64,000 nucleotides of DNA from Methylocystis sp. KS32 (GTDB taxonomy: Bacteria > Pseudomonadota > Alphaproteobacteria > Rhizobiales > Beijerinckiaceae). Each line of letters starts with the position of its first letter. Position 1 is the first letter of the stretch. Positions 1 to 64,000 of this stretch are shown piece by piece. The translations under genes were made by a program, and so were the position numbers. Where the stretch lies: the NCBI GenBank assembly GCA_002862095.1, contig PHSQ01000005.1:1-64000 (forward strand), in the 5' to 3' direction. Below the pieces are notes generated by a model. It was not told the origin of the DNA. It saw nothing but the letters and a program-made list of their open reading frames with translations, and made no database searches.

Positions 1-5
1 TCTGG

Positions 6-28
6 CCCCCCCCCCCCCCCCCCCCCCC
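6..28. repeat. Homopolymer run of 23 C
   Basis: An uninterrupted C run sits at the extreme left of the window, just beyond the truncated end of the ISAs1 remnant. It may be genuine, or a mis-assembled or low-quality joint. Shorter G runs occur at 26888-26896 and 37924-37933. Confidence 0.9.
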
Positions 29-38
29 GGAACCGCCT

Positions 39-470
39 TCAGGCCCCTACGGAACCCGCGCGCCGACTTCCGCGAAGCCGCGTAGGATTTCGGGAAGATT
101 CTGCGATGACCCCGAACAGGATCGGATCGATACGGTTGACGAGGTCGCGCAGCCAGCGCTCGCTGGGAATGCCGAAATGGAATTCCGAGAAACGGCGCAG
201 AAAGGGAAGATGGCTCTAGCCCCAGGCGGCGGTCTCGTCGAAATCATCGCAAGAACGTATGGTTGCGCAGGTCAGCAGCAGCAAGACCTCGGCGAGGGGA
301 TACATCACGCGCCACGGCTCGCGTTCGTCCGAGAGCCTGGAAAAATGCTCGAGCAACGCGGCCAGCCGGTCGCGCGGAATCTCCTCGTCCGCAAGCTTGA
401 AAAGGAGATCATCCATGGCCGCGCTCCCTTCTCGAATCAGAGCGCCAAGGGAATCACAACACGCCGTCAA
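39..470 (-). pseudogene. ISAs1-family transposase, N-terminal remnant with in-frame amber stop
   Basis: The reading frame starting at 470 gives an 84-residue stretch like the N-terminal domain of ISAs1 transposases (LLEHFSRLSDERE, then YPLAEVLLLLTCA). It hits a TAG stop at about 216-218 but stays in the same frame beyond it as LPFLRRFSEFHFGIPSERW, a segment that normally follows directly in this family. The stop is therefore a nonsense mutation. The catalytic C-terminal part is missing: the frame ends at 39 beside the C run. A separate C-terminal ISAs1 piece lies at 13042-13347 on the other strand. Confidence 0.75.
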
Positions 471-642
471 CCCAAAATCAGCCTAAAACCGCGTTAACCT
501 GACTTCCGAGCCGTGTCCCGCCCTGGGCCCGCGGTTGCCGAACGGGACCAACCGTGTAACATTCTGCGAAGCAATCGAAGTCGCAGCCGAGACAAGGCCG
601 CCCCCTGATTAGCGCTGTCACTCAAATTCACATATAGCCCTT

Positions 643-1092
643 ATGTCAACTCGCCCTCCCAAAAAAGGATTACGGCCGTCGATCTCGAAAAAGGATTTCG
701 AAGCGCTTGCCGATTTCCGTTACCGAATGCGCCGATTCCTGCGCTTCAGCGAGGAGATCACGCGCCGACACGGCGTCACCCCGTTGCAATATCTGTTAAT
801 GCTCAACATCAAGGGATTTCCCGGCCGGGATTGGGCCACGGCCGGGGAACTCGCGGAACGATTGCAGGCCAAGCACCATGGCGTCGTTGCGCTCATCACG
901 AGATGCGAAAAACTTGGTCTTGTAGGTCGCAGCGCAAGCTCGACGGACAAGCGGCAGGTCGAGGTGCGGCTTTTGAAAAACGGCGAAGCACTTCTCTTAA
1001 AGCTCGCCGATCTCCATCGTGCCGAACTGCTCTCTTTTAAAGAGGTGTTTACGGTACCCGATGTCAAATCATTCGGGCGCGACGAAGACTGA
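643..1092 (+). CDS. MarR-family transcriptional regulator
   Basis: This is a 149-residue protein of the usual MarR length. A dimerisation helix (residues ~15-40) is followed by a winged helix-turn-helix (~60-110: TAGELAERLQAKHHGVVALITRCEKLGLV, then the basic wing SSTDKRQVEVRLL). MarR proteins are dimeric repressors that bind 15-20 bp palindromes and often respond to phenolic or lipophilic ligands. It lies in the same orientation as the RND pump operon at 2124-8087 but is now separated from it by an IS6 remnant. A palindrome over the pump promoter (1971-1989) makes it the likely local regulator; that link is inference. No clear Shine-Dalgarno precedes the ATG. Confidence 0.85.
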   Translation: MSTRPPKKGLRPSISKKDFEALADFRYRMRRFLRFSEEITRRHGVTPLQYLLMLNIKGFPGRDWATAGELAERLQAKHHGVVALITRCEKLGLVGRSASSTDKRQVEVRLLKNGEALLLKLADLHRAELLSFKEVFTVPDVKSFGRDED

Positions 1093-1156
1093 AGCCGTGC
1101 GTCTTAACGCGACTTTCGGCAATGATCCTCCGCAAGAGAGGGCATAGAGATCGAGG

Positions 1157-1826
1157 GGTTCTGTCGCAAATTTTTGGGTTGTGTCGCAAATTTTGTTTAC
1201 GGAGGCGACGTGGGGACTGAGAGTGAAGCGGCTTATGCCGCAAGGGCGTAGAACTGCTGCGCAGGCCGAAATTTGCCTCTGGTCTGCATCTGGTCCTTCC
1301 GGATCATATGCATGAGCTCGATCCCCGAGAGGGTCGCAGCAGCCGATCGAAATGATTTGAAACCCAGCCTCGGCCGCGTCACTCGCTTCACCGCTCGATG
1401 GTCCTGTTCGACGATATTATCGAGATATTTGATGCAGCGGATTTCGATGTCCGCTTCATGCTCCGCATTGTAGCTTTCGATCGCCGCCGTGTTGGCGCCG
1501 CTCTTGTCGATCGTGATCTTCTCCGGCGCGCCGTGGCGCCCGATCACCTTGCGCAAGAAGCGCAACGCGGCTTTGCAGTCCCTCTTGGCCGTTAGCAGGA
1601 AATCCACCGTCGCGCCTGCCTTGTCGACCGCCCGATACAGATATTTCCAGCAGCCTTTGACTTTCACGTAGGTCTCATCGAGACGCCACATACCAGCGGA
1701 CGCCCCAAAGGATCATGTCGGGTTCAAAATGGCTGCCCTTGAAATCGATCATCGCATTATTCCACATGCTCCACGCCCCGCGATCATAGCCCAAACCAAC
1801 CCGCGATAAAAATTTGCGATAGAGCC
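1157..1826 (-). mobile_element. Defective IS6-family element
   Basis: The element is bounded by near-identical 19-bp terminal inverted repeats, at 1157-1175 (GGTTCTGTCGCAAATTTTT) and 1808-1826. At 670 bp it is shorter than a typical IS6 element (about 800 bp) because the middle of the transposase is deleted. The flanking 8-bp segments differ, so no target duplication is visible. It sits between the MarR gene and the efflux operon. Confidence 0.8.
1233..1752 (-). pseudogene. IS6-family transposase with internal deletion
   Basis: The frame from 1752 begins MIDFKGSHFEPDMILWGVRW, the canonical IS6 N-terminus, and stops at about 1685. A second frame from 1691 (MWRLDETYVKVKG through to QFYALAA) holds the catalytic DDE core and the C-terminus. 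Normal IS6 transposases have a helix-turn-helix stretch between these parts (the SYRQLEE region); it is absent, and the junction is out of frame. The enzyme should be inactive. Confidence 0.85.
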
Positions 1827-1970
1827 GGTAGGAGCCGTATGCGGGAATTCGGCGAGTAAGGATCTGCGCGGGGGGCGCTCAGCAATGAGCGTCCCCGCGA
1901 TCCCCTGTTTCGTTACTTCGGGCCATCACGGCGCCTATCGGCACCTCTCGCATCGCAACGATACGGGATA

Positions 1971-2008
1971 TATATCATCTTGTGATATAAAATTTTGTGG
2001 GGTATAGG
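1971..2008 (+). promoter_or_regulatory. Candidate promoter with overlapping MarR-type operator for the RND operon
   Basis: A perfect inverted repeat TATATCA-N5-TGATATA occupies 1971-1989, the size and form of a MarR operator. It overlaps the -35 hexamer of a candidate sigma-70 promoter: TTGTGA (1980-1985), 17 bp, TATAGG (2003-2008). The RND permease starts at 2124, leaving a leader of about 110 nt. Binding by the MarR protein at 643-1092 is inferred. Confidence 0.6.
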
Positions 2009-2123
2009 GACATCTCCGGAACGGCTTCCATAAATTCAGTGTCTGCCGGCGTGGCGTGGAGCTGTTGGAGTTTCGCTTTGGGTCGATCGCGCCTACGCTG
2101 AAAACGAGGGGACTTGCGCCGTA

Positions 2124-5100
2124 ATGCTCGCTTTGGTTCTTATTGCGCTCAGGCGCCCCTATACCTTTATGGTCCTTGGCGTGGTGATCCTGATACTGGG
2201 AATCATCGCGGCGCTGAAAACCCCGATCGATATTTTTCCCGCGATCGGCATTCCCGTTGTCAGCGTGGTCTGGTCCTATATCGGCTTGGCGCCGGAAGAT
2301 ATGTCCGGCCGCGTGGTCTTTCCTTACGAACTTATTCTGACCACTCTCGTCAACGACATTGAACATGTCGAGTCGCAGAATTTTTTCGGCTTTGCGGTCA
2401 CGAAGATCTATTTCCAGCCTAAGGTGAACATCGATCTCGCCGTCGCGCAGGTGTCGGCGGCTTCCCAAACCGTTCTAAAAAGCCTGCCGCCTGGTATAAT
2501 TCCGCCAATGGTCGTGGTGTACAATGCTGCGTCCGTGCCGGTTATCCAGCTCGCGCTCTCCAGCAAAACCCGCAGCCAGGTCGAACTCAACGACACGGCA
2601 AATAATTTCCTCCGACCGTTGCTAACCACTATCCGGGGTGCGGCGGTACCCATTCCCTATGGCGGCAAAAGACGCCAGGTTCTCGTCGATCTCAATCAGG
2701 AGAAACTGCAGGCTCTCGGGCTGCAGGCCCAGGATGTCGTCAATACGATAGCGCGGCAAAATCTGATCATACCGGTTGGCACGGAGAAAATTGGCGAATT
2801 CGAATATAATGTGCTGATTAACGACGCCCCCGAGGAGGTCGCCGCCCTCAACGATCTACCGATCAAGCGCGCGGACGGGACTATCATCTATCTGCGCGAC
2901 ATCGGCCATACGCACAACGGCAATCCACCACAGATCAATCTGGTGCGCGTCAATAGCGGACCCGCGGTCCTGATGCCGATCCTGACCTCGGGCTCAGCTT
3001 CGACTTTGGAAGTGATTGAGGGCGTTAAAAAGCTACTTCCAAAGCTTCGCCTGATGCTACCGGAAGGGGTCGAAATGACTGTCGTCGGCGATCAATCGAC
3101 CTTCATTTCCGACTCGGTGACGAGCGTGATTCGTGAAGGGCTGATCGCGGCGGGGCTAACCGGCCTGTTGATCTTGTTGTTTTTGGGGAGTTGGCGCTCG
3201 ACGATCATCATCACCATTTCGATACCGCTGTCGATTCTCGCGGCGCTGGCGGTGATTTCGGCGCTTGGGGAAACGATCAATGTCATGACGCTTGGCGGAC
3301 TCGCATTAGCGGTCGGGATATTGGTCGACAACGCCACGGTGACGATCGAGAACGTCAGCCGTCATCTCGAGGCCGGCGAGTCGATTGACGTGGCGATCGT
3401 GGAGGCCGCCAAGGAAATTATCGCGCCCGCGACGGTGTCGCTAGTCTGCATCATCATGGTGTTCGCGCCTATGCTGTTGCTGGGCGGGGTGGCTGGCTAT
3501 CTCTTCCGGCCATTGGCGGAGACGGTTGTTTTCGCGATGATTGCCTCGTACATTCTAACCTATACGTTGGTTGAAACCATGGCGCGCTATTTCCTCGGCG
3601 AGCAACAAAGGCTCAAGGAAGAGGAAGAAGCGCACGGCCCGCGCCTACACGGGAATGTCGTGACGGCGCTCATGCGTTTCCAGGTCGCCTTTGAGCATCG
3701 CTTTGAAGCATTGGTGAGCGCCTATTCGCTAATGTTGGCGCTGGCGCTCTCGGCGCCGCGTCGCGTCGTCGCGGGCTTCATGGCGGCGGTGGCGCTATCG
3801 TTTGGCCTAACGCCTTTTCTTGGCAGCGACTTCTTCCCCGAGGCGGAGAGCAACCAGATAAGAATGTTTGTCCGGGCGCCGATGGGTATGCGGCTCGAGG
3901 AAACCGGCGTGCTTTGCGATCACATTGAGGCGAAGATCCGCGATATCGTACCCAAGGGATCTCTCGTCACCGTTGTCGACAACATCGGTCTGCCAGTCAG
4001 CGGCATCAATATGAGCTATAGCAGTTCCGGCACGATTGGATCGACCGACGCCGAGATTATGATAACCTTCGATCCGGCCCGCATCGCCAATGCCAATCCG
4101 ATAGTGGAGCAGTTGCGCGAAAAGCTGCCGCACGAATTTCCAGGCGTAAGTTTTGCAATGTTGCCGGCCGACATTGTGACGCAAATCCTCGATTTCGGCC
4201 AGCCAGCGCCGCTCGATATTCAGGTGACTGGCTCGATGCGCGACGAAAACCGCGCGTATATTGAGAATATCTTCGAGCGCGTCGCGCGGGTGCCTGGGAT
4301 CGCCGACCCACGCATACAGCAGGCCTATAATTATCCGTCGCTTTATGTCGATGTCGATCGTACGCTGGCGCAGGAAGTCGGGCTTTCCGAAGCAGACGTG
4401 ACGATGGCGTTGCAGTCCACACTGGCGGGCAGCTTCCAGAATGCACCCAATTTCTGGCTTGACCCCAAGAGCGGCGTCTCTTATCCGATCGTCGCGATGG
4501 AGCCTCAATTTTGGCTGACCGACTTCGAATCGCTCTACAATCAGTCGGTCTCCACTGGTGATCCGCCCCAGATTCTGGGTGGCGTCGCGACGTTGCGGCG
4601 CGGCTGGAGCGCCGGTGTCGTCAGCCGTTATAATTCGCAGCCGTCATTCGATATTTACGCCGGAATCAGAGGACGCGATCTCGGCGCCGTGGCTGACGAT
4701 ATTAACACGATCCTCAACGAGACGCGCAAGGAGGCGCCGGCGGCTTCCACAGTCGCGCTGCGTGGTCAGTACGCGACGATGAGCAGCGCCTATGCCGAGT
4801 TGCTGATTGGCTTGGCGCTCGCCGTGCTGTTTGTCTATCTGGTGATCGTCGTGAACTTCCAGTCCTGGCTCGACCCCTTTCTGATCGTTAGCGCTCTGCC
4901 AACGGCGTTAGCCGGGATTGTCTGGATACTGTTTCTCACCGGCACCACATTGTCCGTTCCGGCGCTGACCGGGGCTATCATGTGCATGGGAGTCGCCACG
5001 GCCAACAGCAATCTGATCGTTGCCTTCGCACGCGAGCGGCTCGACGCGGGCGACGAACCTCATCACGCCGCGTTGGCCGCGGGAACAACCCGGTTTCGTC

Positions 5101-5309
5101 CGGTGGTGATGACGGCGCTGGCTATGATCATCGGTATGATGCCAATGGCGTTCTCCGCTGAGCAAAATGCCCCGTTGGGGCGCGCGGTGATCGGTGGACT
5201 GGCCTTCGGAACTGCGGCCACATTGCTGTTGTTGCCCGTAATGTTCAGCCTCGCTCATGGATTCCTGGCGGGTCGTAAAACGCAAGGACAGACGCATGTC
5301 GCATTTTGA
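2124..5309 (+). CDS. RND-family multidrug efflux permease
   Basis: This is a 1061-residue inner-membrane pump of the AcrB/MexB superfamily, full length. The first transmembrane helix follows MLALVLIALRRPYTFMVLG. The large periplasmic loops (~40-330 and ~560-860) alternate with membrane bundles, and TM4 carries the proton-relay aspartate in LALAVGILVDNATVTIENV. RND pumps export hydrophobic compounds across both membranes using the proton gradient, with a periplasmic adaptor and an outer-membrane channel. Its stop overlaps the start of the adaptor gene by 14 bp, and all three pump genes are tightly packed, so they form one operon. The permease-first order is less common than adaptor-first. The exported substrate cannot be read from the sequence. 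Confidence 0.93.
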   Translation: MLALVLIALRRPYTFMVLGVVILILGIIAALKTPIDIFPAIGIPVVSVVWSYIGLAPEDMSGRVVFPYELILTTLVNDIEHVESQNFFGFAVTKIYFQPKVNIDLAVAQVSAASQTVLKSLPPGIIPPMVVVYNAASVPVIQLALSSKTRSQVELNDTANNFLRPLLTTIRGAAVPIPYGGKRRQVLVDLNQEKLQALGLQAQDVVNTIARQNLIIPVGTEKIGEFEYNVLINDAPEEVAALNDLPIKRADGTIIYLRDIGHTHNGNPPQINLVRVNSGPAVLMPILTSGSASTLEVIEGVKKLLPKLRLMLPEGVEMTVVGDQSTFISDSVTSVIREGLIAAGLTGLLILLFLGSWRSTIIITISIPLSILAALAVISALGETINVMTLGGLALAVGILVDNATVTIENVSRHLEAGESIDVAIVEAAKEIIAPATVSLVCIIMVFAPMLLLGGVAGYLFRPLAETVVFAMIASYILTYTLVETMARYFLGEQQRLKEEEEAHGPRLHGNVVTALMRFQVAFEHRFEALVSAYSLMLALALSAPRRVVAGFMAAVALSFGLTPFLGSDFFPEAESNQIRMFVRAPMGMRLEETGVLCDHIEAKIRDIVPKGSLVTVVDNIGLPVSGINMSYSSSGTIGSTDAEIMITFDPARIANANPIVEQLREKLPHEFPGVSFAMLPADIVTQILDFGQPAPLDIQVTGSMRDENRAYIENIFERVARVPGIADPRIQQAYNYPSLYVDVDRTLAQEVGLSEADVTMALQSTLAGSFQNAPNFWLDPKSGVSYPIVAMEPQFWLTDFESLYNQSVSTGDPPQILGGVATLRRGWSAGVVSRYNSQPSFDIYAGIRGRDLGAVADDINTILNETRKEAPAASTVALRGQYATMSSAYAELLIGLALAVLFVYLVIVVNFQSWLDPFLIVSALPTALAGIVWILFLTGTTLSVPALTGAIMCMGVATANSNLIVAFARERLDAGDEPHHAALAAGTTRFRPVVMTALAMIIGMMPMAFSAEQNAPLGRAVIGGLAFGTAATLLLLPVMFSLAHGFLAGRKTQGQTHVAF

Positions 5310-6504
5310 TCCCATCCATCCAGTGGAGCCCAGCCGAGAGGTTTTGGCTGCGCTGGCGCGCAAGACGCGGCGCTGGCTGATCGGACTGGCGCTGATTACG
5401 CTGGCGGTGGCGGCCTGGGGCGTTCTGTCGCGCCGGGCGCACGAGGCCGCATTAGCGAAAATCACGGACGAGGGGGCGACGCCGACCGTCGAATTGGTGA
5501 CGCCAAAAGTGTCTACCGCGGTGCAAGAATTGGTTCTTCCAGCGGATGTGGAGGCTTTCTACGACGCCCCGATCTACGCGCGGGTCAACGGCTATTTGAA
5601 GAGCTGGGCGCACGACATTGGCGATCATGTAAAGGCGGGCGAAGTATTGGCGGTTATCGACGCGCCGGACCTCGAGCAGCAGATCGAGCAGGCCAGAGGA
5701 GAACTGGGGCACAGCCTGGCCCAGCAGGGCCTTGCCGGCATTACAGCCAAACGGTGGACGAAACTGCGCGACCAGGACGCGGTTTCGCTGCAGAGCACGG
5801 ATGAAAAGACCAGCGATTTGATCGCCAAATCCTCAGCCGCGACGGCGGCCAAGGCCAACCTCGACCATCTTATGGTGATGAAGGATTTTTTGCAGCTTAC
5901 AGCGCCCTTCGATGGCATCGTGACGGCGCGTAACACCGACATCGGCGCGCTGGTGGACGCGGGCGTGGGCAAACGCGAATTGTTCCACGTCTCCGACATA
6001 CACGCGATGCGCGTCTATACTCGTGTGCCCGAAGCCTATGCCGCAAAGATGAAAATCGGGCTGAAAGGGCTGTTGCAACTGCCTCAATATCCGGGCCGCG
6101 ATTTCGAGGGCAAGATTATCCAGATGGCCAATGCGTTTGCCGTCAATTCGCGCACGATGTTGGTGCAGTTGCTGGCCGAAAATCCCCATGGCGCGCTGAT
6201 GCCGGGCGCTTATGCGCAAATCCGGTTCCAAATGCCGCCAGAAGGGGCGCCACTCTCGATTCCCGCGAGCACGCTAATTTTTCGAAACGCAAAGCCGCAA
6301 GTGGCCGTGGTGGACGAGCAAAGTCGTGTCCGGCTTAAGACCATCGCCATCGCGCGCGATCTCGGCACGAGCCTGGAAATCACCACGGGCCTTACGCCGC
6401 GGGAACGTATAATCAGAAATCCCTGGCAATCGATCCGCGATGGCGAGATCGTGCGCGTAAAGGAAGAGAATAACGATAAGGTCGCGCATGAGTCTACCAA
6501 ATGA
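5296..6504 (+). CDS. RND efflux membrane-fusion (periplasmic adaptor) protein, HlyD family
   Basis: This 402-residue protein has one N-terminal membrane anchor (TRRWLIGLALITLAVAAWGV, ~25-44) followed by barrel-sandwich/lipoyl-like halves (~85-125 and ~210-230, e.g. LTAPFDGIVTARNTDIGALV), a coiled-coil hairpin between them, and a beta-barrel domain. It bridges the permease at 2124 to the outer-membrane protein at 6501. The ATG at 5296 was chosen because AAGGACAG precedes it and the protein then begins MSHFDPIHPVEPS; an upstream in-frame ATG at 5257 lies inside the permease gene. It ends in a 4-bp ATGA overlap with the next gene. Confidence 0.92.
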   Translation: MSHFDPIHPVEPSREVLAALARKTRRWLIGLALITLAVAAWGVLSRRAHEAALAKITDEGATPTVELVTPKVSTAVQELVLPADVEAFYDAPIYARVNGYLKSWAHDIGDHVKAGEVLAVIDAPDLEQQIEQARGELGHSLAQQGLAGITAKRWTKLRDQDAVSLQSTDEKTSDLIAKSSAATAAKANLDHLMVMKDFLQLTAPFDGIVTARNTDIGALVDAGVGKRELFHVSDIHAMRVYTRVPEAYAAKMKIGLKGLLQLPQYPGRDFEGKIIQMANAFAVNSRTMLVQLLAENPHGALMPGAYAQIRFQMPPEGAPLSIPASTLIFRNAKPQVAVVDEQSRVRLKTIAIARDLGTSLEITTGLTPRERIIRNPWQSIRDGEIVRVKEENNDKVAHESTK

Positions 6505-8087
6505 GATTTCTTGCATTTGGAACAATGGCGCTGTGCATTGGGATCGGATTGTGCGGCTGCAATTTCGCGCCGTCATATGAGCCGCCCGCCGTGGAGACGC
6601 CGACGGCCTTCAAGGAGGCGGCGGGCGCGGGGAGCGCGATCGTCAAGGCGGTCGATAAAAAGTCAGCGCCGGGAGAACCGCAGTGGTTTTCCTCCGATCC
6701 GTCTGATCTGCGGCCGCGCGGCCCGTGGTGGAACGCCTTCAAGGATCGGGATCTCGACAAGCTCGAAGCGCAGGTGCGACCCGGCAATCCAGACGTTGCG
6801 GCGGCGTTGGCGACAATGGATCGCGCTCGCGCTTTAGCCGCTAGGGCGATGGCGGGGCTGTCGCCGGCCGTCAATATGGGTGGCCAGATCACCGCCAACA
6901 AGGAATCGGAGCATCGGCCGATGCGAACCGCCGATCTTCCTCCCGCCGCCACGGATTATGCCCGCAGGGCGTTGTCCGGCGGCGTGCCGCTCAATCCACC
7001 CGATCATTATGGCGACAATCAACTCGGTTTTCAGTCGAGCTACGAGATCGACCTCTGGGGACGTGTAAGGAATCTGGCGGCGGCGGGCGCGACGCAGGCG
7101 GAGGCCTCGGAGGCCGATCTGGCGGCGATCGAATTGAGCATAGAGGCCGAATTGGCGCGCGACTACATCGCACTCGAAGGGCTCGACGCGGAGATCACGT
7201 TGTTAAATGAGATCGTCGCCGCTTTTGACGACACGCTGGACATGACGCAGAAAAGGGTGAGGGGCGGCGTGAGCCCGCCAACGGACGAGTCGCGAGCGCA
7301 ATCCCAGCTCGATTTCGCCAAGGCGCAAATCCCCGACCTTCAAGCGCGGCGCGCCTTGCTGGAACATGCGATTGCGACGCTGATCGGGAAGCCGGCCTCC
7401 GGGTTTTCACTATCGATGAGAAGGCGTTTCGTCGCGTCGCCACGAATTCCCCTGGGGGCTCCGTCGCAACTCTTGGAGCGTCGCCCGGACATCGCGTCGG
7501 CGGAACGGCGGGTTGCGAGCGCGAACCGTACCATCGGTGTAGCGCGGGCAGCGTTTTTTCCTAGATTCACGATTAATCTTTCCGGCGGGACGCAGGACAC
7601 GGGGGTAAGCCTCTTTAACATGCGCAACAGTGTTTGGTCGCTGGGACCCGCGATGACGCTGCCAATATTCGACGGTGGCGCGCACACGGCGGATCTGCGA
7701 GAGGCGGAAGCAGCTTATCTAGCAGCCGTGGATCAATACCGCAGCCATGTGTTGAAGGCGATCATGGAGGTCGAAGACGCATTGGCGCAAATCAATTATC
7801 TCGCCCGCGAGGCCAAGCAAATAAACGATGCCGTGATTGCAACGAACAAGACACTGGATTTGGAATTGAAGCTCTATAAAGAAGGCGCGGTGATTTACAT
7901 TGAGGTAGAGGCAGCGCAAGCTGACTCGCTTCAGGCGCGAATTCAGGCGGTCAGATTGCAAACGCAGCGGCTTCAGGCGTCACTGTCGCTGATCGTGGCC
8001 TTGGGCGGCGGTTGGACTGCGCCCGTGTTCACTGCGCCGGAGTCCGAGCAGCCCTGCGCCATATGTGAAGTGGCCGCACAACTTTAG
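6501..8087 (+). CDS. RND efflux outer-membrane lipoprotein, NodT/TolC-like family
   Basis: This 528-residue protein has a lipoprotein signal peptide (FLAFGTMALCIGIGLCGCNF, lipobox cysteine about residue 20) and two outer-membrane-efflux repeats of long alpha-hairpins (~60-290 and ~320-510), as in the OprM/NodT group. The motif LLERRPDIASAERRVASANR is characteristic. It completes the tripartite pump with the two upstream genes and is translationally coupled to the adaptor through ATGA. The C-terminus carries a short Cys-containing tail (QPCAICEVAAQL) not usual for the family. Confidence 0.92.
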   Translation: MRFLAFGTMALCIGIGLCGCNFAPSYEPPAVETPTAFKEAAGAGSAIVKAVDKKSAPGEPQWFSSDPSDLRPRGPWWNAFKDRDLDKLEAQVRPGNPDVAAALATMDRARALAARAMAGLSPAVNMGGQITANKESEHRPMRTADLPPAATDYARRALSGGVPLNPPDHYGDNQLGFQSSYEIDLWGRVRNLAAAGATQAEASEADLAAIELSIEAELARDYIALEGLDAEITLLNEIVAAFDDTLDMTQKRVRGGVSPPTDESRAQSQLDFAKAQIPDLQARRALLEHAIATLIGKPASGFSLSMRRRFVASPRIPLGAPSQLLERRPDIASAERRVASANRTIGVARAAFFPRFTINLSGGTQDTGVSLFNMRNSVWSLGPAMTLPIFDGGAHTADLREAEAAYLAAVDQYRSHVLKAIMEVEDALAQINYLAREAKQINDAVIATNKTLDLELKLYKEGAVIYIEVEAAQADSLQARIQAVRLQTQRLQASLSLIVALGGGWTAPVFTAPESEQPCAICEVAAQL

Positions 8088-8234
8088 CCGTCGAAAGGGA
8101 CATTGGCGCGGGGATATACCAGAGGTTGTGGGTCGGCCAAGATTTCGCGAGAAAGGAGTTTGTTGTCACGCCGGATGACAAAGCTCGGGCGGAGATCGTA
8201 GACAGCGATGCTCGACCCGGAATGGCGCACCCTC

Positions 8235-9192
8235 ATGCCTTATAAATTCAACGCGGATCGCCGCCACAAATTTGCGAAGGCCAAATACAAAGTGACGAAT
8301 TGGCCGGCCTACGACGCCGCTCTCGTGCGGCGGGGAAGCCTTACAGTTTGGGTCACCGAAGAAGCCATCGCCGCCTGGCATGCGCCGGCGACGGGCAAGC
8401 GGGGCGGCCAGCCGCTTTATTCTGATGTCGCGATCGAGACCGGGCTGGCGCTGCGTCTGGTCCTCCATCAACCGCTTCGTCAAACCGAAGGCGCGTTGCG
8501 CTCGATCGCGGATTTGCTCGGCGTCGATCTTCGCATTCCCGATCACACGACGTTCAGCCGTCGTAGCGCCCGTCTGACCATCTTGCCCAAGCGCGTCGTG
8601 CGTGACGAGCCCTTGCATTTGCTGATCGACAGCACTGGGATCAAAATCTATGGCGAAGGCGAGTGGCTGGGCGAAAAGCACGGCGCGCGCGCGTCGGCGA
8701 TGGCGGAAGCTGCACATCGGCGTCGACGCCGGTTCACACGAGATCGTCGCCGTGGAATTGACGCCGGACGATATCGGCGACGTCACGGCGGTTCCCGATT
8801 TGCTGGATCAGATCGAGGGCGAGATCGCAGCGGTGACCGGCGATGGGGCTTATGACGGCCAGAGCGTCTATGACGCGGTCGCGGCGCGTCATCCGGGCGC
8901 CGCCGTCATCGTCCCGCCCCGATCGACAGCTATCACCAGCGAGACGGTAGCGACGCCGCGCGACCAGCATCTCGCCGTCATCGCCGAGCACGGGCGCATC
9001 GGCTGGCAACGCAGTTCCGGTTACTCCCGACGCAGCCTGGTGGAAACGGCGATCTATCGTTACAAGACCATCATTGGCCGCCGTCTTCATGCCCGGAATC
9101 TGCCCAATCAAAAGACCGAGGCGAAAATTGGCTGCAACGCTCTCAATCGCATGACCGCGATGGGCATGCCGGTTTCCGTTCGTGTCGAGTGA
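8235..9192 (+). pseudogene. IS5-family transposase, frameshifted by a 2-bp contraction
   Basis: Two overlapping frames together make a complete IS5-type DDE transposase. The first (8235 to about 8690) runs MPYKFNADRRHKFAKAKY to IDSTGIKIYGEGEWL; the second continues RRRWRKLHIGVDAGSHEI through the DGAYDG and RRSLVETAIYRYK catalytic regions to 9192. The break falls in an alternating CG tract at about 8687-8698, where one extra CG would restore the frame, so slippage is the likely cause. It could also be a sequencing error. No matching terminal inverted repeat was found on the left, so that end may be lost. Confidence 0.8.
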
Positions 9193-9245
9193 GATGACGC
9201 TGCCAGCCGAAATTGCGCCCTCAGCCCATTCATGCACCAACGCCG

Positions 9246-10099
9246 TGCATTGTAGCTCTGCTCAAAGCCGCCGCCGGCCACCGGCATGATGCGCGACTCT
9301 TCATCTGTGAGGTTGATCTGATCTTGCGGCAGCGGTCCCGCGGTTGGAGGTCGCGGCGGCTTTCCGCCAGGCTTCTTGCCCCTCGCCGCGGTCTTGGCCA
9401 CGCGCGCCGCGAGTTTGGCTTCATGCTCCGCCAACTCCCGCGCGTAACGCTCCTTGGCGCGCGCCTCAATCTTCGTGCGCGCTTCGGCAAGCTTGCGCAA
9501 ACGCTCCTCGCGACGCGCCAGTTCATCCGGTATCGACATGCCGTCGGGAATATCCGCTGTATCCGCCCCCTCAGCTTTGGCCATCAGATCGGCGACCTCG
9601 GCCTGCAATTGCGCCTCGATCTTGCCTGCGTGCTCGTAGGACAGCGCGCTATGTCGGCTGGCGTTGGCGTGGATCTTCGTGCCGTCGAGCGCAATCGTTC
9701 CCATTTTCAGCACACCCATCTCGCGCGCCAGCAACAGCACCTGAACGAACAGCGCGTTGATCTCGTTCAGAAACCGCCGCCGGAACGCAGCGATCGTGTC
9801 GTGGTCGGGATGATCGTTAGCCGCAATGAAGCGAAACGCCACCGAGTCATAGCTGGCCCGCTCCAGCTTGCGACTCGAAAACACGCCAGTCGCATAGCCA
9901 TAAACCAAGAGGCCGAGCAGCAACGCTGGATGATACGACGCCGACCCAGAGCCGCGATAACTGCCGCTCATCGCGGACAAGTCGAGGCCGTCGATCACTT
10001 CCACCACGAACCGCGCCAGATGCTTTTCCGGCAACCATTCATCCACCGACGGCGGCAACAAAAGCCGGTCTCTCGATCAATCAGACGGAAATTGCTCAT
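9246..10099 (-). pseudogene. IS1182-family transposase, 3'-truncated and frameshifted
   Basis: The frame reads LPPSVDEWLPEKHLARFVVE through TIALDGTKIHANASRHSAL to GGGFEQSYNA, a typical IS1182 transposase N-terminal half. Translation should start at the ATG at 10097-10099 (MSNFRLIDRETGF), but a T run at about 10066 appears one base short and puts this start out of frame. The C-terminal half with the final catalytic glutamate is gone: similarity ends at about 9246, where IS5-associated sequence begins. The element is dead. Confidence 0.82.
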
Positions 10100-10272
10100 C
10101 GACGGGCCGCGCTCCCAAGGTAAGAATCAGCGCAATGAGTCTAACAAATTTCGCCGCCCAGCGCCCGCTAAGTCCGACTGGCTGCTAGGCTATTGATCAA
10201 GGCAAAAAGATATCTCAAACTGGTAAAGGCCAGAACGCCACCGGTGTTGCGCGTCTATGAGGCGAAGCGCGC

Positions 10273-10521
10273 ATATCCGTCACCGTCAAAGTCGCCGAGG
10301 CCAAGACGAGGCTTTCCGACCTCCTCGCCAAGGTCGAAGCTGGCGAGGAGGTCGTCATCGCCCGCGGCAATGAGCCCATCGCGAAACTCTCGGCGCTCGA
10401 CGACCAGGCGCGCCGCCGCGCAGCCATCGAGGCAATGCTGCGGGAGCGCGACGACGGAGCCCGCAAGAAAGTCACCTTCGAAGAAATTTTGGCTTGGCGA
10501 CATGAGGGGCGGCGTTACTGA
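10273..10521 (+). pseudogene. Phd/YefM-type antitoxin with ATA in place of a start codon
   Basis: The frame reads ISVTVKVAEAKTRLSDLL then EEVVIARGNEPIAKLSAL, a typical Phd/YefM antitoxin of VapBC-like loci (DNA-binding N-terminus, toxin-binding C-terminus), about 82 residues. Where the start Met is expected the codon is ATA (10273-10275), and an in-frame TGA lies just upstream (10258-10260), so no normal start exists. The stop overlaps the PIN toxin start (TGATG at 10519-10523), showing the original operon. With the toxin truncated, loss of the start would be neutral. Initiation at ATA is possible but would be inefficient. Confidence 0.65.
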
Positions 10522-10700
10522 TGGCGTTCATCGTCGACGCCTCAATCACTGCAGGCTGGTTGCTGCCGGACGAGAAGACCGAAATCGCCGACGCGCTCGC
10601 CTTGCGGATGCACTGGTTGTCGCCGAGCCGGGCGGCGGAGGGCGCCGTCCGGCTCGGCGACTGCCAAATTTCGCGTAAGTCGCCGTGCGCGTTGGGCTGA
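10521..10700 (+). pseudogene. PIN-domain (VapC-like) toxin, truncated by IS256 sequence
   Basis: The first ~30 residues (MAFIVDASITAGWLLPDEKT) match the start of PIN-domain ribonuclease toxins, including the first catalytic Asp (VDAS). From about residue 33 the frame runs into IS256 transposase sequence read antisense and stops at 10698-10700. The remaining PIN acidic residues are absent, so no nuclease is expected. It is coupled to the antitoxin remnant immediately upstream. Confidence 0.7.
10620..10660. repeat. 12-bp perfect inverted repeat at the PIN/IS256 junction
   Basis: TCGCCGAGCCGG (10620-10631) is repeated inverted at 10649-10660 with a 17-bp loop. It lies at the junction between the toxin fragment and the broken IS256 end. 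No T tract follows, so it is not called a terminator. Confidence 0.7.
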
Positions 10701-10981
10701 ACGGACTTCGGCAGCTTGTCGAGAACGTTCGAGGTCTGGTGCTGCCAGCACCGCTGGCGACGCGTCGACGGGAACACCTCGTCGAGAGCCCTCCAAAATC
10801 CAAGCGCGCCATCGCCGACGGCGATTTCGGGGGCGATGATCAGGCCGCGCGCCTTCAAATCGACGAGCAATTCTTTCCAGCTTTACACGCTCTCGCGCAT
10901 GCCCGCCTTAAAGCCGAGCAGTTCCTTCTTGCCCTCCGGCGTCGCGCCGATCAGCACCAACATGCATGTATGGATGCCCCC

Positions 10982-11239
10982 GTTCGCGCAAGATGTTTTC
11001 GAACGACTTGGTCCGCGTGATCGGATGCGGTCATGTATCAGGCCTTGGTAAGCGGCCTGATCTGGCCGCTGGCCGGTATGGAGATGAGCGGATCTGGCGC
11101 AGATCATTCGGGCGAGCTGTCGAGCTCGGTGCATGTTAACGCGTTTCCAGACCCAGATCTAACCGATCATTTTGACCTTACCGTTCGTCGACCTCCCTAC
11201 ACGCCCGACAGTCCTCCGGTTGCTTTGGCTGATTGTCGA
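10982..11239 (-). ncRNA. Candidate bridge-RNA region of the IS1111-type element
   Basis: These ~258 bp between the recombinase stop and the inner edge of the left subterminal repeat contain no plausible gene on the transposase strand. In IS110/IS1111 elements the long non-coding end is transcribed into a structured RNA that guides the recombinase to target and donor DNA. The assignment is positional; the RNA ends and loops were not resolved. Confidence 0.4.
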
Positions 11240-12274
11240 TCAGGCCGCCGCAGCCACAGGAACCCGATAATCCTCCGCCTTCGCCAGCATGGCCCAGATC
11301 GACCGGGCCATCTTGTTGGCGAGCGCAATCGCCACCAGCATCTTTGGTTTGCGCGCCAGCAAGCGCTGCAGCCAGCTTCCCTCCGGGGCGCCCTTTCGCG
11401 AGGCCGAGCGGACGACGGCCATCGCGCCGATGATCAGCAGCCGACGAATATCACGCTGCCCCATCTTCGAGACTTTTCCGAGAACCTGCTTGCCGCCGGT
11501 CGAATGTTGCCGGGGCGCGAGCCCGAGCCAGGCGGCGAAATCGCGCCCGCGTTTGAAGACATCCATCGGCGGCGCAAAGGTCTCGATCGCCAAGGCCGTG
11601 ATGGGGCCGACGCCTGGCATCGTCTGCAGACGTCGCGTCGTTTCTCCGCACGCGGCTTCGTGGACCGTCACCTTCTCGAGTTCGGAGATCCTTTTCGACA
11701 ACCCCTCGATCTGATCGAGGAAGACACGGGCCAACTCCACGACGAGAAGCGGAAGCGAAGTCCCCTGACCCTGATCCTCGACCGCCTCTGCAAGAACTTT
11801 CACATTCGCGGGTCCCTGCGCGGCCACGACGCCGTGCTCCGACAAATGACCGCGGAGCGCATTGATCAGTTGCGTGCGCTGCCGGACCATAAGATCGCGC
11901 GTCCGGAAAAGCATGGCGCGCCCTTGCTGTTCCTCGGTCTTGACCGCGACGAAGCGCATCGTCGGCCGAACCGCAGCCTCGGCGATCGCTTCCGCGTCGG
12001 CCGCATCGTTCTTTTGGCGTTTCACGAACGGTTTGACGTAGGCGGGCGGGATCAACCGAACCTCGTGGCCAAGGTCGCGGATGGTCCGTCCCCAATGGTG
12101 CGCGCTCCCGCAGGCCTCCATGGCGACGACGCAGCGTGGCTGCTCGGCAAAGAAGGCGAGAACTTTCTCTCGGGAAAGCTTCTTGCGGAAAGCCACGCCG
12201 CCGTCGGCGAGGGCGCCGTGCGCCTGGAAGGAGCGCTTTGCAAGGTCGAGACCGATGATGCTAACCTGTTCCAT
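11240..12274 (-). CDS. IS110/IS1111-family transposase (DEDD recombinase)
   Basis: This intact 344-residue recombinase starts at the ATG at 12274 (MEQVSIIGLDLAKRSFQAHG). The N-terminal RuvC-like DEDD domain has the first Asp in GLDLAK, Glu in MEACGSAHHW and a DAADAEAIAEA segment. The C-terminal Tnp_20-type domain has LQTMPGVGPITALAIETF and AAWLGLAPRQHSTGGK with its conserved Ser/Thr region. Upstream in-frame codons to 12340 are less likely because they cross a 16-bp tandem duplication. It is the only transposase in this cluster that looks intact, so this element may still be mobile. Confidence 0.9.
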   Translation of the reverse strand: MEQVSIIGLDLAKRSFQAHGALADGGVAFRKKLSREKVLAFFAEQPRCVVAMEACGSAHHWGRTIRDLGHEVRLIPPAYVKPFVKRQKNDAADAEAIAEAAVRPTMRFVAVKTEEQQGRAMLFRTRDLMVRQRTQLINALRGHLSEHGVVAAQGPANVKVLAEAVEDQGQGTSLPLLVVELARVFLDQIEGLSKRISELEKVTVHEAACGETTRRLQTMPGVGPITALAIETFAPPMDVFKRGRDFAAWLGLAPRQHSTGGKQVLGKVSKMGQRDIRRLLIIGAMAVVRSASRKGAPEGSWLQRLLARKPKMLVAIALANKMARSIWAMLAKAEDYRVPVAAAA

Positions 12275-12306
12275 GGATGCTCTCTCCGTTGGATGCTCTC
12301 TCCGTT
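12275..12306. repeat. 16-bp tandem duplication upstream of the IS1111 transposase
   Basis: The unit GGATGCTCTCTCCGTT occurs twice in direct succession immediately before the transposase start codon (minus-strand gene). It lies in the short 5' non-coding end and could affect transcription or translation of the transposase. Confidence 0.75.
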
Positions 12307-13041
12307 CGTGGGATGCGAAAACATCACCACCTTGGCACATTCGATGCCGTCAGGAGGGGGCATCCACTCCATCATTCGGCTTGCGGCTCCATGCGCGCTT
12401 GCAGATAAACTCCGTCGGCCCAAACGTAAACATAGCGCCGAGCCGACAGATCGCGCTTTTGCCAGAGCTTGTATTCGCCTTCCCATTCCCCATTCAGCCG
12501 CGCGATCACGGCGGGCGAAAGATTGGGCGCGTCCCTGCCGAGCAGGGCTGTCAGCACTTCCTGATAGTCGCCGGTCGAAATCCCGCGCGGATAAAGCGCC
12601 GGCAAAAGGACCTCGAGGCTTTTCGTGCGCCGCGCCCATTTCGGCAGGATCGACGAAGCGTAGCGGATGCGCTCCTCGGCGCTCAAAACGCCACGATCAC
12701 GCGCCTTGGGCTTCTCCACTTCGACCGGCCCAATGCCCGTCTGGATCGGACGAACCGGATCATGTCCGTGACGAACGATGCGCTGGCGACCGTCCGGTAG
12801 CTTGAGATCGGCGTGCGAGCCCAGGAGGGCCGCGAGAACTCGGCCTCCACCGCCTGCTCGATCAGCCGCTTCGCGCCCGCGCGCAGGATTTCGATCAGCG
12901 GGTCGTCGATTTCGTCTTTCTGATGGAAGGGAACAACTTTATCCTCGGACATGGCGTAACGCTCCTCTTGGAGGTTCGGGTCGGCTGCACACCAACCCCG
13001 TTACGCCGCCTTCCTCACGTCGTCATCACCCACTTTCCCGC

Positions 13042-13347
13042 ATAGCTCAGACCCGATACTACATATCTTCAGCGATGCTTTCCGCCCAACAGGCCGCCGA
13101 AGCCGTGCGCGGTCATTGGGGGATAAAGAACCGCCTGCACTGGGTGCCGGACGTCGTTTTCAACGAAGATCAGTCCAGACTGCGCAAAGGCCATGGCGCG
13201 AAAAACATGTTCACAGTCAGATACTTAGCCCTCAACCTCGTCCGCACAGCCAAAGAAAAAAGCAGCATCAGGCTGCGCAGTGGGATGTCGAATACCCCGC
13301 CAGCCTACTCGGCGCCACAACCCGTTAACCCGGATTCGGAGCCCTGA
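13042..13347 (+). pseudogene. ISAs1-family transposase, C-terminal fragment
   Basis: The frame reads TRYYISSAMLSAQQAAEAVR, then HWGIKNRLHWVPDVVFNEDQ and MFTVRYLALNLVRTAKEK, the conserved C-terminus of ISAs1 transposases. The N-terminal two-thirds are missing: the left boundary abuts the outer end of the IS256 remnant. It stops 60 bp before the tRNA-Thr gene. A non-overlapping N-terminal ISAs1 piece lies at 39-470 on the opposite strand, so they cannot be one element without an inversion. Confidence 0.82.
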
Positions 13348-13407
13348 GGCGCTGCGAGAACAGCTTGCCAGCGGCGTCGGTGTGTGGCACAAGGCCGCCA
13401 GTTCAGC

Positions 13408-13500
<93 letters not shown>

Positions 13501-13528
13501 CGAAATAGGGTGGCGCTAGAGCGAGCGG

Positions 13529-13548
13529 TAGCTACCACATAGCTACCA
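13529..13548 (+). promoter_or_regulatory. Candidate integrase arm-type site, left
   Basis: TAGCTACCACATAGCTACCA occurs here and, in the same orientation, at 26365-26384 near the other end of the island. Two identical 20-mers, each made of two AGCTACCA half-repeats and each just inside an att core, fit integrase arm-binding sites. Integrase binding itself is inferred. Confidence 0.65.
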
Positions 13549-13750
13549 GTCCAAGCCTGTGCATTCCCTCCCCTTTTTTGGCAAGCCGGATCACGGCCTC
13601 GCGTTGCCCCCGCGCTACTCGCCAGCTATAGCTTAGCCAATAGCCAAAGCCTCGATTGTCTCCTCGGGAACGGGCGGCGCGATACAGGCCATGCGCCCGG
13701 CTCATGACGGCGGCGCGGTCAAAGCGCCCGGATGGTAGCAGCATGTTCAT
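13532..13750 (-). CDS. Hypothetical protein (72 aa)
   Basis: A small basic protein (MNMLLPSGRFDRAAVMSR...) with no recognised domain. It is the last gene of a minus-strand run (39-aa peptide, 282-aa replication-type protein, 74-aa protein, this gene) and its start overlaps the stop of the 74-aa gene by 4 bp (ATGA), which supports it being translated. Its 3' end overlaps the candidate arm-type site. Confidence 0.55.
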   Translation of the reverse strand: MNMLLPSGRFDRAAVMSRAHGLYRAARSRGDNRGFGYWLSYSWRVARGQREAVIRLAKKGEGMHRLGLVAMW

Positions 13751-13971
13751 TCCTCGATCAGCCCTTTTTCATAATCCTCCATCGTCATACAGGTCGCACG
13801 GATTTCGCCTCTCATCGCCAGTTCGACGATTTCCAAATCTGGGCGCCTAGAGGCGCTACGCGGGCACTCCCACGCGATTGCGCAAATAAGTTCCGCCGCA
13901 TCCGCCAGCGATAGATTTGTCTCAAGCCGGTCGCCATCTGTTCGGCTCACGGCGTAACGGGTCTCAGTCAT
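13747..13971 (-). CDS. Hypothetical protein (74 aa)
   Basis: A small acidic protein (MTETRYAVSRTDGDRLETNL..., ending MTMEDYEKGLIEE). No domain was recognised. It lies 15 bp downstream of the 282-aa replication-type gene and is coupled by a 4-bp overlap to the 72-aa gene after it, so it belongs to the same transcript. Confidence 0.6.
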   Translation of the reverse strand: MTETRYAVSRTDGDRLETNLSLADAAELICAIAWECPRSASRRPDLEIVELAMRGEIRATCMTMEDYEKGLIEE

Positions 13972-13986
13972 TTTAGGCCCTTTCAG

Positions 13987-14835
13987 TTAGGCGGCGCGAT
14001 CCAGCGAAGCGGGCGGGAGGCGCGACGGGAACCGCCATCCGCCCCTGGCGTCTATCGGGGCCGTTTTTCCTCGAAATGCGGTCCAAGCGCTCCATTCTGG
14101 CGTCCCGTTTTCGACCCATACGCCCGGCGCGCCTGCTGGCGAAGCGGCCTTCGGCGCCAGCCCCTGCCAGCGCCTTTCAGCAAGCCAGCGAGAGGCCGAA
14201 AGCAGGAATTTCCGGTCTTTGTCCCGCATCGAAGCGGCGTAGGCTTTGGCTCCAGCGATGATTTCCGTAGGATCATGGCCGGCGGCAACAGCGTCCCGGA
14301 AGGCCCGTCTTGCCGGTTCAATCGCCGTCCCGCCCTCGCGTTCAGGATACGCCCCTATGAAGTCGGAAAAAAAAATCTCAGCGTCACGCGTCTCTATGTT
14401 TTTCTCTGTCTCTTTCTCTCTCTCTTTATCTTGAGCGTCACACTGCGTCACCGGCGCGTCACGGCCTTCGTTACAAGCCGTCACGGTCGCGTCACGGGCT
14501 TGCCGTTCCCTCCAGCGCCTCGTTCGTTCAGCGGCGGTCAATGGCTCGCTAGCCTCCGGATCATTATCGCTCCGCCCGCCAATGGGAATGAGGCGCAAGG
14601 CGTCGCCATCGCCCTCGATTAGGCCAGCCGCGCGCAAGGCTTCTAATCTGCGCTCTAATGACTTCCGCGAGGTCCGCAGCAAAAACGCCACGTCGTCTAG
14701 GCCGGGGAGCCTTCCGCCGCTCCACGATGCGACGCAGCTCAGGTTGAACCACAATCGAAAGAGGCCAGCCGGGAGGCGCTGCATCCGGCGATCAAGGAAC
14801 ACGAGTTCAGGGGCCTTCCACCATCTCCCATTCAT
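13987..14835 (-). CDS. Phage replication-type winged-helix protein (282 aa)
   Basis: The N-terminal ~90 residues resemble DnaD/DUF1376-like phage replisome-organiser domains: WFNLSCVASWSGGRLPGLDDVAFLLRTSRKSLERRLEALRAAGLI is a winged helix with a recognition helix. A polar linker with alternating charge (AQDKEREKETEKNIETRDAE) follows, then a C-terminal helical part (AYPEREGGTAIEPARRAF). Such proteins load or regulate the replicative helicase in phages. It is preceded by the 39-aa peptide gene 9 bp upstream and GGGGAAA as ribosome site. The function is inferred from fold-like features only. Confidence 0.6.
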   Translation of the reverse strand: MNGRWWKAPELVFLDRRMQRLPAGLFRLWFNLSCVASWSGGRLPGLDDVAFLLRTSRKSLERRLEALRAAGLIEGDGDALRLIPIGGRSDNDPEASEPLTAAERTRRWRERQARDATVTACNEGRDAPVTQCDAQDKEREKETEKNIETRDAEIFFSDFIGAYPEREGGTAIEPARRAFRDAVAAGHDPTEIIAGAKAYAASMRDKDRKFLLSASRWLAERRWQGLAPKAASPAGAPGVWVENGTPEWSAWTAFRGKTAPIDARGGWRFPSRLPPASLDRAA

Positions 14836-14844
14836 TGGTTTCCC

Positions 14845-14964
14845 CTATTTCGCGAGGGCGATACGAACCGCTTCGACGGCGGCGGCGATCAGCGGCGCGC
14901 CAATGGCGGCGGATATAAGCGGCGTGAGGGATAGGGTAAGTGCGACGATCATGGGGACTGGCAT
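14845..14964 (-). CDS. Small hydrophobic peptide (39 aa)
   Basis: The frame gives a 39-residue peptide (MPVPMIVALTLSLTPLISAA and so on, ending VRIALAK) that is almost wholly hydrophobic and could form one membrane helix. A strong ribosome site GGAGG lies 5 nt before the ATG, and the gene ends 9 bp before the 282-aa replication gene. The peptide could be a membrane-active or inhibitory product or a leader for coupling. No homologue is recognised. Confidence 0.5.
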   Translation of the reverse strand: MPVPMIVALTLSLTPLISAAIGAPLIAAAVEAVRIALAK

Positions 14965-15039
14965 GGGGGCCTCCAGACAAGGGCAGGCGTTCGCCGAGAA
15001 AGGGTTTGACGGCGCTTGCGGTTGTGGTATGTGACTTAT

Positions 15040-15074
15040 TCAACAGTTTGTGTTGATAAATCCCGCCCTATAAT
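15040..15074 (+). promoter_or_regulatory. Candidate promoter/operator of the island 1 repressor
   Basis: A perfect TATAAT (15069-15074) lies 24 bp before the HTH regulator ATG, with a weak -35 (TTTGTG at 15047). A palindrome TCAACA-N5-TGTTGA (15040-15056) overlaps the -35, and another TGTTGA half-site occurs at 15089-15094. The divergent 39-aa/282-aa operon begins on the other side, so this is a probable lysis-lysogeny-like switch region. Confidence 0.5.
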
Positions 15075-15097
15075 CTGTCAATAGAAAATGTTGAAAC

Positions 15098-15328
15098 ATG
15101 ACGCCTTCCCAATGCCGCGCCGCTAGATCTCTTCTTGACTGGAGCCAGCCGATGCTTGCCAAATCGGCCAGCCTAGGGCTTTCGACGGTTGTCGATTTCG
15201 AGCGAGGGAGGCGACTAATTCCCGAAAAAACCGTCGCGACCATCAAAACCGCCCTCGAAGCCGCTGGCATCGAATTTATCGCGGAAAACGGCGGCGGCGC
15301 GGGCGTGCGGTTGCGTAAGGCGAGGTAA
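15098..15328 (+). CDS. Cro/CI-type HTH regulator (76 aa)
   Basis: The helix-turn-helix covers residues ~4-60 (QCRAARSLLDWSQPMLAKSASLGLSTVVDFERGRRL), the XRE-type fold common in alphaproteobacterial prophages, where the usual wording is RAARALLGWSQ. It is transcribed divergently from the replication-type operon at 14964-13532 and palindromic half-sites flank its promoter, so it probably represses one or both transcripts. Confidence 0.8.
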   Translation: MTPSQCRAARSLLDWSQPMLAKSASLGLSTVVDFERGRRLIPEKTVATIKTALEAAGIEFIAENGGGAGVRLRKAR

Positions 15329-15474
15329 GGCTTATGCGAGCTTGCGCGAAGAGCAGCTATTGCCGCTCCCCGAAATCGGGGAGCGGGAAGGCGGGCTTGC
15401 GTGGCGATGGCGGGGCGAATAATCCGCACGGGTGTAAAGGTAAGCCTGATAACGGAACCAATCATGACAATGTA

Positions 15475-15645
15475 ATGATTGATTCCTACGAGCATCCCAA
15501 GGCCGATCAAGGGAACTCGAAGACCTACGGATTGCGGAAGCTGCGCCATGCCGCGACGCCCGAAATAGACGAAACCACGGGCGAAGCTCCCCCGCGAGGG
15601 GGCGCTTTCTTCGGCGGCCTTGCGCGCCGCCGGAGGGGCGAATAA
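15475..15645 (+). CDS. Small protein with YGLRKLRHAAT motif
   Basis: Starting at the ATG at 15475 the frame gives 56 residues (MIDSYEHPKADQGNSKTYGL...). Its central motif TYGLRKLRHAATPE resembles AGLRRLRHAATAG in the next gene, so the two are probably paralogues or a duplicated exon-like segment. An upstream in-frame ATG at 15334 exists but has a less convincing context. Function unknown. Confidence 0.4.
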   Translation: MIDSYEHPKADQGNSKTYGLRKLRHAATPEIDETTGEAPPRGGAFFGGLARRRRGE

Positions 15646-15697
15646 TCCGCAGGGCGCCAACCAGCATAATAAGCAAGCCGATGAGAAAGAGGTCACC

Positions 15698-15838
15698 GTG
15701 TCTAATATACACAATGACCTACCGTCGCGCCCTGCCGGAACGAGCATCGATGCTGGCCTGCGCCGCCTTCGCCATGCCGCGACGGCGGGAAAAGGTCGCC
15801 AAAAAGGGCGAGCAATAACCAACGGCCCCAACGGCTAG
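15698..15838 (+). CDS. Small protein with GLRRLRHAAT motif
   Basis: The frame from the GTG at 15698 (after an AAAGAGG-like site) gives 46 residues, VSNIHNDLPSRPAGTSIDAG and so on. It shares the LRRLRHAAT core with the preceding small gene. A DNA repeat (GGGCGAATAATCCGCA at about 15414 and 15638) precedes both, pointing to a tandem duplication. Function unknown. Confidence 0.4.
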   Translation: MSNIHNDLPSRPAGTSIDAGLRRLRHAATAGKGRQKGRAITNGPNG

Positions 15839-15871
15839 CGCGAAACGGTCGCAACCCATTGATTCCGTGAC

Positions 15872-16007
15872 TTATTCGGCGTTTCCCGAATAAATGGGCG
15901 CGCCATTGAGCCGTTGCGATATCGCAACAACTGGCGAAAGCCCTTTATTATTATGGGCTTTTCCCCCTCGTGGCGCGTAATTCAGTTGTAATCATAAGGT
16001 TACAACT
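15872..16007. promoter_or_regulatory. Cluster of four palindromes between convergent transcripts
   Basis: This non-coding stretch holds TTATTCGG-N6-CCGAATAA (15872-15893), the perfect palindrome GTTGCGATATCGCAAC (15913-15928), AAAGCCC-N11-GGGCTTT followed by TTCC (15937-15963, possibly a terminator), and AGTTGTAA-N8-TTACAACT (15984-16007). It separates the rightward small genes from the leftward RHH gene. It may combine termination with protein-binding sites; no gene is seen. Confidence 0.55.
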
Positions 16008-16027
16008 GGTCTAAGTCATTGATGTAG

Positions 16028-16447
16028 CTAATTATCCCCCTCATGGGGGATAATACCGCCCGGCGGCGTCTGGGCCTTCGTCTTTTCTGGCGCATCAGCA
16101 AGCCGATATTCCCCGCCCCGCATCGTCCAGCTACGTTCAGGTCGCGGATTGATCGGCGCTGGCGTCGAGGGGGTCTCTGGCGTCGAGGGGGTCGGAGGCG
16201 CGGCCTCTTCCTCGCTTGCCGTCGTCGCGGGCGTCTCTGGCGCCGATGGCCTGCTAACACCCGTAGCCGCCCGTAGAGCCGCGTAGGTGCTTTCCATGTT
16301 GCTCGGACTACGCGCCAGCGCGGCCCGAATCAACTCGCGAATAAATTCGGCGCGGGACTTACCTTTCGGAATGCGGGCGTCAATAGCCGCGAGCGTCCCG
16401 GCTGGCATTTTCAACAGGATTCGGTCAGTAAAAGGCTTGCGGCCCAT
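16028..16447 (-). CDS. Ribbon-helix-helix DNA-binding protein (139 aa)
   Basis: Residues ~8-45 (DRILLKMPAGTLAAIDARIP, KGKSRAEFIRELIRAALAR) match the MetJ/Arc/CopG fold: a beta strand for DNA contact and two helices. The rest is a Pro/Ser/Thr/Glu-rich disordered tail. Four CGGATAT-type repeats lie directly upstream (16450-16550), suggesting autoregulation. Its position after the terminase gene and an 80-aa gene suggests control of the packaging module, or partition; this is inferred. Confidence 0.75.
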   Translation of the reverse strand: MGRKPFTDRILLKMPAGTLAAIDARIPKGKSRAEFIRELIRAALARSPSNMESTYAALRAATGVSRPSAPETPATTASEEEAAPPTPSTPETPSTPAPINPRPERSWTMRGGEYRLADAPEKTKAQTPPGGIIPHEGDN

Positions 16448-16449
16448 AT

Positions 16450-16550
16450 CGGATATCCCTTTTCATTATTTCGGATATTCGATATCTTGGCGGTTAGGGC
16501 TTGACGTGTCAATAGCGGATATCCGCTTTAGGAATAACGGATATTCGATA
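16450..16550. promoter_or_regulatory. Operator array upstream of the RHH gene
   Basis: Four related boxes occur: CGGATATCC (16450-16458), CGGATATTCGATATC (16472-16486), the palindrome AGCGGATATCCGCT (16514-16527) and CGGATATTCGATA (16538-16550). On the minus strand a perfect TTGACA (16512-16507) could be a -35 box for the RHH gene, with a weak -10 near 16485. Repeated short boxes are typical of ribbon-helix-helix repressors. Confidence 0.6.
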
Positions 16551-16566
16551 GCAGCCGGTCGGGCGG

Positions 16567-16809
16567 TCAGTTTCCGCGCGCCATTTTCTCGTCGAAGCTC
16601 TCGCGTTCAATGACGGCCGTCAAAGTTCTCAAATACTCCACGGCATAATCATGGCCGCTCACACCTACTAGCGCCGCCGCCGCGCCGTGAAGCAGATTGA
16701 GCGCCAATTCAAGGGCCTCGTCGCCAGTCTCGCACGCTTCCACGGCGCGCATGACAAGGCTTATCGCGGTCTTCGCATCGCTGCGCTGTGCGAGGGTCAG
16801 GCTCTTCAT
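16567..16809 (-). CDS. Hypothetical protein (80 aa)
   Basis: A mostly helical small protein (MKSLTLAQRSDAKTAISLVM..., ending ESFDEKMARGN). It is coupled to the upstream small-terminase gene by a 4-bp ATGA overlap (16806-16809), so it is probably expressed with it. No domain recognised. Confidence 0.65.
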   Translation of the reverse strand: MKSLTLAQRSDAKTAISLVMRAVEACETGDEALELALNLLHGAAAALVGVSGHDYAVEYLRTLTAVIERESFDEKMARGN

Positions 16810-17279
16810 GCTGGATCGGCGCCAAGAGAATTGGCCACGCGGTTGAGGGCGTCACGGATGGCGCGATCGATCGTAGACAGGTCGTGCTTGCTCAGGTGCG
16901 GCAAAAGAAGAGCGAGGTCATTCGGCAACGCGATCATCGCGTTCATGACGGCCGCGTAGTCGTTTCCCCATCGGCGTTCAACATCGCGAGCAAGCAGATA
17001 CTCGCCACGGGCGATGGCGTTCTTCATTTTCTGCCCGATTTTCTGCTCGCGGGTCAGCAAGGCGCGCTCTTTGGTTAAGTCCGCCTGATCCTCGCCACCC
17101 CTGCCAGCGGCAACCCCGGTCAGGTGTTCAACAAAGGCGTGAAGAGCGGCGGGCATGTCGAGTTTGCCGCCCTCGTTCAGCGTCAAAACGCCCTTCTTTA
17201 TGTATCGCGCGACGGTCGGCGCCGCTATGCCAGCGTGGCGCGCAAAGTCGGCTTGGGTCATCTCGATTTTTGTGGTCAT
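16806..17279 (-). CDS. Phage terminase small subunit, Nu1/DUF1441-like
   Basis: This 157-residue protein has an N-terminal helix-turn-helix (MTQADFARHAGIAAPTVARYIKKGVLTL) and a C-terminal segment KIGQKMKNAIARGEYLLARD, then WGNDYAAVMNAMIALPNDLA, as in Nu1-type DNA-packaging proteins. Small terminases recognise the packaging site and recruit the large subunit. No large subunit is present in the island, so this subunit could redirect a helper phage's packaging, as known for phage satellites; that role is inferred. Confidence 0.72.
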   Translation of the reverse strand: MTTKIEMTQADFARHAGIAAPTVARYIKKGVLTLNEGGKLDMPAALHAFVEHLTGVAAGRGGEDQADLTKERALLTREQKIGQKMKNAIARGEYLLARDVERRWGNDYAAVMNAMIALPNDLALLLPHLSKHDLSTIDRAIRDALNRVANSLGADPA

Positions 17280-17548
17280 AGCGTTAAAGCCCTCCCCTTC
17301 TTTTCTACTACATTTTTATGTGAAACCCTAGAACTGCTTGATTTTTCTAGGGAAAATAATAACATTCAAGCCCTTATAAAATTTTGCAGAGATTGAAACA
17401 ACAGGGTTCAAACTACCCGCAAGCCATCGAAACCCAGGAAGGACCCAAGCCGGGGGGGTCTATGTGAGGCCCTGCGACCAGCCCGCTACCCGGCAGACCT
17501 AATTTCCTTTCGCGCACCAGCGGCCTTCGCAGCCAATCTATGAGGCCA
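17280..17548. promoter_or_regulatory. AT-rich intergenic region upstream of the terminase gene
   Basis: This ~270-bp non-coding stretch is AT-rich and contains the inverted repeat CCCTAGAA-N11-TTCTAGGG (17326-17352), followed on the plus strand by a GC-rich part with a 7-G run near 17450. The AT-rich part probably carries the minus-strand promoter for the terminase-80aa-RHH genes. No gene was recognised here. Confidence 0.4.
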
Positions 17549-17806
17549 TCAATACATCGCCAAAATGCCGCTTGCCGTCGTTCCGGTCGCCATGACCTGT
17601 TGCACGCGAATTGGAAGCACGGAACCAGCGGGAACACCCGAAAACGTCGCCGCGTTCCCATCCGCCATCGTCGCCGCAACCGATCCAGCGCTTCCGATAT
17701 AGAGCCCTCGCGTCGTCGAAAAGGTCTGCGTGTCACTCGGCGTCACCGATACGGCGCTCGTGAAAGGCGATGACAACGACGGCGAGTAGCCGGAAAATTG
17801 ATCCAT
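17549..17806 (-). CDS. Spike base protein, RCAP_rcc01079-like (copy 2)
   Basis: An 85-residue protein from the ATG at 17806 (ribosome site AAAGAGA). It shows the family pattern VTPSDTQTFSTTRGLYIGSA, then GVPAGSVLPIRVQQVMATGT and ends TASGILAMY. The family occurs at the base of host-attachment spikes in gene-transfer agents and related phages. The next upstream gene is a paralogue of the same length, so this is a tandem duplication. Confidence 0.8.
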   Translation of the reverse strand: MDQFSGYSPSLSSPFTSAVSVTPSDTQTFSTTRGLYIGSAGSVAATMADGNAATFSGVPAGSVLPIRVQQVMATGTTASGILAMY

Positions 17807-17819
17807 TGATTTGTCTCTT

Positions 17820-18077
17820 TTAATAGAGCGCGACAATTCCGGTCGCGGTCGTTCCGCTCGCGAGAACCGCTTGCACACGCAAGGGCAACACGGCGCCGGA
17901 TTTAATTCCGATAAACTTCGCCTTGCTGTGGTCGGCCATCGCAACAGCGAGGTCACCGCCTATGCCGATGTAGAGCGCGCGCGTTCGGCTAATTGGTTTC
18001 GTGTCACTCGGCGTTATATCGTCCGCGCCCTCGAAAGGCCTCGCGAGCATGGCCGTTGTGAATCCAGAAAACTTCAT
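17820..18077 (-). CDS. Spike base protein, RCAP_rcc01079-like (copy 1)
   Basis: An 85-residue protein from the ATG at 18077 (ribosome site GAGAG 9 nt upstream). Key segments ITPSDTKPISRTRALYIGIG, SGAVLPLRVQAVLASGT and TATGIVALY align along their length with copy 2, 13 bp downstream. Divergence between the copies suggests different partners or binding specificities rather than recent duplication. Confidence 0.8.
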   Translation of the reverse strand: MKFSGFTTAMLARPFEGADDITPSDTKPISRTRALYIGIGGDLAVAMADHSKAKFIGIKSGAVLPLRVQAVLASGTTATGIVALY

Positions 18078-18208
18078 TGTCGTTCTCTCGTGTTCAGTGG
18101 CGGCGCGGCCCAAGGACTCAACCGCGCCGCCTCTTCGCCCACGACTCCGCCACGACGCGCGGGCAACTCGTTTACGCCGCGACTGCGACGCCTCGCTGGA
18201 TCAAATCG

Positions 18209-18439
18209 TCACGCCTTCTTCGCAGCGGCCAAAACCTCAGGCGGCGTCATGAAACCGCTGTCCGCCGGTTCAGGAACGCGCCCGCCAACTCGCACGGGCT
18301 TGCCGTCGCCATGCAATTGCGCGTAGCCTAGTCGGATCAACTTTTCGGCTTGAGGCCTAGGAAAACCGGCCAATTCGTCTTTGAGATAGGGCAAGTCGTG
18401 CCGAAGAAATTTGACGATCACCATGTCAGAATTTTGCAT
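18209..18439 (-). CDS. Hypothetical phage-type protein (76 aa)
   Basis: The protein begins MQNSDMVIVKFLRHDLPYLK and contains ELAGFPRPQAEKLIRLGYAQ, a pattern of small head- or neck-region proteins in prophages (a short beta strand plus a rigid helix). The ribosome site AAGGAA is well placed. It sits between the protease-side genes and the spike-base pair in the same minus-strand run. Exact function unknown. Confidence 0.6.
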   Translation of the reverse strand: MQNSDMVIVKFLRHDLPYLKDELAGFPRPQAEKLIRLGYAQLHGDGKPVRVGGRVPEPADSGFMTPPEVLAAAKKA

Positions 18440-18460
18440 TTGTGTTTCCTTCGTTTAGTT

Positions 18461-18649
18461 TTACCTGGTTGATAAATGCGGTCGCCATCGGTCAGCGCGA
18501 TGCGGTCTCTCCTCGATGTCAAATGGCCTCGCCAGACCTTTTGCGACGAGCCTTTTTGCGGTGTCGTGGTGGACTTCGAGAATGGTCCCTCGAAGACGGC
18601 CGTCATTGGCAACGAGCAAAACGATGCGCTCTTTATCGCTCGTGTTCAT
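18461..18649 (-). CDS. Hypothetical protein (62 aa)
   Basis: Starting at the ATG at 18649 the frame gives MNTSDKERIVLLVANDGRLR then HHDTAKRLVAKGLARPFD. The start overlaps the stop of the prohead protease by one base (TAATG), which supports coupling. Its design (strand, then a helix with AKRL.AKGLA) resembles the 76-aa gene downstream. No named domain. Confidence 0.55.
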   Translation of the reverse strand: MNTSDKERIVLLVANDGRLRGTILEVHHDTAKRLVAKGLARPFDIEERPHRADRWRPHLSTR

Positions 18650-19278
18650 TATAGGAAACTCGCGGCGGTATCGGCTGGAACCGTCACAAGGCTCACCTCG
18701 TAAGGCGTCCACTCAGTGATGCGATGCAATGGCGGTCGCACGCTGTCATCGATGCGACGATCATGCGTCAAATAGCCGATTGAGATTGAGTTCAATCCGC
18801 TTGCGACCATGCCGAAAGCGCGTTCGCCATCGGGCGATTCGTTGAATTTCAACTTCGCGATAATGCCGCGTCCGATTGCTTTCGCGGAACCGGGAACGAC
18901 AACCCCGAGGACTTCGTCCAGCCCGGACAAATCATGACTGTCGAGGACTGGCGCGCTTGAGTTGAGCCGATGCAGATCAACATTTTCGGGCTTGCACAAA
19001 AGCACTTCGTTGAAGTCACCTCGTTGTAGCGTGGACATTGGCACGGGAAGCTCGGTCGCGATAAGAGCTTCAACTGTGCGCGACGATTTATCCAAGCTTT
19101 TCGGTGCGAGGTTCAACGAGCGGCGCGATAGCTTCGCGGATGCAAAGCGGATGGTCTGCCCTCGAACTTCGGTGCATATGCCGCGGTCGATCAAGTGAAC
19201 GCTTTCGCGCATCGGCAACGTCGCAACATCGCCGGGCTCGTGCCATTGCCATCGCGAGTTAAATCGAACTGTTTGCAT
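18649..19278 (-). CDS. Phage prohead (capsid maturation) protease
   Basis: From the ATG at 19278 (GGAG 8 nt upstream) the frame gives 209 residues. Segments VLDSHDLSGLDEVLGVVVPG, FGMVASGLNSISIGYLTHDR and WTPYEVSLVTVPADTAASF match the His and Ser catalytic regions of HK97-like/U35 prohead proteases. These cleave scaffold and capsid proteins during head maturation. No major capsid protein is encoded nearby, although the protease is sometimes fused to it. In a satellite it could act on a helper's capsid; that is inference. Confidence 0.78.
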   Translation of the reverse strand: MQTVRFNSRWQWHEPGDVATLPMRESVHLIDRGICTEVRGQTIRFASAKLSRRSLNLAPKSLDKSSRTVEALIATELPVPMSTLQRGDFNEVLLCKPENVDLHRLNSSAPVLDSHDLSGLDEVLGVVVPGSAKAIGRGIIAKLKFNESPDGERAFGMVASGLNSISIGYLTHDRRIDDSVRPPLHRITEWTPYEVSLVTVPADTAASFL

Positions 19279-19279
19279 A

Positions 19280-19882
19280 TCACTCCGCCCCTTCATTCAT
19301 AGCCGCGCGTTTCTCCTCGCGACGTTTTTCATTTGCAGCGAGTCGAGCATTTTCGACGCTAATCACGCGCGCCACATGTCCCGAAAGCGGCCCCGCCGGC
19401 GGGACAACTCTGATTGAATCATGCCATTGAACGTCTCGATAATGATCGCCCGGAACTTTGCCATAGACGCTCAAAAATTTCGCTTGCGCCTCGCGTGCGG
19501 CTTCGGTCTTTTCGAAAAAGTCGACCGCACTTTCACGCCACTGAACAAGCCAATTTCGAAACTCGTTATCGTCCTGCTCTTCTGTTTCCAACTGGATGCG
19601 GCTTTGAATTTCCGCTTCCGCCAAGGCCAGTTTTTCAAGCTGGATTTTTGCGCGGTCGGCTCGCAGATCGTGCGCTGCAATCGCGGCGTCATCCGCGTCG
19701 GACGCGAGAAGATGCTTGCGTTCGAGTTCATGCGAATGAATGATCGAATCGGCGCCGCGTCGTTCGACTTCAATTTTCTCAAGCGCGGCGTTCAACTCCG
19801 CAAGCACGCTTTCCGGCGCGGGTGTCGCATCGCCCTTTTTGCGCGGCGCTGGAAGGAATTTTTGCCAGAATTTTTTATTCAT
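19280..19882 (-). CDS. Coiled-coil hypothetical protein upstream of the protease (200 aa)
   Basis: From the ATG at 19882 (GGAG 9 nt upstream) the protein begins MNKKFWQKFLPAPRKKGDAT. Residues ~25-130 are highly charged heptad-like helix (LAELNAALEKIEVERRGA and LEKLALAEAEIQSRIQLETE); the C-terminus is KR-rich. A long coiled coil directly before a prohead protease suggests a scaffold-like or head-assembly role, but no family is recognised. The open frame extends upstream to 20134 into a ParB-like remnant, which is not considered part of this gene. Confidence 0.6.
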   Translation of the reverse strand: MNKKFWQKFLPAPRKKGDATPAPESVLAELNAALEKIEVERRGADSIIHSHELERKHLLASDADDAAIAAHDLRADRAKIQLEKLALAEAEIQSRIQLETEEQDDNEFRNWLVQWRESAVDFFEKTEAAREAQAKFLSVYGKVPGDHYRDVQWHDSIRVVPPAGPLSGHVARVISVENARLAANEKRREEKRAAMNEGAE

Positions 19883-19909
19883 GAGTTCAATCTCCGTGCT
19901 GCAATAATC

Positions 19910-20490
19910 ACGCGAGAGCGTTTGCAATTGCAACGGCTGTTTCTTGCAAACTATTTCGCGCGTGTGAGCGACATCATTCAGGTCATCGCCAAGGGCTTCG
20001 CCGCGCGATGCGGCGCGTTCTATGGTGCGACGATCCTTGCCAATTGCCTGCGCTGAATGTGAAACGAACGACAAAATGTCGTTCGTTTTTCTGGCGTTTG
20101 AAGCATTAGCTTCCGCCTTCGTCTCCGGGTGCAATTGCTCGTAAATTTGCTTGCAGCCGATAGAAGGACGGATCGGTTGTCATCAAGACCTATTTCGCGC
20201 GCCATATTCTTCGCGTCGTCCGAGAGCCCGGCGACCTTGACGGCGCGATGTGCGTCATCTTTATCAACGCCGAGTTCCCGCGCTGCGGCGCGTATGCCGC
20301 TCTCTTTATGTTGCGGGCCTCTGCGGCGACCATCTGGCAACGTCTCTAAGAGACTGCTGTCGGCGCAACTTGCGCCGGCAGTCTCTTCCGCCAGCCGAAT
20401 CCATTCTGCGACATGCTCATCGCGTTCGAGAGCAGTGAGTTCCGCGCGGGCGAGGTTCTCGTCATCCGCATCGAAAGCCGTCGCGAACAT
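19910..20490 (-). pseudogene. ParB-like partition protein remnants (two fused fragments)
   Basis: From 20490 the frame reads ENLARAELTALERDEHVAEW, then SGIRAAARELGVDKDDAHRA and AREIGLDDNRSVLLSAASK, matching the central and HTH part of ParB proteins but lacking the N-terminal ParB/Srx domain. Just downstream, in another frame, IYEQLHPETKAEANASNAR and GKDRRTIERAASRGEALGDD match the HTH region of a second ParB type. The two pieces are joined near 20130 and neither is complete, so this looks like a recombined or decaying gene. A functional short protein (156 aa) from the first frame cannot be excluded. Confidence 0.5.
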
Positions 20491-20875
20491 TTAGGATTTG
20501 TCGCCATGCCAATGCGCGACCGTGATTCAATTCGACGATGTTTACGAGCGATTGTCTTGCGGCCTTGCAGATCGGCGGCGTGCGCGACGCGACGCGACCA
20601 AGATCGAAGCTCAAGCTCTTCGCAGCGCCCGATTGCGTCATGCCGCTGTAGTGTTTTGCGAGAGCCTCGCGTATGGCGTCGTCACGCCGCTCAAGACGCG
20701 TCCGTTCGTCCGGCGGGAAAATAAACTCGTCGCCTCCCACGAAGAAAGATTCGGCGCTTTCCCGCTTCTCGTCGTCGCTCAATAGCTGCGTCGCCTCAAG
20801 CCATCTTGAAAACTTCAAAGCGGCCATGGCGCGCCACGCCAGACGGTGAATGGCGTCTTGAGTCTCAGGCTTCAT
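20462..20875 (-). CDS. Hypothetical protein (137 aa)
   Basis: The frame begins MKPETQDAIHRLAWRAMAAL and contains a helical middle (RDDAIREALAKHYSGMTQSG). The start overlaps the end of the 51-aa gene by 11 bp, and its end overlaps the ParB-like remnant. No domain is recognised. It belongs to the minus-strand run between the candidate origin and the protease. Confidence 0.5.
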   Translation of the reverse strand: MKPETQDAIHRLAWRAMAALKFSRWLEATQLLSDDEKRESAESFFVGGDEFIFPPDERTRLERRDDAIREALAKHYSGMTQSGAAKSLSFDLGRVASRTPPICKAARQSLVNIVELNHGRALAWRQILNVRDGFRCG

Positions 20876-21023
20876 TCCGGCCCCCTATCGATTCCCGCGC
20901 CTGCGATGGCCGCTGATGCGATTTGGCTGTTTTTGACATTGGCCTAGCGGGCGCATTGCATGAGGCCACTAGGCGGCCCGCGCTCGCGTCCAATTCCCGG
21001 CGGGCGACGATTTTGCCGTTCAT
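20865..21023 (-). CDS. Hypothetical small protein (52 aa)
   Basis: The frame from the ATG at 21023 begins MNGKIVARRELDASAGRLVA and is basic overall. Its stop overlaps the next gene's start region, which suggests translational coupling. It is the first gene after the candidate origin, transcribed away from it. The ribosome site is weak (GGCGGA). Confidence 0.4.
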   Translation of the reverse strand: MNGKIVARRELDASAGRLVASCNAPARPMSKTAKSHQRPSQARESIGGRNEA

Positions 21024-21147
21024 GTTCCGCCGGGTCGGAGTTCCGGCTGGAATGGCGTCCACGATAAGGTCAATGTGAAGCGACCAATTTGGAATGTTTT
21101 TCTAGGCATTGGGGGGTTCCGTAAGCGCGAATGGTTAAGCTCTAGCC

Positions 21148-21273
21148 ATGACGCACATGACGCACAATGACGCACTTCTATAGAAGTCCCCCTGTACACG
21201 CGTGTGCGCGCGCGCGCACATGGTGGTTCTATGAAAGTGCGTCATTGTGCGTCATGTGCGTCATGTGCGTCAT
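21148..21273. other. Candidate replication origin of island 1: inverted iteron arrays
   Basis: Three copies of ATGACGCAC (21148-21175, one extra A between the second and third) are repeated inverted as GTGCGTCAT (21237-21264), with a fourth inverted copy at 21265-21273. The arms (21148-21177 and 21235-21264) are a perfect 30-bp inverted repeat around a 57-bp spacer that contains an alternating CG/TG purine-pyrimidine tract. It lies in a gene-free region 175 bp past the 3' end of the VapE-like helicase gene. Iterons next to a primase/helicase gene suggest a replication origin. Confidence 0.6.
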
Positions 21274-21447
21274 GCCGGCCGGTTTGCGAAGACAACGAGC
21301 GTCGTTGCGCCGGGGAAGTGCCAAGAGGGAAAATCTGGCGTCTCTAGCGTGAGCCCGTGAGCATCGGCAAAGGCTTGTCCCTTCTCGCGGTTGAAGGAAT
21401 AGAGGTGAGCGGCGATGGCGACGGCGCGGCTGTAATTGCGTCATATT

Positions 21448-22719
21448 TTAGCTGTCCTTTGGAACGTAGCCGCGCCCGCGATAATCTTTAATTGCTTTCC
21501 AGCCGAGTCGCTGGAGTGCGGCTGCGATTCGGCGTTGCTCAAGCGTTCCGACCCGCTCGACTTTTATATCAAGCGCTTCGCGAGCTATTTCCGTGACGCT
21601 CACTCGCGTAGCGTTGCTCACGTAAGCCTTTATGACTTCCTGCCAAACGTCCTCTTCGAAACGGTCCTCTTGCTCGCCCGCAATGTGTAGTCGCTCGAAG
21701 TCGCTACGGGGCCACCATTTTTCGCCCGCGCGATAGGCGTGGACGGCTTCCGCGAATAGCTGGTCTCTGGCCATCGCAAGTCCGTCTGTGTCGATTGTTC
21801 CGACCACAACCGGCCAATATCGGCGCCCGCCGGTTTCGTCTCTCAAATATTTCGATTTGTTCGTGGTTCCGACAAAGACGCATTGACGGGGCTCAATGAC
21901 TTCCTTTCGCCCATAGGCGGGGCGATAGCGTTCGACGGGGCGCGTCAGGAACGCCTTTAGCGCGGCGTCTTCGGCGCGGCTTAGCGAGGCCATTTCGGCT
22001 ATTTCCACAAGCCACTTGCCGCAAAGATGTTGCACAACGTCTTTGCCCGCCGTGACGTCTGGTAGATTATCGGAGAACCATTGGCCGCCTAGGATCGCGC
22101 ACGCTGTTGACTTCCGTGCGCCCTGCGGCCCTTCAAAGACCAGCATGTAGTCGGATTTGCATCCGGGGGCGAAGATGCGCGCGACCATCGCTATAAGGAA
22201 TAGCTTACCAATGCCGGAGGTGTATGGCGTGAGTTCCGCGCCCATGTATCGATGCAGCCAAGCGGCAACGCGCGCTTCGCCGTCCCATCGCAGAGAATCG
22301 AGATAACTCCTTACCGGGTGGAACGCGTTCTCCTGCGCTCGAAGATCAATCGCGCTGTGGACGGTTTCCTTGGATATGCGGGTGAGTCCCTCGCGTTGCA
22401 GCCATTCCTGCAATTGCACGGCGTCCGTGTCCGTGACAAGGCGGGGCAATTGTTGTTCGACGCGGTTCAGAACATTAGGAATCGGCGCCACCAGCATCGC
22501 GGCGCGTTGCATCTCGTCGAAGGCGAACGCGCGCGCCAACGCCGGGACGTGGCGCAATCCAAGCATCGCGTTTGCGAGATTTGGGATCGGTGTTTCGCGA
22601 TGGTCAAGTTGTGCGCCGGCCAGCCAATCGGGGACGATGATTTTTGGCTTGTGAGGTCTTTTCCGCAGCGCCCTCGGCTCAATGACTTCGACGCTTTCGA
22701 ATTTAGGAAGCGCGCTCAT
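21448..22719 (-). CDS. VapE/VirE-like P-loop helicase (423 aa)
   Basis: The C-terminal virulence-associated-E domain starts at about residue 130 (SYLDSLRWDGEARVAAWLHR). It has a Walker A variant EGPQGARKSTACAIL, the DNLPDVTAGKDVVQHLCGKW segment, a Walker B-like LVEIAEMA and a sensor VFVGTTNKSKYLRDETGGRR. These are SF3/D5-related helicases found in satellites and plasmids next to Toprim primases. Its start overlaps the primase stop (ATGA), so primase and helicase are made together and should act at the adjacent iteron region. Confidence 0.85.
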   Translation of the reverse strand: MSALPKFESVEVIEPRALRKRPHKPKIIVPDWLAGAQLDHRETPIPNLANAMLGLRHVPALARAFAFDEMQRAAMLVAPIPNVLNRVEQQLPRLVTDTDAVQLQEWLQREGLTRISKETVHSAIDLRAQENAFHPVRSYLDSLRWDGEARVAAWLHRYMGAELTPYTSGIGKLFLIAMVARIFAPGCKSDYMLVFEGPQGARKSTACAILGGQWFSDNLPDVTAGKDVVQHLCGKWLVEIAEMASLSRAEDAALKAFLTRPVERYRPAYGRKEVIEPRQCVFVGTTNKSKYLRDETGGRRYWPVVVGTIDTDGLAMARDQLFAEAVHAYRAGEKWWPRSDFERLHIAGEQEDRFEEDVWQEVIKAYVSNATRVSVTEIAREALDIKVERVGTLEQRRIAAALQRLGWKAIKDYRGRGYVPKDS

Positions 22720-23588
22720 AGGGCGCCCTCGCTTTCTCGAAGAGCGTCGTTGAAGTCGCGACCGGGCGATAACGGTCTGTGCACGAGAATTCTGCTTCGC
22801 CTGTGCGCTTCCGCCGTGCGCCTTATCGCGTTCTCACCGGCGTCGTCGCCATCGGCAAATAAGTGCAGCTCGCGAACGCAATCGGGGATCGAAACAGAGT
22901 GCATCCGCGCCGCGCCAAGGCAGGCCCAAGTCGGAACGCCGAATAGGCGCATAGCGCTCAATGCGGTTTCAACGCCCTCCGCTAAGCCAAGCACATTGGT
23001 CGCGGCCCCGAATCTCACGGCGCCGTCGCGCATGGCGCCGAAGGTTCGACGGGGGAATTTCGTTTGAGCCTTACGGTCTCCGCGAGGATCAAGCATCGTG
23101 ATTTGCACCGCGACAACGCGACGGTCCCCAGCCTGTATCGCCGCGACCATCGCCGGAAGGTAAATGCGGCCCGGCAAATGCGGGTAGGCGGGAAGGTATC
23201 GAAGCGACGGCGGCGGATCGAAGGTTATCCCACGCGCTCGCAAGTAGGTCTCGCCAAGCGTGCCTTGGATCGGTTCCGCCCCTTGCCAGAGTTGGAGCGC
23301 GTAAGGGTCGGGCTCAACCGGCGCGGGCGGCGAAAGCATTGGCGTGCGAGGGTGTTCCCGCTGCGTTTCGTCATTCAATCCGCGTTGGCCAAGGGCGGCT
23401 AGAACGTCGCGCGGATCGCAGCCGCCGAAACAGTAAACGAGCAGCTTACCGTCGCGGCCATCGGAAACGCTAAGCGAAGGTGAGCGATCGCCCCGGCCCT
23501 TGCCATGCGAAGGAACAGGGCAACGGCATAAGAACCCGCCGCCGTGGCGAACGCCTTTGAGAGTTTTTGCAATATCGGCGGCATTCAT
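22716..23588 (-). CDS. Toprim-domain DNA primase (290 aa)
   Basis: An N-terminal zinc-finger-like region has the Cys pattern FLCRCPVPSHGKGRGDRSPS with YCFGGCD (~20-57). The Toprim domain follows from ~195: LGLAEGVETALSAMRLFG (catalytic Glu) and LFADGDDAGENA (DxD). This is the primase pattern seen in alphaproteobacterial prophages and mobile elements. It is coupled to RusA upstream and the VapE-like helicase downstream by 4-bp overlaps. Confidence 0.88.
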   Translation of the reverse strand: MNAADIAKTLKGVRHGGGFLCRCPVPSHGKGRGDRSPSLSVSDGRDGKLLVYCFGGCDPRDVLAALGQRGLNDETQREHPRTPMLSPPAPVEPDPYALQLWQGAEPIQGTLGETYLRARGITFDPPPSLRYLPAYPHLPGRIYLPAMVAAIQAGDRRVVAVQITMLDPRGDRKAQTKFPRRTFGAMRDGAVRFGAATNVLGLAEGVETALSAMRLFGVPTWACLGAARMHSVSIPDCVRELHLFADGDDAGENAIRRTAEAHRRSRILVHRPLSPGRDFNDALRESEGAL

Positions 23589-24100
23589 CGTTCGGCCGCC
23601 TCTTCCAGCGAGGAAACCGCGACCGTTACGCCTGCGACGGGACCATAAATTTCCTGGACTTCGAGGGCGGCGATTTGGGCGTCGTCTTCGTAGACTATGG
23701 AGTTGATCGCATCGGCAACGAGCTTCGCCACGTTGTCAGCATCAGGTCGCGCCGTTCGCCATCGCGCCGCGTCACGGCGTTTCTTCGTCCATGAGCTAGG
23801 CACGATGTAGCTGGCGCGGATCGCCATGCGTAATGGCCCCGACATCGGCGGCGCGCCGGCCATCGCCTTCGCGGCGGCGAGCTTCGCGAGCGCCATAAAG
23901 TCACGTTGTCGTTTGGGCGTGAACCTGATTTTTCCGTTTCCGCCGCTGCGAGCGAAAGCGACAGGTTCGCCGGGGATCGTGAAGGCAACGAATTCCGCTT
24001 GGCTTCCGATGCTCTCGGCGCTATAATTTTTGGGTTCGTTGTGGTAGTTGGCTAGGCCCTCGGCGTCACCAGCGCCGGGGCCTTTTCTTTGGTGTGTCAT
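23585..24100 (-). CDS. RusA-family Holliday-junction endonuclease
   Basis: This 171-residue protein has the RusA pattern: FTIPGEPVAFARSG at ~40 (substrate strand) and RPDADNVAKLVADAINSIVY then EDDAQIAALEVQEIYG at ~120-155 with the metal-binding acidic residues. RusA resolvases cut Holliday junctions formed during phage replication. The N-terminal ~35 residues are unusual and Asn/Gly-rich, so an internal start is possible. It is coupled to the primase by ATGA. Confidence 0.82.
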   Translation of the reverse strand: MTHQRKGPGAGDAEGLANYHNEPKNYSAESIGSQAEFVAFTIPGEPVAFARSGGNGKIRFTPKRQRDFMALAKLAAAKAMAGAPPMSGPLRMAIRASYIVPSSWTKKRRDAARWRTARPDADNVAKLVADAINSIVYEDDAQIAALEVQEIYGPVAGVTVAVSSLEEAAER

Positions 24101-24103
24101 GGC

Positions 24104-24367
24104 TCACGCGGCCTCGCTGTGTGAGAGACGGGCCGGAAGCTCGGAAGAGGATCGGATAGGCTGCGACATGCGGCCATTGGCCCAGTCGAGCGCATCGCCC
24201 CATCTGTAAATCGGACGGCGCCCAAAGAGGCGATAGGCCGGGCCGCCCCCGCGCGTCACCATCGAATCAAGCGAGTTTTTCTTGACGGGGAAGCCGGCGG
24301 CGGTGAGCGCTTCGGCAAGCTGCTTGCGCGTCAAAAGCGCGTCCGGGCTTTGGGGAATCGTAGTCAC
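24104..24367 (-). CDS. HTH DNA-binding protein, AlpA/excisionase-like (87 aa)
   Basis: The helix-turn-helix (ALLTRKQLAEALTAAGFPVK, then LDSMVTRGGGPAYRLFGRRP and IYRWGDALDWA) has the MerR-like layout of AlpA and Xis proteins: a winged helix whose wing is the GGGPAYRLFGR strand. Such proteins control integrase expression or bend att DNA during excision. It is the first gene of the replication run (RusA, primase, helicase). Confidence 0.75.
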   Translation of the reverse strand: MTTIPQSPDALLTRKQLAEALTAAGFPVKKNSLDSMVTRGGGPAYRLFGRRPIYRWGDALDWANGRMSQPIRSSSELPARLSHSEAA

Positions 24368-24448
24368 TTGTGGTCACTCCTGATTTGAAGTGACGCCCAA
24401 TTTAACCACGTTTTTGAGTCTGTCTTTTCCTCATTCAAATCGGAAAAG

Positions 24449-25117
24449 TTATTTTTTTGGGTCGCGCTCTTGGAAGGAAAGTTTTGACGGGACTATCTCA
24501 AGTTCGGGCGCCAGCCGGATCGCAGCGCCGGGCGCCATGAGCGGCTTTGGGCTTTGTCGCGTGCGCGTCCCTTCGGCGGCGATTCGATAAGCTTCGGCGG
24601 TTTCGAGAAAGCCTCTTATCCCTCCTATCTCGCACGGGAATGCCGGGTTGCCGTCCAGCGCTTCGTCCAGCCATGCCGCCCAAAGCGGCGCGACGGGCCG
24701 GAATGACGGCCAAAGGTCATTATCGAAAATCTTTTTGGTCACTGTGTCGCCTGCGACGCGTCGAAATTCCGCCGCAAGCGTGATCGTATGACCTAGCGCG
24801 ACGCGCCCGACACATTCGCGTAAAACCATGCCTGCAATCGCTCCACGCCGAAACGGCGTGAGCGCCCCATGCCGAATATGGTCGAGGGGAAAAGACAGGC
24901 GCGAAAGCTCCGCGAATAGTCTTAGGTCTTCGGGCTCCAATCCGTCCACGTAGGGCGCGCTATGTTCGATGGCGGCTGTAGTCAACGCAGCTTCGCGCGC
25001 GGCCTTGTCGGACGGCCAAAGCATCGTCGCCTCGATCATGGACAAGTGAAGCCGGGCCGGGTTTTCGAGTGCTTCTAGGCCAATGGGGATCGTTAGACGG
25101 TTCTCAGTCGTCAGCAT
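24449..25117 (-). CDS. Hypothetical protein downstream of the integrase (222 aa)
   Basis: From the ATG at 25117 the protein begins MLTTENRLTIPIGLEALENP. It is alpha-helical, with SRLSFPLDHIRHGALTPFRR and VGRVALGHTITLAAEFRRV. No named domain was recognised. The start overlaps the integrase stop by 14 bp, so it is likely co-expressed with the integrase. Confidence 0.6.
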   Translation of the reverse strand: MLTTENRLTIPIGLEALENPARLHLSMIEATMLWPSDKAAREAALTTAAIEHSAPYVDGLEPEDLRLFAELSRLSFPLDHIRHGALTPFRRGAIAGMVLRECVGRVALGHTITLAAEFRRVAGDTVTKKIFDNDLWPSFRPVAPLWAAWLDEALDGNPAFPCEIGGIRGFLETAEAYRIAAEGTRTRQSPKPLMAPGAAIRLAPELEIVPSKLSFQERDPKK

Positions 25118-26345
25118 GGCGGCGCGCCTTTCCCATCGAAGAGATTCTCTCAGCAATTGCGTTCGCCGCTGCGACAAGGACGGCATCGGCGGCGTGCGTG
25201 TAGCGCGAAGTGACGCTTTGCCCCTTGTGTCCGATCAGTGCCGCAATGACGGGCTCAGAATATCCCATGTCCGCCGCGAGCGACGCGTAGGAATGTCTGA
25301 AAACATGCGGCGTCACATCCGCCGGCAATTCGGCGCTGGCGGCGATGCGGCTCCAGATTTTCGGAAAGCTGGCCAGCGGGCAATCGCCATTCGGCGCGGG
25401 GAAAACATACGTCCCGGCGCGCGGCCTCGAATTGATGATGTCGCGCGCGACGGCGGATAAAGGGCGCGCGGAAAATCCCGTCTTGGTTTCCTCCAGCCGG
25501 GCGATGTTTGCATCTAGATCAAGGTCTCGCCATTTGAGCTTGAGAGCTTCCCCCCGTCGCCAGCCCGTGAAGAGAAGGAAACGCGTCGCTTCAACGCCGT
25601 TAGGCCAGAGATTGTCAGGGGGTCTGTCGAGCGCGCCAAGCAGGGCGGAATACTCACTGCTAGACAATCGACGGCGCCGATTTTGATAGGCGTGACGATC
25701 AACTCCTGTCACTGGATTATCGGGCCGGAAGCCCTCTCGCACGGCGTATGAGAAAATCGCTCCGAGTAGTCCTAGCGCGCGCGTCGATGTTCCCTTGCCC
25801 CCCGTGACGCGCGCAAGCCCTCGTTTCCCGGTCTTAACTGAAACCGCCGTCCGACCTTCGGCTACAGCGTCGCGAAAATTTTCAACGTCGCGCCGGGTAA
25901 CGTCCTTTATTTTCATCGCGCCAAGCACGGGCAGGATATGACGGTCTATTCTTCCCCGGTCTCCGTCTAGCGTGGCGGCTTTTTTCGCCGCTCCTCTTCG
26001 TGTCAGCAATCGGCCCGCTTGCGTCGCCTCTCGATAGAGGGCGCAAATGTCAGCGACCGTCTCGGCGCGGCGTTCGGTGAGCTTTTCTTGAGACGGATCG
26101 CCCCCGCGCGCGACTTCGCCAAGGATACGCTTCGCTTCGGTGCGCGCCATATCGGGAGTCCACGGCGCGCCGTGGCGCCCGATGGTATGCCAGCGCTGTT
26201 TACCTGTTTTCGTCCGAAATTTGACGAAATAGGCGACGGCGTCTCCCTTCTGGCGTCTTGCGCCAAACCCTGAAACCGCACCTTTCCCGGCGTCCCACAA
26301 GGTCGAATTTGGGGCGATGGTAGCTACTTCTGTCTTTGTAATCAT
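25104..26345 (-). CDS. Tyrosine-type site-specific integrase of island 1 (413 aa)
   Basis: The N-terminal DUF4102-type arm-binding domain (GKGAVSGFGARRQKGDAVAY) is followed by the core-binding SAM-like domain (~95-190) and the catalytic domain with Arg in LLFTGWRRGEALKLKW, HVFRHSYASLAADMG (HxxR), LIGHKGQSVTSRYTHAAD (His and the Tyr nucleophile). All catalytic residues are present. It lies 155 bp inside attR and should recombine the 66-bp att sites within tRNA-Thr. Confidence 0.93.
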   Translation of the reverse strand: MITKTEVATIAPNSTLWDAGKGAVSGFGARRQKGDAVAYFVKFRTKTGKQRWHTIGRHGAPWTPDMARTEAKRILGEVARGGDPSQEKLTERRAETVADICALYREATQAGRLLTRRGAAKKAATLDGDRGRIDRHILPVLGAMKIKDVTRRDVENFRDAVAEGRTAVSVKTGKRGLARVTGGKGTSTRALGLLGAIFSYAVREGFRPDNPVTGVDRHAYQNRRRRLSSSEYSALLGALDRPPDNLWPNGVEATRFLLFTGWRRGEALKLKWRDLDLDANIARLEETKTGFSARPLSAVARDIINSRPRAGTYVFPAPNGDCPLASFPKIWSRIAASAELPADVTPHVFRHSYASLAADMGYSEPVIAALIGHKGQSVTSRYTHAADAVLVAAANAIAERISSMGKARRHADD

Positions 26346-26364
26346 AGTTGTGGCGCGCTCATTC

Positions 26365-26384
26365 TAGCTACCACATAGCTACCA
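26365..26384 (+). promoter_or_regulatory. Candidate integrase arm-type site, right
   Basis: Identical to 13529-13548 in sequence and orientation. It lies 20 bp upstream of the integrase start codon and 115 bp inside attR, so it may also overlap the integrase promoter and give autoregulation. Confidence 0.65.
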
Positions 26385-26499
26385 CGAGAGAATAAACCCG
26401 CGCAAGCGCTAGCAAGCGCATTCAAGCGTAATTCAAGTTATATCAAGGCTCTAGCAAATTCGATCAAATGAGAACAAAACAGGAAAAACAAGGGGAATG

Positions 26500-26565
26500 C
26501 CCTTGGTAAGGGAGAGGTCGAGAGTTCAATCCTCTCTTGCAGCACCATAAAATCAAAGACTTATG
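26500..26565 (+). repeat. attR of island 1 (66 bp)
   Basis: A perfect copy of 13435-13500. It is only the 3' part of tRNA-Thr and has no 5' half, so it is not a tRNA gene. Confidence 0.95.
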
Positions 26566-26926
26566 AAATGTGTCCGCGCCGTCACGATCACTCTAGGCAG
26601 CGGCTGCCGGGCTGTCGAGCTGGGGCAGGCGCGCGGGGAAGCCATCGGAGCAGACTATTCGATGGCTGATGAACCTCTTGCCCTTCGCCACGGACACTGT
26701 TTGCAACGGCCTCGGACAGCTATGGAGCGAAGCCCGCGACCTCAAGCGCGCCCGGAAACGCTGCTTCGAACACATCCGAACAATCGCCGCCTATCTCCTC
26801 TTTCGAAACTGGCGCACCCTCATGACGACTCCCATAAACTCCAAACCGCCCCCGAAATCGAAAAACAGATCGAAGGCTGAAACTCCCGGGGGGGGGATTA
26901 GAATGGCTGAGGGGCAATACAGCTCC
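26566..26926. other. Spacer between island 1 and the next tRNA, no confident gene
   Basis: Open frames exist (26563-26880, and 26669-26992, the latter running into the tRNA gene), but neither shows a known domain or a good ribosome site, and the second ends inside the tRNA. A 9-G run occurs at 26888-26896. The stretch is probably decayed DNA or chromosomal spacer. Confidence 0.4.
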
Positions 26927-26956
26927 TTGACACCCGTCGCGAAGGACCTCTATAGG
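26927..26956 (+). promoter_or_regulatory. Promoter of the tRNA gene
   Basis: A perfect TTGACA (26927-26932), an 18-bp spacer and TATAGG (26951-26956) lie 13 bp before the tRNA 5' end, an ideal position for a stable-RNA promoter. Confidence 0.7.
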
Positions 26957-26969
26957 TGTGGCGCTTTCG

Positions 26970-27046
26970 GGCGGAGTAGCTCAGTCGGCTAGAGCAGAGG
27001 AATCATAATCCTTGTGTCGGGGGTTCGAATCCCTCCTCCGCTACCA
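26970..27046 (+). tRNA. tRNA with CAT anticodon, probably tRNA-Met
   Basis: The cloverleaf has acceptor GGCGGAG / CTCCGCT (first pair G-U), D-arm AGCTCAGTCGGCTAGAGC, an anticodon arm with loop ATCATAA (anticodon CAT), T-arm GGGGG-TTCGAAT-CCCTC and encoded CCA. It resembles alphaproteobacterial elongator tRNA-Met. A lysidine-modified tRNA-Ile2 also has CAT and is not excluded. Its 3' end (from 27030) is the attachment site for island 2. Confidence 0.9.
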
Positions 27047-27051
27047 AATCC
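27030..27051 (+). repeat. attL of island 2 (22 bp)
   Basis: TCCCTCCTCCGCTACCAAAT followed by CC covers the 3' side of the T-arm, the acceptor strand and CCA of the tRNA plus 5 bp. The same 22 bp recur at 51508-51529. Confidence 0.88.
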
Positions 27052-27159
27052 CCATTCGCCGGCGTTCGCTAACGTCAATAATCGACGGAAAATCAGCCAC
27101 TTAATGCAATGAAAGCGTCCGCACAGGTCCGCTGGCGTCCGCTTGCATCCAACAATTTT

Positions 27160-27209
27160 GTTGGTAGCTTCGTTGGTAGCTCCTCCTACCAACAAACCTC
27201 GCTACCAAC
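27160..27209. promoter_or_regulatory. Candidate arm-type sites of island 2, left
   Basis: Repeated GTTGGTA boxes occur (GTTGGTAGCTTCGTTGGTA at 27160-27178) followed by inverted copies (CTACCAAC at 27187-27194 and GCTACCAAC at 27201-27209), ending at the integrase start codon. A near-copy of the paired box lies at 51428-51446 near the other end. The arrangement suits integrase binding and autoregulation. Confidence 0.6.
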
Positions 27210-28439
27210 ATGCCCCTCACCGATCTTCAGGTAAAAAACGCCAAGCCCGGTGCCAGCATCATCAAGCTGAGCGACGGTGGTGGCTTGCAGCTCTGGATCA
27301 CGCCCGACGGGGCCAAGCGTTGGCGTCTTGCCTATCGCTTCGACGGCAAGCAGAAGGCGCTCGCGATCGGGGTCTATAAGGTGAAGGGCGGGATGAGCCT
27401 GAGCGAGGCGCGCGAGGCGCGGGAAGCGGCCAAGAAGCTTCTGGCCGGCGGGCAAGACCCGTCGATCACCAAGAAGGTCGCGAAGGCCAGTCGGATCGAG
27501 GCCAGCGCCAACACCTTCGACGCCATTGCCGCTGAACTGCGAGCGAAAAAGGAGCGCGAAGGCAAAGCGCCCGGCACGCTCGACCGCTACGACTGGTTGA
27601 TCCGCCTCGCTGGCCCCGCGATTGGCGCGCGCCCCATAGCCGAGATTACCTCGGCGGAGGTTCTCGCCGCTCTTCGCGTCGTCGAGACGCGGGGAAGGCA
27701 CGAGACCGCGCGAAAAATGCGGGCAGTGATCGGCGAGGTCTTCCGCTACGCCGTGGCGACTAATCGAGCCCAGGGAGACCCCACCACGGCGCTCAAGGGA
27801 GCGTTGACCACGCCGATCGTCACACACCGCGCCGCAATTATCGAGCCGAAGGCGTTCGGCGCCCTCTTGCGGGCGATCGCCGACTATGAGGGTGCCCCCG
27901 AGACGCGCGCCGCTCTCGAATTGCTCGCCCTTACCTTCGTGCGGCCGGGCGAGCTTCGAGCGGCCGAGTGGGCGGAGTTCAACTTGGACGCCGCCGTCTG
28001 GGTCATCCCCGCCGAGAAGATGAAAATGCGCCGCCCGCATCGCGTCCCCCTGGCGCCGCGCGCCATCGCAATCCTGCGCGAACTTCACGCCATCACCGGG
28101 CGCGGCAAGTTCGTTTTCCCGTCCGTTCGTTCGCGCGAGCGCTGCATGAGCGAGAACACCGTCTGCGCCGCCCTGCGCCGTCTCGGCTTCCAGAAGGACG
28201 AGATGAGCGGTCATGGCTTCCGCTCTGCCGCGTCGTCGATGTTGAACGAATCGGGCCTGTGGAATGCCGACGCGATTGAGCGCCAGCTGGCGCACGTGGA
28301 CGCCGACGCGGTGCGTAAGGCCTACGCCCGCGCCGACTTCTGGGACGAGCGCGCGAGGATGATGCGTTGGTGGGCTGATCGCTGCGAGGAGATGCAGCGC
28401 GGCGTTGTCGTCAACATGGTCGGCGAGAGCGTCGCCTGA
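27210..28439 (+). CDS. Tyrosine-type site-specific integrase of island 2 (409 aa)
   Basis: A P4-type integrase. The N-terminal DUF4102 arm-binding domain (MPLTDLQVKNAKPGASIIKL, LSDGGGLQLWITPDGAKRWR) is followed by a core-binding domain (~95-190) and the catalytic domain: Arg in LTFVRPGELRAAEW, MSGHGFRSAASSMLNE (HxxR), LAHVDADAVRKAYARADF (His and Tyr). It starts 164 bp from the tRNA 3' end, the usual place for P4-like island integrases, and carries all catalytic residues. Confidence 0.94.
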   Translation: MPLTDLQVKNAKPGASIIKLSDGGGLQLWITPDGAKRWRLAYRFDGKQKALAIGVYKVKGGMSLSEAREAREAAKKLLAGGQDPSITKKVAKASRIEASANTFDAIAAELRAKKEREGKAPGTLDRYDWLIRLAGPAIGARPIAEITSAEVLAALRVVETRGRHETARKMRAVIGEVFRYAVATNRAQGDPTTALKGALTTPIVTHRAAIIEPKAFGALLRAIADYEGAPETRAALELLALTFVRPGELRAAEWAEFNLDAAVWVIPAEKMKMRRPHRVPLAPRAIAILRELHAITGRGKFVFPSVRSRERCMSENTVCAALRRLGFQKDEMSGHGFRSAASSMLNESGLWNADAIERQLAHVDADAVRKAYARADFWDERARMMRWWADRCEEMQRGVVVNMVGESVA

Positions 28440-28546
28440 CGCCAAACTCTTCAGATTCGGGCGGCAATCATGCCCCTGAGAGCGGCCAAAGCGAGACGCG
28501 GCAACGTCTCGCTCGGCCTTCACGTTGAGAAAGAGGACTTCTCGCC

Positions 28547-28864
28547 ATGTCTGAGCACGATAGCACGGAAACCGGAAGCATCGGAAATTCTCCGATCCCC
28601 AGGCCACATTTTTCGACAATCGAAGCATTTGTTCGCGAGCTTGTCGAAGTCAACGCGCAGCACGCTCGCTTGCACGTCAGCGATGCCGGCGACGCGGCCA
28701 TCGAGCCTGTCTATCAGCGGCACTGGGCGATTCGAGAAGCCATCAACTCTACGCCGTCGTGTTCCTTGTCGGAACTCCGCGCAAAGGCGCGCGCCGTGCG
28801 GATCGCGGCGGAATTGGACGAAGACTTTGCGTGTCACGTTCCGGGCTCTACTTGCTTACGATAG
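28547..28864 (+). CDS. Hypothetical protein (105 aa)
   Basis: The protein begins MSEHDSTETGSIGNSPIPRP and is helical after residue 22 (FSTIEAFVRELVEVNAQHAR). An AAAGAGGA ribosome site precedes the ATG. No family is recognised. It is the first gene after the integrase in the same orientation. Confidence 0.6.
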   Translation: MSEHDSTETGSIGNSPIPRPHFSTIEAFVRELVEVNAQHARLHVSDAGDAAIEPVYQRHWAIREAINSTPSCSLSELRAKARAVRIAAELDEDFACHVPGSTCLR

Positions 28865-28975
28865 GCGGCGCGTAGAGGCGCTACGAGACGTGCGGGGATA
28901 GGCTGGCCAGCCGACAAGCGAGATAGTCCGCTCGCTTCCTCGTGCCCCACACGGGCGCTCGCGAAGGGCTGCGCG

Positions 28976-29980
28976 ATGAATGTTAATTCCGCCAACTACC
29001 GCCGGACACGTCTCAAGCCGTCATCCTCTGCACGGCTGGAACGATGGGCGCTCGCGTTACGAGGCGCGCAGATAGAGCGGAAAGGCAAGCACGTTCTCGA
29101 CGACGCTGGCCTTCAGACGCACATCAAGCGTCGTTTCGAGAGTGAGTGGCTTCGAGACGGCGCGCCGGCCGACGTGTTGATCGCGATCCGCACGACGTTG
29201 GGCGTCGAGAGTGTCGAATATTGTCTCTCACGAGTCGAACTTCGCGCGTTCCTCATGAACGAAGAAGCGAGAGCGTGGCGAAACACACTCATCTCCGCGT
29301 GGGAACAGGACTATGTGTCGTTATCCGCCGTCGTCTGGTGGATCGCGTCAAGCGGCGCGCCGCGCGACTGCGACGACGACGACTTAGAGAGCGCCGCGAA
29401 GACGTTATTGCGTCAGGTGCGATCCAAGGAGGCCACACTGACCGCCTGGGGACGCCAGAGGTCGAACTTGTCGAAAGAAGAAATTCCGAGGAACGTTCTA
29501 GCCGATGCCATGCCTTTCTTGGGCATGGACGAGCACAAGTTCTTTTCGAGCGCCCCATGCGTGCACTGGAACTCTACGCTCGACAATGAGCGCACTGACG
29601 TAATCGAAGACAAGAGCGGCGCAAGGACTTGGTGCGACATTTCGATAGAGCTTGAGGACATGCTCCGTCTGTGGCCGAAGATGCAAGTCAAGGCCACCCT
29701 TCCGACAGAAGGCCCCGTCACGATCGGCGCTGACTCTGCCGAAGACCCGCTGGCCCCATACAAAACCGGCGCGCAAGGTAGGCCGTCGCCGATACAACTT
29801 ATCGAACGAGAGGCTGAACGTCGTCGCGCGTCAGGAGAAGCACTGGAAAAGCTGACGGACGAAGCGAGATACTTGAGCGATTGGTGCGCCCGTCAACATC
29901 CAAACGCGCCAACCCCAACGTCGAAAACGATAGAAAACCGAATACGACCCGACCACCGAAATTGGAAAGCCACGAAGTAG
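28976..29980 (+). CDS. Hypothetical protein (334 aa), possible regulator or replication accessory
   Basis: The protein begins MNVNSANYRRTRLKPSSSAR and contains two helical parts (~40-180 and ~260-334). The C-terminal third, AEDPLAPYKTGAQGRPSPIQ then DEARYLSDWCARQHPNAPTP and KTIENRIRPDHRNW, resembles DNA-binding regulatory tails seen in alphaproteobacterial islands but is not a named domain. It ends 8 bp before a rho-independent terminator, so it closes the first transcription unit of the island. Confidence 0.55.
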   Translation: MNVNSANYRRTRLKPSSSARLERWALALRGAQIERKGKHVLDDAGLQTHIKRRFESEWLRDGAPADVLIAIRTTLGVESVEYCLSRVELRAFLMNEEARAWRNTLISAWEQDYVSLSAVVWWIASSGAPRDCDDDDLESAAKTLLRQVRSKEATLTAWGRQRSNLSKEEIPRNVLADAMPFLGMDEHKFFSSAPCVHWNSTLDNERTDVIEDKSGARTWCDISIELEDMLRLWPKMQVKATLPTEGPVTIGADSAEDPLAPYKTGAQGRPSPIQLIEREAERRRASGEALEKLTDEARYLSDWCARQHPNAPTPTSKTIENRIRPDHRNWKATK

Positions 29981-29986
29981 CTCCGA

Positions 29987-30018
29987 CCCCCCCAGAATTA
30001 GGATTCTGGGGGTTTTCA
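29987..30018 (+). terminator. Rho-independent terminator
   Basis: A 10-bp perfect stem CCCCCAGAAT (29989-29998) / ATTCTGGGGG (30003-30012) with a 4-nt loop is followed by TTTTC. It separates the 334-aa gene from the replication operon starting at 30096. Confidence 0.88.
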
Positions 30019-30057
30019 TTTGGCGTTTATAGGGGGCGCAGTGCCTCGCATGGTCCG

Positions 30058-30087
30058 TCCACGTTGTCGAACAACAGCGAACGTGGA
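30058..30087. promoter_or_regulatory. Nested palindrome upstream of the AlpA-like gene
   Basis: TCCACGTT (30058-30065) is repeated inverted as AACGTGGA (30080-30087), and inside it GTTGT-CGA-ACAAC forms a second palindrome. It ends at the ribosome site of the AlpA-like gene, so it could be an operator or a translation-control hairpin. Confidence 0.5.
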
Positions 30088-30095
30088 GAAGCGAC

Positions 30096-30332
30096 ATGCC
30101 CCCCATCCCTTCCGAGCAGCAGTCGCCTTACGACGGCGGCGAGCATTTCGACCAGTTCGCCTATTCCATCCCTGATGTTTCCCGCAAAACCTCGATAGGC
30201 CGCACCGCGATTTACGAGGAAATCAAGGCTGGCCGTCTCAAGGCGCGTAAGGCGGGTCGCCGCACTGTGATCCTCGATCCCGATTTGCGCGCGTGGCTCG
30301 CGTCTCTGCCGCAGGTCAACGGGGCGGCCTAA
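30096..30332 (+). CDS. AlpA-like/excisionase-type HTH regulator (78 aa)
   Basis: The HTH_17-type winged helix lies at residues ~25-65: FAYSIPDVSRKTSIGRTAIY then KAGRLKARKAGRRTVILDPD. AlpA homologues activate integrase and replication genes in P4-like satellites. The GGAGAAG ribosome site is good. The stop overlaps the ATG of the primase/helicase gene by one base (TAATG). Confidence 0.85.
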   Translation: MPPIPSEQQSPYDGGEHFDQFAYSIPDVSRKTSIGRTAIYEEIKAGRLKARKAGRRTVILDPDLRAWLASLPQVNGAA

Positions 30333-33300
30333 TGACGCTCGCGCCGCATGGTCTCCACGAAAATTCGCCCGTCTGCGAAGAGCCGCTCCTCGACCAAGGC
30401 GCCGGCGAGACGGTCACCGACGACAGCCGCGCCGAATCGAAGCGGCTAATCACGCTGACTGTCATCGACGCCAAGCTCCCGTCGGTCTTGTCTAAGAGCT
30501 TCTCATTTCGCGCCGACGGGACGCTTGAGAAGCGCAGCGGCGGCCAGCTCGAAGAAGGCAGGGCGCGGAAGGTCGAACTGGACGGCCCCGTCTCTTACGC
30601 CGCACTCTTGGTGAGCCTCGGGCCGCATCAGGCGCTTATGCACGGCGTCTTGCAGCATGACGACGCGATCGTCGTGAGCAAAAAGCGCCTCGAACAAACG
30701 CGGCGTCAGAAACGCGACCGTCCCGTGGTCACCCGGACCAAGGACTGCACGTCGTGGCCGGCGGGGCCGGGCGTCCTGATGCTCGACTACGACCCCACGG
30801 AAGGCGAAACGCCTCTCACGTCTGCCGAGTTGCGCGAGAAGATTTATGAGGCCGTTCCCGAACTCAGGAACACGCCGATTGTCTGCCGTCCTTCCGCGTC
30901 GTCTTGTATCTACGCCGCGAGCGACGGGAGCGAACTGCGTGGCGTGCGCGGTCAGCGCATTTACGTGCTGGTGCAAGACGCGCGCGACATTGAGCGCGCC
31001 GCGAAGGTGCTGGAAGCGCGCTTGTGGCTGCAAGGCCACGGCCATTTCGCTGTCTCGAAGTCCGGCCGCCTTCTCGAACGCACCTTGATCGACGGCGCGG
31101 TGTTCCAGCCGAGCCGCCTTGACTTCGCCGGCGGGGCCAAATGCGGCGCGGGCGTGACGCAACGCCTTCCCGCGCCGGAAGTCTTCAATGAGGAGGCGCC
31201 CTATCTCGACACCACTATGGCGCTTCCCGATCTCTACGGCGTAGAGCGTCGCCATCTCGAAGGTCTTAAGAAAGCCGCGCGAGACGCGAAGGCCGGGGAA
31301 GCGAAAGCCGCGCGCGAACGGTGGGTCGAAGAGCGCGTCGGCGCCTTCGCCGCAGCCTGCGATGAGCCCGACGCGACCAAGCGCGAGGCGCGCATCGCCG
31401 GATTCGCGGCGACCTGCCGCGCCGCGATCGAAGACGGGCGTCTGTTTGGGGATTTCGAGATCGTGTTCGCCAACGGGACGACGGCCACGGTTGGCGAAAT
31501 CCTCGACAATCCCAGCAAGTATCATGGGCGCGAAACCCTCGATCCTATCGAACCCGGCTACAAGAACGGCCGCTCGGTCGGTTGGATCAACCAGCGCGCT
31601 GGCGGACGGCCCTATCTGTGGTCTTTCGCGCATGGCGGCCGGCGCTATCAGCTCGTCCGCGCACGGAGGACAATCACGCTCTTGAAAGGCGAGCGCGCCG
31701 ACGTGTTCGCCAAGACGATGGAGCTGCTTCGTCACGACGGTTCGCTTTACGAGCGCGGCGGGATGCTGACGCGCATCCTCGGCAATCGCACGACGCCGGT
31801 CCTTCTCGAATGGCTCTTGCTGCATCTCGACCGCACCATTCGCTTCGAGACGCTCCGCGAGTCCAAAGAGGGTGATCTTGTTTCCGTCGCGCAAGACGCG
31901 CCTCTTTGGCTCGCGCAGCGAATCGTCAAGGCGGCGGGCGAGTGGGGCTTGCCGCAACTCAACGCCGTTCTCGACGCGCCGACGCTGGACCCGAAGACCG
32001 GGCGTGTCATCGCCGAGGACGGTTTCGACGAGAAGTCCGGGCTCTACCTCCAATTGCCGCCGAATGTCGATCCGATCAATGAACACGTCGGTGAAGCAGA
32101 GGCGCGCGAGGCGTTGAAGTTCTTGTGGCGTCCGTTCGAGAAGTTTCCGTTCGCCGACGCGACGGACGACACGAACGGCCGTATGTCGCGCTCCGTGTTT
32201 CTGGCCGCGCTCCTGACCGCCGTCGTCCGCCGTCTGTTGGCGACCGCGCCGGGCTTCCTCATCAGCGCGACCTCGCCGGGAAGCGGAAAGACGCTGTTGG
32301 CGCTGTGTCTGGCGGCTCTGATGTCCGCCGATGAGCCGGACGTGCTCGGTGTCCCGGAAGGCGTCGATGAGAATGAACTGAGCAAGCTGTTGCTCGCCAA
32401 GGCGATCAACGGCGCCCCGACGCTCTTCTTCGACAATATCGCGGGCATGTTCAAGTCGGCCGCGCTGTGTGGCTTCCTCACGTCGTCCGTCTATGAGGGC
32501 CGAATCCTCGGCGTCTCGCAAACGACGAGCGTCAAGACGAACAGCTTGCTCGTCCTGACCGGAAACCACCCGATCATCGTCGGCGACCTGAACCGCCGGC
32601 TGCTTCGTTGCGAGCTGGACCCGCGCACGGAGACGCCGCACAAGCGCTCCTTCAAGCTCGATCCGCTCGAATATTGCCGCGAGCATCGGCTCGACATGGT
32701 GCGCGCCGCGCTGATCTTGCTCAAGGCGTGGCACAATGAGGCCGCTCCGAAATTCACGTCGGACAGGACCGCGAGCTTCGAGACTTGGTCCGACACTATC
32801 CGGCAGGTCGTAATCTGGATCGGCCGCAATGGTTGGCTCGACGTGGCCGATCCGGTCACGTCGATCGACGCCGGTTTCGAGGCCGACCCCGACACGCGGA
32901 AGCTCGACGCCCTTTTGCGGGCGTGGGAGGCGGAATTTGGCGCTGCGCGCCACCCGGTCAAGGCTCTGCGGCGCTATGCGGAAAACAGCGAGACGGAACT
33001 TTTCGAGGCCCTCGACGAGATCGGCGTTGTCGATCGCGGCGCGTTGAACCCTCGCCGCCTCGGCCGGTGGATCGAGCAACGCGCCGGACGCATCGTGGCG
33101 GGCCGCCGGTTTGTGCAGGACGGGTCGAAGTCGAACGCGCTGCTTTGGCGTGTGGAGGTTCTGGGTCCGAGCGAGCATCGGCCGGAAACAGGTGAGTTTG
33201 GTGAGTTTGGTGAGTTTTCTACCCCCTACGCGAAGAACGAAAAATCGGATGAAAATGAAAATGGAAATGGGCTGAAACAAACTCACCAAACTCACCAAAC

Positions 33301-33346
33301 TCACCAAAATTACCCTTGGCGCCGTCCGGCCGGAGGCGCCCAATGA
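30332..33346 (+). CDS. Primase/helicase-like replication protein (1004 aa)
   Basis: From the ATG at 30332 the N-terminal half resembles an archaeo-eukaryotic-type primase: WPAGPGVLMLDYDPTEGETP with the acidic DYDP pair at ~150, then PSASSCIYAASDGSELRGVR and a His-containing strand. A P-loop ATPase occupies ~600-800 with Walker A ATSPGSGKTLLALC, Walker B APTLFFDNIAG and sensor SLLVLTGNHPIIVGDLNRR. The C-terminal ~55 residues are low-complexity because they are encoded by the inverted iterons (GEFGEFGEF and QTHQTHQTHQN). It is coupled to the AlpA-like gene before and the helicase gene after it. Confidence 0.8.
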   Translation: MTLAPHGLHENSPVCEEPLLDQGAGETVTDDSRAESKRLITLTVIDAKLPSVLSKSFSFRADGTLEKRSGGQLEEGRARKVELDGPVSYAALLVSLGPHQALMHGVLQHDDAIVVSKKRLEQTRRQKRDRPVVTRTKDCTSWPAGPGVLMLDYDPTEGETPLTSAELREKIYEAVPELRNTPIVCRPSASSCIYAASDGSELRGVRGQRIYVLVQDARDIERAAKVLEARLWLQGHGHFAVSKSGRLLERTLIDGAVFQPSRLDFAGGAKCGAGVTQRLPAPEVFNEEAPYLDTTMALPDLYGVERRHLEGLKKAARDAKAGEAKAARERWVEERVGAFAAACDEPDATKREARIAGFAATCRAAIEDGRLFGDFEIVFANGTTATVGEILDNPSKYHGRETLDPIEPGYKNGRSVGWINQRAGGRPYLWSFAHGGRRYQLVRARRTITLLKGERADVFAKTMELLRHDGSLYERGGMLTRILGNRTTPVLLEWLLLHLDRTIRFETLRESKEGDLVSVAQDAPLWLAQRIVKAAGEWGLPQLNAVLDAPTLDPKTGRVIAEDGFDEKSGLYLQLPPNVDPINEHVGEAEAREALKFLWRPFEKFPFADATDDTNGRMSRSVFLAALLTAVVRRLLATAPGFLISATSPGSGKTLLALCLAALMSADEPDVLGVPEGVDENELSKLLLAKAINGAPTLFFDNIAGMFKSAALCGFLTSSVYEGRILGVSQTTSVKTNSLLVLTGNHPIIVGDLNRRLLRCELDPRTETPHKRSFKLDPLEYCREHRLDMVRAALILLKAWHNEAAPKFTSDRTASFETWSDTIRQVVIWIGRNGWLDVADPVTSIDAGFEADPDTRKLDALLRAWEAEFGAARHPVKALRRYAENSETELFEALDEIGVVDRGALNPRRLGRWIEQRAGRIVAGRRFVQDGSKSNALLWRVEVLGPSEHRPETGEFGEFGEFSTPYAKNEKSDENENGNGLKQTHQTHQTHQNYPWRRPAGGAQ
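33191..33305. other. Candidate replication origin of island 2: inverted iterons inside the primase 3' end
   Basis: Three tandem copies of GGTGAGTTT (33191-33217) and three tandem inverted copies AAACTCACC (33279-33305) form a perfect 27-bp inverted repeat around a 61-bp A-rich spacer. It lies within the last 160 bp of the 1004-aa primase/helicase gene and ends 38 bp before the next gene. The geometry matches the island 1 structure (three 9-bp units, about 60-bp spacer, inverted units) with a different iteron sequence. Confidence 0.6.
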
Positions 33347-34557
33347 CCGCTCCGGCGCTCTCCCAGCACCAGCAAGACGCCCTGCGCGCCTTGCTGCAAT
33401 TGCTTGAGACGGAAGAGGTTGTGGCTCTTCGCGGACTCGCCGGAACCGGCAAATCGACGCTTATCCCGCACGTCGCCAACGCCGTCGCGGACCCGAAGGT
33501 CGCGGCGATGACGCACAAGGCGGCGGCGGTCCTGCGCGCCAAGAGCCTCGACAACGCGAAGACGTTCCACGCGGCCTGCATGAAGCCGATCTTCAGCAAC
33601 GCATACCTCGAATTGCTGGCGTGGTTCACGGCCCCGAACGCCCCGTATCCGGCGTTGCTGCGTGGCATTGACCGCGACCGCGCCGGCGCGGTCGTCGCCG
33701 AATGTTTCCCGGAACTCGGCCCGGAAGGCTGCGCCCGAGCGCTCGGCGTCGATTCGTCGAAACACATTGTCGCCTGGGAGCCGCGCGCGCATGTCGGCGG
33801 AACGCTGATCGTGGACGAAGCCAGCATGGCGACCGTCGAACACGTCAGAACGGCGCTCGAAGTGTTCGATCGCATCATTCTCGTTGGCGACCACGGGCAA
33901 TTGCCGCCGGTGAAGGGCGAGCCCGTTCTTGAGATCGCGCCGGGCGTCGAGTTGACCGAAATCCATCGGCAGGCAGGCGACTCGCCCATCCTCCGCCTCG
34001 CTCACGCCGTCCGAAATGGCGCCTCCCTCTGGCAGGCGGGCGTGCAGCAAATCGAGCGCGGCGTTGATCCCGAGGCCGGGCCGATCCTCACATGGCGCAA
34101 CGCGCCACGCGTCGAGCTTTCGTTGGAGATGCGCCGCCTCAAGGGCTTACAAGCAAATCGTCTGGAACACGGCGAACCGCTCATTTGCACGAACAAGGAC
34201 ACGCGCTTTCAGCGTCTTGGCTTCAAGAACAACACGGCGTGCACGTATGTGAGCGACGGTGTTGTGTGCCTCGACAAAGGCCAGCGTCTTCGTGCTCCCA
34301 AGGTGAATATCGAGGATTTCACCGGACGCGAGGCGAACTTCGACGAAGTTGGCTTTCGCCTTGGCTATGCGCTCACGGCGCATAGCGCCCAAGGCAGTGA
34401 ATGGCCCAACGTGCAGGTCTACTACGAGGACGTGCAGGCGTTGCACGGACGAGGGGCCGAGTTTCGCGCGAAATGGCTCTACACCGCGATCACGCGCGCG
34501 AAGGAGTCCGTGAGCTTCTTCACCGCGCCGATCGCAAGAACAAGAATCGCAGTGTGA
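33343..34557 (+). CDS. RecD2/Dda-like SF1B helicase (404 aa)
   Basis: From the ATG at 33343 the protein shows motif I ALRGLAGTGKSTLIPHVAN, motif II TLIVDEASMATVEH, motif III ILVGDHGQLPPVKGE, motif IV region LTEIHRQAGDSPILRLA and motifs V/VI YALTAHSAQGSEWPNVQVYY and WLYTAITRAKESVSFF. It is close to the phage Dda/RecD2 minimal form. It unwinds DNA 5'-3' and may serve replication of the element. The start overlaps the primase stop by 4 bp (ATGA). Confidence 0.92.
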   Translation: MTAPALSQHQQDALRALLQLLETEEVVALRGLAGTGKSTLIPHVANAVADPKVAAMTHKAAAVLRAKSLDNAKTFHAACMKPIFSNAYLELLAWFTAPNAPYPALLRGIDRDRAGAVVAECFPELGPEGCARALGVDSSKHIVAWEPRAHVGGTLIVDEASMATVEHVRTALEVFDRIILVGDHGQLPPVKGEPVLEIAPGVELTEIHRQAGDSPILRLAHAVRNGASLWQAGVQQIERGVDPEAGPILTWRNAPRVELSLEMRRLKGLQANRLEHGEPLICTNKDTRFQRLGFKNNTACTYVSDGVVCLDKGQRLRAPKVNIEDFTGREANFDEVGFRLGYALTAHSAQGSEWPNVQVYYEDVQALHGRGAEFRAKWLYTAITRAKESVSFFTAPIARTRIAV

Positions 34558-34578
34558 GCCGCGAAGGAGAACCGACCA

Positions 34579-34809
34579 ATGGCCCGCGAACTCAGCGACG
34601 ACCCTTTGTTCGACATTATCGCTGGCGTCGCGCGCGATCGCCGCAATGAAATCGGCGATGCGGCAGACCTGAGGCGCGATCCGGTGTTCGCGGCGGCTCT
34701 GGTCTTTGTCGGCCTCGATCATTGGCGAGACGAATCGCACCCCGAACAACGAATGGAACGCGTGCGCGGAATCATCGAGGCCCTGCGGCCGGCCGCCGGC
34801 GAGGAATAA
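34579..34809 (+). CDS. Hypothetical protein (76 aa)
   Basis: A small protein (MARELSDDPLFDIIAGVARD, then EQRMERVRGIIEALRPAAGE) that is helical and acidic. A GGAG ribosome site is well placed. It lies between the RecD-like helicase and the small terminase gene in the same operon. No known family. Confidence 0.65.
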   Translation: MARELSDDPLFDIIAGVARDRRNEIGDAADLRRDPVFAAALVFVGLDHWRDESHPEQRMERVRGIIEALRPAAGEE

Positions 34810-34825
34810 GGAAAGGATCAAGGAC

Positions 34826-35404
34826 GTGCCGAACAACGCGCGCAAATTGACGGCAAGACAGCAGGCGTACGCGGCGGCCTACATCGTCTCGCTGAACGCC
34901 ACGCAGGCCGCGAAGGAAGCGGGCTACAGCGCGAAGACGGCGAGCCAGATTGGCGAGCGGCTGTTGAGGAATGTTGAGGTCGCCGCCGAAATCGAACGAT
35001 TGAAGAGAGAGCGCTCGGAACGCACGAAGATCGACGCCGATCGCGTGCTGCAAGAACTCGCGCGTATCGCCTTCTTCGACATTGGCAAGGCGTTCACGCC
35101 AGACGGCGCGTTGAAGCCGCTTGACGAGATGGACGAGGACACGCGCCGCGCGCTCGCGGGTCTGGAATTCGTGTCGCTGACGAGCGACGGCGAACATGTC
35201 GGGACGCTCAAGAAGGTGAAGATCGCCGACAAGCTCGGCGCTCTCGGTAAGCTCGCGCAGCACTTGGGGATGCTCGACCCGAAGATCACGTTGAAGGGCG
35301 ACGCACAGAATCCCTTGCAGCTTCTCGTGAAGCAAATCCAAGGCAACTCGCTCAAGCCCGTTCACGAAGTCGCGCGCGGTGGCGATGAGCGTGACGACGC
35401 GTAG
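34826..35404 (+). CDS. Phage terminase small subunit, Terminase_2-like (192 aa)
   Basis: From the GTG at 34826 (AAGGA 9 nt upstream) the N-terminus KLTARQQAYAAAYIVSLNAT, then QAAKEAGYSAKTASQIGERL and NVEVAAEIERLKRERSERT is the signature HTH of P2/lambda-unrelated small terminases. It recognises pac DNA and directs packaging. No large terminase accompanies it. Such solitary small subunits are used by satellites to redirect a helper's packaging; that use is inferred here. It differs in family from the island 1 small terminase. Confidence 0.85.
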   Translation: MPNNARKLTARQQAYAAAYIVSLNATQAAKEAGYSAKTASQIGERLLRNVEVAAEIERLKRERSERTKIDADRVLQELARIAFFDIGKAFTPDGALKPLDEMDEDTRRALAGLEFVSLTSDGEHVGTLKKVKIADKLGALGKLAQHLGMLDPKITLKGDAQNPLQLLVKQIQGNSLKPVHEVARGGDERDDA

Positions 35405-35669
35405 TCCGACAAATCAGACGGAAAAAACAAACGTGATGAATAAGGCGAAGATCAGCGGGTGAAACTTCCACGGTTTCTGCCACGCGAAACACAACTTCCT
35501 GCCAGAACGCGGCGTGCATTAAATCTGCGGTCCCGACGACAGTGCGAACGCGGCGGTCGCAGCCGATTTTGCCGTCTCGGCACACGCCCCCCGGGGCGGC
35601 AAATTTTCTACGCCAGCGGCAACTGCCGCCTGAGCCAGGCCACCAAGACGGGCGTTCAGGCGCTCGCCG
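35405..35669. other. Junction between replication module and cargo; no confident gene
   Basis: Short frames exist on both strands but none shows a domain or ribosome site. On the minus strand, readable sequence continues past the caspase-like stop in another frame to about 35519, which may be a frameshifted extension or chance. This is the boundary where the core of the island meets its cargo. Confidence 0.4.
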
Positions 35670-37700
35670 TTAGTCTCGATGATGTTGCGGGCGGCGGCGA
35701 AGCTTCCATATATCCGCCGCCAAGTCCTCAAGCCCGTCACCGTTTTCGAGAATGCCATTCAGACGTTCAGCCAAGGTCTTGTCGAAGGCCGGGTTATTGA
35801 TCGGCGATCCGTTCGCAGCTATTAGGAAGTTGTAGGGCGTGAGGTGACGGACCCGCAGCTCGGCCCGATGTTGAATGTCCTTCAGCTCACCGTCGACCAT
35901 GGCCGCGCCATCGTCATATTCGCCGCGTGTCACAGCGTGCTGACCGTCAACAAGGCCGTATTCCTCATAATCGTATCCGAAGTCCTCAATGGTCCGCTTC
36001 GATCTCTCCGGATTGGGCGTGTAGGCGCCACTGGGCGGCAGGCCGGCTGCTTCGACATAGACGAACGATTGCCAATAGGCGCGCCCAGGCGCCGCTGCGA
36101 TCCGGCGGATGTCCAATTCGGTCTCATCCATCAGATACAGGCCATTGGGCTGGAGCGAGAAGCTTTCGATCTGCAGGTTGCCGTCGCGCCACCACCAGAC
36201 CGGCGAGGCGTGGTCGAAGGTCAGCGGGGCCTCCAGGAGCCGAAGCAGGCGCGTCCGGATCGCCGCCTTGTCGTCGAACCATTGAATGGTTCGCGCGCCG
36301 GGGAATGCCCTGGCGAACCGCCGCGCGAAAAATTCCGTGCTGGAACCAGCGTAGCGGGCGTGGTCGGGAACGGGTGTATCTGCAACCGGTGCAGGCAGTT
36401 GGGCTGGCTGGGGTGCCAGACCCGCCGGCTGCCCTTCGGCCACGTGGCGGATCGCGAACGTGCTCGTGGCCGTGACAATCGCCTCAGGCGTTTGGACAGC
36501 CTTGATGCGTGGATGGTTCGCGACGTGCCGCGGAACTTCCTGGCGAAGGTAGTCTTGCAGGGTGGCGTTGGTGATGAAGCCTCTCTGGTCGATGGCCTCT
36601 GGCGCCTGACCGTTCAGTGCGCGCAGAAGATAATGCGTCCAAACTCCGTGGCCAAGGTCGTTGTCGGGGAACGACCGCTCGCCGGCGCGGCAGGACAAAA
36701 ATACCGCGTTGAAGGCAGCCGACTTGAGGAGCTTGCCAAACTCGGCAGCGTCTAGGGCGGTGATCGCTTTGCGGCCGAGCGGTCTGAATCGGCTGGCGCA
36801 GGCGTCGACGAAGGCCAAGACCCGCTGACACGCGCTCTTGCGCAGCGGGCCGAGGATGTGTTCATCGACGCCGACCGTGGTGCCGGCGACGTTCATTAGA
36901 TTGGTGTCCCAGACGGTTAGGCGGTTGCCACTGTCGTCGTGGAAGCCATGACCGGCGTAGTAGAAAATGAATAGGTCGTCCGGCCCGACGCTATACGCCC
37001 GCTCGGCGATAGCGTTGATGAGATCGGCGTACGTCGCTTCGCTATTGGTGAGCAGGCAGACTTCGGGACGGTGGGCGGCGAAGATCGTTTCGATCGCCTG
37101 CCGAAACGACGCCGCGTCGGCTTCCGCGAACGCCACCGCATCGATCTGTTGCGCGCCCGCTCGGTAGGTCTCCAGGCCGACGATCACGGCCACGACCCGG
37201 GCACCCTCGGGCAATACGGCGATACCGTCGACGATAGTCTCCGGCGTCGCCTGAGCCTCTGCGGGCTCTAGCGACTCGCCGGGAAGGTGCTGGGTGGCGG
37301 CCTCAAGAAGGGCGGGCGGAAGGTCGCCATCCTTGATCGCCCAATGGGTCCGGCCCTGCTCAAACCGGTGCATGCCAAGATGCCGCTCGAATTCGACGAG
37401 TTTCTCGCGCGGAAGATAAGGCCTCTCTGGGTCCAGCTCGATCTGGCAGGACACGACTTGGCCGTAGCGCACGACGTTTTTCAGGCGGCCGTGGCGGACG
37501 ACCCCGGCATTTGGGCCTTCAACCCCGATCTCATACATGACGAGCGCGGTTGCATCGTCGAGCTGGCGAAGGCTAGCGGGATCGTCCGGATCGACGGTAC
37601 GCCCGAAATTTCCGCTGTAGGTGTTGAAGCGGTCAAGGTCCATGTCGAGGTGGCCCCCTTCCCAAGCCCCTGCAACTCCAGACACTAAAAGATTGAACAT
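35670..37700 (-). CDS. Caspase-like (C14) protease with unusual flanking domains (676 aa)
   Basis: The central peptidase domain (~165-400) begins VVAVIVGLETYRAGAQQIDA, has the catalytic His in FIFYYAGHGFHDDSGNRLTV and the Cys in VLAFVDACASRF, then NAVFLSCRAGERSFPDNDLG and HGVWTHYLLRALNGQAPEAI. The N-terminal ~145 residues (ARGxW-free, beginning MFNLLVSGVAGAWEGGHLDM) and the C-terminal ~250 residues (with WFDDKAAIRTRLLRLLEAPL and PSGAYTPNPERSKRTIEDF) match no family known to me. Caspase-like proteins act as suicide effectors in several anti-phage systems. It is in a defence-rich cargo, but a protease for housekeeping use is possible. The start at 37700 was chosen over a TTG at 37718. Confidence 0.8.
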   Translation of the reverse strand: MFNLLVSGVAGAWEGGHLDMDLDRFNTYSGNFGRTVDPDDPASLRQLDDATALVMYEIGVEGPNAGVVRHGRLKNVVRYGQVVSCQIELDPERPYLPREKLVEFERHLGMHRFEQGRTHWAIKDGDLPPALLEAATQHLPGESLEPAEAQATPETIVDGIAVLPEGARVVAVIVGLETYRAGAQQIDAVAFAEADAASFRQAIETIFAAHRPEVCLLTNSEATYADLINAIAERAYSVGPDDLFIFYYAGHGFHDDSGNRLTVWDTNLMNVAGTTVGVDEHILGPLRKSACQRVLAFVDACASRFRPLGRKAITALDAAEFGKLLKSAAFNAVFLSCRAGERSFPDNDLGHGVWTHYLLRALNGQAPEAIDQRGFITNATLQDYLRQEVPRHVANHPRIKAVQTPEAIVTATSTFAIRHVAEGQPAGLAPQPAQLPAPVADTPVPDHARYAGSSTEFFARRFARAFPGARTIQWFDDKAAIRTRLLRLLEAPLTFDHASPVWWWRDGNLQIESFSLQPNGLYLMDETELDIRRIAAAPGRAYWQSFVYVEAAGLPPSGAYTPNPERSKRTIEDFGYDYEEYGLVDGQHAVTRGEYDDGAAMVDGELKDIQHRAELRVRHLTPYNFLIAANGSPINNPAFDKTLAERLNGILENGDGLEDLAADIWKLRRRPQHHRD

Positions 37701-38394
37701 CCTGCAGTTCTCGAACAACTCGGTCGGCTTTACGAGGTCGATTTACCACGGTCCCGGCGCTCTTGCCACGGTGTGGCCGCAGTGAAGGCCGTCCGGCGAC
37801 GGTGGGACGGAGCCCCGCCAAGCTGGATCGGCATGGCCGGTAAGACCGAAGCGCAGGCGGGCTGTTTTTGGGCCGCCTCCGCGCCACGATCGGGAGGACG
37901 GCGTGCCCGAAAATTGGGACGCCGGGGGGGGGGCGCTGTTGGGGCGCCTTGTCCCGGCCGAGAATGGCGAGCTGCCTTAATATCTCCGACGCCGACTTGG
38001 TCGCGCGGTTCCGCTGGATCACCGGGAGACGCGGGCGGCGAAGGGCTGGAATGAAAAGCGTCGCGTGGAGGCCGTGAAGATCGAGGCGGCGCTCGACGCG
38101 ATGGGCCGCTGGCCGGCGCGCTGTATAGGGGGTAAAGGCCCGTCAACGCGCGAGCGGCAAGGGGCGAGCGGACTTCGTGGCGGTCTGCGTCAGAGATGGC
38201 GACGCGATGGAGCCAGCAGCGCTCGCGACGAAACCTCTCGTCAATTCATTCCATGCTACTTTCGGCGGCGGAGGCCACGATATAAGCGGCAAATATTGTT
38301 CCGCATTACCGAGGGTCTGCACGCCTGCGACGCTCCCTATGGAGTGTCCCGCAAAATATATAGGCACGCTCGCGCGCCTGCTGGACTGCGATTG
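37701..38394. other. Degenerate region between caspase-like and DarT-like genes
   Basis: About 690 bp without a sound gene. Reading-frame pieces that look like parts of one protein occur in different frames (CLNISDADLVARFRWIT near 37975 and WNEKRRVEAVKIEAALDAMG near 38050), and a 10-G run lies at 37924-37933. This may be a decayed small gene (frameshifts, or errors in the homopolymer). It also has to hold the promoters for the two divergent genes. Confidence 0.4.
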
Positions 38395-39003
38395 ATGAGA
38401 AAAAAGTGGAGCTACCGCGACGAAATCCGATCGATTGCGATGCAGCGAAACGTCGCATACCTGCTACACTTTACCCAATTGGCCAACTTGGGTGGGATCG
38501 TAAAGCATGGGCTGCTGCCACGGCGTGAGTTGATGGCGATGGAGGACATAGCATACGTCAGCGATATTTCGCGGCTGGACGGAAATAACGATGCAGTCTC
38601 CGTCTCAATATCGAAATTGAATAAGACAATGTTCGACACCAAACGAGCAAAGAGCGGGCATTCAGAGTGGGTAATTCTCGGACTTCCAGCCGCCATCCTA
38701 TGGACGAAAAACTGCCAGTTCTGTTGGCGCAACGCCGCGAAGAACGAGATCGTGCACCACAGGGGGCGGCGCGACGGTCCTTGGGCCTTCAATAAGATGT
38801 TCGCGGGTAGTGAGGAGACGAGAAGCGGTCTTGATCTGTCCGAACCGACCGATCCGCAAGCCGAGGTGCAGGTGATGGGGCGCATCGAACCGGATTTTAT
38901 CCTAGGCGCCATAGTAAACCGCCAATCAATGGTCCGGCCTGTGTCGGATATACTAAGCAATCTGCCCGGGGACCCGCGAGAAGTGGTAGTCGAAGGTTTC
39001 TGA
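38395..39003 (+). CDS. DarT-like ADP-ribosyltransferase (DUF4433 family), 202 aa
   Basis: The N-terminal MRKKWSYRDEIRSIAMQRNV leads to the family start YLLHFTQLANLGGIVKHGLL (nicotinamide-side His and the helix). Later segments are VSVSISKLNKTMFDT, SGHSEWVILGLPAAILWTKN, CQFCWRNAAKNE, and EPTDPQAEVQVMGRIEPDFI, where the Glu in PQAEVQV is the expected catalytic residue. DarT enzymes ADP-ribosylate thymidine in single-stranded DNA or other targets, act as toxins, and are paired with DarG macrodomain antitoxins or serve in phage defence. No macrodomain protein is adjacent, which is unusual. Assignment by motif memory is good but not certain. Confidence 0.75.
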   Translation: MRKKWSYRDEIRSIAMQRNVAYLLHFTQLANLGGIVKHGLLPRRELMAMEDIAYVSDISRLDGNNDAVSVSISKLNKTMFDTKRAKSGHSEWVILGLPAAILWTKNCQFCWRNAAKNEIVHHRGRRDGPWAFNKMFAGSEETRSGLDLSEPTDPQAEVQVMGRIEPDFILGAIVNRQSMVRPVSDILSNLPGDPREVVVEGF

Positions 39004-39103
39004 TCTTTCTGTGGCGGTGTGGGTGACGACTCTCTGCGCACAAAGGCGGCAACGCCAGGGCGGGCGCTGCTTATGACGCCCCGTCGCGCGTATACTTTCG
39101 ATC

Positions 39104-39373
39104 ATGACCCATGTCCTCATCACCCCCGAGCGCGCCGCCTGTCTGCGTCAACGCCTCAAGAAGCTATTGGCCGAACGGCAGGCGGCCAAGGCGGACTTCG
39201 CGGCGGTGTGCGCTAGGCTGGCGACCGAGCCGCGTTCGTCGTTTGGGGAGTTCGAGATGTCATTCGAGGCAATCGAGGGCAGAACCCTGTCTCCCGATTT
39301 CACCGAAACGGCAGAGCGATTCAGGGCCGAGCGAGAGGCTCGGCCGCTGCGAGACTTGCCATTAAGAGGTTGA
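39104..39373 (+). CDS. Small coiled-coil protein (89 aa)
   Basis: The protein begins MTHVLITPERAACLRQRLKK and is mostly a charged helix (LLAERQAAKADFAAVCARLA). The stop overlaps the next short frame's start by one base (TGATG). It opens a chain of overlapping genes that runs to 41118. No recognised function. Confidence 0.5.
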   Translation: MTHVLITPERAACLRQRLKKLLAERQAAKADFAAVCARLATEPRSSFGEFEMSFEAIEGRTLSPDFTETAERFRAEREARPLRDLPLRG

Positions 39374-39477
39374 TGAGGGCAGAAGCTATCCTCCATCTGA
39401 TCGAAAGCCTGCCTTACGATTCTTTAGGCCGGCGTCTCGATCGGGGTCTAAAGGATCGGTCTCGGAATGCCCGATAG
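39373..39477 (+). CDS. Very small frame (34 aa) in the DUF4365 operon
   Basis: ATG at 39373 overlaps the preceding stop (TGATG), and its TAG overlaps the next gene's start by 11 bp. The peptide begins MRAEAILHLIESLPYDSLGR. Overlap on both sides suggests it is translated, or at least couples translation to the DUF4365 gene. Evidence is positional only. Confidence 0.3.
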   Translation: MRAEAILHLIESLPYDSLGRRLDRGLKDRSRNAR

Positions 39478-39967
39478 CCTGCTCTCCACAAATGACCGCG
39501 AAGAAGACTTGTCCCGTGCCTACGTCCAAGCAATTGCGGCGATGGCGGGTTATCAGACTGCCGAGTTTAAGCCGGATCGCGACGGAACCGACATTCAGAT
39601 CAGGGCCGGAGGTTCCATGCGTCCTTCTCTCGACATACAGCTCAAAGCGACAATTAATCTCGGAGAAGGCAAGGACGGAAAATTCAGCTACCCTCTTAAG
39701 CGCCGGAATTACGATCTTTTGCGAGAACCAACGCTCGTCCCGAACATTTTGGTTTTACTTGCGCTTCCGTCTGACAAGGTTGAATGGTTGACGGTTGCGC
39801 CTGAGCAATTGGTCATCCGGCGCTGCGCCTACTGGGCATCTCTTAAGGGCTTCCCAGAGACTGCGAATAAGGAAACAGTTACCATACATCTGGATGATGG
39901 AAAGCGGTTCGACGTGGAGAGCTTAAAGGCTCTTATGGAACAAGCCCGATCAGGAGCCGTCGGATGA
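39467..39967 (+). CDS. DUF4365 (restriction-endonuclease-fold) protein (166 aa)
   Basis: The family pattern is clear: NDREEDLSRAYVQAIAAMAG (conserved Glu and helix), then KPDRDGTDIQIRAGG and LDIQLKATINLGE, i.e. E...GxD...QLK as in the PD-(D/E)XK nuclease fold. DUF4365 proteins are small and occur often in mobile islands and defence loci. Its stop overlaps the start of the 384-aa gene (ATGA, 39964-39967), indicating a two-protein system. A nuclease role is inferred from fold motifs. Confidence 0.8.
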   Translation: MPDSLLSTNDREEDLSRAYVQAIAAMAGYQTAEFKPDRDGTDIQIRAGGSMRPSLDIQLKATINLGEGKDGKFSYPLKRRNYDLLREPTLVPNILVLLALPSDKVEWLTVAPEQLVIRRCAYWASLKGFPETANKETVTIHLDDGKRFDVESLKALMEQARSGAVG

Positions 39968-41118
39968 AAGCCCAAATCCTAGACGAGGAGGCACTTAGGG
40001 CCGTTACGCCTGCCGCGCTCGCGGCGTTCGCTCGCGGTGAGGGCTGGTCACGAACTGAGGCCTATGGCGCTCATGCGGATGTTTATGCGGGCGCCGGCCG
40101 GCCCGAAATAATTCTTCCACGCACCGATCGTCTTGGGGACTACGCTTTGGTCGTCTCTCGCCTTCTCGAAGAATTTGCGAAGGCTATGGAACGAGATCAG
40201 CTCGCAACTTACCGCGATCTCATTGCCGCCGACCGGGATGTGGTGCGCGTTCGCGCCTTCGGCGGCGAGGACGATGGCTCAGTCCCGGTTGACGCGGGTG
40301 TCGAAATAGTCGCCCAGGCGCGTGACATGATTTTGGCGGCGGCCTGTGCTGCACGTAATCCGCAGCCATTTTTTCGAGCGGGCTCTAATAAAGAAGCCAA
40401 CGACTACATGCGCCGAGTGAAGCTCGGCCAAACAGAGCAGGGTAGTTTCATTGTGACATTGCTTGCGCCTGTGCCACCGCTGTTGCAGCCGGCTCAACTT
40501 CCACTCGAACAGGGCTGGGCGAAGATTGAGGACGAGCCGATGGATCGGATGGTCACTCGGCGTTTAGTCGAATCGTTGGAGGCCTCCCGCGCTGCGGCCG
40601 AACAAGCACTTTCGGGCGAATCCGCAGCCTTCGACAAAGCGGTGACTTTCGGCGTTAGCGCCAATTTGTGCGAAGCAGTCGCGGGATTGATTGAGCAATC
40701 ACAAGGCCTGGAGATCAGCGTGACGTGGGCGAAAACCCGCCCAACGCCAGAGGCTCACCGGAAGATCGGTTTCTCAAAGAGCGACTCCGAGATTTTCCGA
40801 GAGGCAGCACGCAACTTCAGACTGCGCCAGCCAAAAGAGAATGAAATCCTCTTTGGCACAGTCCATAAATTGAAGCGCGCTCATGGAGAGACCGATGGCG
40901 AGATAACCCTCAAGGCGATGGTTGACGGGAAGCCACAGTCTGTAACGGCCAAGCTCGCTGAAGCCGCCTACAGCATCGCGGTCCAGGCGCATGAGGCTAA
41001 ACGTCCTGTCATCATGACGGGTGATCTTATGCGAGTCGGGCAGCGATGGCGCATGGAAAGTCCGAGCATCCGCGAAATTCCTGCGGATGATAACGCGGAG
41101 GAAGACGCGGCTGAATAG
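39964..41118 (+). CDS. Unknown partner protein of the DUF4365 gene (384 aa)
   Basis: The frame begins MKAQILDEEALRAVTPAALA and continues FARGEGWSRTEAYGAHADVY (an N-terminal compact domain), with a helical middle and LRQPKENEILFGTVHKLKRA, then GEITLKAMVDGKPQSVTAKL at the C-terminus, which reads as a beta-rich domain like those used for ligand or RNA/DNA recognition. No named domain could be assigned. Tight coupling with the DUF4365 nuclease-like gene suggests sensor plus effector. It is flanked by a DarT-like toxin and a type I restriction system, so a defence role is plausible but unproven. Confidence 0.8.
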   Translation: MKAQILDEEALRAVTPAALAAFARGEGWSRTEAYGAHADVYAGAGRPEIILPRTDRLGDYALVVSRLLEEFAKAMERDQLATYRDLIAADRDVVRVRAFGGEDDGSVPVDAGVEIVAQARDMILAAACAARNPQPFFRAGSNKEANDYMRRVKLGQTEQGSFIVTLLAPVPPLLQPAQLPLEQGWAKIEDEPMDRMVTRRLVESLEASRAAAEQALSGESAAFDKAVTFGVSANLCEAVAGLIEQSQGLEISVTWAKTRPTPEAHRKIGFSKSDSEIFREAARNFRLRQPKENEILFGTVHKLKRAHGETDGEITLKAMVDGKPQSVTAKLAEAAYSIAVQAHEAKRPVIMTGDLMRVGQRWRMESPSIREIPADDNAEEDAAE

Positions 41119-41461
41119 CAGGAAACGCCGGAGCAGTTCAGCCACGCGCCGCCTCCGTGAAGGCACATAGGCGCACGAGCCGATATGGATCGAGAAGGCG
41201 CTTTTCGTCCGCTACCTGCGAGGTGGGTGCGATGTTCTAGGCCGGAGGTTCCGCGCTGAACCGAAGACGCTCTGGAAGGCGTGAGCCTCTGCCCGGCATA
41301 TGCCGCCAAGCATGGGCCGGCCCCTGGCGAGAGCCAAGACAACGGGGCGACAGCGCTCAAGCCTTGCTCCCCGACGGCGCGGGAACCATACTCGGCCCGG
41401 CTTGAGTCGGAGCCTTTCCTCACCGGCTCCTCGGTCATTCACCGTCCGGACCCGCGCCAAA
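41119..41461. other. Intergenic region upstream of hsdM; no confident gene
   Basis: 343 bp precede the chosen hsdM start. The hsdM frame is open back to 41300, but those residues (Arg/Pro/Ser-rich) do not look like HsdM. No promoter consensus or second gene is convincing. Confidence 0.5.
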
Positions 41462-43297
41462 GTGAACCACCAATCTCTCTCCGCCTTCATCTGGTCCGTC
41501 GCCGACATTTTGCGCGGCGACTACAAGCAGTCCGATTACGGCAAGGTCATCCTGCCCTTCACGGTGCTGCGGCGTCTCGATTGCGTGCTGGAGCCGACCA
41601 AGGCGGCCGTGCTGGCGGAGTTGGCCGAAAAGCAGAAGGCCGGGCTGAACCCCGACCCCTTCCTTCTGCGCAAGGCGGGGCAGAGCTTCTACAACACCTC
41701 GGCCCTCGACATGCGTCGGCTCATGGGCGACCAGGACCACATTCGCGAGAACCTCTTCGCCTATGTGCAGGGCTTCTCGCCCTCCGTGCGCGACATTTTC
41801 GAGCGCTTCGACTTTGCCACGCAGATTGAGCGCCTCGCCAAGAACGGGCTGCTGTATCAGATCGCGGAGAAGTTCGCCGGAATCGACCTTCATCCGGAAG
41901 TCGTCGACAACAGCCAAATGGGCCTCGTCTTCGAGGAACTGATCCGCAAGTTCGCGGAAATCTCCAATGAGACGGCCGGCGAGCATTTCACGCCGCGCGA
42001 GGTCATCCGCCTCATGGTCAATCTGATCTTCGTCGAAGACGACGAGGCGCTGACCAAGCCCGGCGTCGTGCGCACGATCTATGATCCTGCCGCAGGCACT
42101 GGCGGCATGTTGTCGGTCGCCGGCGAGCACCTGGGAGTCATGAACCCCAAGGCGCGGCTCACCATGTTCGGCCAGGAGCTGAACGACGAGTCCTATGCAA
42201 TCTGCAAGGCGGACATGCTCATCAAAGGGCAGGATGTCGCAAACATCATCGCCGGCAACACGCTGTCGGACGACGGTCACGCGAACGCTAAGTTCGACTA
42301 CATGCTGTCGAATCCGCCCTTCGGCGTCGAGTGGAAGAAGGTCGAGAAAGAGGTCCGCAAGGAGCACGACGCCCAAGGCTTCAACGGCCGCTTCGGGCCG
42401 GGGCTGCCGCGCGTCTCCGACGGCTCCATGCTCTTCCTCATGCATCTGCTGTCCAAGATGCGGCCCGCCAAGGATGGCGGCAGCCGCTTCGGGATTGTGC
42501 TGAACGGCTCGCCGCTCTTTACAGGCGGCGCCGGCTCGGGCGAAAGCGAAATCCGTCGTTATGTGCTGGAGAACGATCTCGTCGAGGCGATCATCGGCCT
42601 GCCGACCGACATGTTCTACAACACCGGCATCTCGACCTACGTCTGGATCGTCTCGAACCGAAAGCCCACGCATCGCAAGGGAAAGGTGCAACTCATCGAC
42701 GCCTCGTCCTTCTGGCGCAAGATGCGCAAGAGTCTCGGCTCCAAGCGCAAGGAGATGAGCGAAGAGCAGATTGCCGATGTGACGCGGCTGTTCGGCTCCT
42801 TTGTCGAGGCGCAGCTCGCGACCGTGCTCGATGCTGACGGCAAGGAAGTTTCGCGCGTCGTCGTCGACGCGGGCGACAAAGCTCCACAAGCGCCGGAAGG
42901 CGGCAAGGTGAAACTCGCGCCGCTGTCGCGCATCTTCCCCAATGAAGCTTTCGGCTACCGTACGATCACAGTGGAGCGTCCCTTGCGCGACGAGAAGGGC
43001 AAGATCGTGCTCGGGACGAAAGGAAAGCAGAAGGGCAAGGCGCAGGCTGACAGCTCCCTGCGCGACACCGAGAACGCGCCGCTGTCGGAGGATGTCGACG
43101 CCTATTTCGTGCGCGAGGTTCTGCCGCACGCGCCCGACGCCTGGATCGACACGGAAAAGACGAAGACCGGATACGAGATTCCCTTCAACCGGCATTTTTA
43201 TGTGTTCGAGCCGCCACGCCCGCTGGCCGAGATCGACGCCGAGCTTGCCGAGGTCACGGCGCGCATCAAGGCGATGATCGAAGGGCTCGCGGCATGA
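41462..43297 (+). CDS. hsdM: Type I restriction-modification methyltransferase subunit HsdM (611 aa)
   Basis: The GTG at 41462 was chosen because the protein then begins VNHQSLSAFIWSVADILRGD, the normal HsdM N-terminus. The HsdM_N helical domain covers ~1-140. The N6-adenine methylase domain follows with motif I TIYDPAAGTGGMLSVAGEHL (SAM binding) and motif IV FDYMLSNPPFGVEWKKVEKE (catalytic NPPF). It methylates adenine in the site chosen by HsdS and is part of the restriction complex with HsdR. The gene overlaps hsdS by 4 bp. The methylase looks intact. Confidence 0.95.
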   Translation: MNHQSLSAFIWSVADILRGDYKQSDYGKVILPFTVLRRLDCVLEPTKAAVLAELAEKQKAGLNPDPFLLRKAGQSFYNTSALDMRRLMGDQDHIRENLFAYVQGFSPSVRDIFERFDFATQIERLAKNGLLYQIAEKFAGIDLHPEVVDNSQMGLVFEELIRKFAEISNETAGEHFTPREVIRLMVNLIFVEDDEALTKPGVVRTIYDPAAGTGGMLSVAGEHLGVMNPKARLTMFGQELNDESYAICKADMLIKGQDVANIIAGNTLSDDGHANAKFDYMLSNPPFGVEWKKVEKEVRKEHDAQGFNGRFGPGLPRVSDGSMLFLMHLLSKMRPAKDGGSRFGIVLNGSPLFTGGAGSGESEIRRYVLENDLVEAIIGLPTDMFYNTGISTYVWIVSNRKPTHRKGKVQLIDASSFWRKMRKSLGSKRKEMSEEQIADVTRLFGSFVEAQLATVLDADGKEVSRVVVDAGDKAPQAPEGGKVKLAPLSRIFPNEAFGYRTITVERPLRDEKGKIVLGTKGKQKGKAQADSSLRDTENAPLSEDVDAYFVREVLPHAPDAWIDTEKTKTGYEIPFNRHFYVFEPPRPLAEIDAELAEVTARIKAMIEGLAA

Positions 43298-44264
43298 ATT
43301 TTCCGCGATATGAGTCCTACAAGGACAGCGGTGTCGAATGGCTTGGCGAAGTGCCGAAGCATTGGCGAGTTCTTCCCCTTAAGCGCGATTTAGCGTTTTT
43401 GACCAGTGGATCGCGCGGCTGGGCAGAGCATTATGCCGATGATGGTGCCTTGTTTATACGGATCGGCAATCTCACGCGAGATCGCCTTGATTTGGACTTC
43501 TCCGATATTCAGCGAGTTGCGGTTCCAGCGGGGGCAGAGGGCGAGCGAACCCGGGCAAAACCTGGCGACGTTCTCTTTTCTATAACTGCATATCTTGGGT
43601 CCGTGGCTGTTATCCCCGAAGAGATCGAAACCGCTTATGTGAGCCAACATGTTGCTCTGGCGCGTCTGCGACAGCGGCTCTTCGTTCCGGCATGGGTTGC
43701 GTTGGTTACATTGTCTTTCGTCGGTAAGACCTATCTCGAAATGCAGGGGTATGGAGGCACAAAGATACAACTTAGCCTCGATGACATCGCAAATATGCTC
43801 ATCACCGCTCCACCAATTTCTGAACAAACCGCGGTCATCGCCTTCCTCGACCGCGAGACGGCGAAGATCGACGCGCTGGTGGAGGAGCAACAGCGGCTGA
43901 TTGCGCTGCTCAAGGAGAAGCGGCAGGCCGTCATCTCCCACGCCGTTACCAAGGGCCTCGACCCCAACGCGCCGATGAAGGACAGCGGCGTCGAATGGCT
44001 CGGCGAAGTGCCTGCGCATTGGGAGGTGCTGTCCTTGACGAAAGTGACTGTCGATAAGTGTGATGGACCTTTCGGTTCGGGCCTCAAGTCAGAACATTAT
44101 ACCGACGAAGGGGTCCGAGTTGTACGATTGCAGAATATTCGCGAGAGCGGCTTTGACGGCACGGACGCCGCCTTTATCGGGGAAAGCTACTACTGGCCGC
44201 CGTCATTGCTTTTGACGGTGAGTTCTGAATCTCTGTCGCTGCGCATCAGCGATGGAGGTGATTC

Positions 44265-45418
44265 GTGGCCGGGAAAGAGATCGCCGTCAAGAAATACGTG
44301 GTTCGCTTGAGCGCGGAGGAGCGTGAGAAACTCTCGGAGTTCATCCGCTCCGGGCATCGTTCGGCGCAGTTGTCGACGAAGGCGCGCATCCTGCTGAAGG
44401 CCGATGTGTCGGACGCCGGCGAAGGCTGGAGCGACAGCGAGATTTCCGCCGCTTTGGACACCAGCGTCGCTAACGTCGAGCGGACGCGCCGCCAATTGGT
44501 GGAGGAAGGGTTCGAGGCGGTATTGACGCGCAAATACAATCCGCGCTCTGCGCCGCGTCGAATTTTCGATGGCGTAGCGGAAGCCAAGCTGATTGCGCTG
44601 GCCTGCGGGCCGGCGCCGGCGGGTTACGCCCGATGGACGCTGAGCCTGCTCGAACAGAAGGTCGTCGAGCTGAATATCGTCGCCAAGGCCAGCGACAACA
44701 CGATCGGACGCACGCTCAAAAAAACATTCTCAAGCCGCATCTTAAGCAGCAATGGGTGATCCCGCCGCACGCCAACGCGGGCTTCGTCGCCGCGATGGAA
44801 GACGTGCTGGAGGTCTATCAACGGCCGCATGATCGGCAGCATCCCGTAGTGTGCCTCGACGAGACGACAAAGCAAATGATCGCCGAGACGCGCGCGCCCA
44901 TTCCCGCCGCGCCCGGACGCAAGGCGCGCCACGATTACGAATACGAGCGCAATGGCGTGGCCAGCCTGTTCATGATGTTCGCGCCGCTGGAAGGCTGGCG
45001 CTGCGTCAAGGTCGCCGACCGCCACGCCGCCATTGACTACGCGCATGTCCTCAAAGAACTATCCGATACGCATTTCCCTGACGCGACGAAGATCGTGCTG
45101 GTGCAGGACAACCTCTCGACGCACGTGCCGGCATCGCTCTACGCCGCCTTTCCCGCCGCCGAGGCGCGACGGCTCGTCGAGCGCTTCGAATGGCATTTCA
45201 CGCCCAAGCATGGAAGCTGGCTCGACATGGCAGAGTCTGAGCTCGCCGTCCTTGCAACTCAATGCCTCGATCGCCGCATCCCCGACAAGGCGACACTGAT
45301 TGCGGAAGTCGCCGCATGGCAAAACAATCGCAACAAGCGCTGCATGAAAGCCGACTGGCAGTTCACGACCGAAGACGCCCGCGTTAAGCTGAAAACCCTA
45401 TACCCTCAGTTCGAATGA
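44265..45418 (+). CDS. IS630-family transposase, two frames joined by a -1 frameshift
   Basis: The first frame (44265-44759) has the HTH part (KKYVVRLSAEEREKLSEFIR; LDTSVANVERTRRQLVEEGF). The second (to 45418) continues from KNILKPHLKQQWVIPPHANA with the DDE catalytic region: PVVCLDETTKQMIAET, KIVLVQDNLSTHVPASLY and FTPKHGSWLDMAESELAV. They join at a seven-A run followed by C (44718-44725, A-AAA-AAC type), a classic -1 slippery site used by IS630-like elements, so this is likely programmed frameshifting and not a mutation. If so, the transposase may be active. Confidence 0.82.
44718..44725 (+). promoter_or_regulatory. Slippery heptamer for -1 frameshifting in IS630 transposase
   Basis: The run AAAAAAAC sits where the two transposase frames must join: the upper frame reads LKKTF, and after slipping back one base LKKNI, the family sequence. 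No stem-loop downstream was mapped. Confidence 0.7.
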
Positions 45419-45907
45419 CTCGGGCCACTACCGGGACGAACTCGGTGGCCATGACGTTGTGAGTGGCGACGTGCTCGTCGCAGGCCTTGGGGACGAAAAG
45501 AACACGGTCGGGCGGGCTTGCGTCGCCCCCTCTGGGATCGAGCCTGCAATGGTGAAAGCCGATTGCTTTCGCTTTCGTGTCGATTCATCGACCGCCTTAC
45601 CCAAATTTGTCGCAACGGCATTAACCGCCGGATCGGCCTTTGATGCTGGTATCCTGTCGTCGGGCTCGACGAGGTCTCGCATCCCACTTTCGGTAATGGC
45701 GACGAGAAAGCTCGCTCTTCCTCCTCTATCGGAACAATCCGTCATCCTTGAATTTCTTGACGGCCTGACGCGAGGCATTGACGCGCTCCTTGCCGAATCC
45801 GAATCCGCCATCTCCCTCCTGGAAGAACGCCGCAGCGCCCTGATCTCCGCCGCTGTCACCGGCAAGATCGACGTGCGCGGCCTTGCGCCCTCGCAAGCGG
45901 AGGCGGC

Positions 45908-46786
45908 ATGAAGCTCGGCGATATTTGCTCCGCTCCATGTTTTAGGTCTGCGTCGGATTTTATTATCCCCCGCCCAGGCTGCTCGCAGGAACAGCTTGAA
46001 TTTGCGCACGAGTCAGGCCGCAGATTTTACGCTGTTCTACTAAGCAATCATCCGAGTGCCAGCTCGGTAAATCCGAGAGTGGCCATTGTGGGCTTATCGC
46101 CAGCGGGCAATCAGATCGAGCAGTTCGTGACGGCATATAATGAGACGGGCTCATACTCGGACGCATCAGTCGCCGCAGCATTCGCCGGGCTTGCACCGGA
46201 CATTATCGGGATGTTCAAGGGGCTTGGACTTGCTCAGCGGATGGGCCTGAACTTCAATCGCGCCGACACCCTGGCGGGTCATCCCGACATTTTCGCCACG
46301 TCGTTGGTGGCTTGCGCGTCGCTAACCTCGAACCTCAGCTCTGACGATTTCGATCCCTCGGCACACACCGCAGCGCGCGAATGCGCGAGTCGGCGTTTTC
46401 TAGGCCAAGTCCTCAACCCGAAGTTCAGCCGCCTCACGCACATCTTTATTCTTGGTGCAAAAGGTTGGGCGGCAGTGGAAGGGATCAGGACAGATTCTGG
46501 CGCGACAGTGCTCGAAGCATTGCGCAAAGCCGGAAAAACCGTTCTTAACTTGCCGCATCCAAGCGGACAGAACCAGGAATACGTGCGACTTGCTTCGCTC
46601 CATGCAGCCCAGTTCCCTTCCTGCGAGCGCTATGTCATGGAGAAATGGCTTGAATACCAATTGAAGCCACCGCGTCGGGGACGCTCAAAGGAGCCAGAAG
46701 CCAAATACAAAGCTAAGCGAATAACGGTCTGGAACACGATCAACACGCTTCGGAGAGAGATTTCCCGAATTGGGGGCGTTGGATGA
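45908..46786 (+). CDS. Uracil-DNA-glycosylase-superfamily-like protein embedded in the type I RM operon (292 aa)
   Basis: After an N-terminal ~55 residues, PRVAIVGLSPAGNQIEQFVT resembles UDG motif A (glycine-rich, water-activating loop), and KTVLNLPHPSGQNQEYVRLA resembles motif B (HPS...N). A C-terminal basic tail (PPRRGRSKEPEAKYKAKRIT) suggests DNA binding. UDG-fold enzymes excise modified bases. The gene starts with a 4-bp overlap with hsdS (ATGA) and its own stop overlaps the original hsdR start (ATGA at 46783-46786), so it is an integral operon member. Its substrate is unknown. Confidence 0.65.
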   Translation: MKLGDICSAPCFRSASDFIIPRPGCSQEQLEFAHESGRRFYAVLLSNHPSASSVNPRVAIVGLSPAGNQIEQFVTAYNETGSYSDASVAAAFAGLAPDIIGMFKGLGLAQRMGLNFNRADTLAGHPDIFATSLVACASLTSNLSSDDFDPSAHTAARECASRRFLGQVLNPKFSRLTHIFILGAKGWAAVEGIRTDSGATVLEALRKAGKTVLNLPHPSGQNQEYVRLASLHAAQFPSCERYVMEKWLEYQLKPPRRGRSKEPEAKYKAKRITVWNTINTLRREISRIGGVG

Positions 46787-46839
46787 GCCTGAACCGCGCC
46801 GGGATTGCCGGAGGCTCCAACCCTTGAGAGGATGGAGCC

Positions 46840-47175
46840 ATGGATACGAAGAAGAAGACATCGAACAGATTTTCACCTGAGGTTCGGGAACGGGCAGTTC
46901 GGATGGTGCTCGAGCACCGCGGCGATCATGCCTCGCAATGGGCGGCGATCGCCTCGATCGCGGCGAAGATTGGCTGCACGGGCGAGACGTTGCGGAACTG
47001 GGTCCGCCAGGCAGAGCGCGACTCGGGCGCCCGCCCTGGCGCGACGACGGATGAACGCGAGCGGATCAAGGCGCTGGAGCGCGAGAACCGCGAGCTGCGG
47101 CAGGCCAATGAGATCCTGCGAAAGGCGTCGGCTTATTTTGCGGCGGCGGAGCTCGACCGCCGCTCGAAACAATGA
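46840..47175 (+). CDS. IS3-family transposase OrfA (111 aa)
   Basis: The N-terminal HTH ([20 protein letters not shown], then [20 protein letters not shown]) and the leucine-zipper-like helix ([20 protein letters not shown]) are typical of IS3 OrfA. It overlaps orfB by 4 bp (ATGA), so OrfB may be made by coupling or by frameshifting near the end. Confidence 0.93.
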
Positions 47176-48077
47176 TCGCCTTCATCGACGATCAGCGGGA
47201 CAAGCATGGGGTCGAGCCGATCTGCAAGCTCTTGCCGATTGCCCCTTCCACCTATTGGGCGCATGCGGCGCGCCGGCGCGACCCCGCGAAAGCGTCGGCC
47301 CGGGCGCGTCGGGATGTGAACCTTCGCAAGGAGATACGGCGCGTCTACGACGAGAACTTCCAGGTCTATGGCGTGCGCAAGGTGTGGAAGCAGTTGGACC
47401 GCGAGGGCGAAAAGGTCGCGCGCTGTACGGTGGCGCGGCTTATGCGGAGCATGGGGTTGCAAGGGATCGTGCGTGGGAGGCCGGTCAAAACGACGGTGAG
47501 CGACCGCAAGGCTCCATGCCCGCTCGACAAGGTGAACCGGCAATTTCGGGCCAAGCGGCCGAATGCGCTGTGGCTCTCCGATTTCACTTATGTTTCGACT
47601 TGGCAAGGCTTCGTCTATGTGGCTTTCGTGATCGACGCCTTCGCTCGGCGGATCGTCGGCTGGCGCGCCTCGCGCACGGCGCATGCGGGCTTCGTGCTCG
47701 ACGCGCTCGAGCAGGCGCTGCATGATCGTCGGCCGGTTCACGGCGGTGGCCTCGTCCATCATAGCGACCGCGGCGTTCAATACGTCTCTATAAAATACAC
47801 AGAGCGCCTCGCCGAGGCCGGCGTCGAGCCCTCGGTCGGCAGCGTCGGAGACAGCTACGACAACGCGCTCGCCGAGACGATCAACGGACTCTACAAGGCC
47901 GAGCTGATCTGGCGAAAGGGGCCGTGGCGAAACTTCGAGGCGATCGAGTTCGCCACGCTCGAATGGGTCGACTGGTTCAACAATCGCAGACTGCTCGAGC
48001 CGATCGGAAACATTCCGCCGGCAGAAGCCGAAGCGCGCTACTATGCGCAAATCGAGGGACGCGCCTTGGCGGCGTGA
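47172..48077 (+). CDS. IS3-family transposase OrfB (301 aa), integrase catalytic domain
   Basis: The DDE integrase core is complete: [20 protein letters not shown] (first Asp), [20 protein letters not shown] (second Asp) and [20 protein letters not shown] (Glu), preceded by an HTH_21 region ([20 protein letters not shown]). The stop codon overlaps the GTG that now opens hsdR (GTGA at 48074-48077). Confidence 0.95.
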
Positions 48078-51000
48078 CTCAAACGAAATGGCCTCCGGCA
48101 ATCCCGGCGCGGTTCAGCCTCCACAAGGAGATCAGCTTCGAGGACGAAGTCTGCGACAGCCTCGCCGCAAGCGGCTGGCTTTATGAGGTCGGCGCGGCGG
48201 CGCGTTATGATCGCCCCCGCGCCTTGTTCGCCCCCGATCTCGTCGCCTGGTTAGAGGCCACGCAGCCAAAGGCATGGGAGACACTGACAAAGAACCACGG
48301 CGCCGCAGCCGAGAGCGTGCTGCTGGATCGCGTCCGCAAGCAACTTGACGACCGCGGCGCGCTGGATGTGCTGCGGCACGGGATCGAGATGATCGGCCTG
48401 CGTGCGCCTCTGACGCTGGCTCAGTTCAGGCCGGCGCTGGCGATGAACGCCGATATTCTGACGCGTTACGCCGCCAACCGCCTGCGCGTTGTCCGACAGG
48501 TTCATTATTCGACGGCGAACGAGAACGCGATCGATCTCGTGCTGTTTCTGAATGGACTGCCCGTCGCGACCGTCGAACTGAAGACGGATTTCACCCAGAG
48601 CGTTCAAGACGCGATCGACCAATATCGCTTCGATCGTCACCCCAGGCCCAAGGGCCAGAATGCGGAGCCGCTGCTCGCCTTCCCGAGCGGAGCGCTCGTC
48701 CACTTCGCGGTGAGCAACAGCGAAGTCCATATGACCACGCGGCTCGACGGCCCGCAGACGCGCTTTCTCCCCTTCAACAAGGGCGACCAAGGCGGCAAGG
48801 GCAATCCGCCGAACCCGAACGACCACCCCACAAGTTATCTCTGGGAGGAAATCTGGCGGCGGGATTCCTGGCTCGAAATCCTCGGCCGCTACATCGTTAC
48901 GCAGCGCAACGAGAAGAAGCAGATCAAGTCGATCATCTTCCCGCGCTACCATCAACTCGATGCGACGCGGCGGCTCGTGCAGGCGGTCCTGACGGAAGGC
49001 GCCGGCGGCAAATATCTGATCCAGCACTCGGCGGGGTCGGGCAAAACCAACTCCATCGCGTGGTCTGCCCATTTCCTCGCGGACCTGCACGACGCCAAGA
49101 ACGACAAACTGTTCTCGACCGTTATCGTCGTTTCCGACCGCAATGTGATCGACGGGCAACTGCAAGAAGCGCTGGCGGATTTCGAGCGCACCAAGGGCGT
49201 GGTGGCGACAATCAAGAGCGAGGGCGCCAGCAAGAGCGTTCAGCTCGCTGAGGCGCTGGCCCAGGGCAAAAAAATCATCGTCTGCACGATCCAGACCTTC
49301 CCCTTCGCCTTGGAGGCGGTGCGCGAACAGGCCGCTACGCAGGGCAAGAGGTTCGCCGTTATCGCCGACGAAGCCCATTCCTCGCAGACCGGCGAGACCG
49401 CCGCGATGCTCAAGAAAGTGCTCTCGCAGGAAGAGATCGCGGCCCTTGAGGATGGGGGCGAAATCAGCGCCGAGGACGTTCTCGCCGCGCAAATGGCCGC
49501 CCGCGCCAGCGAGACCGGCATAACCTATGTCGCGTTCACGGCGACGCCGAAGACCAAGACGCTGGAGCTTTTCGGCCGCCGGCCGAGGCCGAGCGAACCC
49601 GCCGGCCCGCATAACCTGCCTCAAGCCTTCCACGTCTATTCAATGCGGCAGGCGATCGAGGAGGGCTTCATCCTCGACGTGCTCAAGAACTATACGCCCT
49701 ACCGGCTCGCCTTCCGCCTCGCCAGCGGCGGCAAGGAATGGGACGACAAAGAGGTTGAGCGCGATGCCGCGATGAAGGGCATCATGAGCTGGGTGCGGCT
49801 GCACCCCTACAACATCAGCCAGAAGGTCCAGATCGTCGTCGAACATTTCCGCGAGAACGTCGCGCCGCTACTCGACGGCAGGGCGAAGGCGATGGTGGTT
49901 TTGGCGAGCCGCAAGGAGGCCGTCCGCTGGCAGATCGCGATAACGAAATACATCAAGTCCAAAGGCTATAAGATCGGCGCGCTGGTGGCCTTTTCCGGCG
50001 AAGTCAACGATGCGGAGTCCGGTCCCGACCCCTTCACCGAAACCAGCAAGGAGCTGAACCCGACCTTGAGCGGGCGCGACATCGCCGAAGCGTTCAAGGG
50101 GCCGGATTATCAGCTCCTGCTCGTCGCCAATAAATTTCAGACCGGGTTCGACCAGCCTCTGCTCTGCGGCATGTATGTCGACCGGCGGCTCGCCGGCATT
50201 CAGGCCGTGCAGACGCTCTCCCGGCTCAATCGGGCGCATGAGGGCAAGGACACGACCTACGTCCTGGACTTCATGAACAGCGCCGAGGACATCCTGAAAG
50301 CGTTCAAGACCTATTACGAGACAGCGGAACTTGAGGCCGTCACCGACCCGAACCTCGTCTATAACCTTCGGGCGAAACTCGACGCGACGGGCTACTACGA
50401 CGATTTCGAGGTTGATCGCGTTGCAGCGATCGAGGTGGACCCAAAATCTCGGCAGGGAGACCTCGTAGCCGCCATCAACCCGGTCGCGGACCGCTTGCTC
50501 AAACGCTTCAAGAGCGCGCGGGAGCGGATGATCGCCGCTCGCGAGCGAGGAGACGACAACAGTGCGAGACAGGCCCAGGACGAGATCGAGGCGCTTGTTC
50601 TGTTCAAGAACGACATGGGCGCGTTTCAGCGGATGTATAGCTTCCTGTCGCAAATGTTCGACTATGGCTCCACGGCCATAGAGAAGCGCTTCATCTTCTA
50701 TCGGCGCCTGACGCCGCTGCTGGAGTTCGGCCGCGAGCGTGAGGGAGTAGACCTCAGTCAGGTCAAGCTGACGCACCACAGCTTGAAGTCGCAGGGTAAG
50801 CAGGCTCTGGCCCTGGGCGGCGGCGACGCTCCCAAGCTCGCGCCCCTGACGGAAGCGGGGTCGGGCGCGATCAACGAAAAAGAGAAGGCGCGGCTGGCCG
50901 AGATTATCGAGCGCGTGAACGGCCTGTTCGAGGGCGACCTGACCGATGACGACCAGCTCGTCTACGTGAACAACGTCATCAAGGGGAAGCTTCTCGAATC

Positions 51001-51259
51001 CGAGGAGCTGGTCACGCAGGCCGCCAACAACACGAAGGCACAGTTCGCCAATTCGCCGACGCTCTCCACGGAGATCATGAACGCGATCATGGACGCCCTT
51101 GCGGCGCACAGCACCATGAGCAAGCAGGCGCTCGAATCGGATCGGGTTCGTGAGGGTCTGAAGGAAGTGCTGCTCGGGCCGGCGGAGCTTTACGAGGCGC
51201 TGAGGGCAAAGGCGGGTCAGCCGCATTCCGGAACCAGTTCTCGGCCAGAACGGAATTGA
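48074..51259 (+). CDS. hsdR: Type I restriction endonuclease subunit HsdR (1061 aa) with IS-derived N-terminus
   Basis: HsdR is an ATP-dependent translocase and nuclease. The N-terminal nuclease domain has NENAIDLVLFLNGLPVATVE and LKTDFTQSVQDAIDQYRFDR (catalytic D...ExK). Helicase motifs are YLIQHSAGSGKTNSIAWSAH (Walker A), RFAVIADEAHSSQTGETAAM (DEAH) and TYVAFTATPKTKTLELFGRR. The original start was ATG at 46783 (MSLHKEISFEDEV), seven bases before the IS3 insertion. The frame is now open from within the IS, and GTG at 48074, overlapping the orfB stop, supplies an in-frame start that adds about 14 IS-coded residues before SLHKE. HsdR is therefore probably still expressible. Confidence 0.9.
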   Translation: MTQTKWPPAIPARFSLHKEISFEDEVCDSLAASGWLYEVGAAARYDRPRALFAPDLVAWLEATQPKAWETLTKNHGAAAESVLLDRVRKQLDDRGALDVLRHGIEMIGLRAPLTLAQFRPALAMNADILTRYAANRLRVVRQVHYSTANENAIDLVLFLNGLPVATVELKTDFTQSVQDAIDQYRFDRHPRPKGQNAEPLLAFPSGALVHFAVSNSEVHMTTRLDGPQTRFLPFNKGDQGGKGNPPNPNDHPTSYLWEEIWRRDSWLEILGRYIVTQRNEKKQIKSIIFPRYHQLDATRRLVQAVLTEGAGGKYLIQHSAGSGKTNSIAWSAHFLADLHDAKNDKLFSTVIVVSDRNVIDGQLQEALADFERTKGVVATIKSEGASKSVQLAEALAQGKKIIVCTIQTFPFALEAVREQAATQGKRFAVIADEAHSSQTGETAAMLKKVLSQEEIAALEDGGEISAEDVLAAQMAARASETGITYVAFTATPKTKTLELFGRRPRPSEPAGPHNLPQAFHVYSMRQAIEEGFILDVLKNYTPYRLAFRLASGGKEWDDKEVERDAAMKGIMSWVRLHPYNISQKVQIVVEHFRENVAPLLDGRAKAMVVLASRKEAVRWQIAITKYIKSKGYKIGALVAFSGEVNDAESGPDPFTETSKELNPTLSGRDIAEAFKGPDYQLLLVANKFQTGFDQPLLCGMYVDRRLAGIQAVQTLSRLNRAHEGKDTTYVLDFMNSAEDILKAFKTYYETAELEAVTDPNLVYNLRAKLDATGYYDDFEVDRVAAIEVDPKSRQGDLVAAINPVADRLLKRFKSARERMIAARERGDDNSARQAQDEIEALVLFKNDMGAFQRMYSFLSQMFDYGSTAIEKRFIFYRRLTPLLEFGREREGVDLSQVKLTHHSLKSQGKQALALGGGDAPKLAPLTEAGSGAINEKEKARLAEIIERVNGLFEGDLTDDDQLVYVNNVIKGKLLESEELVTQAANNTKAQFANSPTLSTEIMNAIMDALAAHSTMSKQALESDRVREGLKEVLLGPAELYEALRAKAGQPHSGTSSRPERN

Positions 51260-51427
51260 CAACGCCCTCAACCGTCGCTCTGGTTGTGTATGCTCTGGTT
51301 GCCGAAATACGAGAAATTTCGCCTGCGTTCGCCGTGGCCGTCCGTGCGCAAACAGAAAGACTGGTCCGCTTGCGGCGGCCTGACGGCCGTCAATGTTCGC
51401 CAACGTTCGCCTCAAGCCGACAAATCT

Positions 51428-51446
51428 GTTGGTAACTTTGTTGGTA
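51428..51446 (+). promoter_or_regulatory. Candidate arm-type site of island 2, right
   Basis: GTTGGTAACTTTGTTGGTA matches the left paired box (27160-27178) at 17 of 19 positions and in the same orientation, 61 bp inside the right att copy. Confidence 0.55.
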
Positions 51447-51507
51447 TAAATATTTTCCACATTGATTTTATCTAATTAAATACAATCAGTTATGGTCTTA
51501 ATGTAGC

Positions 51508-51529
51508 TCCCTCCTCCGCTACCAAATCC
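51508..51529 (+). repeat. attR of island 2 (22 bp)
   Basis: A perfect copy of 27030-27051. It lies 52 bp from the stop of the E2 gene, so before integration the tRNA gene and the leucine/valine operon were neighbours with convergent ends. Confidence 0.88.
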
Positions 51530-51581
51530 ACCTTCGCTGACGTTTGTGAACGTCGATATTTAGCGGCAAGGAGACGCCTTG

Positions 51582-52688
51582 TTATCCGGGCGCCGAGAGA
51601 GCGAGCATGACTGCGGCGAGGAACCGCCCCGCCTCGCCGCCCGATACTGCGCGATGATCGAAAGTGAGGCTCAAGGGCATCACGCGATGAGCCCGTATGG
51701 AGCTTTCCCGAACGACGGGCTCGCGGCGTATCCGTCCGGCCCCAAGAATGGCCACGGTGGGCGGCACGACGACAGGCGCGGCGTAACGCCCGGCGATGAC
51801 GCCGAAATTGGAAAGCGTGATTGTGGCTCCGCGCATCTCCTCCGGGGGAACCCGGCGCGCCGCCAGATCCGCGCGCATACGGTCGACGCCCGCGCGCAGG
51901 TCGATGGGATCCCGTGCGCCAACGTCTCTGAGCACGGGAACGAAGAGCCCCTCCGGCAAATCGACCGCGACGCCGAGATCGATCCTCCGCAGCACGCGAC
52001 GCGCGAGGGTGCTGCTCTCAAACCAGGCGTTCAGAGAGGGTTCGGCCCGGCAACCGGCGACAAGCGCGCGGATGAGCCTCACGGTGACATCCTCGCCAGG
52101 CGCCCAGGCGTCTATGTCGACGTCGTCCATGATCGTCGCCGCGGCCACTTCGGATTGAGCCAGCGCCATGTTCTGCGCCATGACGCGGCGAAATCCCCGC
52201 AAAGGCTCGGCGGGTTCGACGTCGCTCAATAGTCGCGCGACCCGCTGCACGTCGGTCGCCGTGATCACGCCGTCGACGCCCGAGGGAGTCACCACCGCCA
52301 GCTCGACCCCCAGCTTGTGGGCAAGCGCGCGCACGGCCGGCGTGGCGCGCACCCCGGCGCTTCCGTGACCAACCGTTTGCGCCGTCTCGCTGAGCACGCG
52401 GGATCCGGATTCGACGGCGCCGACGACCGAGCCGGCGTTTTCGCCCTCCGCGTTTTCGCCTTCGAACCCGACGAGGGGCGCGCCGATGTGAATGATGTCG
52501 CCAATCCCGGCGAACAGGCGCGCGATGCGTCCGGCGCAAGGAGATGGAATCTCAACGACTGCTTTAGCCGTCTCGACCGCGAGCAGAGGAGCGTCGACCG
52601 TGATCTCGTCTCCCGGCCGGACGCGCCATTCGACGAGTTCCGCCTCCTGCAACCCTTCGCCAAGGTCGGGCAGTTTGAATATTTTCAC
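51582..52688 (-). CDS. bkdB: 2-oxoacid dehydrogenase E2 (dihydrolipoamide acyltransferase), branched-chain type (368 aa)
   Basis: One lipoyl domain (~1-75, lipoyl Lys in LLAVETAKAVVEIPSP), an E3/E1-binding domain (~110-150: VRATPAVRALAHKLGVELAV, GVDGVITATDVQRV) and the catalytic acyltransferase core (~165-368) ending with the conserved MPLSLTFDHRAVSGGEAGRF (active-site His and Asp). E2 moves the acyl group from E1 to CoA. At 368 residues it is on the short side, with short linkers. Its start overlaps the E1beta stop by 4 bp. The three subunits lie downstream of the acyl-CoA genes, supporting a branched-chain substrate. No E3 is seen in the window. Confidence 0.88.
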   Translation of the reverse strand: MKIFKLPDLGEGLQEAELVEWRVRPGDEITVDAPLLAVETAKAVVEIPSPCAGRIARLFAGIGDIIHIGAPLVGFEGENAEGENAGSVVGAVESGSRVLSETAQTVGHGSAGVRATPAVRALAHKLGVELAVVTPSGVDGVITATDVQRVARLLSDVEPAEPLRGFRRVMAQNMALAQSEVAAATIMDDVDIDAWAPGEDVTVRLIRALVAGCRAEPSLNAWFESSTLARRVLRRIDLGVAVDLPEGLFVPVLRDVGARDPIDLRAGVDRMRADLAARRVPPEEMRGATITLSNFGVIAGRYAAPVVVPPTVAILGAGRIRREPVVRESSIRAHRVMPLSLTFDHRAVSGGEAGRFLAAVMLALSAPG

Positions 52689-53665
52689 GCCGCCTCCATG
52701 GATTTTAGCACCGCGCCGACGATGCGTTCGACGCTGGGCATATATTGCTTCTCCAGCCTCGAGAGCGGCACGACGACATCGTAGCCGGTGACGCGCGTCA
52801 CTGGCGCCAGAAGAGAATAGAGCGCGCGTTCGGCGACTTCCGCCGCGATTTCCGCTCCAAGGCCGGCAGTCCGCGGCGCTTCGTGGACGATCACGCAGCG
52901 GCCCGTCTTTTCCACGGATTTCAGGATAGTTTCCGAGTCATAGGGCTTGAGCGTGGCGAGATCGACGACCTCGATTTCGACGCTGCGGTTCGTCAACGTC
53001 TCGGCCGCGTTCATGACCTCGGCATGGGACGCTCCCCAGGTCACGACCGTGGCGTCGCGTCCTTCGCGGGATACGAAACATGCATCGAGCGGCAGAGCCT
53101 CGCCATCGTCCACGACCTCCTCTCGGAACAGCCGATAGAGGCGAGTGGGTTCGAGGAAGACGACTGGATCGGGGTCGCGGATCGCCGCGAGCAAAAGTCC
53201 GTAGGCGCGCGCCGGCGTCGACGGCATGACCACGCGAAGCCCCGGAATATGCGCGAACATCGCTTCCGGGCTCTCCGAATGGTGCTCGGGCGCATGAATG
53301 CCTGCCCCGCAGGGGGAGCGCAACACCATCGGGCAGGTCAGCCGGCCGCACGTGCGGTGGCGCAGGCGCGATGCGTGATTGATCATCTGGTCGATCGCCG
53401 GGTAGATGAATCCCGAAAATTGAATTTCCGCCACCGGCTTCAGTCCCATTGCCGCCATGCCGATGGCCGCGCCGGCAATTCCCGCTTCCGCCAGGGGCGC
53501 GTCGATCACGCGCTCTCGACCGAATCGCGCCTGCAGGCCGTTTGTGGCTCGAAACACGCCGCCATTGACGCCAATATCCTCGCCGAGCAGCACGACCGTT
53601 GGATCGCGCGCCATTTCATGGCCCAGCGCCAGGTCGATGGCTTCGACGAGCGTGATTTCAGTCAT
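52685..53665 (-). CDS. bkdA2: 2-oxoacid dehydrogenase E1 beta subunit (326 aa)
   Basis: The protein from the ATG at 53665 begins [20 protein letters not shown] and contains VLLGEDIGVNGGVFRATNGL, RVIDAPLAEAGIAGAAIGMA, EIQFSGFIYPAIDQMINHAS and the C-terminal transketolase domain VVTWGASHAEVMNAAETLT. It pairs with E1alpha to decarboxylate 2-oxoacids using thiamine diphosphate. The start overlaps the E1alpha end by 8 bp; frames further upstream to 53785 fall within E1alpha and are not used. Confidence 0.92.
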   Translation of the reverse strand: MTEITLVEAIDLALGHEMARDPTVVLLGEDIGVNGGVFRATNGLQARFGRERVIDAPLAEAGIAGAAIGMAAMGLKPVAEIQFSGFIYPAIDQMINHASRLRHRTCGRLTCPMVLRSPCGAGIHAPEHHSESPEAMFAHIPGLRVVMPSTPARAYGLLLAAIRDPDPVVFLEPTRLYRLFREEVVDDGEALPLDACFVSREGRDATVVTWGASHAEVMNAAETLTNRSVEIEVVDLATLKPYDSETILKSVEKTGRCVIVHEAPRTAGLGAEIAAEVAERALYSLLAPVTRVTGYDVVVPLSRLEKQYMPSVERIVGAVLKSMEAA

Positions 53666-54764
53666 GCCGGCCTCCCGGAGTCGGCGCGTAGTGGCGTGCT
53701 TCGTCGCGTTGGCGCAGCATCGAAGCTGGCAATGTCGCAAAGAGATTGTCGAACATCGAGTCGCAACTCGGAGCAGCCGTTGCAAGATAGCTCGCCACGG
53801 CCCTGTCGACTTCCTCGCCGCAGTCCTTCAACAGCGCCGTTTCTTGTTCCTTCGACCAAAATCCCCGCGCGACGAGCAGAGTCCGCAGCCGCCCAACGGG
53901 CTCGCGGACCCATTCCGCGCGCACGATCTCGGGATCGCGATAGCGCGTGGCGTCGTCGGCGGTGGTGTGATCTCCAAGACGATAGCTCAGCGCCTCGATC
54001 AGGGTCGGCCCGCCGCCGTCGCGCGCCTTTTCGATGGCTTTGTGCGTCGCCTGATGAACGGCGAGCACGTCGTTGCCATCGACCTGAAGTCCTTCGATCC
54101 CTGCGGCGATGGCTTTCTGCGCCAGTGTTTCTGCGGCGCTTCCGAGCGCGCGCGGAGTGGAGATCGCCCATCCGTTGTTGTTGACGACGACGACGACGGG
54201 AACTCGCCAGGCGCCCGCCATATTGAGCGCTTCGTAGAAGCCGCCGTTCCCTGTTCCCCCGTCGCCGATGAAGCTGACGGCGACCCGCTCCTCCTTGCGC
54301 AACTTAAACGCATAGGCGGCGCCGACCGCGTGGGCCACCTGTGTGCCGACCGGAACGCAAATCGGGAAATCCGCCCTGGCGCTTGCGAAGTCGCTGCCGC
54401 GCTCGTCGCCTCCCCAATAAAGCAGGATTTCCGTCATCGTGACGCCGCGGATGAACTGGGCGGCGTGGTCTCGGTAGGAAGGGACCAGCAAGTCGTCCCG
54501 CTCCATCGCTGTAGCGACTCCGACTCCGATCGCTTCCTGTCCGAGAGCGGAGGCGAACGTCCCGAGCTGTCCCGTGCGCTGCAGGGCGATCGCCTTCGCG
54601 TCAAAAAGGCGCGCGCGAGTCATCGCGCGATGAAACCAGACCAGCAACTCCGCGTCCCGAGCGATCTCTCCCGCCGCGTCGCTCAATTGACCCGAGGGCG
54701 AGAGCAACTGGAGATAATCGATGTGAAAATCAACGCCCATGGCGCGATCCCGGTACCGTTGCAC
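53658..54764 (-). CDS. bkdA1: 2-oxoacid dehydrogenase E1 alpha subunit (368 aa)
   Basis: The thiamine-diphosphate motif [20 protein letters not shown]...[13 protein letters not shown] (GDG to NN) is present, as are the [18 protein letters not shown] and phosphorylation-loop-like [18 protein letters not shown] segments. The latter is shared by pyruvate- and branched-chain-type E1, so the substrate is set by context. GTG at 54764 is used (weak GAGAGAA site); ATG at 54740 ([10 protein letters not shown]) is an alternative. It is the first of the three complex genes and follows the thiolase gene by 108 bp. Confidence 0.88.
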
Positions 54765-54872
54765 GATGTTTCTCTCTCAAGGTGAGCTAGTGCGGATGGA
54801 TTTCCAAGTCAGGGGCTTCGCCCGATTTTTATCGCCGCGCCGCGGCAGTGAAAGTCATGCGCGTCGCGCGCG

Positions 54873-56063
54873 TCAATCCGCGCGTTCGATCGCCAGCGCC
54901 GTGGCCTCGCCGCCGCCAATGCAGAGAGCCGCGACGCCGCGCCGCAACTCATATCTTTGCAAAGCCGCCAGGAGTGTGACGACGATTCGGGCGCCCGACG
55001 CTCCGATCGGGTGGCCAAGCGCGCAGGCGCCGCCGTGGACGTTTACCTTGTCGTGAGAAAGTCCCAGGTCGCGCATCGCGGCCATGACGACCACGGCGAA
55101 CGCCTCGTTGATCTCGAAGAGGGCCACCTCTTCGCGCGTCCAGCCGACACGCCGCAGCAGTTTCTCGATCGCGCCGATTGGGGCGGTTGGGAAATCGCGC
55201 GGGGCGGCGGCGTGCGTGGCGTGGCCGACGACCGTGGCGAGTGGGGCAAGGCCGAGGCGCTGGGCCATATCGGAAGTGGTCAGGACCAAAGCGGCCGCTC
55301 CGTCCGAGATCGAACTCGCATTGGCGGCGGTGATCGACCCGTCGGCCGCGAAGGCTGGCTTCAATTTCGGGATTTCGTCAAGATTAGCCCTGCGCGGCGT
55401 CTCGTCGGCCTCGATGGTTCGCGTTTCATTTCTTCCGGCGATCCGCACAGGGACGATCTCGGCGCCGAGCGCCCCTTCCGCGGCCGCGCGGCGGGCGCGC
55501 GTTAGCGAGGTGATGGCGTAATCGTCCTGTTCGGCGCGCGTGAACCGATATTTCCTGGCGCAATCTTCGGCGAAGGCCCCCATCAGGCGGCCCTTCTCAT
55601 AGGCGTCCTCGAGCCCGTCGAGAAACATGTGATCGACCACCCTGCCGTGCCCCATGCGATAGCCCGCGCGCGCCCTGTCGAGGAGATAGGGGGCGTTGCT
55701 CATACTCTCCATGCCGCCGGCGACAAGGGCGCGCGCGCTTTCGGCGCGCAGCGCGTCATGCGCCAGCATGATCGCCTTCATGCCCGATCCGCACATCTTG
55801 TTGATGGTGACGCAGCCAGTCGCCGGCGGCAGTCCAGCGGCGAGCGCCGCCTGACGCGCCGGGGCCTGGCCGAGGCCCGCCGGAAGCACGCAGCCCATGC
55901 AAACCTCGTCGATGCAATCGACCGGCATTTTGGACCGGGCTAGGGCGCCGGCTATCGCGCATGCCCCGAGATCGGGCGCGGTCGCTTCCTTCAGCTCTCC
56001 GAGAAAGGCGCCAAGCGGGGTGCGCGCCGCGCCGACAATGACCACGGAATTCGATGGGTTCAC
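54873..56063 (-). CDS. Acetyl-CoA C-acyltransferase (thiolase), 396 aa
   Basis: The GTG at 56063 has an ideal AGGAGG 7 nt upstream and gives [20 protein letters not shown]. The acyl-enzyme Cys is in [20 protein letters not shown], and the C-terminal pair are [17 protein letters not shown] (His nearby in [20 protein letters not shown]) and [15 protein letters not shown] (Cys). The Cys is present in ALCIGGG, as in functional thiolases. In a leucine/valine operon it most likely splits or forms acetoacetyl-CoA, feeding or removing HMG-CoA lyase products. Confidence 0.93.
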
Positions 56064-56115
56064 CTTCGAGCCTCCTGTTTCAGACGAGAGCGAGTTATGC
56101 GCCGCCCGCCTCCAC

Positions 56116-57192
56116 TCAAGCCCCACCGCTCGCCGGCCGCCCCCACGGCTCGAACCGCGGCGGCTCGTCCGAGGAACCGGCCAGCAGCGCGGCAATCGTC
56201 GCGTCGTCGACTTCGGCCAGCGTCGCTGGCGACCATTTAGGATTTTTGTCCTTGTCGATGATGGCGGCGCGAACGCCTTCATGGAGGTCATGCGTGTCAA
56301 GCAGGGCGCAGGCGACGCGAAACTCCCGCACGAGGCAGACTTCGAGGCTGTCCGAGCGCTTGGCGCGTTTCAAGAGTTCGTGCGTGAGCCGCAAGCTTGT
56401 CGGCGATTTCCGTCCGATTTCCCGCGCAGCCTCCCGGGCGAAGGCCGAGTCCGCGACGACGAGCGCGGCGATGATATCTTCGACGCGGTCAAGCGTCGTC
56501 ACCTCGTCGAGAAGGGCCCGGTTGTCGTTAAGAACGCTTTCTCCCGTCGCGCAAGCCAAATCGAGCAGCGCCGCGTCCACATCCTGTGGTCGGGCGCAAT
56601 GCTCGAGACGCGAGATCAGTCGCGGGATATCGCGCGAGTCGACGCACAAGTCGGCGAGTCCGACGTGGATCGCATCGGCGGGTCCGACCATCGCGCCGGA
56701 AAGGCCCATGTAAATCCCCGCCCCTTTGTCTCGAGTCAGCAACCAGGTGCCTCCCACGTCGGGAATGAAACCGACGCCCGTCTCGGGCATTGCGAGGCGC
56801 GTGCGTTCGGTCGCCAAACGACGATTTCCATGCGCGGAGACGCCAACGCCCCCGCCCATGACGACCCCGTCCATCACCACGACATAGGGTTTGGGGAAGG
56901 AGGCGATGCGCGCGTTGAGGCGATATTCCTCGCGCCAGAACTGTTTGTAGGGGTTTTCCCCCTGGCCGCGACACTCGAAGAGCCCTCGGATGTCGCCGCC
57001 CGCGCATAATCCGCGTTCGCCCGCGCCCGTCACAAGAACAGCGATCGTCCCGTCATCCTCCCCGAATTCGTCCAGCGAACGCGCGAAGCGCCGCACCATG
57101 TCCAGGGTCAGGCTGTTCAACGCTTTCGGCCGGTTCAATCGGATATGGCCCAATCGACCGACGCGCGAGACGAGAATGTCGTCCTCGCTCAT
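56116..57192 (-). CDS. 3-hydroxyisobutyryl-CoA hydrolase (valine pathway), 358 aa
   Basis: A crotonase-fold protein with IRLNRPKALNSLTLDMVRRF, oxyanion-hole loops ERGLCAGGDIRGLFE and GVVMGGGVGVSAHGNRRLAT, and the catalytic PETGVGFIPDVGGTWLLTRD, the pattern of HIBCH rather than enoyl-CoA hydratase. At 358 residues it has the family's extra C-terminal domain (HCARPQDVDAALLDLACAT). It removes CoA from 3-hydroxyisobutyryl-CoA. It overlaps the acyl-CoA dehydrogenase stop by 4 bp. Confidence 0.88.
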   Translation of the reverse strand: MSEDDILVSRVGRLGHIRLNRPKALNSLTLDMVRRFARSLDEFGEDDGTIAVLVTGAGERGLCAGGDIRGLFECRGQGENPYKQFWREEYRLNARIASFPKPYVVVMDGVVMGGGVGVSAHGNRRLATERTRLAMPETGVGFIPDVGGTWLLTRDKGAGIYMGLSGAMVGPADAIHVGLADLCVDSRDIPRLISRLEHCARPQDVDAALLDLACATGESVLNDNRALLDEVTTLDRVEDIIAALVVADSAFAREAAREIGRKSPTSLRLTHELLKRAKRSDSLEVCLVREFRVACALLDTHDLHEGVRAAIIDKDKNPKWSPATLAEVDDATIAALLAGSSDEPPRFEPWGRPASGGA

Positions 57193-58376
57193 CTGTCCTC
57201 TCCCGCTCGGCGGTCGGGCCCTGGGTTACGAAGGAGGGCGCGCGCGATGATCAGCCGCATGATTTCGTTCGCGCCCTCCAGAATCTGGTGGACCCGCAAA
57301 TCGCGCACGATCTTCTCGACTCCATAGTCGCAGAGATAGCCGTACCCGCCGTGCAGTTGGAGCGCCTCGTTCGCCACTTTGAACCCAGCGTCCGTGGCGA
57401 CCCGCTTCGCCATCGCGCAGAGCGTCGTCGCTTCGCTTGCGGAGGCGTCGAGAGCCGCCGCCGCGCGCCAGAGCAGAGCGCGCGCAGCCTCCAATTCCGT
57501 CGCCATATCGGCGAGACGGAATTGCAAGGCCTGGAATTCGTCGAGGCGGCGGCCGAAGGCCGTCCGTTCCCCCATATAGGCGAGGGCCTTTTCGAGCGCC
57601 GCCTGCCCCCCGCCGAGCGAGCAAGCGGCAATGTTCAATCGCCCGCCGTCCAAACCGGCCATGGCGATTCCGAACCCCTCGCCCTCGCGCCCAAGCAGGT
57701 TCGAAGCCGGCACCCGACAATCCGCGAAGCTCAAGGCGTGCGTCGGCTGTGCGTTCCAACCCATCTTGCGCTCGGCCGCCCCTAGAGTGAGGCCAGCGGT
57801 TCCGCCCTCGACCAGAAAGGCCGAAACACCGCGCGGCCCCTCGCCGCCGGTGCGCGCCATGACGAGATAAAGGTGATCGCGCCCACCCGCGCCGGCGCCG
57901 GAAATGAACTGCTTTTCGCCGTGCAACACGTAATCGGCGCCGCGCCGCTCGGCCCGCGTCCGAAGCGACGCTGCGTCGGACCCCGAGCCGGCCTCGGTGA
58001 GACAGTAGCTCGACAAGAATTGCATCGTGGCGAGTCGTGGCGTCCATTCGCGCCGCTGCGACTCCGAGCCGAAACGATCGACCATCCAGACGCACATGTT
58101 GTGGACCGAGAGGTAGGCTGCGATGGTCGGACAGCCCGTCGCCAAGGCTTCGAAAATCACCACGGCGTCGTGGCGCGCAAGTCCCACCCCGCCATGGTCC
58201 TCGGAAGCGTTGATCGCGGCGAAACCGAGCGCCGCGGCCTCACGCAATACGTCCAGCGGGAAGTGCTTCTCCCTGTCCCAGCGCAGCGCGTTCGGAGCAA
58301 GTCTTGCCTGGGCGAAGTCCAACGCGGTCTCGCGCATCGCCAGTTGATCGGCGGTCAATCCGAAAAGCGACGACAT
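57189..58376 (-). CDS. Acyl-CoA dehydrogenase, probably isobutyryl-CoA dehydrogenase (395 aa)
   Basis: FAD enzyme of the ACAD family: YCLTEAGSGSDAASLRTRAE (FAD/substrate), GGRDHLYLVMARTGGEGPRG, GRREGEGFGIAMAGLDGGRL-type loop and the C-terminal QLHGGYGYLCDYGVEKIVRD, VHQILEGANEIMRLIIARAL (catalytic Glu in EGANE). The position next to the 3-hydroxyisobutyryl-CoA hydrolase suggests isobutyryl-CoA; it could also be 2-methylbutyryl-CoA-specific. A GGTGAG ribosome site precedes the ATG at 58376. Confidence 0.9.
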   Translation of the reverse strand: MSSLFGLTADQLAMRETALDFAQARLAPNALRWDREKHFPLDVLREAAALGFAAINASEDHGGVGLARHDAVVIFEALATGCPTIAAYLSVHNMCVWMVDRFGSESQRREWTPRLATMQFLSSYCLTEAGSGSDAASLRTRAERRGADYVLHGEKQFISGAGAGGRDHLYLVMARTGGEGPRGVSAFLVEGGTAGLTLGAAERKMGWNAQPTHALSFADCRVPASNLLGREGEGFGIAMAGLDGGRLNIAACSLGGGQAALEKALAYMGERTAFGRRLDEFQALQFRLADMATELEAARALLWRAAAALDASASEATTLCAMAKRVATDAGFKVANEALQLHGGYGYLCDYGVEKIVRDLRVHQILEGANEIMRLIIARALLRNPGPDRRAGEDR

Positions 58377-58434
58377 GCCTCACCTTCTGAGAGCGAATGT
58401 ATCGCGCGGCGAGGCTTGGGCAAGCGCGAGGAGG

Positions 58435-59376
58435 TTACGCCTGTGCTTCGAACGCCTGTATTGCACGACGTTTGGCCTCATTCGAGGCGGATGCGCGCGC
58501 GACCGCGCTTTTGGGGGCGCGGCCAAGCCGCCGCGCGACAGAAACGCCGGCCTCGAGCAGCGCGTCGAGATCGACCCCGGTCTCGACGCCCATCCCATTC
58601 AGCATATAGACGACGTCCTCGGTCGCGACGTTCCCCGAAGCTCCGGGAGCGTAAGGACATCCCCCGAGGCCTCCGACCGAGGCGTCGATAACGGCGACGC
58701 CCACTTCAAGGCAAGCGAAGATGTTGGCGAGCGCTTGCCCGTAGGTATCGTGAAAGTGAACCGCAAGGCTTTCCAAGCCGATCTCTTCAGCGACGGTTTC
58801 CACAAGCGCGCGCGCGGCAAGGGGCGTTCCCACGCCGATGGTGTCGCCGAGAGAAATCTCGCCGCAGCCCATGTCCTTGAGCGCGCGCGCGACCGCCGCC
58901 GTCCGCCGTGGCGCGACAGCGCCTTCATAGGGGCAGCCGAGCGCGCAGGAGACATAGCCGCGCACCCCGACGCCCTGCCTTCTCGCCTCGGCGACGACTT
59001 TAAAGAAGCGATCAAGACTCTCTGCAATCGAACAATTGATGTTGCGCCGGGAAAAGCTTTCGGTGGCCGCCGCGAAAACGGCGACTTCCTTCGCGCCGGC
59101 CGCGAGCGCGGCGCAAAGGCCGCGTAGATTGGGAACAAGGACCGAGAGTCGCAGATTCGGTCGCGGTCCCAGTAGTTGCAACAGGTCTCGCGTCGTCGCC
59201 ATCTGCGGCGCGGCTGTGGGAGAGACGAAGCTTCCCGCCTCGATACGGGTCAGTCCCGCCCGGGCCAGCGCTTCGATCAGCTCCGCCTTGGCTTCGACCG
59301 ACAAAATCGCAGTTTCATTCTGAAGGCCGTCGCGCGGCCCGACCTCGACGATTTGGACACGCTTCGGAAGCGACAC
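58435..59376 (-). CDS. liuE: Hydroxymethylglutaryl-CoA lyase (313 aa)
   Basis: From the GTG at 59376 (AGGAGG upstream) the protein begins VSLPKRVQIVEVGPRDGLQN. The DRE-TIM metallolyase motifs are present: VEVGPRDGLQNE (metal Asp), GYVSCALGCPYEGAVAP, ISLGDTIGVGTPLAARALVE, LAVHFHDTYGQALANIFACL (metal His) and GGLGGCPYAPGASGNVATED with the catalytic Cys. It converts HMG-CoA to acetoacetate and acetyl-CoA, the last leucine step. It follows the carboxylase alpha gene by 11 bp. Confidence 0.95.
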   Translation of the reverse strand: MSLPKRVQIVEVGPRDGLQNETAILSVEAKAELIEALARAGLTRIEAGSFVSPTAAPQMATTRDLLQLLGPRPNLRLSVLVPNLRGLCAALAAGAKEVAVFAAATESFSRRNINCSIAESLDRFFKVVAEARRQGVGVRGYVSCALGCPYEGAVAPRRTAAVARALKDMGCGEISLGDTIGVGTPLAARALVETVAEEIGLESLAVHFHDTYGQALANIFACLEVGVAVIDASVGGLGGCPYAPGASGNVATEDVVYMLNGMGVETGVDLDALLEAGVSVARRLGRAPKSAVARASASNEAKRRAIQAFEAQA

Positions 59377-59387
59377 GAGCGCCCTCC

Positions 59388-61424
59388 TTAACCTTCGCCG
59401 CTCGCCGTCGCGGCGGCTGGCGCCGCGCCCTCGGACAGGTGGGCGAGCGTTGCGCCCTCGGCGACCCAGTCGCCCTCCTCGCAGGATAGGTCGGCTATAG
59501 TTCCATCGCGCGGCGCGCGCAGCACAAATTCCGTCTTCATCACCTCCAGCGTCACGATGTTGGCGCCGGCCTTCACATTCTGACCGTTCGCGGCATGGAT
59601 CCGAACCACTCGGGAGGGGAGAGGCGCAATCAAGCGCCGATCCTCGTCGCGGGTGCAAGAGGCCGCTCGAAGGAGATCGCGTGGCGCAAGCATGTGATTG
59701 CGGCCGTGAAGAACAATCACGACCCCCGCCGCACGACGAACGACGCCGACCTCGCGCCAGACCCCATTCACGCACAAACGGAGCCCCCCATCGGACGGAA
59801 CGAACTCGACCCGAGCTGCTTGGCCGTTAATTTCGAACCGGAAAGCGCCCTCGTTCTCCGGATAAAGCCGTAGCTCGATGGTCCTGTCGTTCATCAGGAA
59901 TTTGACTTCGGCGCCTCGCCCGCCGTCCAACCGCCAACCATCCGCCACGGCCCAAGGCGTCCCGGCCTCGCCAACTCTCCGCGCCGCTCTCATCTCGAGT
60001 CGCAGGTCCAAAAGCCAGCCGGTCGCTCCCGCGGCCAGAACGAACCATTCGTCTTCCTGCGTGAGCGTCGGCGCGCGGATCAATCGGTGGGCGTTAACCT
60101 CGACCGACGTTGTGTCATAGACGCCGCCCTCGAGCCAGGACTCCCGGCAGAGCGCTCGTAAAAAGTCGAGATTCGTCGCGATTCCGACGATCTCGAATTG
60201 ATCAAGCGCCCGCCGCAGTCTCCGTAACGCCGCGGCCCGGTCCTCGCCCCACACGATCAATTTGGCGAGCAGCGGATCATAATACTGCGTAACACTGTCT
60301 CCGCTACGCACGCCCGCGTCCACGCGAACATGTTCTTCGAGACGCGGCGGCCGGAATCGCTCGATTGAGCCAGTCGAGGGCAGGAAGTCCTGCGCGGGAT
60401 TTTCCGCGCAAATACGCGCCTCGATGGCGCAGCCTTTTGAATGGAGATCTTCCTGTGTGATTGGCAGTCTCTCGCCGGCCGCGACGCGCAACTGCCACTC
60501 GACCAGATCCTGCCCCGCCACCATCTCGGTGATGGGGTGCTCGACCTGCAGTCGCGTGTTCATCTCCAGGAAATAGAAACGGTCATCCTCCAGCAGAAAC
60601 TCGACGGTGCCGGCGCCCAGATAGCCGGCGGCTCTCGCGGCGGTCGCCGCCGCATGCCGCATTGCGTCGCGCAACTCTCGCGCCAGGCGTGGCGCCGGCG
60701 TCTCTTCCAAAATCTTCTGGCGGCGGCGCTGCAAAGAGCAATCTCGTTCCGGAAAGGCGAGACAGCCGCCCTCCGCATCGGAAAATATCTGAACCTCCAC
60801 GTGTCGCGCGCAGGCCAGTCGCCTTTCGAGCAACACTCGTCCCTCGCCGAAGGCCGAGAGCGCTTCACGCGAGGCGGCCGCGACGGCGTCCCGCAATTCG
60901 CTCGCCCTTGCGACGAGACGCATGCCGCGTCCGCCCCCGCCGCTCGAGGCTTTCACCAGCAATGGAAATCCCAGCCGTTGCGCTTCTCTTTCCAAGGTCG
61001 CGAGGTCCGTCGCGTTCCCGTGATAGCCTGGAACGATCGGGACGCCCGCGCGCTCCATCAGAGACTTCGCGCTCGCCTTTGGCCCCATCAATCTCATAGC
61101 CGCCGCCGAGGGGCCGACGAAGACGGCGCCGGCCGCCGCACAAGCCTCGGCAAAAGCCGGGTTTTCGGAGAGAAACCCATAGCCTGGATGAATCGCCTCG
61201 GCGCCGCTGCGACGGGCCGCGTCCACGATTTTATCGATCGCGAGATAGCTCTCCCGCGCGGGCGCGGCTCCGATCAGCCGAGCTTCGTCGGCAAGCTCGA
61301 CGTGAATAGATCCTGCGTCGGCTTCCGAATAGACCGCGACCGTCGCGATTCCCAACCGGCGCGCGGTGCGTATGACCCGACAGGCGATCTCGCCGCGATT
61401 AGCGATCAGCAGTTTGCGAAACAT
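59388..61424 (-). CDS. liuD: Methylcrotonyl-CoA carboxylase alpha (biotin) subunit (678 aa)
   Basis: The ATG at 61424 follows GGAG by 8 nt; the protein begins MFRKLLIANRGEIACRVIRT. The biotin carboxylase domain (~1-445) has the ATP loop ASSGGGGRGMRLVARASEL and FLEMNTRLQVEHPITEMVAG. The biotinyl domain lies at the C-terminus, with the modified Lys in TLEVMKTEFVLRAPRDG; the usual Ala-Met-Lys-Met is Val-Met-Lys-Thr here, a mild variation. It carboxylates biotin that is passed to the beta subunit. The 5' end overlaps liuC by 26 bp. Confidence 0.94.
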   Translation of the reverse strand: MFRKLLIANRGEIACRVIRTARRLGIATVAVYSEADAGSIHVELADEARLIGAAPARESYLAIDKIVDAARRSGAEAIHPGYGFLSENPAFAEACAAAGAVFVGPSAAAMRLMGPKASAKSLMERAGVPIVPGYHGNATDLATLEREAQRLGFPLLVKASSGGGGRGMRLVARASELRDAVAAASREALSAFGEGRVLLERRLACARHVEVQIFSDAEGGCLAFPERDCSLQRRRQKILEETPAPRLARELRDAMRHAAATAARAAGYLGAGTVEFLLEDDRFYFLEMNTRLQVEHPITEMVAGQDLVEWQLRVAAGERLPITQEDLHSKGCAIEARICAENPAQDFLPSTGSIERFRPPRLEEHVRVDAGVRSGDSVTQYYDPLLAKLIVWGEDRAAALRRLRRALDQFEIVGIATNLDFLRALCRESWLEGGVYDTTSVEVNAHRLIRAPTLTQEDEWFVLAAGATGWLLDLRLEMRAARRVGEAGTPWAVADGWRLDGGRGAEVKFLMNDRTIELRLYPENEGAFRFEINGQAARVEFVPSDGGLRLCVNGVWREVGVVRRAAGVVIVLHGRNHMLAPRDLLRAASCTRDEDRRLIAPLPSRVVRIHAANGQNVKAGANIVTLEVMKTEFVLRAPRDGTIADLSCEEGDWVAEGATLAHLSEGAAPAAATASGEG

Positions 61425-62220
61425 TGGCTTCACTCCCGCCGCTAGCCCATTTTGGCGCGCGCTTTTCGAGGAAGGCGCTTAATCCCTCACGCCCCTCGCT
61501 CGAACCGCGCAAGGTGGCGAGAATCCGGGCCGACTCCTCCCCGATGCTGTCATCAATGGTTCGCTCGCCGCAACGAGCGACGAAAGCCTTGGCCTCTTTC
61601 TGCGCGCCGGGGGCGCAGCGCAGCATGGCTTCGGTGGTTCTGGCCAACCGTTCTTTCGCCTCGCCCTCCGGGACCGCCTCGTGGACGAGCCCCATTTCGC
61701 GCGCCGCCGCCGCCGAGACGATTTCTGCGGTCAGCATCAGGCGTCGCGCTTGACGAGGGCCGATCGCGCGAATGACGAAGGGTCCGATCACCGCCGGGAT
61801 GATGCCGAGCCTCGCCTCGCTCAGGCTGAAGGTCGCATGTTCCGTCGCGATGGCGATGTCGCAGCATGCGACGAGACCGACGCCGCCGCCATAGGCCGCT
61901 CCGTGAACAAAGGCGATCGTCGGCTTCGGAAAGTTGTCGAGCAGCTGCATCATTTCAGCCAAGGCTCTGGCGTCGCGAAGATTCTCTTCAAACGACGCGC
62001 CCGCCATACGGCGCAGCCACTCGATATCGCCCCCTGCGGAAAAGCTTCGTCCGGCGCCTTGGATCGCGACGATGCGGACCCTCTCGTTTTCCGCCAGGCG
62101 TCGGAGAGTTGCGCTCATAAGCGCAACAAGCCCATCGTCGAAGGCGTTGTGACGCTCCGGACGATTGAGCGTAAGGGTCGCGACGCCGTGGCGGTCGGTG
62201 GACAGAAGCAGGTCAGGCAT
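61399..62220 (-). CDS. liuC: Methylglutaconyl-CoA hydratase (enoyl-CoA hydratase family), 273 aa
   Basis: The ATG at 62220 gives MPDLLLSTDRHGVATLTLNR. Crotonase-fold loops are AIQGAGRSFSAGGDIEWLRR and AFVHGAAYGGGVGLVACCD (oxyanion hole and catalytic Glu region SLSEARLGIIPAVIGPFVI). It hydrates 3-methylglutaconyl-CoA to HMG-CoA. Gene order (liuB, liuC, liuD, liuE) supports this. A gap of 7 bp separates it from liuB. Confidence 0.9.
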   Translation of the reverse strand: MPDLLLSTDRHGVATLTLNRPERHNAFDDGLVALMSATLRRLAENERVRIVAIQGAGRSFSAGGDIEWLRRMAGASFEENLRDARALAEMMQLLDNFPKPTIAFVHGAAYGGGVGLVACCDIAIATEHATFSLSEARLGIIPAVIGPFVIRAIGPRQARRLMLTAEIVSAAAAREMGLVHEAVPEGEAKERLARTTEAMLRCAPGAQKEAKAFVARCGERTIDDSIGEESARILATLRGSSEGREGLSAFLEKRAPKWASGGSEANVSQTADR

Positions 62221-62227
62221 GGCGCGT

Positions 62228-63835
62228 TCACATCCGAAATAAGCCGAAGCGCGTCTCCTCAATCGGAGCATGGGCGCCGATCGCAAGACAAAGACCGAGC
62301 ACGCGCCGCGTGTCTGCGGGATCTATTACGCCGTCGTCCCAAAGCCGAGCGCTGGAGTAGAGAGGAAGGCCCTGACGTTCGTATTGTTCGCGTATCGGCG
62401 CTTGAATCCCCGCCTCGTCCTCCTCGCTCCAGCTTTCGCCCCGAGTCTCGGCGGCGTCGCGCCGGATCCGCGAGAGAACGCGCGCCGCTTGTTCGCCGCC
62501 CATCACGCTGATCCTGGCGTTCGGCCATATCCACAGGAAGCGCGGGGAATAGGCGCGCCCGCACATGGCATAGTTACCGGCGCCGAAACTACCGCCGACG
62601 ATGACCGTGAATTTCGGCACGGCGGCGGTCGCGACGGCCGTCACGAGCTTTGCCCCGTCTTTGGCGATTCCGCCGGCCTCGTATTTGGCGCCGACCATGA
62701 AGCCGGTTGTGTTTTGGAGAAAGATCAGGGGCGTTCGCCGCTTCGCTGCGAGTTCGATGAAATGCGCGCCCTTCAGAGCGCTCTCCGAAAAGAGGATCCC
62801 GTCATTGGCGAGGATGGCGACGCGATAGCCGCAGATATGGGCGAACCCCGTAACCAACGTCGGCCCATAGAGCGGCTTGAACTCGTCGAAGACACTGTCG
62901 TCGACGATGCGCGCGATTATGGCGCGGGCGTCATAGGCCCGCCGTGCGTCGGTCGGCGCGAGGCCGCGCAGCTCCTCCGCGGCATAACGCGGCGGCAGCG
63001 GCTCCCGCGCAATCTGCATGTGGACTTCGGGTTCGTCAAGAGTGGCGATCGCTCTGCGCGCTAGCTCCAGCGCATGACGGTCGTCCAGGGCGTAGTGGTC
63101 GGTGACGCCGGAGCGACGACAATGCACGTCGGCGCCTCCGAGGTCTTCCGCCGTCACCACCTCTCCGGTCGCGGCCGCCACCAGCGGCGGCCCGCCAAGA
63201 AAGATCGCTCCCTCGTTGCGCACAATGATCGCTTCGTCGCACATTGCTGGAACATAGGCGCCGCCCGCCGTGCATAATCCCATCACGACGGCGATTTGCG
63301 CCACGCCCTGGGCCGACATCCGCGCTTGATTGTAAAAGATACGCCCAAAATGATCGCGATCGGGAAAGACTTCGTCCTGTGTCGGTAGATTGGCGCCGCC
63401 GGAGTCGACAAGATAGATGCAAGGCAGCCGATTCTCGGCGGCGATCTCCTGCGCGCGCAGATGCTTCTTTACGGTGATCGGGAAATAGACGCCGCCCTTC
63501 ACCGTGGCGTCGTTCGCGATAATCATGCATAACCGACCGTGGACTCGACCGACGCCGGCGACGACGCCGCCACAGGCGACGTCGCCGTCATAAAGCCCGT
63601 GCGCCGCGAAGCGTCCGATTTCGAGAAAGGGCGACAGCGGATCAATCAGCGCCTCGATCCGGTCGCGCGCCAGCATCTTGCCACGGCCCACATGGCGCGC
63701 CCGCGCGCTTTCTCCCCCTCCGAGCCGAATGCGATCGAAGGTTTGCCTCAGTTCCGCGAGACGCTCAGTCGTCGCGGCGAGGTTTCGCTCGTAATCCGGA
63801 GATCCGGCGTCGACCGAGGATGAAATTACGGGCAT
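62228..63835 (-). CDS. liuB: Methylcrotonyl-CoA carboxylase beta subunit (535 aa)
   Basis: Carboxyltransferase of the PCC/MCC type: [60 protein letters not shown] (acyl-CoA pocket) and C-terminal [50 protein letters not shown]. It transfers carboxyl from biotin to 3-methylcrotonyl-CoA. A GAGAGAGG ribosome site precedes the ATG at 63835. It lies 30 bp after the isovaleryl-CoA dehydrogenase gene. Confidence 0.95.
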
Positions 63836-63865
63836 TCTGGCCTCTCTCGCGTCGGCGACGAAGTA

Positions 63866-64000
63866 TTACGCGCTTTCCTCGAACAACTCGCGCCCGATCA
63901 ACATGCGACGAATCTCGCTGGTGCCCGCGCCTATTTCATAGAGCTTCGCGTCGCGCAGCAGACGCCCCGTTGGATAATCGTTCATGTATCCGTTGCCGCC
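63866..64000 (-). CDS. liuA: Isovaleryl-CoA dehydrogenase, C-terminal part (partial)
   Basis: The window ends inside this gene. The 44 visible residues, [20 protein letters not shown] then [20 protein letters not shown] and EESA, are the strongly conserved end of isovaleryl-CoA dehydrogenases. The enzyme oxidises isovaleryl-CoA to 3-methylcrotonyl-CoA and heads the liu operon. Most of the gene and any promoter lie outside the window. Confidence 0.95.

Follow-up and report, generated by a model that had tools for sequence, protein, structure and literature searches.

Inverted iteron arrays at the 3′ end of helicase genes as probable replication origins of two islands in Methylocystis sp. KS32

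Two islands in a 64,000-nucleotide stretch of Methylocystis sp. KS32 DNA (contig PHSQ01000005.1, positions 1 to 64,000; hereafter the window) each carry 9-bp repeats that face each other across a short spacer at the 3′ end of a helicase gene, which raises the question whether these arrays are the replication origins of the islands. In island 1, the iteron ATGACGCAC is present on the plus strand at 21148, 21157 and 21167 (distal set, 21148..21175), and its complement follows at 21237, 21247, 21256 and 21265 (proximal set of four inverted copies, 21237..21273, minus strand). The perfect arms comprise 31 bp (21147-21177 and 21235-21265) with 57 bp in between, and the spacer amounts to 61 bp if measured from iteron to iteron (core, 21176..21236, no strand). 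The array starts 174 bp past the stop codon of a VapE-like ORF (21448-22719, minus strand). In island 2, GGTGAGTTT is located at 33191, 33200 and 33209 (left set, 33191..33217, plus strand) and its complement at 33279, 33288 and 33297 (right inverted set, AAACTCACC three times, 33279..33305, minus strand). Here, the arms match at 27/27 positions and flank a 61-bp core (33218..33278, no strand) with TCTACCCCCTACGCG at its left edge. This array sits in the final 156 bp of the ORF 30293-33346 (plus strand), which encodes a primase-helicase, the putative initiator, of 1017 aa from a GTG or 1004 aa counted from the first ATG. A preceding sequence-only reading had described both layouts, and its fourth inverted copy, its 57-bp and 61-bp spacers, its perfect 27-bp arms and the in-gene position stand; its 30-bp arms and 175-bp distance in island 1 and its "last 160 bp" in island 2 compare with 31, 174 and 156 bp here.

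Matches to ATGACGCAC number nine in the whole window against 0.66 expected, two of them outside the array, and those to GGTGAGTTT six against 0.28 expected. At a word length of at least 7 and at least five copies, exactly these two arrays are found in the real window and none in 60 dinucleotide-shuffled windows. Coordinates, word counts and shuffles thus bear out that there are two inverted-triplet arrays.

Both islands are separate insertions, each with its own end repeats and one integrase. Island 1 is bounded by a 66-bp repeat that is the 3′ part of tRNA-Thr (tRNA at 13408-13482, repeat at 13435..13500, exact copy at 26500..26565, both plus strand). On its minus strand it encodes a terminase small subunit-like protein (16806..17279; phrog_57, E 2.6e-27), a prohead protease/head-like protein (18649..19296; PF04586; phrog_4523, E 1.2e-35), the VapE-like helicase/initiator, a Toprim primase (22716..23588; PF13362, PF23639), a RusA resolvase (23585..24100; PF05866) and a tyrosine integrase (25104..26345; PF00589). 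PICIs lack most genes for structure and lysis; among the ORFs scanned in island 1, there are a head-protease-like and a tail-fibre-like match and many ORFs with no match. Island 2 is bounded by a 22-bp repeat from the 3′ end of tRNA-Met (tRNA at 26970-27046, repeat at 27030..27051, copy at 51508..51529, both plus strand), and its genes on the plus strand include a tyrosine integrase (27210..28439; PF00589, PF22022), the primase-helicase, a Dda/UvrD-like helicase whose frame overlaps the initiator stop (33340..34557; PF13604, phrog_325) and a terminase small subunit (34706..35404; PF03592, E 3.3e-37). The primase-helicase gave no match in a Pfam search; it contains a phrog_16593 primase at aa 53-424, and its helicase half corresponds to phrog_29234 and phrog_10537. 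While the two islands had initially been called unrelated, hhalign profile comparison identifies their helicase cores as remote relatives (probability 75%, E 2.6e-5).

We compared the islands to already characterized elements. With PICIs they share discrete insertion, an integrase with attachment repeats (66 bp and 22 bp) and a primase/rep module; a small terminase subunit, which only some PICIs have, is encoded in island 2 and has a similar gene in island 1. For the origins of SaPIbov1, EfCIV583 and EcCICFT073, the literature describes a primase-rep-ori order with ori at the rep 3′ end, two iteron sets around a spacer and Rep as initiator helicase (PMC6092414, PMC7581432); the position of both sets immediately 3′ of rep was tested in the E. 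coli PICI EcCICFT073 (PMC6092414). Likewise, both islands have an array at the initiator 3′ end (past the stop in island 1, in-gene in island 2), two inverted iteron sets (3+4 and 3+3 copies) and a SaPI-Rep-like AAA+ helicase as initiator. The published origins differ in being described with an AT-rich spacer and as common to no other known replicon (PMC6092414, PMC7581432), whereas the arrays studied here often have an alternating purine-pyrimidine spacer, can lie within the gene and occur in phages as well. With an AT content of 44% in island 1 and 57% in island 2 (window, 39%), the spacer is not AT-rich in absolute terms in the former and moderately so in the latter, and we therefore place the islands' origins as a variant of the PICI/SaPI type. 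Judged by AT content, the island 1 spacer is a weak candidate melting site. SCCmec Cch2 is similar in that its C-terminal domain binds repeats just past the helicase gene, but this binding is described as needing direct repeats and not inverted ones (PMC7581432).

Satellite phage P4 has a primase-helicase and 8-bp type-1 repeats, direct and then inverted, that adjoin the 3′ end of alpha. Its crr differs in consisting of two copies of 120 bp that each contain two repeats, a further two in inverted orientation and one more; two direct repeats of ~120 bp were not found in our islands, each of which has a single array copy. P4 furthermore has a separate origin annotated away from crr (rep_origin at 9086-9809, ~4.5 kb off), a precedent for arrays that serve as operators or as a replication-control (incompatibility) region, bound by the helicase or a repressor for operon shut-off or copy counting, with replication starting elsewhere. 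Further arrays present at some loci (L271, L276, L282) would also fit such a control region. However, the arrays are located at the 3′ end of the initiator gene and not upstream of the operon, crr is itself annotated as needed in cis for replication, and deletion of a PICI ori at the same position impaired plasmid maintenance (PMC6092414). We consider a control function with replication starting elsewhere decidedly improbable.

The array recurs at related helicase genes. By gene, 95 of 163 VapE loci have one versus 17 of 1243 control windows, a count that is the union of three settings with low control rates picked on the same data and that excludes open ORFs, loci with <760 bp of downstream sequence, copies from the window itself and P0001-type loci. 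Four settings that fired often in controls were set aside, namely (8,1,4) with 112/163 versus 43/1243, (9,2,5) with 114 versus 78, (10,2,4) with 120 versus 52 and (10,3,6) with 91 versus 179 control windows; an exact-repeat detector (56/176 loci) was too strict and was superseded by the tolerant settings. Among non-Pseudomonas genome loci, 55 of 68 have the array, and at 16 of 42 Pseudomonas-like loci it lies beyond one extra gene at +350 to +760 (versus 1/719 controls, relaxed setting). Homologues lacking the array, which the sequence-only reading had named as evidence against its proposal, do in part occur: no array was called at 68 of the 163 VapE loci, some of which hold displaced repeats or repeats visible under the threshold, and others seem to be without an array. 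In the family with the array inside the gene, it was found at 49 of 64 loci versus 3/608 control windows and 0/320 shuffles. A rigid template scored at least 46/54 in 63 of 65 loci, with rows that were not thinned (52 distinct among 61 N-terminal rows), and 40 shuffles reached at most 36; these 65 loci were taken from 77, the other 12 having an open or shortened ORF. P0001-type relatives have the array at 15 of 23 loci under a relaxed setting (a similar one fires in 43/1243 VapE control windows) and no called array at 8, with open ORFs and matches ending before the C-terminal part excluded. P0001 matched no sequence of the PDB set, and searches of viral contigs found no relatives of P0001 or L011.

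Since the in-gene arrays are translated (GEF GEF GEF and THQ repeats in island 2), they might be kept as protein repeats, GEFGEFGEF and THQTHQTHQ, and not as DNA, and a PxWL-type motif indeed follows the array in the last 12 residues in 60 of 61 full rows. Yet the island 2 arms are exact reverse complements including the wobble positions (GGT GAG TTT and CAA ACT CAC, each three times), and the VapE family has the same layout in non-coding DNA, which makes conservation for the protein exceedingly improbable.

The spacers also have features in common. Of 53 VapE spacers, 36 have TT(T)CC within 16 bp of one edge or the other (mean 4.8 and maximum 8 in 50 shuffles), as do 17 of 19 in-gene spacers (shuffles: mean 2.4, maximum 5); an alternating purine-pyrimidine run of at least 12 occurs in 23/53 and 16/19, respectively. 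The VapE spacers are those of 40-110 bp from 80 thinned array-bearing loci, island 1 among them, and the in-gene spacers are the distinct ones out of 46. The island 1 core has one ATAGAA box per edge on opposite strands, a C5 run and a CG-alternating centre.

The C-terminal end of the island 1 helicase (aa ~357-420) is predicted to fold into helices and a hairpin arranged as in a winged helix, and fold-related matches are SaPI5 and PriRep1 (PDB 7pds), a SaPI helicase. SaPI Rep is said to read its downstream iterons through the C-terminal domain, and the isolated C-terminal domain of Cch2 binds its putative origin (PMC7581432). Loci L104 and L105 from two Methylobacterium species are identical in 197/205 AAA+ residues but in only 33/67 residues of the winged helix; all six iterons differ, and a 50-bp window within the spacer is 80% identical versus 44% and 30% in the neighbouring windows. 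Between the TGTGAACCT and GGGGAACCT groups, 30/30 fixed amino-acid differences are confined to the C-terminal 135 of 976 residues; by our count, 24 precede the array codons. L211 and L229 show ~95% identity outside a divergent block at -450 to -50, which holds the C-terminal domain and the array; within this block, identity is 90% in the window covering most of the core. The N-terminal tree has four word changes, with two independent pairs on starred branches, too few for significance, both being in step. Pairs binned by core identity had lower C-terminal identity with different words in four of five bins; in the 0.80-0.85 bin different-word pairs were higher, and several GCGCGC-type words listed there are probably false calls.

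Because array and C-terminal codons adjoin, one recombination tract could swap both without functional coupling, the C-terminal domain not reading the iterons. This would agree with the single block in L211/L229, with the divergence of L104 and L105, which begins in the C-terminal codons and leaves nothing alignable past the array, and with the global distance tests, which do not single out the C-terminal domain. In partial Mantel tests word distance follows the C-terminal domain (0.11, p 0.017) no better than it follows the ATPase core (0.16, permutation p 0.003), and sliding windows, a noisier test given family 2 words of mixed orientation, yielded no unique C-terminal peak of word association. 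A mere shared tract is nevertheless improbable to us, as the core stays similar while the arrays on either side differ, six iteron copies all change at once, and the C-terminal domain binds origin repeats in staphylococcal relatives (PMC7581432). The comparison rather suggests that the iteron word and the matching helicase end change together around a preserved core.

The arrays, their position, the core, the joint change and the predicted fold, all obtained by comparison, point to each array being its island's replication origin, with the island's own helicase or primase-helicase as initiator and a replaceable address (probability about 0.87). The initiator encoded by the island itself, an AAA+ helicase in island 1 or a primase-helicase fusion in island 2, would bind the 9-bp iterons through its C-terminal domain, in island 1 the predicted winged helix, and each iteron set would place one helicase ring. 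The inverted orientation of the sets would turn both rings towards one another across the ~60-bp core, whose TT(T)CC/TATAG-type edges and often GC-alternating centre may be the place of melting or threading. The island-encoded primase would then initiate both forks, and we infer bidirectional firing. Iteron word and C-terminal domain together would form the address, a unit replaceable in evolution with core and ATPase unchanged. An origin within the 3′ coding end of the island 2 initiator would fit since 9 bp equal three codons.

The origin, the helicase link and the commonness of the arrangement proposed in the sequence-only reading are supported by this comparison; the layout is not a new class because it is already published for SaPI/PICI origins (PMC6092414), and it is not confined to satellites. 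We lean slightly towards one origin type across several helicase families in phages and satellites, with a conserved core, an exchangeable address and a possible position inside the initiator gene; this leaning jointly covers a core of TT(T)CC edges, TATAG/CCCCT boxes and an often GC-alternating centre that would be used by the helicase/primase machinery. If true, address exchange would let related elements sharing a cell avoid each other's origins. The conserved core points to a step independent of the address word, and the helicase gene 3′ end offers a practical rule for locating the likely origin in many uncharacterised phages and satellites. The natural pairs L104/L105 and L211/L229 make helicase-origin recognition directly testable. 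We found no report of a phage-wide form of the layout in one open-licence library, which is not proof of absence, and its occurrence in phages questions the published claim that it is PICI-only among known replicons. Among nine fetched phage loci, no array was called at five (L184, retrieved through a primase-half match only, L185, L186, L187 and L189). The other four, from named phages of 41.6-44.8 kb, carry the array; two of them are almost the same sequence, and one has an additional gene ahead of its array.

The window, the opening 64 kb of a contig from a 3.36-Mb genome, holds two elements in tandem. Island 1 (13435 to 26565) is flanked by two 66-bp copies of tRNA-Thr 3′ sequence, and island 2 (27030 to 51529) by two 22-bp copies of tRNA-Met 3′ sequence. 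Both elements encode an integrase and a small terminase subunit in addition to a primase/helicase module. The two inverted 9-bp arrays described in the sequence-only reading, one at 21148-21273 near the VapE-like helicase gene of island 1 (21448-22719, minus strand) and one at 33191-33305 inside the 3′ end of the island 2 primase-helicase gene P0001 (30293-33346, plus strand), were recovered as described, and the detector passes 0 arrays in 60 shuffled windows. An ARAGORN tRNA-Arg call at 30650-30749, within the latter gene, is probably spurious. The island 2 genes at 38065-51259 (DarT-like, DUF4365, type I restriction with HsdM, HsdS-like and HsdR-like, uracil-glycosylase-like and DDE transposase) are probable defence cargo.

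Relatives of the island 1 helicase were collected from viral contigs and species genomes, with at most the best 80 loci listed per scan; judged by record titles, the nearest among the matches listed are mostly alphaproteobacterial. Using three detector settings that rarely fire elsewhere, we searched -60 to +760 of the helicase stop. The prediction that related islands place such an array at the helicase 3′ end held for 95 of 163 VapE loci among the matches listed, compared to 17 of 1243 windows of equal size taken from other parts of these loci; the remaining loci stayed uncalled. An earlier detector version gave 83/172 loci, with the window's own copies and some loci of P0001 type among them, versus 8/1301 windows and 1/860 shuffles. 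Among the matches listed, an array is present in 55 of 68 non-Pseudomonas genome loci, and in 44/54, 35/79 and 16/30 loci with at least 50%, 40-50% and below 40% identity to the island 1 helicase, respectively. The Pseudomonas-like group, assigned from the listings by a split that is partly judgement, is mostly negative at -60 to +760 (2/9 genome and 4/33 viral loci among the matches listed). At +350 to +760 and with a relaxed setting, 16 of these 42 listed loci possess an array, compared to 1 of 719 control windows, and one small gene lies between helicase and array where annotation was seen. In locus L131 an array of the island 1 word (ATGACGCAC type) lies at 6989-7096, about 1.8 kb downstream of the helicase stop, so displacement can exceed the scan window. 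An expanded iteron array lies downstream of the L154 helicase, with eleven GTGAGGAT-type copies in tandem on one side and two on the other.

The island 2 helicase belongs to a separate family, linked to VapE only remotely, at profile level. Among 23 relatives whose C-terminal end is complete, 15 have an array within, at or beyond the 3′ end of the gene at a relaxed setting, where a few calls are weak and a like setting fires in 43/1243 control windows. Far richer in arrays is a primase-helicase family seeded with L014 (77 viral loci), which has the helicase half in common with P0001 at 27% identity: 49 of 64 usable genes carry an array at -500 to +300 of the stop, compared to 3/608 windows and 0/320 shuffles. 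A rigid template (three 9-bp units, then 44-75 bp of spacer, then three units in inverted orientation; maximum 54) scores at least 46 in 63 of 65 genes of this family and 54 in island 2, while 40 shuffles reach at most 36. The rows counted include near-duplicates, with 52 different sequences among the 61 N-terminal rows. These in-gene arrays are coding, because the genes continue beyond the array with a PxWL-type tail, seen in 60 of 61 rows. The repeat period is 9 in 178/187 steps of in-gene arrays versus 97/212 steps of non-coding VapE arrays, the rest being mostly 7, 8 or 10, which is what a constraint by the reading frame would produce. A third, distant P0001-type helicase of the same genome (contig 7, 251355-252341 region) is followed, about 100 bp past its stop, by a larger region of nested inverted repeats (GCATCCTACGGGGG-type) around a CG-alternating centre.

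Spacers framed by different words have an edge motif in common: TTTCC or TTCC lies near one or both arrays in 36/53 VapE and 17/19 in-gene spacers, the latter reduced from 46 by removing near-duplicates (shuffle means 4.8 and 2.4). Alternating purine-pyrimidine runs of at least 12 (23/53 and 16/19; shuffles 2.5 and 1.0) and CCCCT-type boxes (35/53 versus 19; 14/19 versus 2.8) occur in both sets, whereas TATAG-type boxes are common in VapE spacers only (28/53 versus 11 in shuffles; in-gene 1/19). With an average AT content of 51% (VapE) and 41% (in-gene), these spacers are poorly described as 'AT-rich'. The island 1 core has an ATAGAA box at both edges, a C5 run and a CG-alternating centre; the island 2 core has TCTACCCCCTACGCG on one side only.

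Two natural sequence comparisons show that iterons and C-terminal domain change together. The VapE-like helicases of Methylobacterium terricola (L104, CACGGCGCAC) and M. ajmalii (L105, CCGGACGAC) are identical at 197/205 AAA+ residues and at 33/67 residues of the C-terminal winged helix; their DNA identity is about 90% in ATPase codons and 44-64% over the gene's final 200 bp, then 44% in the window with the first array, 80% in that with the core (a single 50-bp window) and 30% in that with the second array, and is at background beyond. In the in-gene family, where L209 and the G rows are 77-91% identical, 15 genes with TGTGAACCT were compared to 9 with GGGGAACCT (8 of the 9 in the L211/L229 and tree analyses). 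All 30 fixed amino-acid differences fall in the last 135 of 976 residues, 24 of them, by our count, on the upstream side of the array codons. Between L211 and L229, identity is about 95% on both flanks of a block (-450 to -50) comprising C-terminal domain and array; inside the block, the window with the bulk of the core reaches 90%. Part of this joint change could be due to adjacency alone, and distance tests over the entire sets gave no special place to the C-terminal domain. A tree built from residues 1-830 (23 in-gene rows) has four word changes; in two pairs, both on well-supported branches, the diagnostic residue changes in the same direction, a number too small to reach significance.

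The Rep protein of the staphylococcal satellite islands SaPI reportedly recognises downstream iterons via its C-terminal domain (passages cited from PMC7581432), and the arrays in the window are thus variant forms of an already known origin type. Our comparisons go further than these passages: the layout also occurs in phage records, the core is not AT-rich, the in-gene form is the rule within a family, and the C-terminal domain co-varies with the iterons. Comparison between relatives shows array, position, core and joint change at the sequence level, while helicase binding, loading and origin firing are proposed by analogy to the named relatives. In the mechanism we favour, the two iteron sets would position two opposed helicase rings through their C-terminal winged helices, the core would be the melting site and the element's own primase would do the priming. 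Its probability was lowered slightly, to 0.87, because the L104/L105 core similarity comes from one 50-bp window.

Four of nine fetched phage records have the layout, namely Marinobacter PS3, Pseudomonas LPPA36, where the array sits behind one more gene, and the near-identical Staphylococcus 47 and SBK1. According to its record annotation, the crr region of satellite phage P4 is a related arrangement. Some origins (L271, L276, L282, L235-L237) have at least two consecutive arrays whose orientation alternates, reminiscent of the doubled P4 crr.
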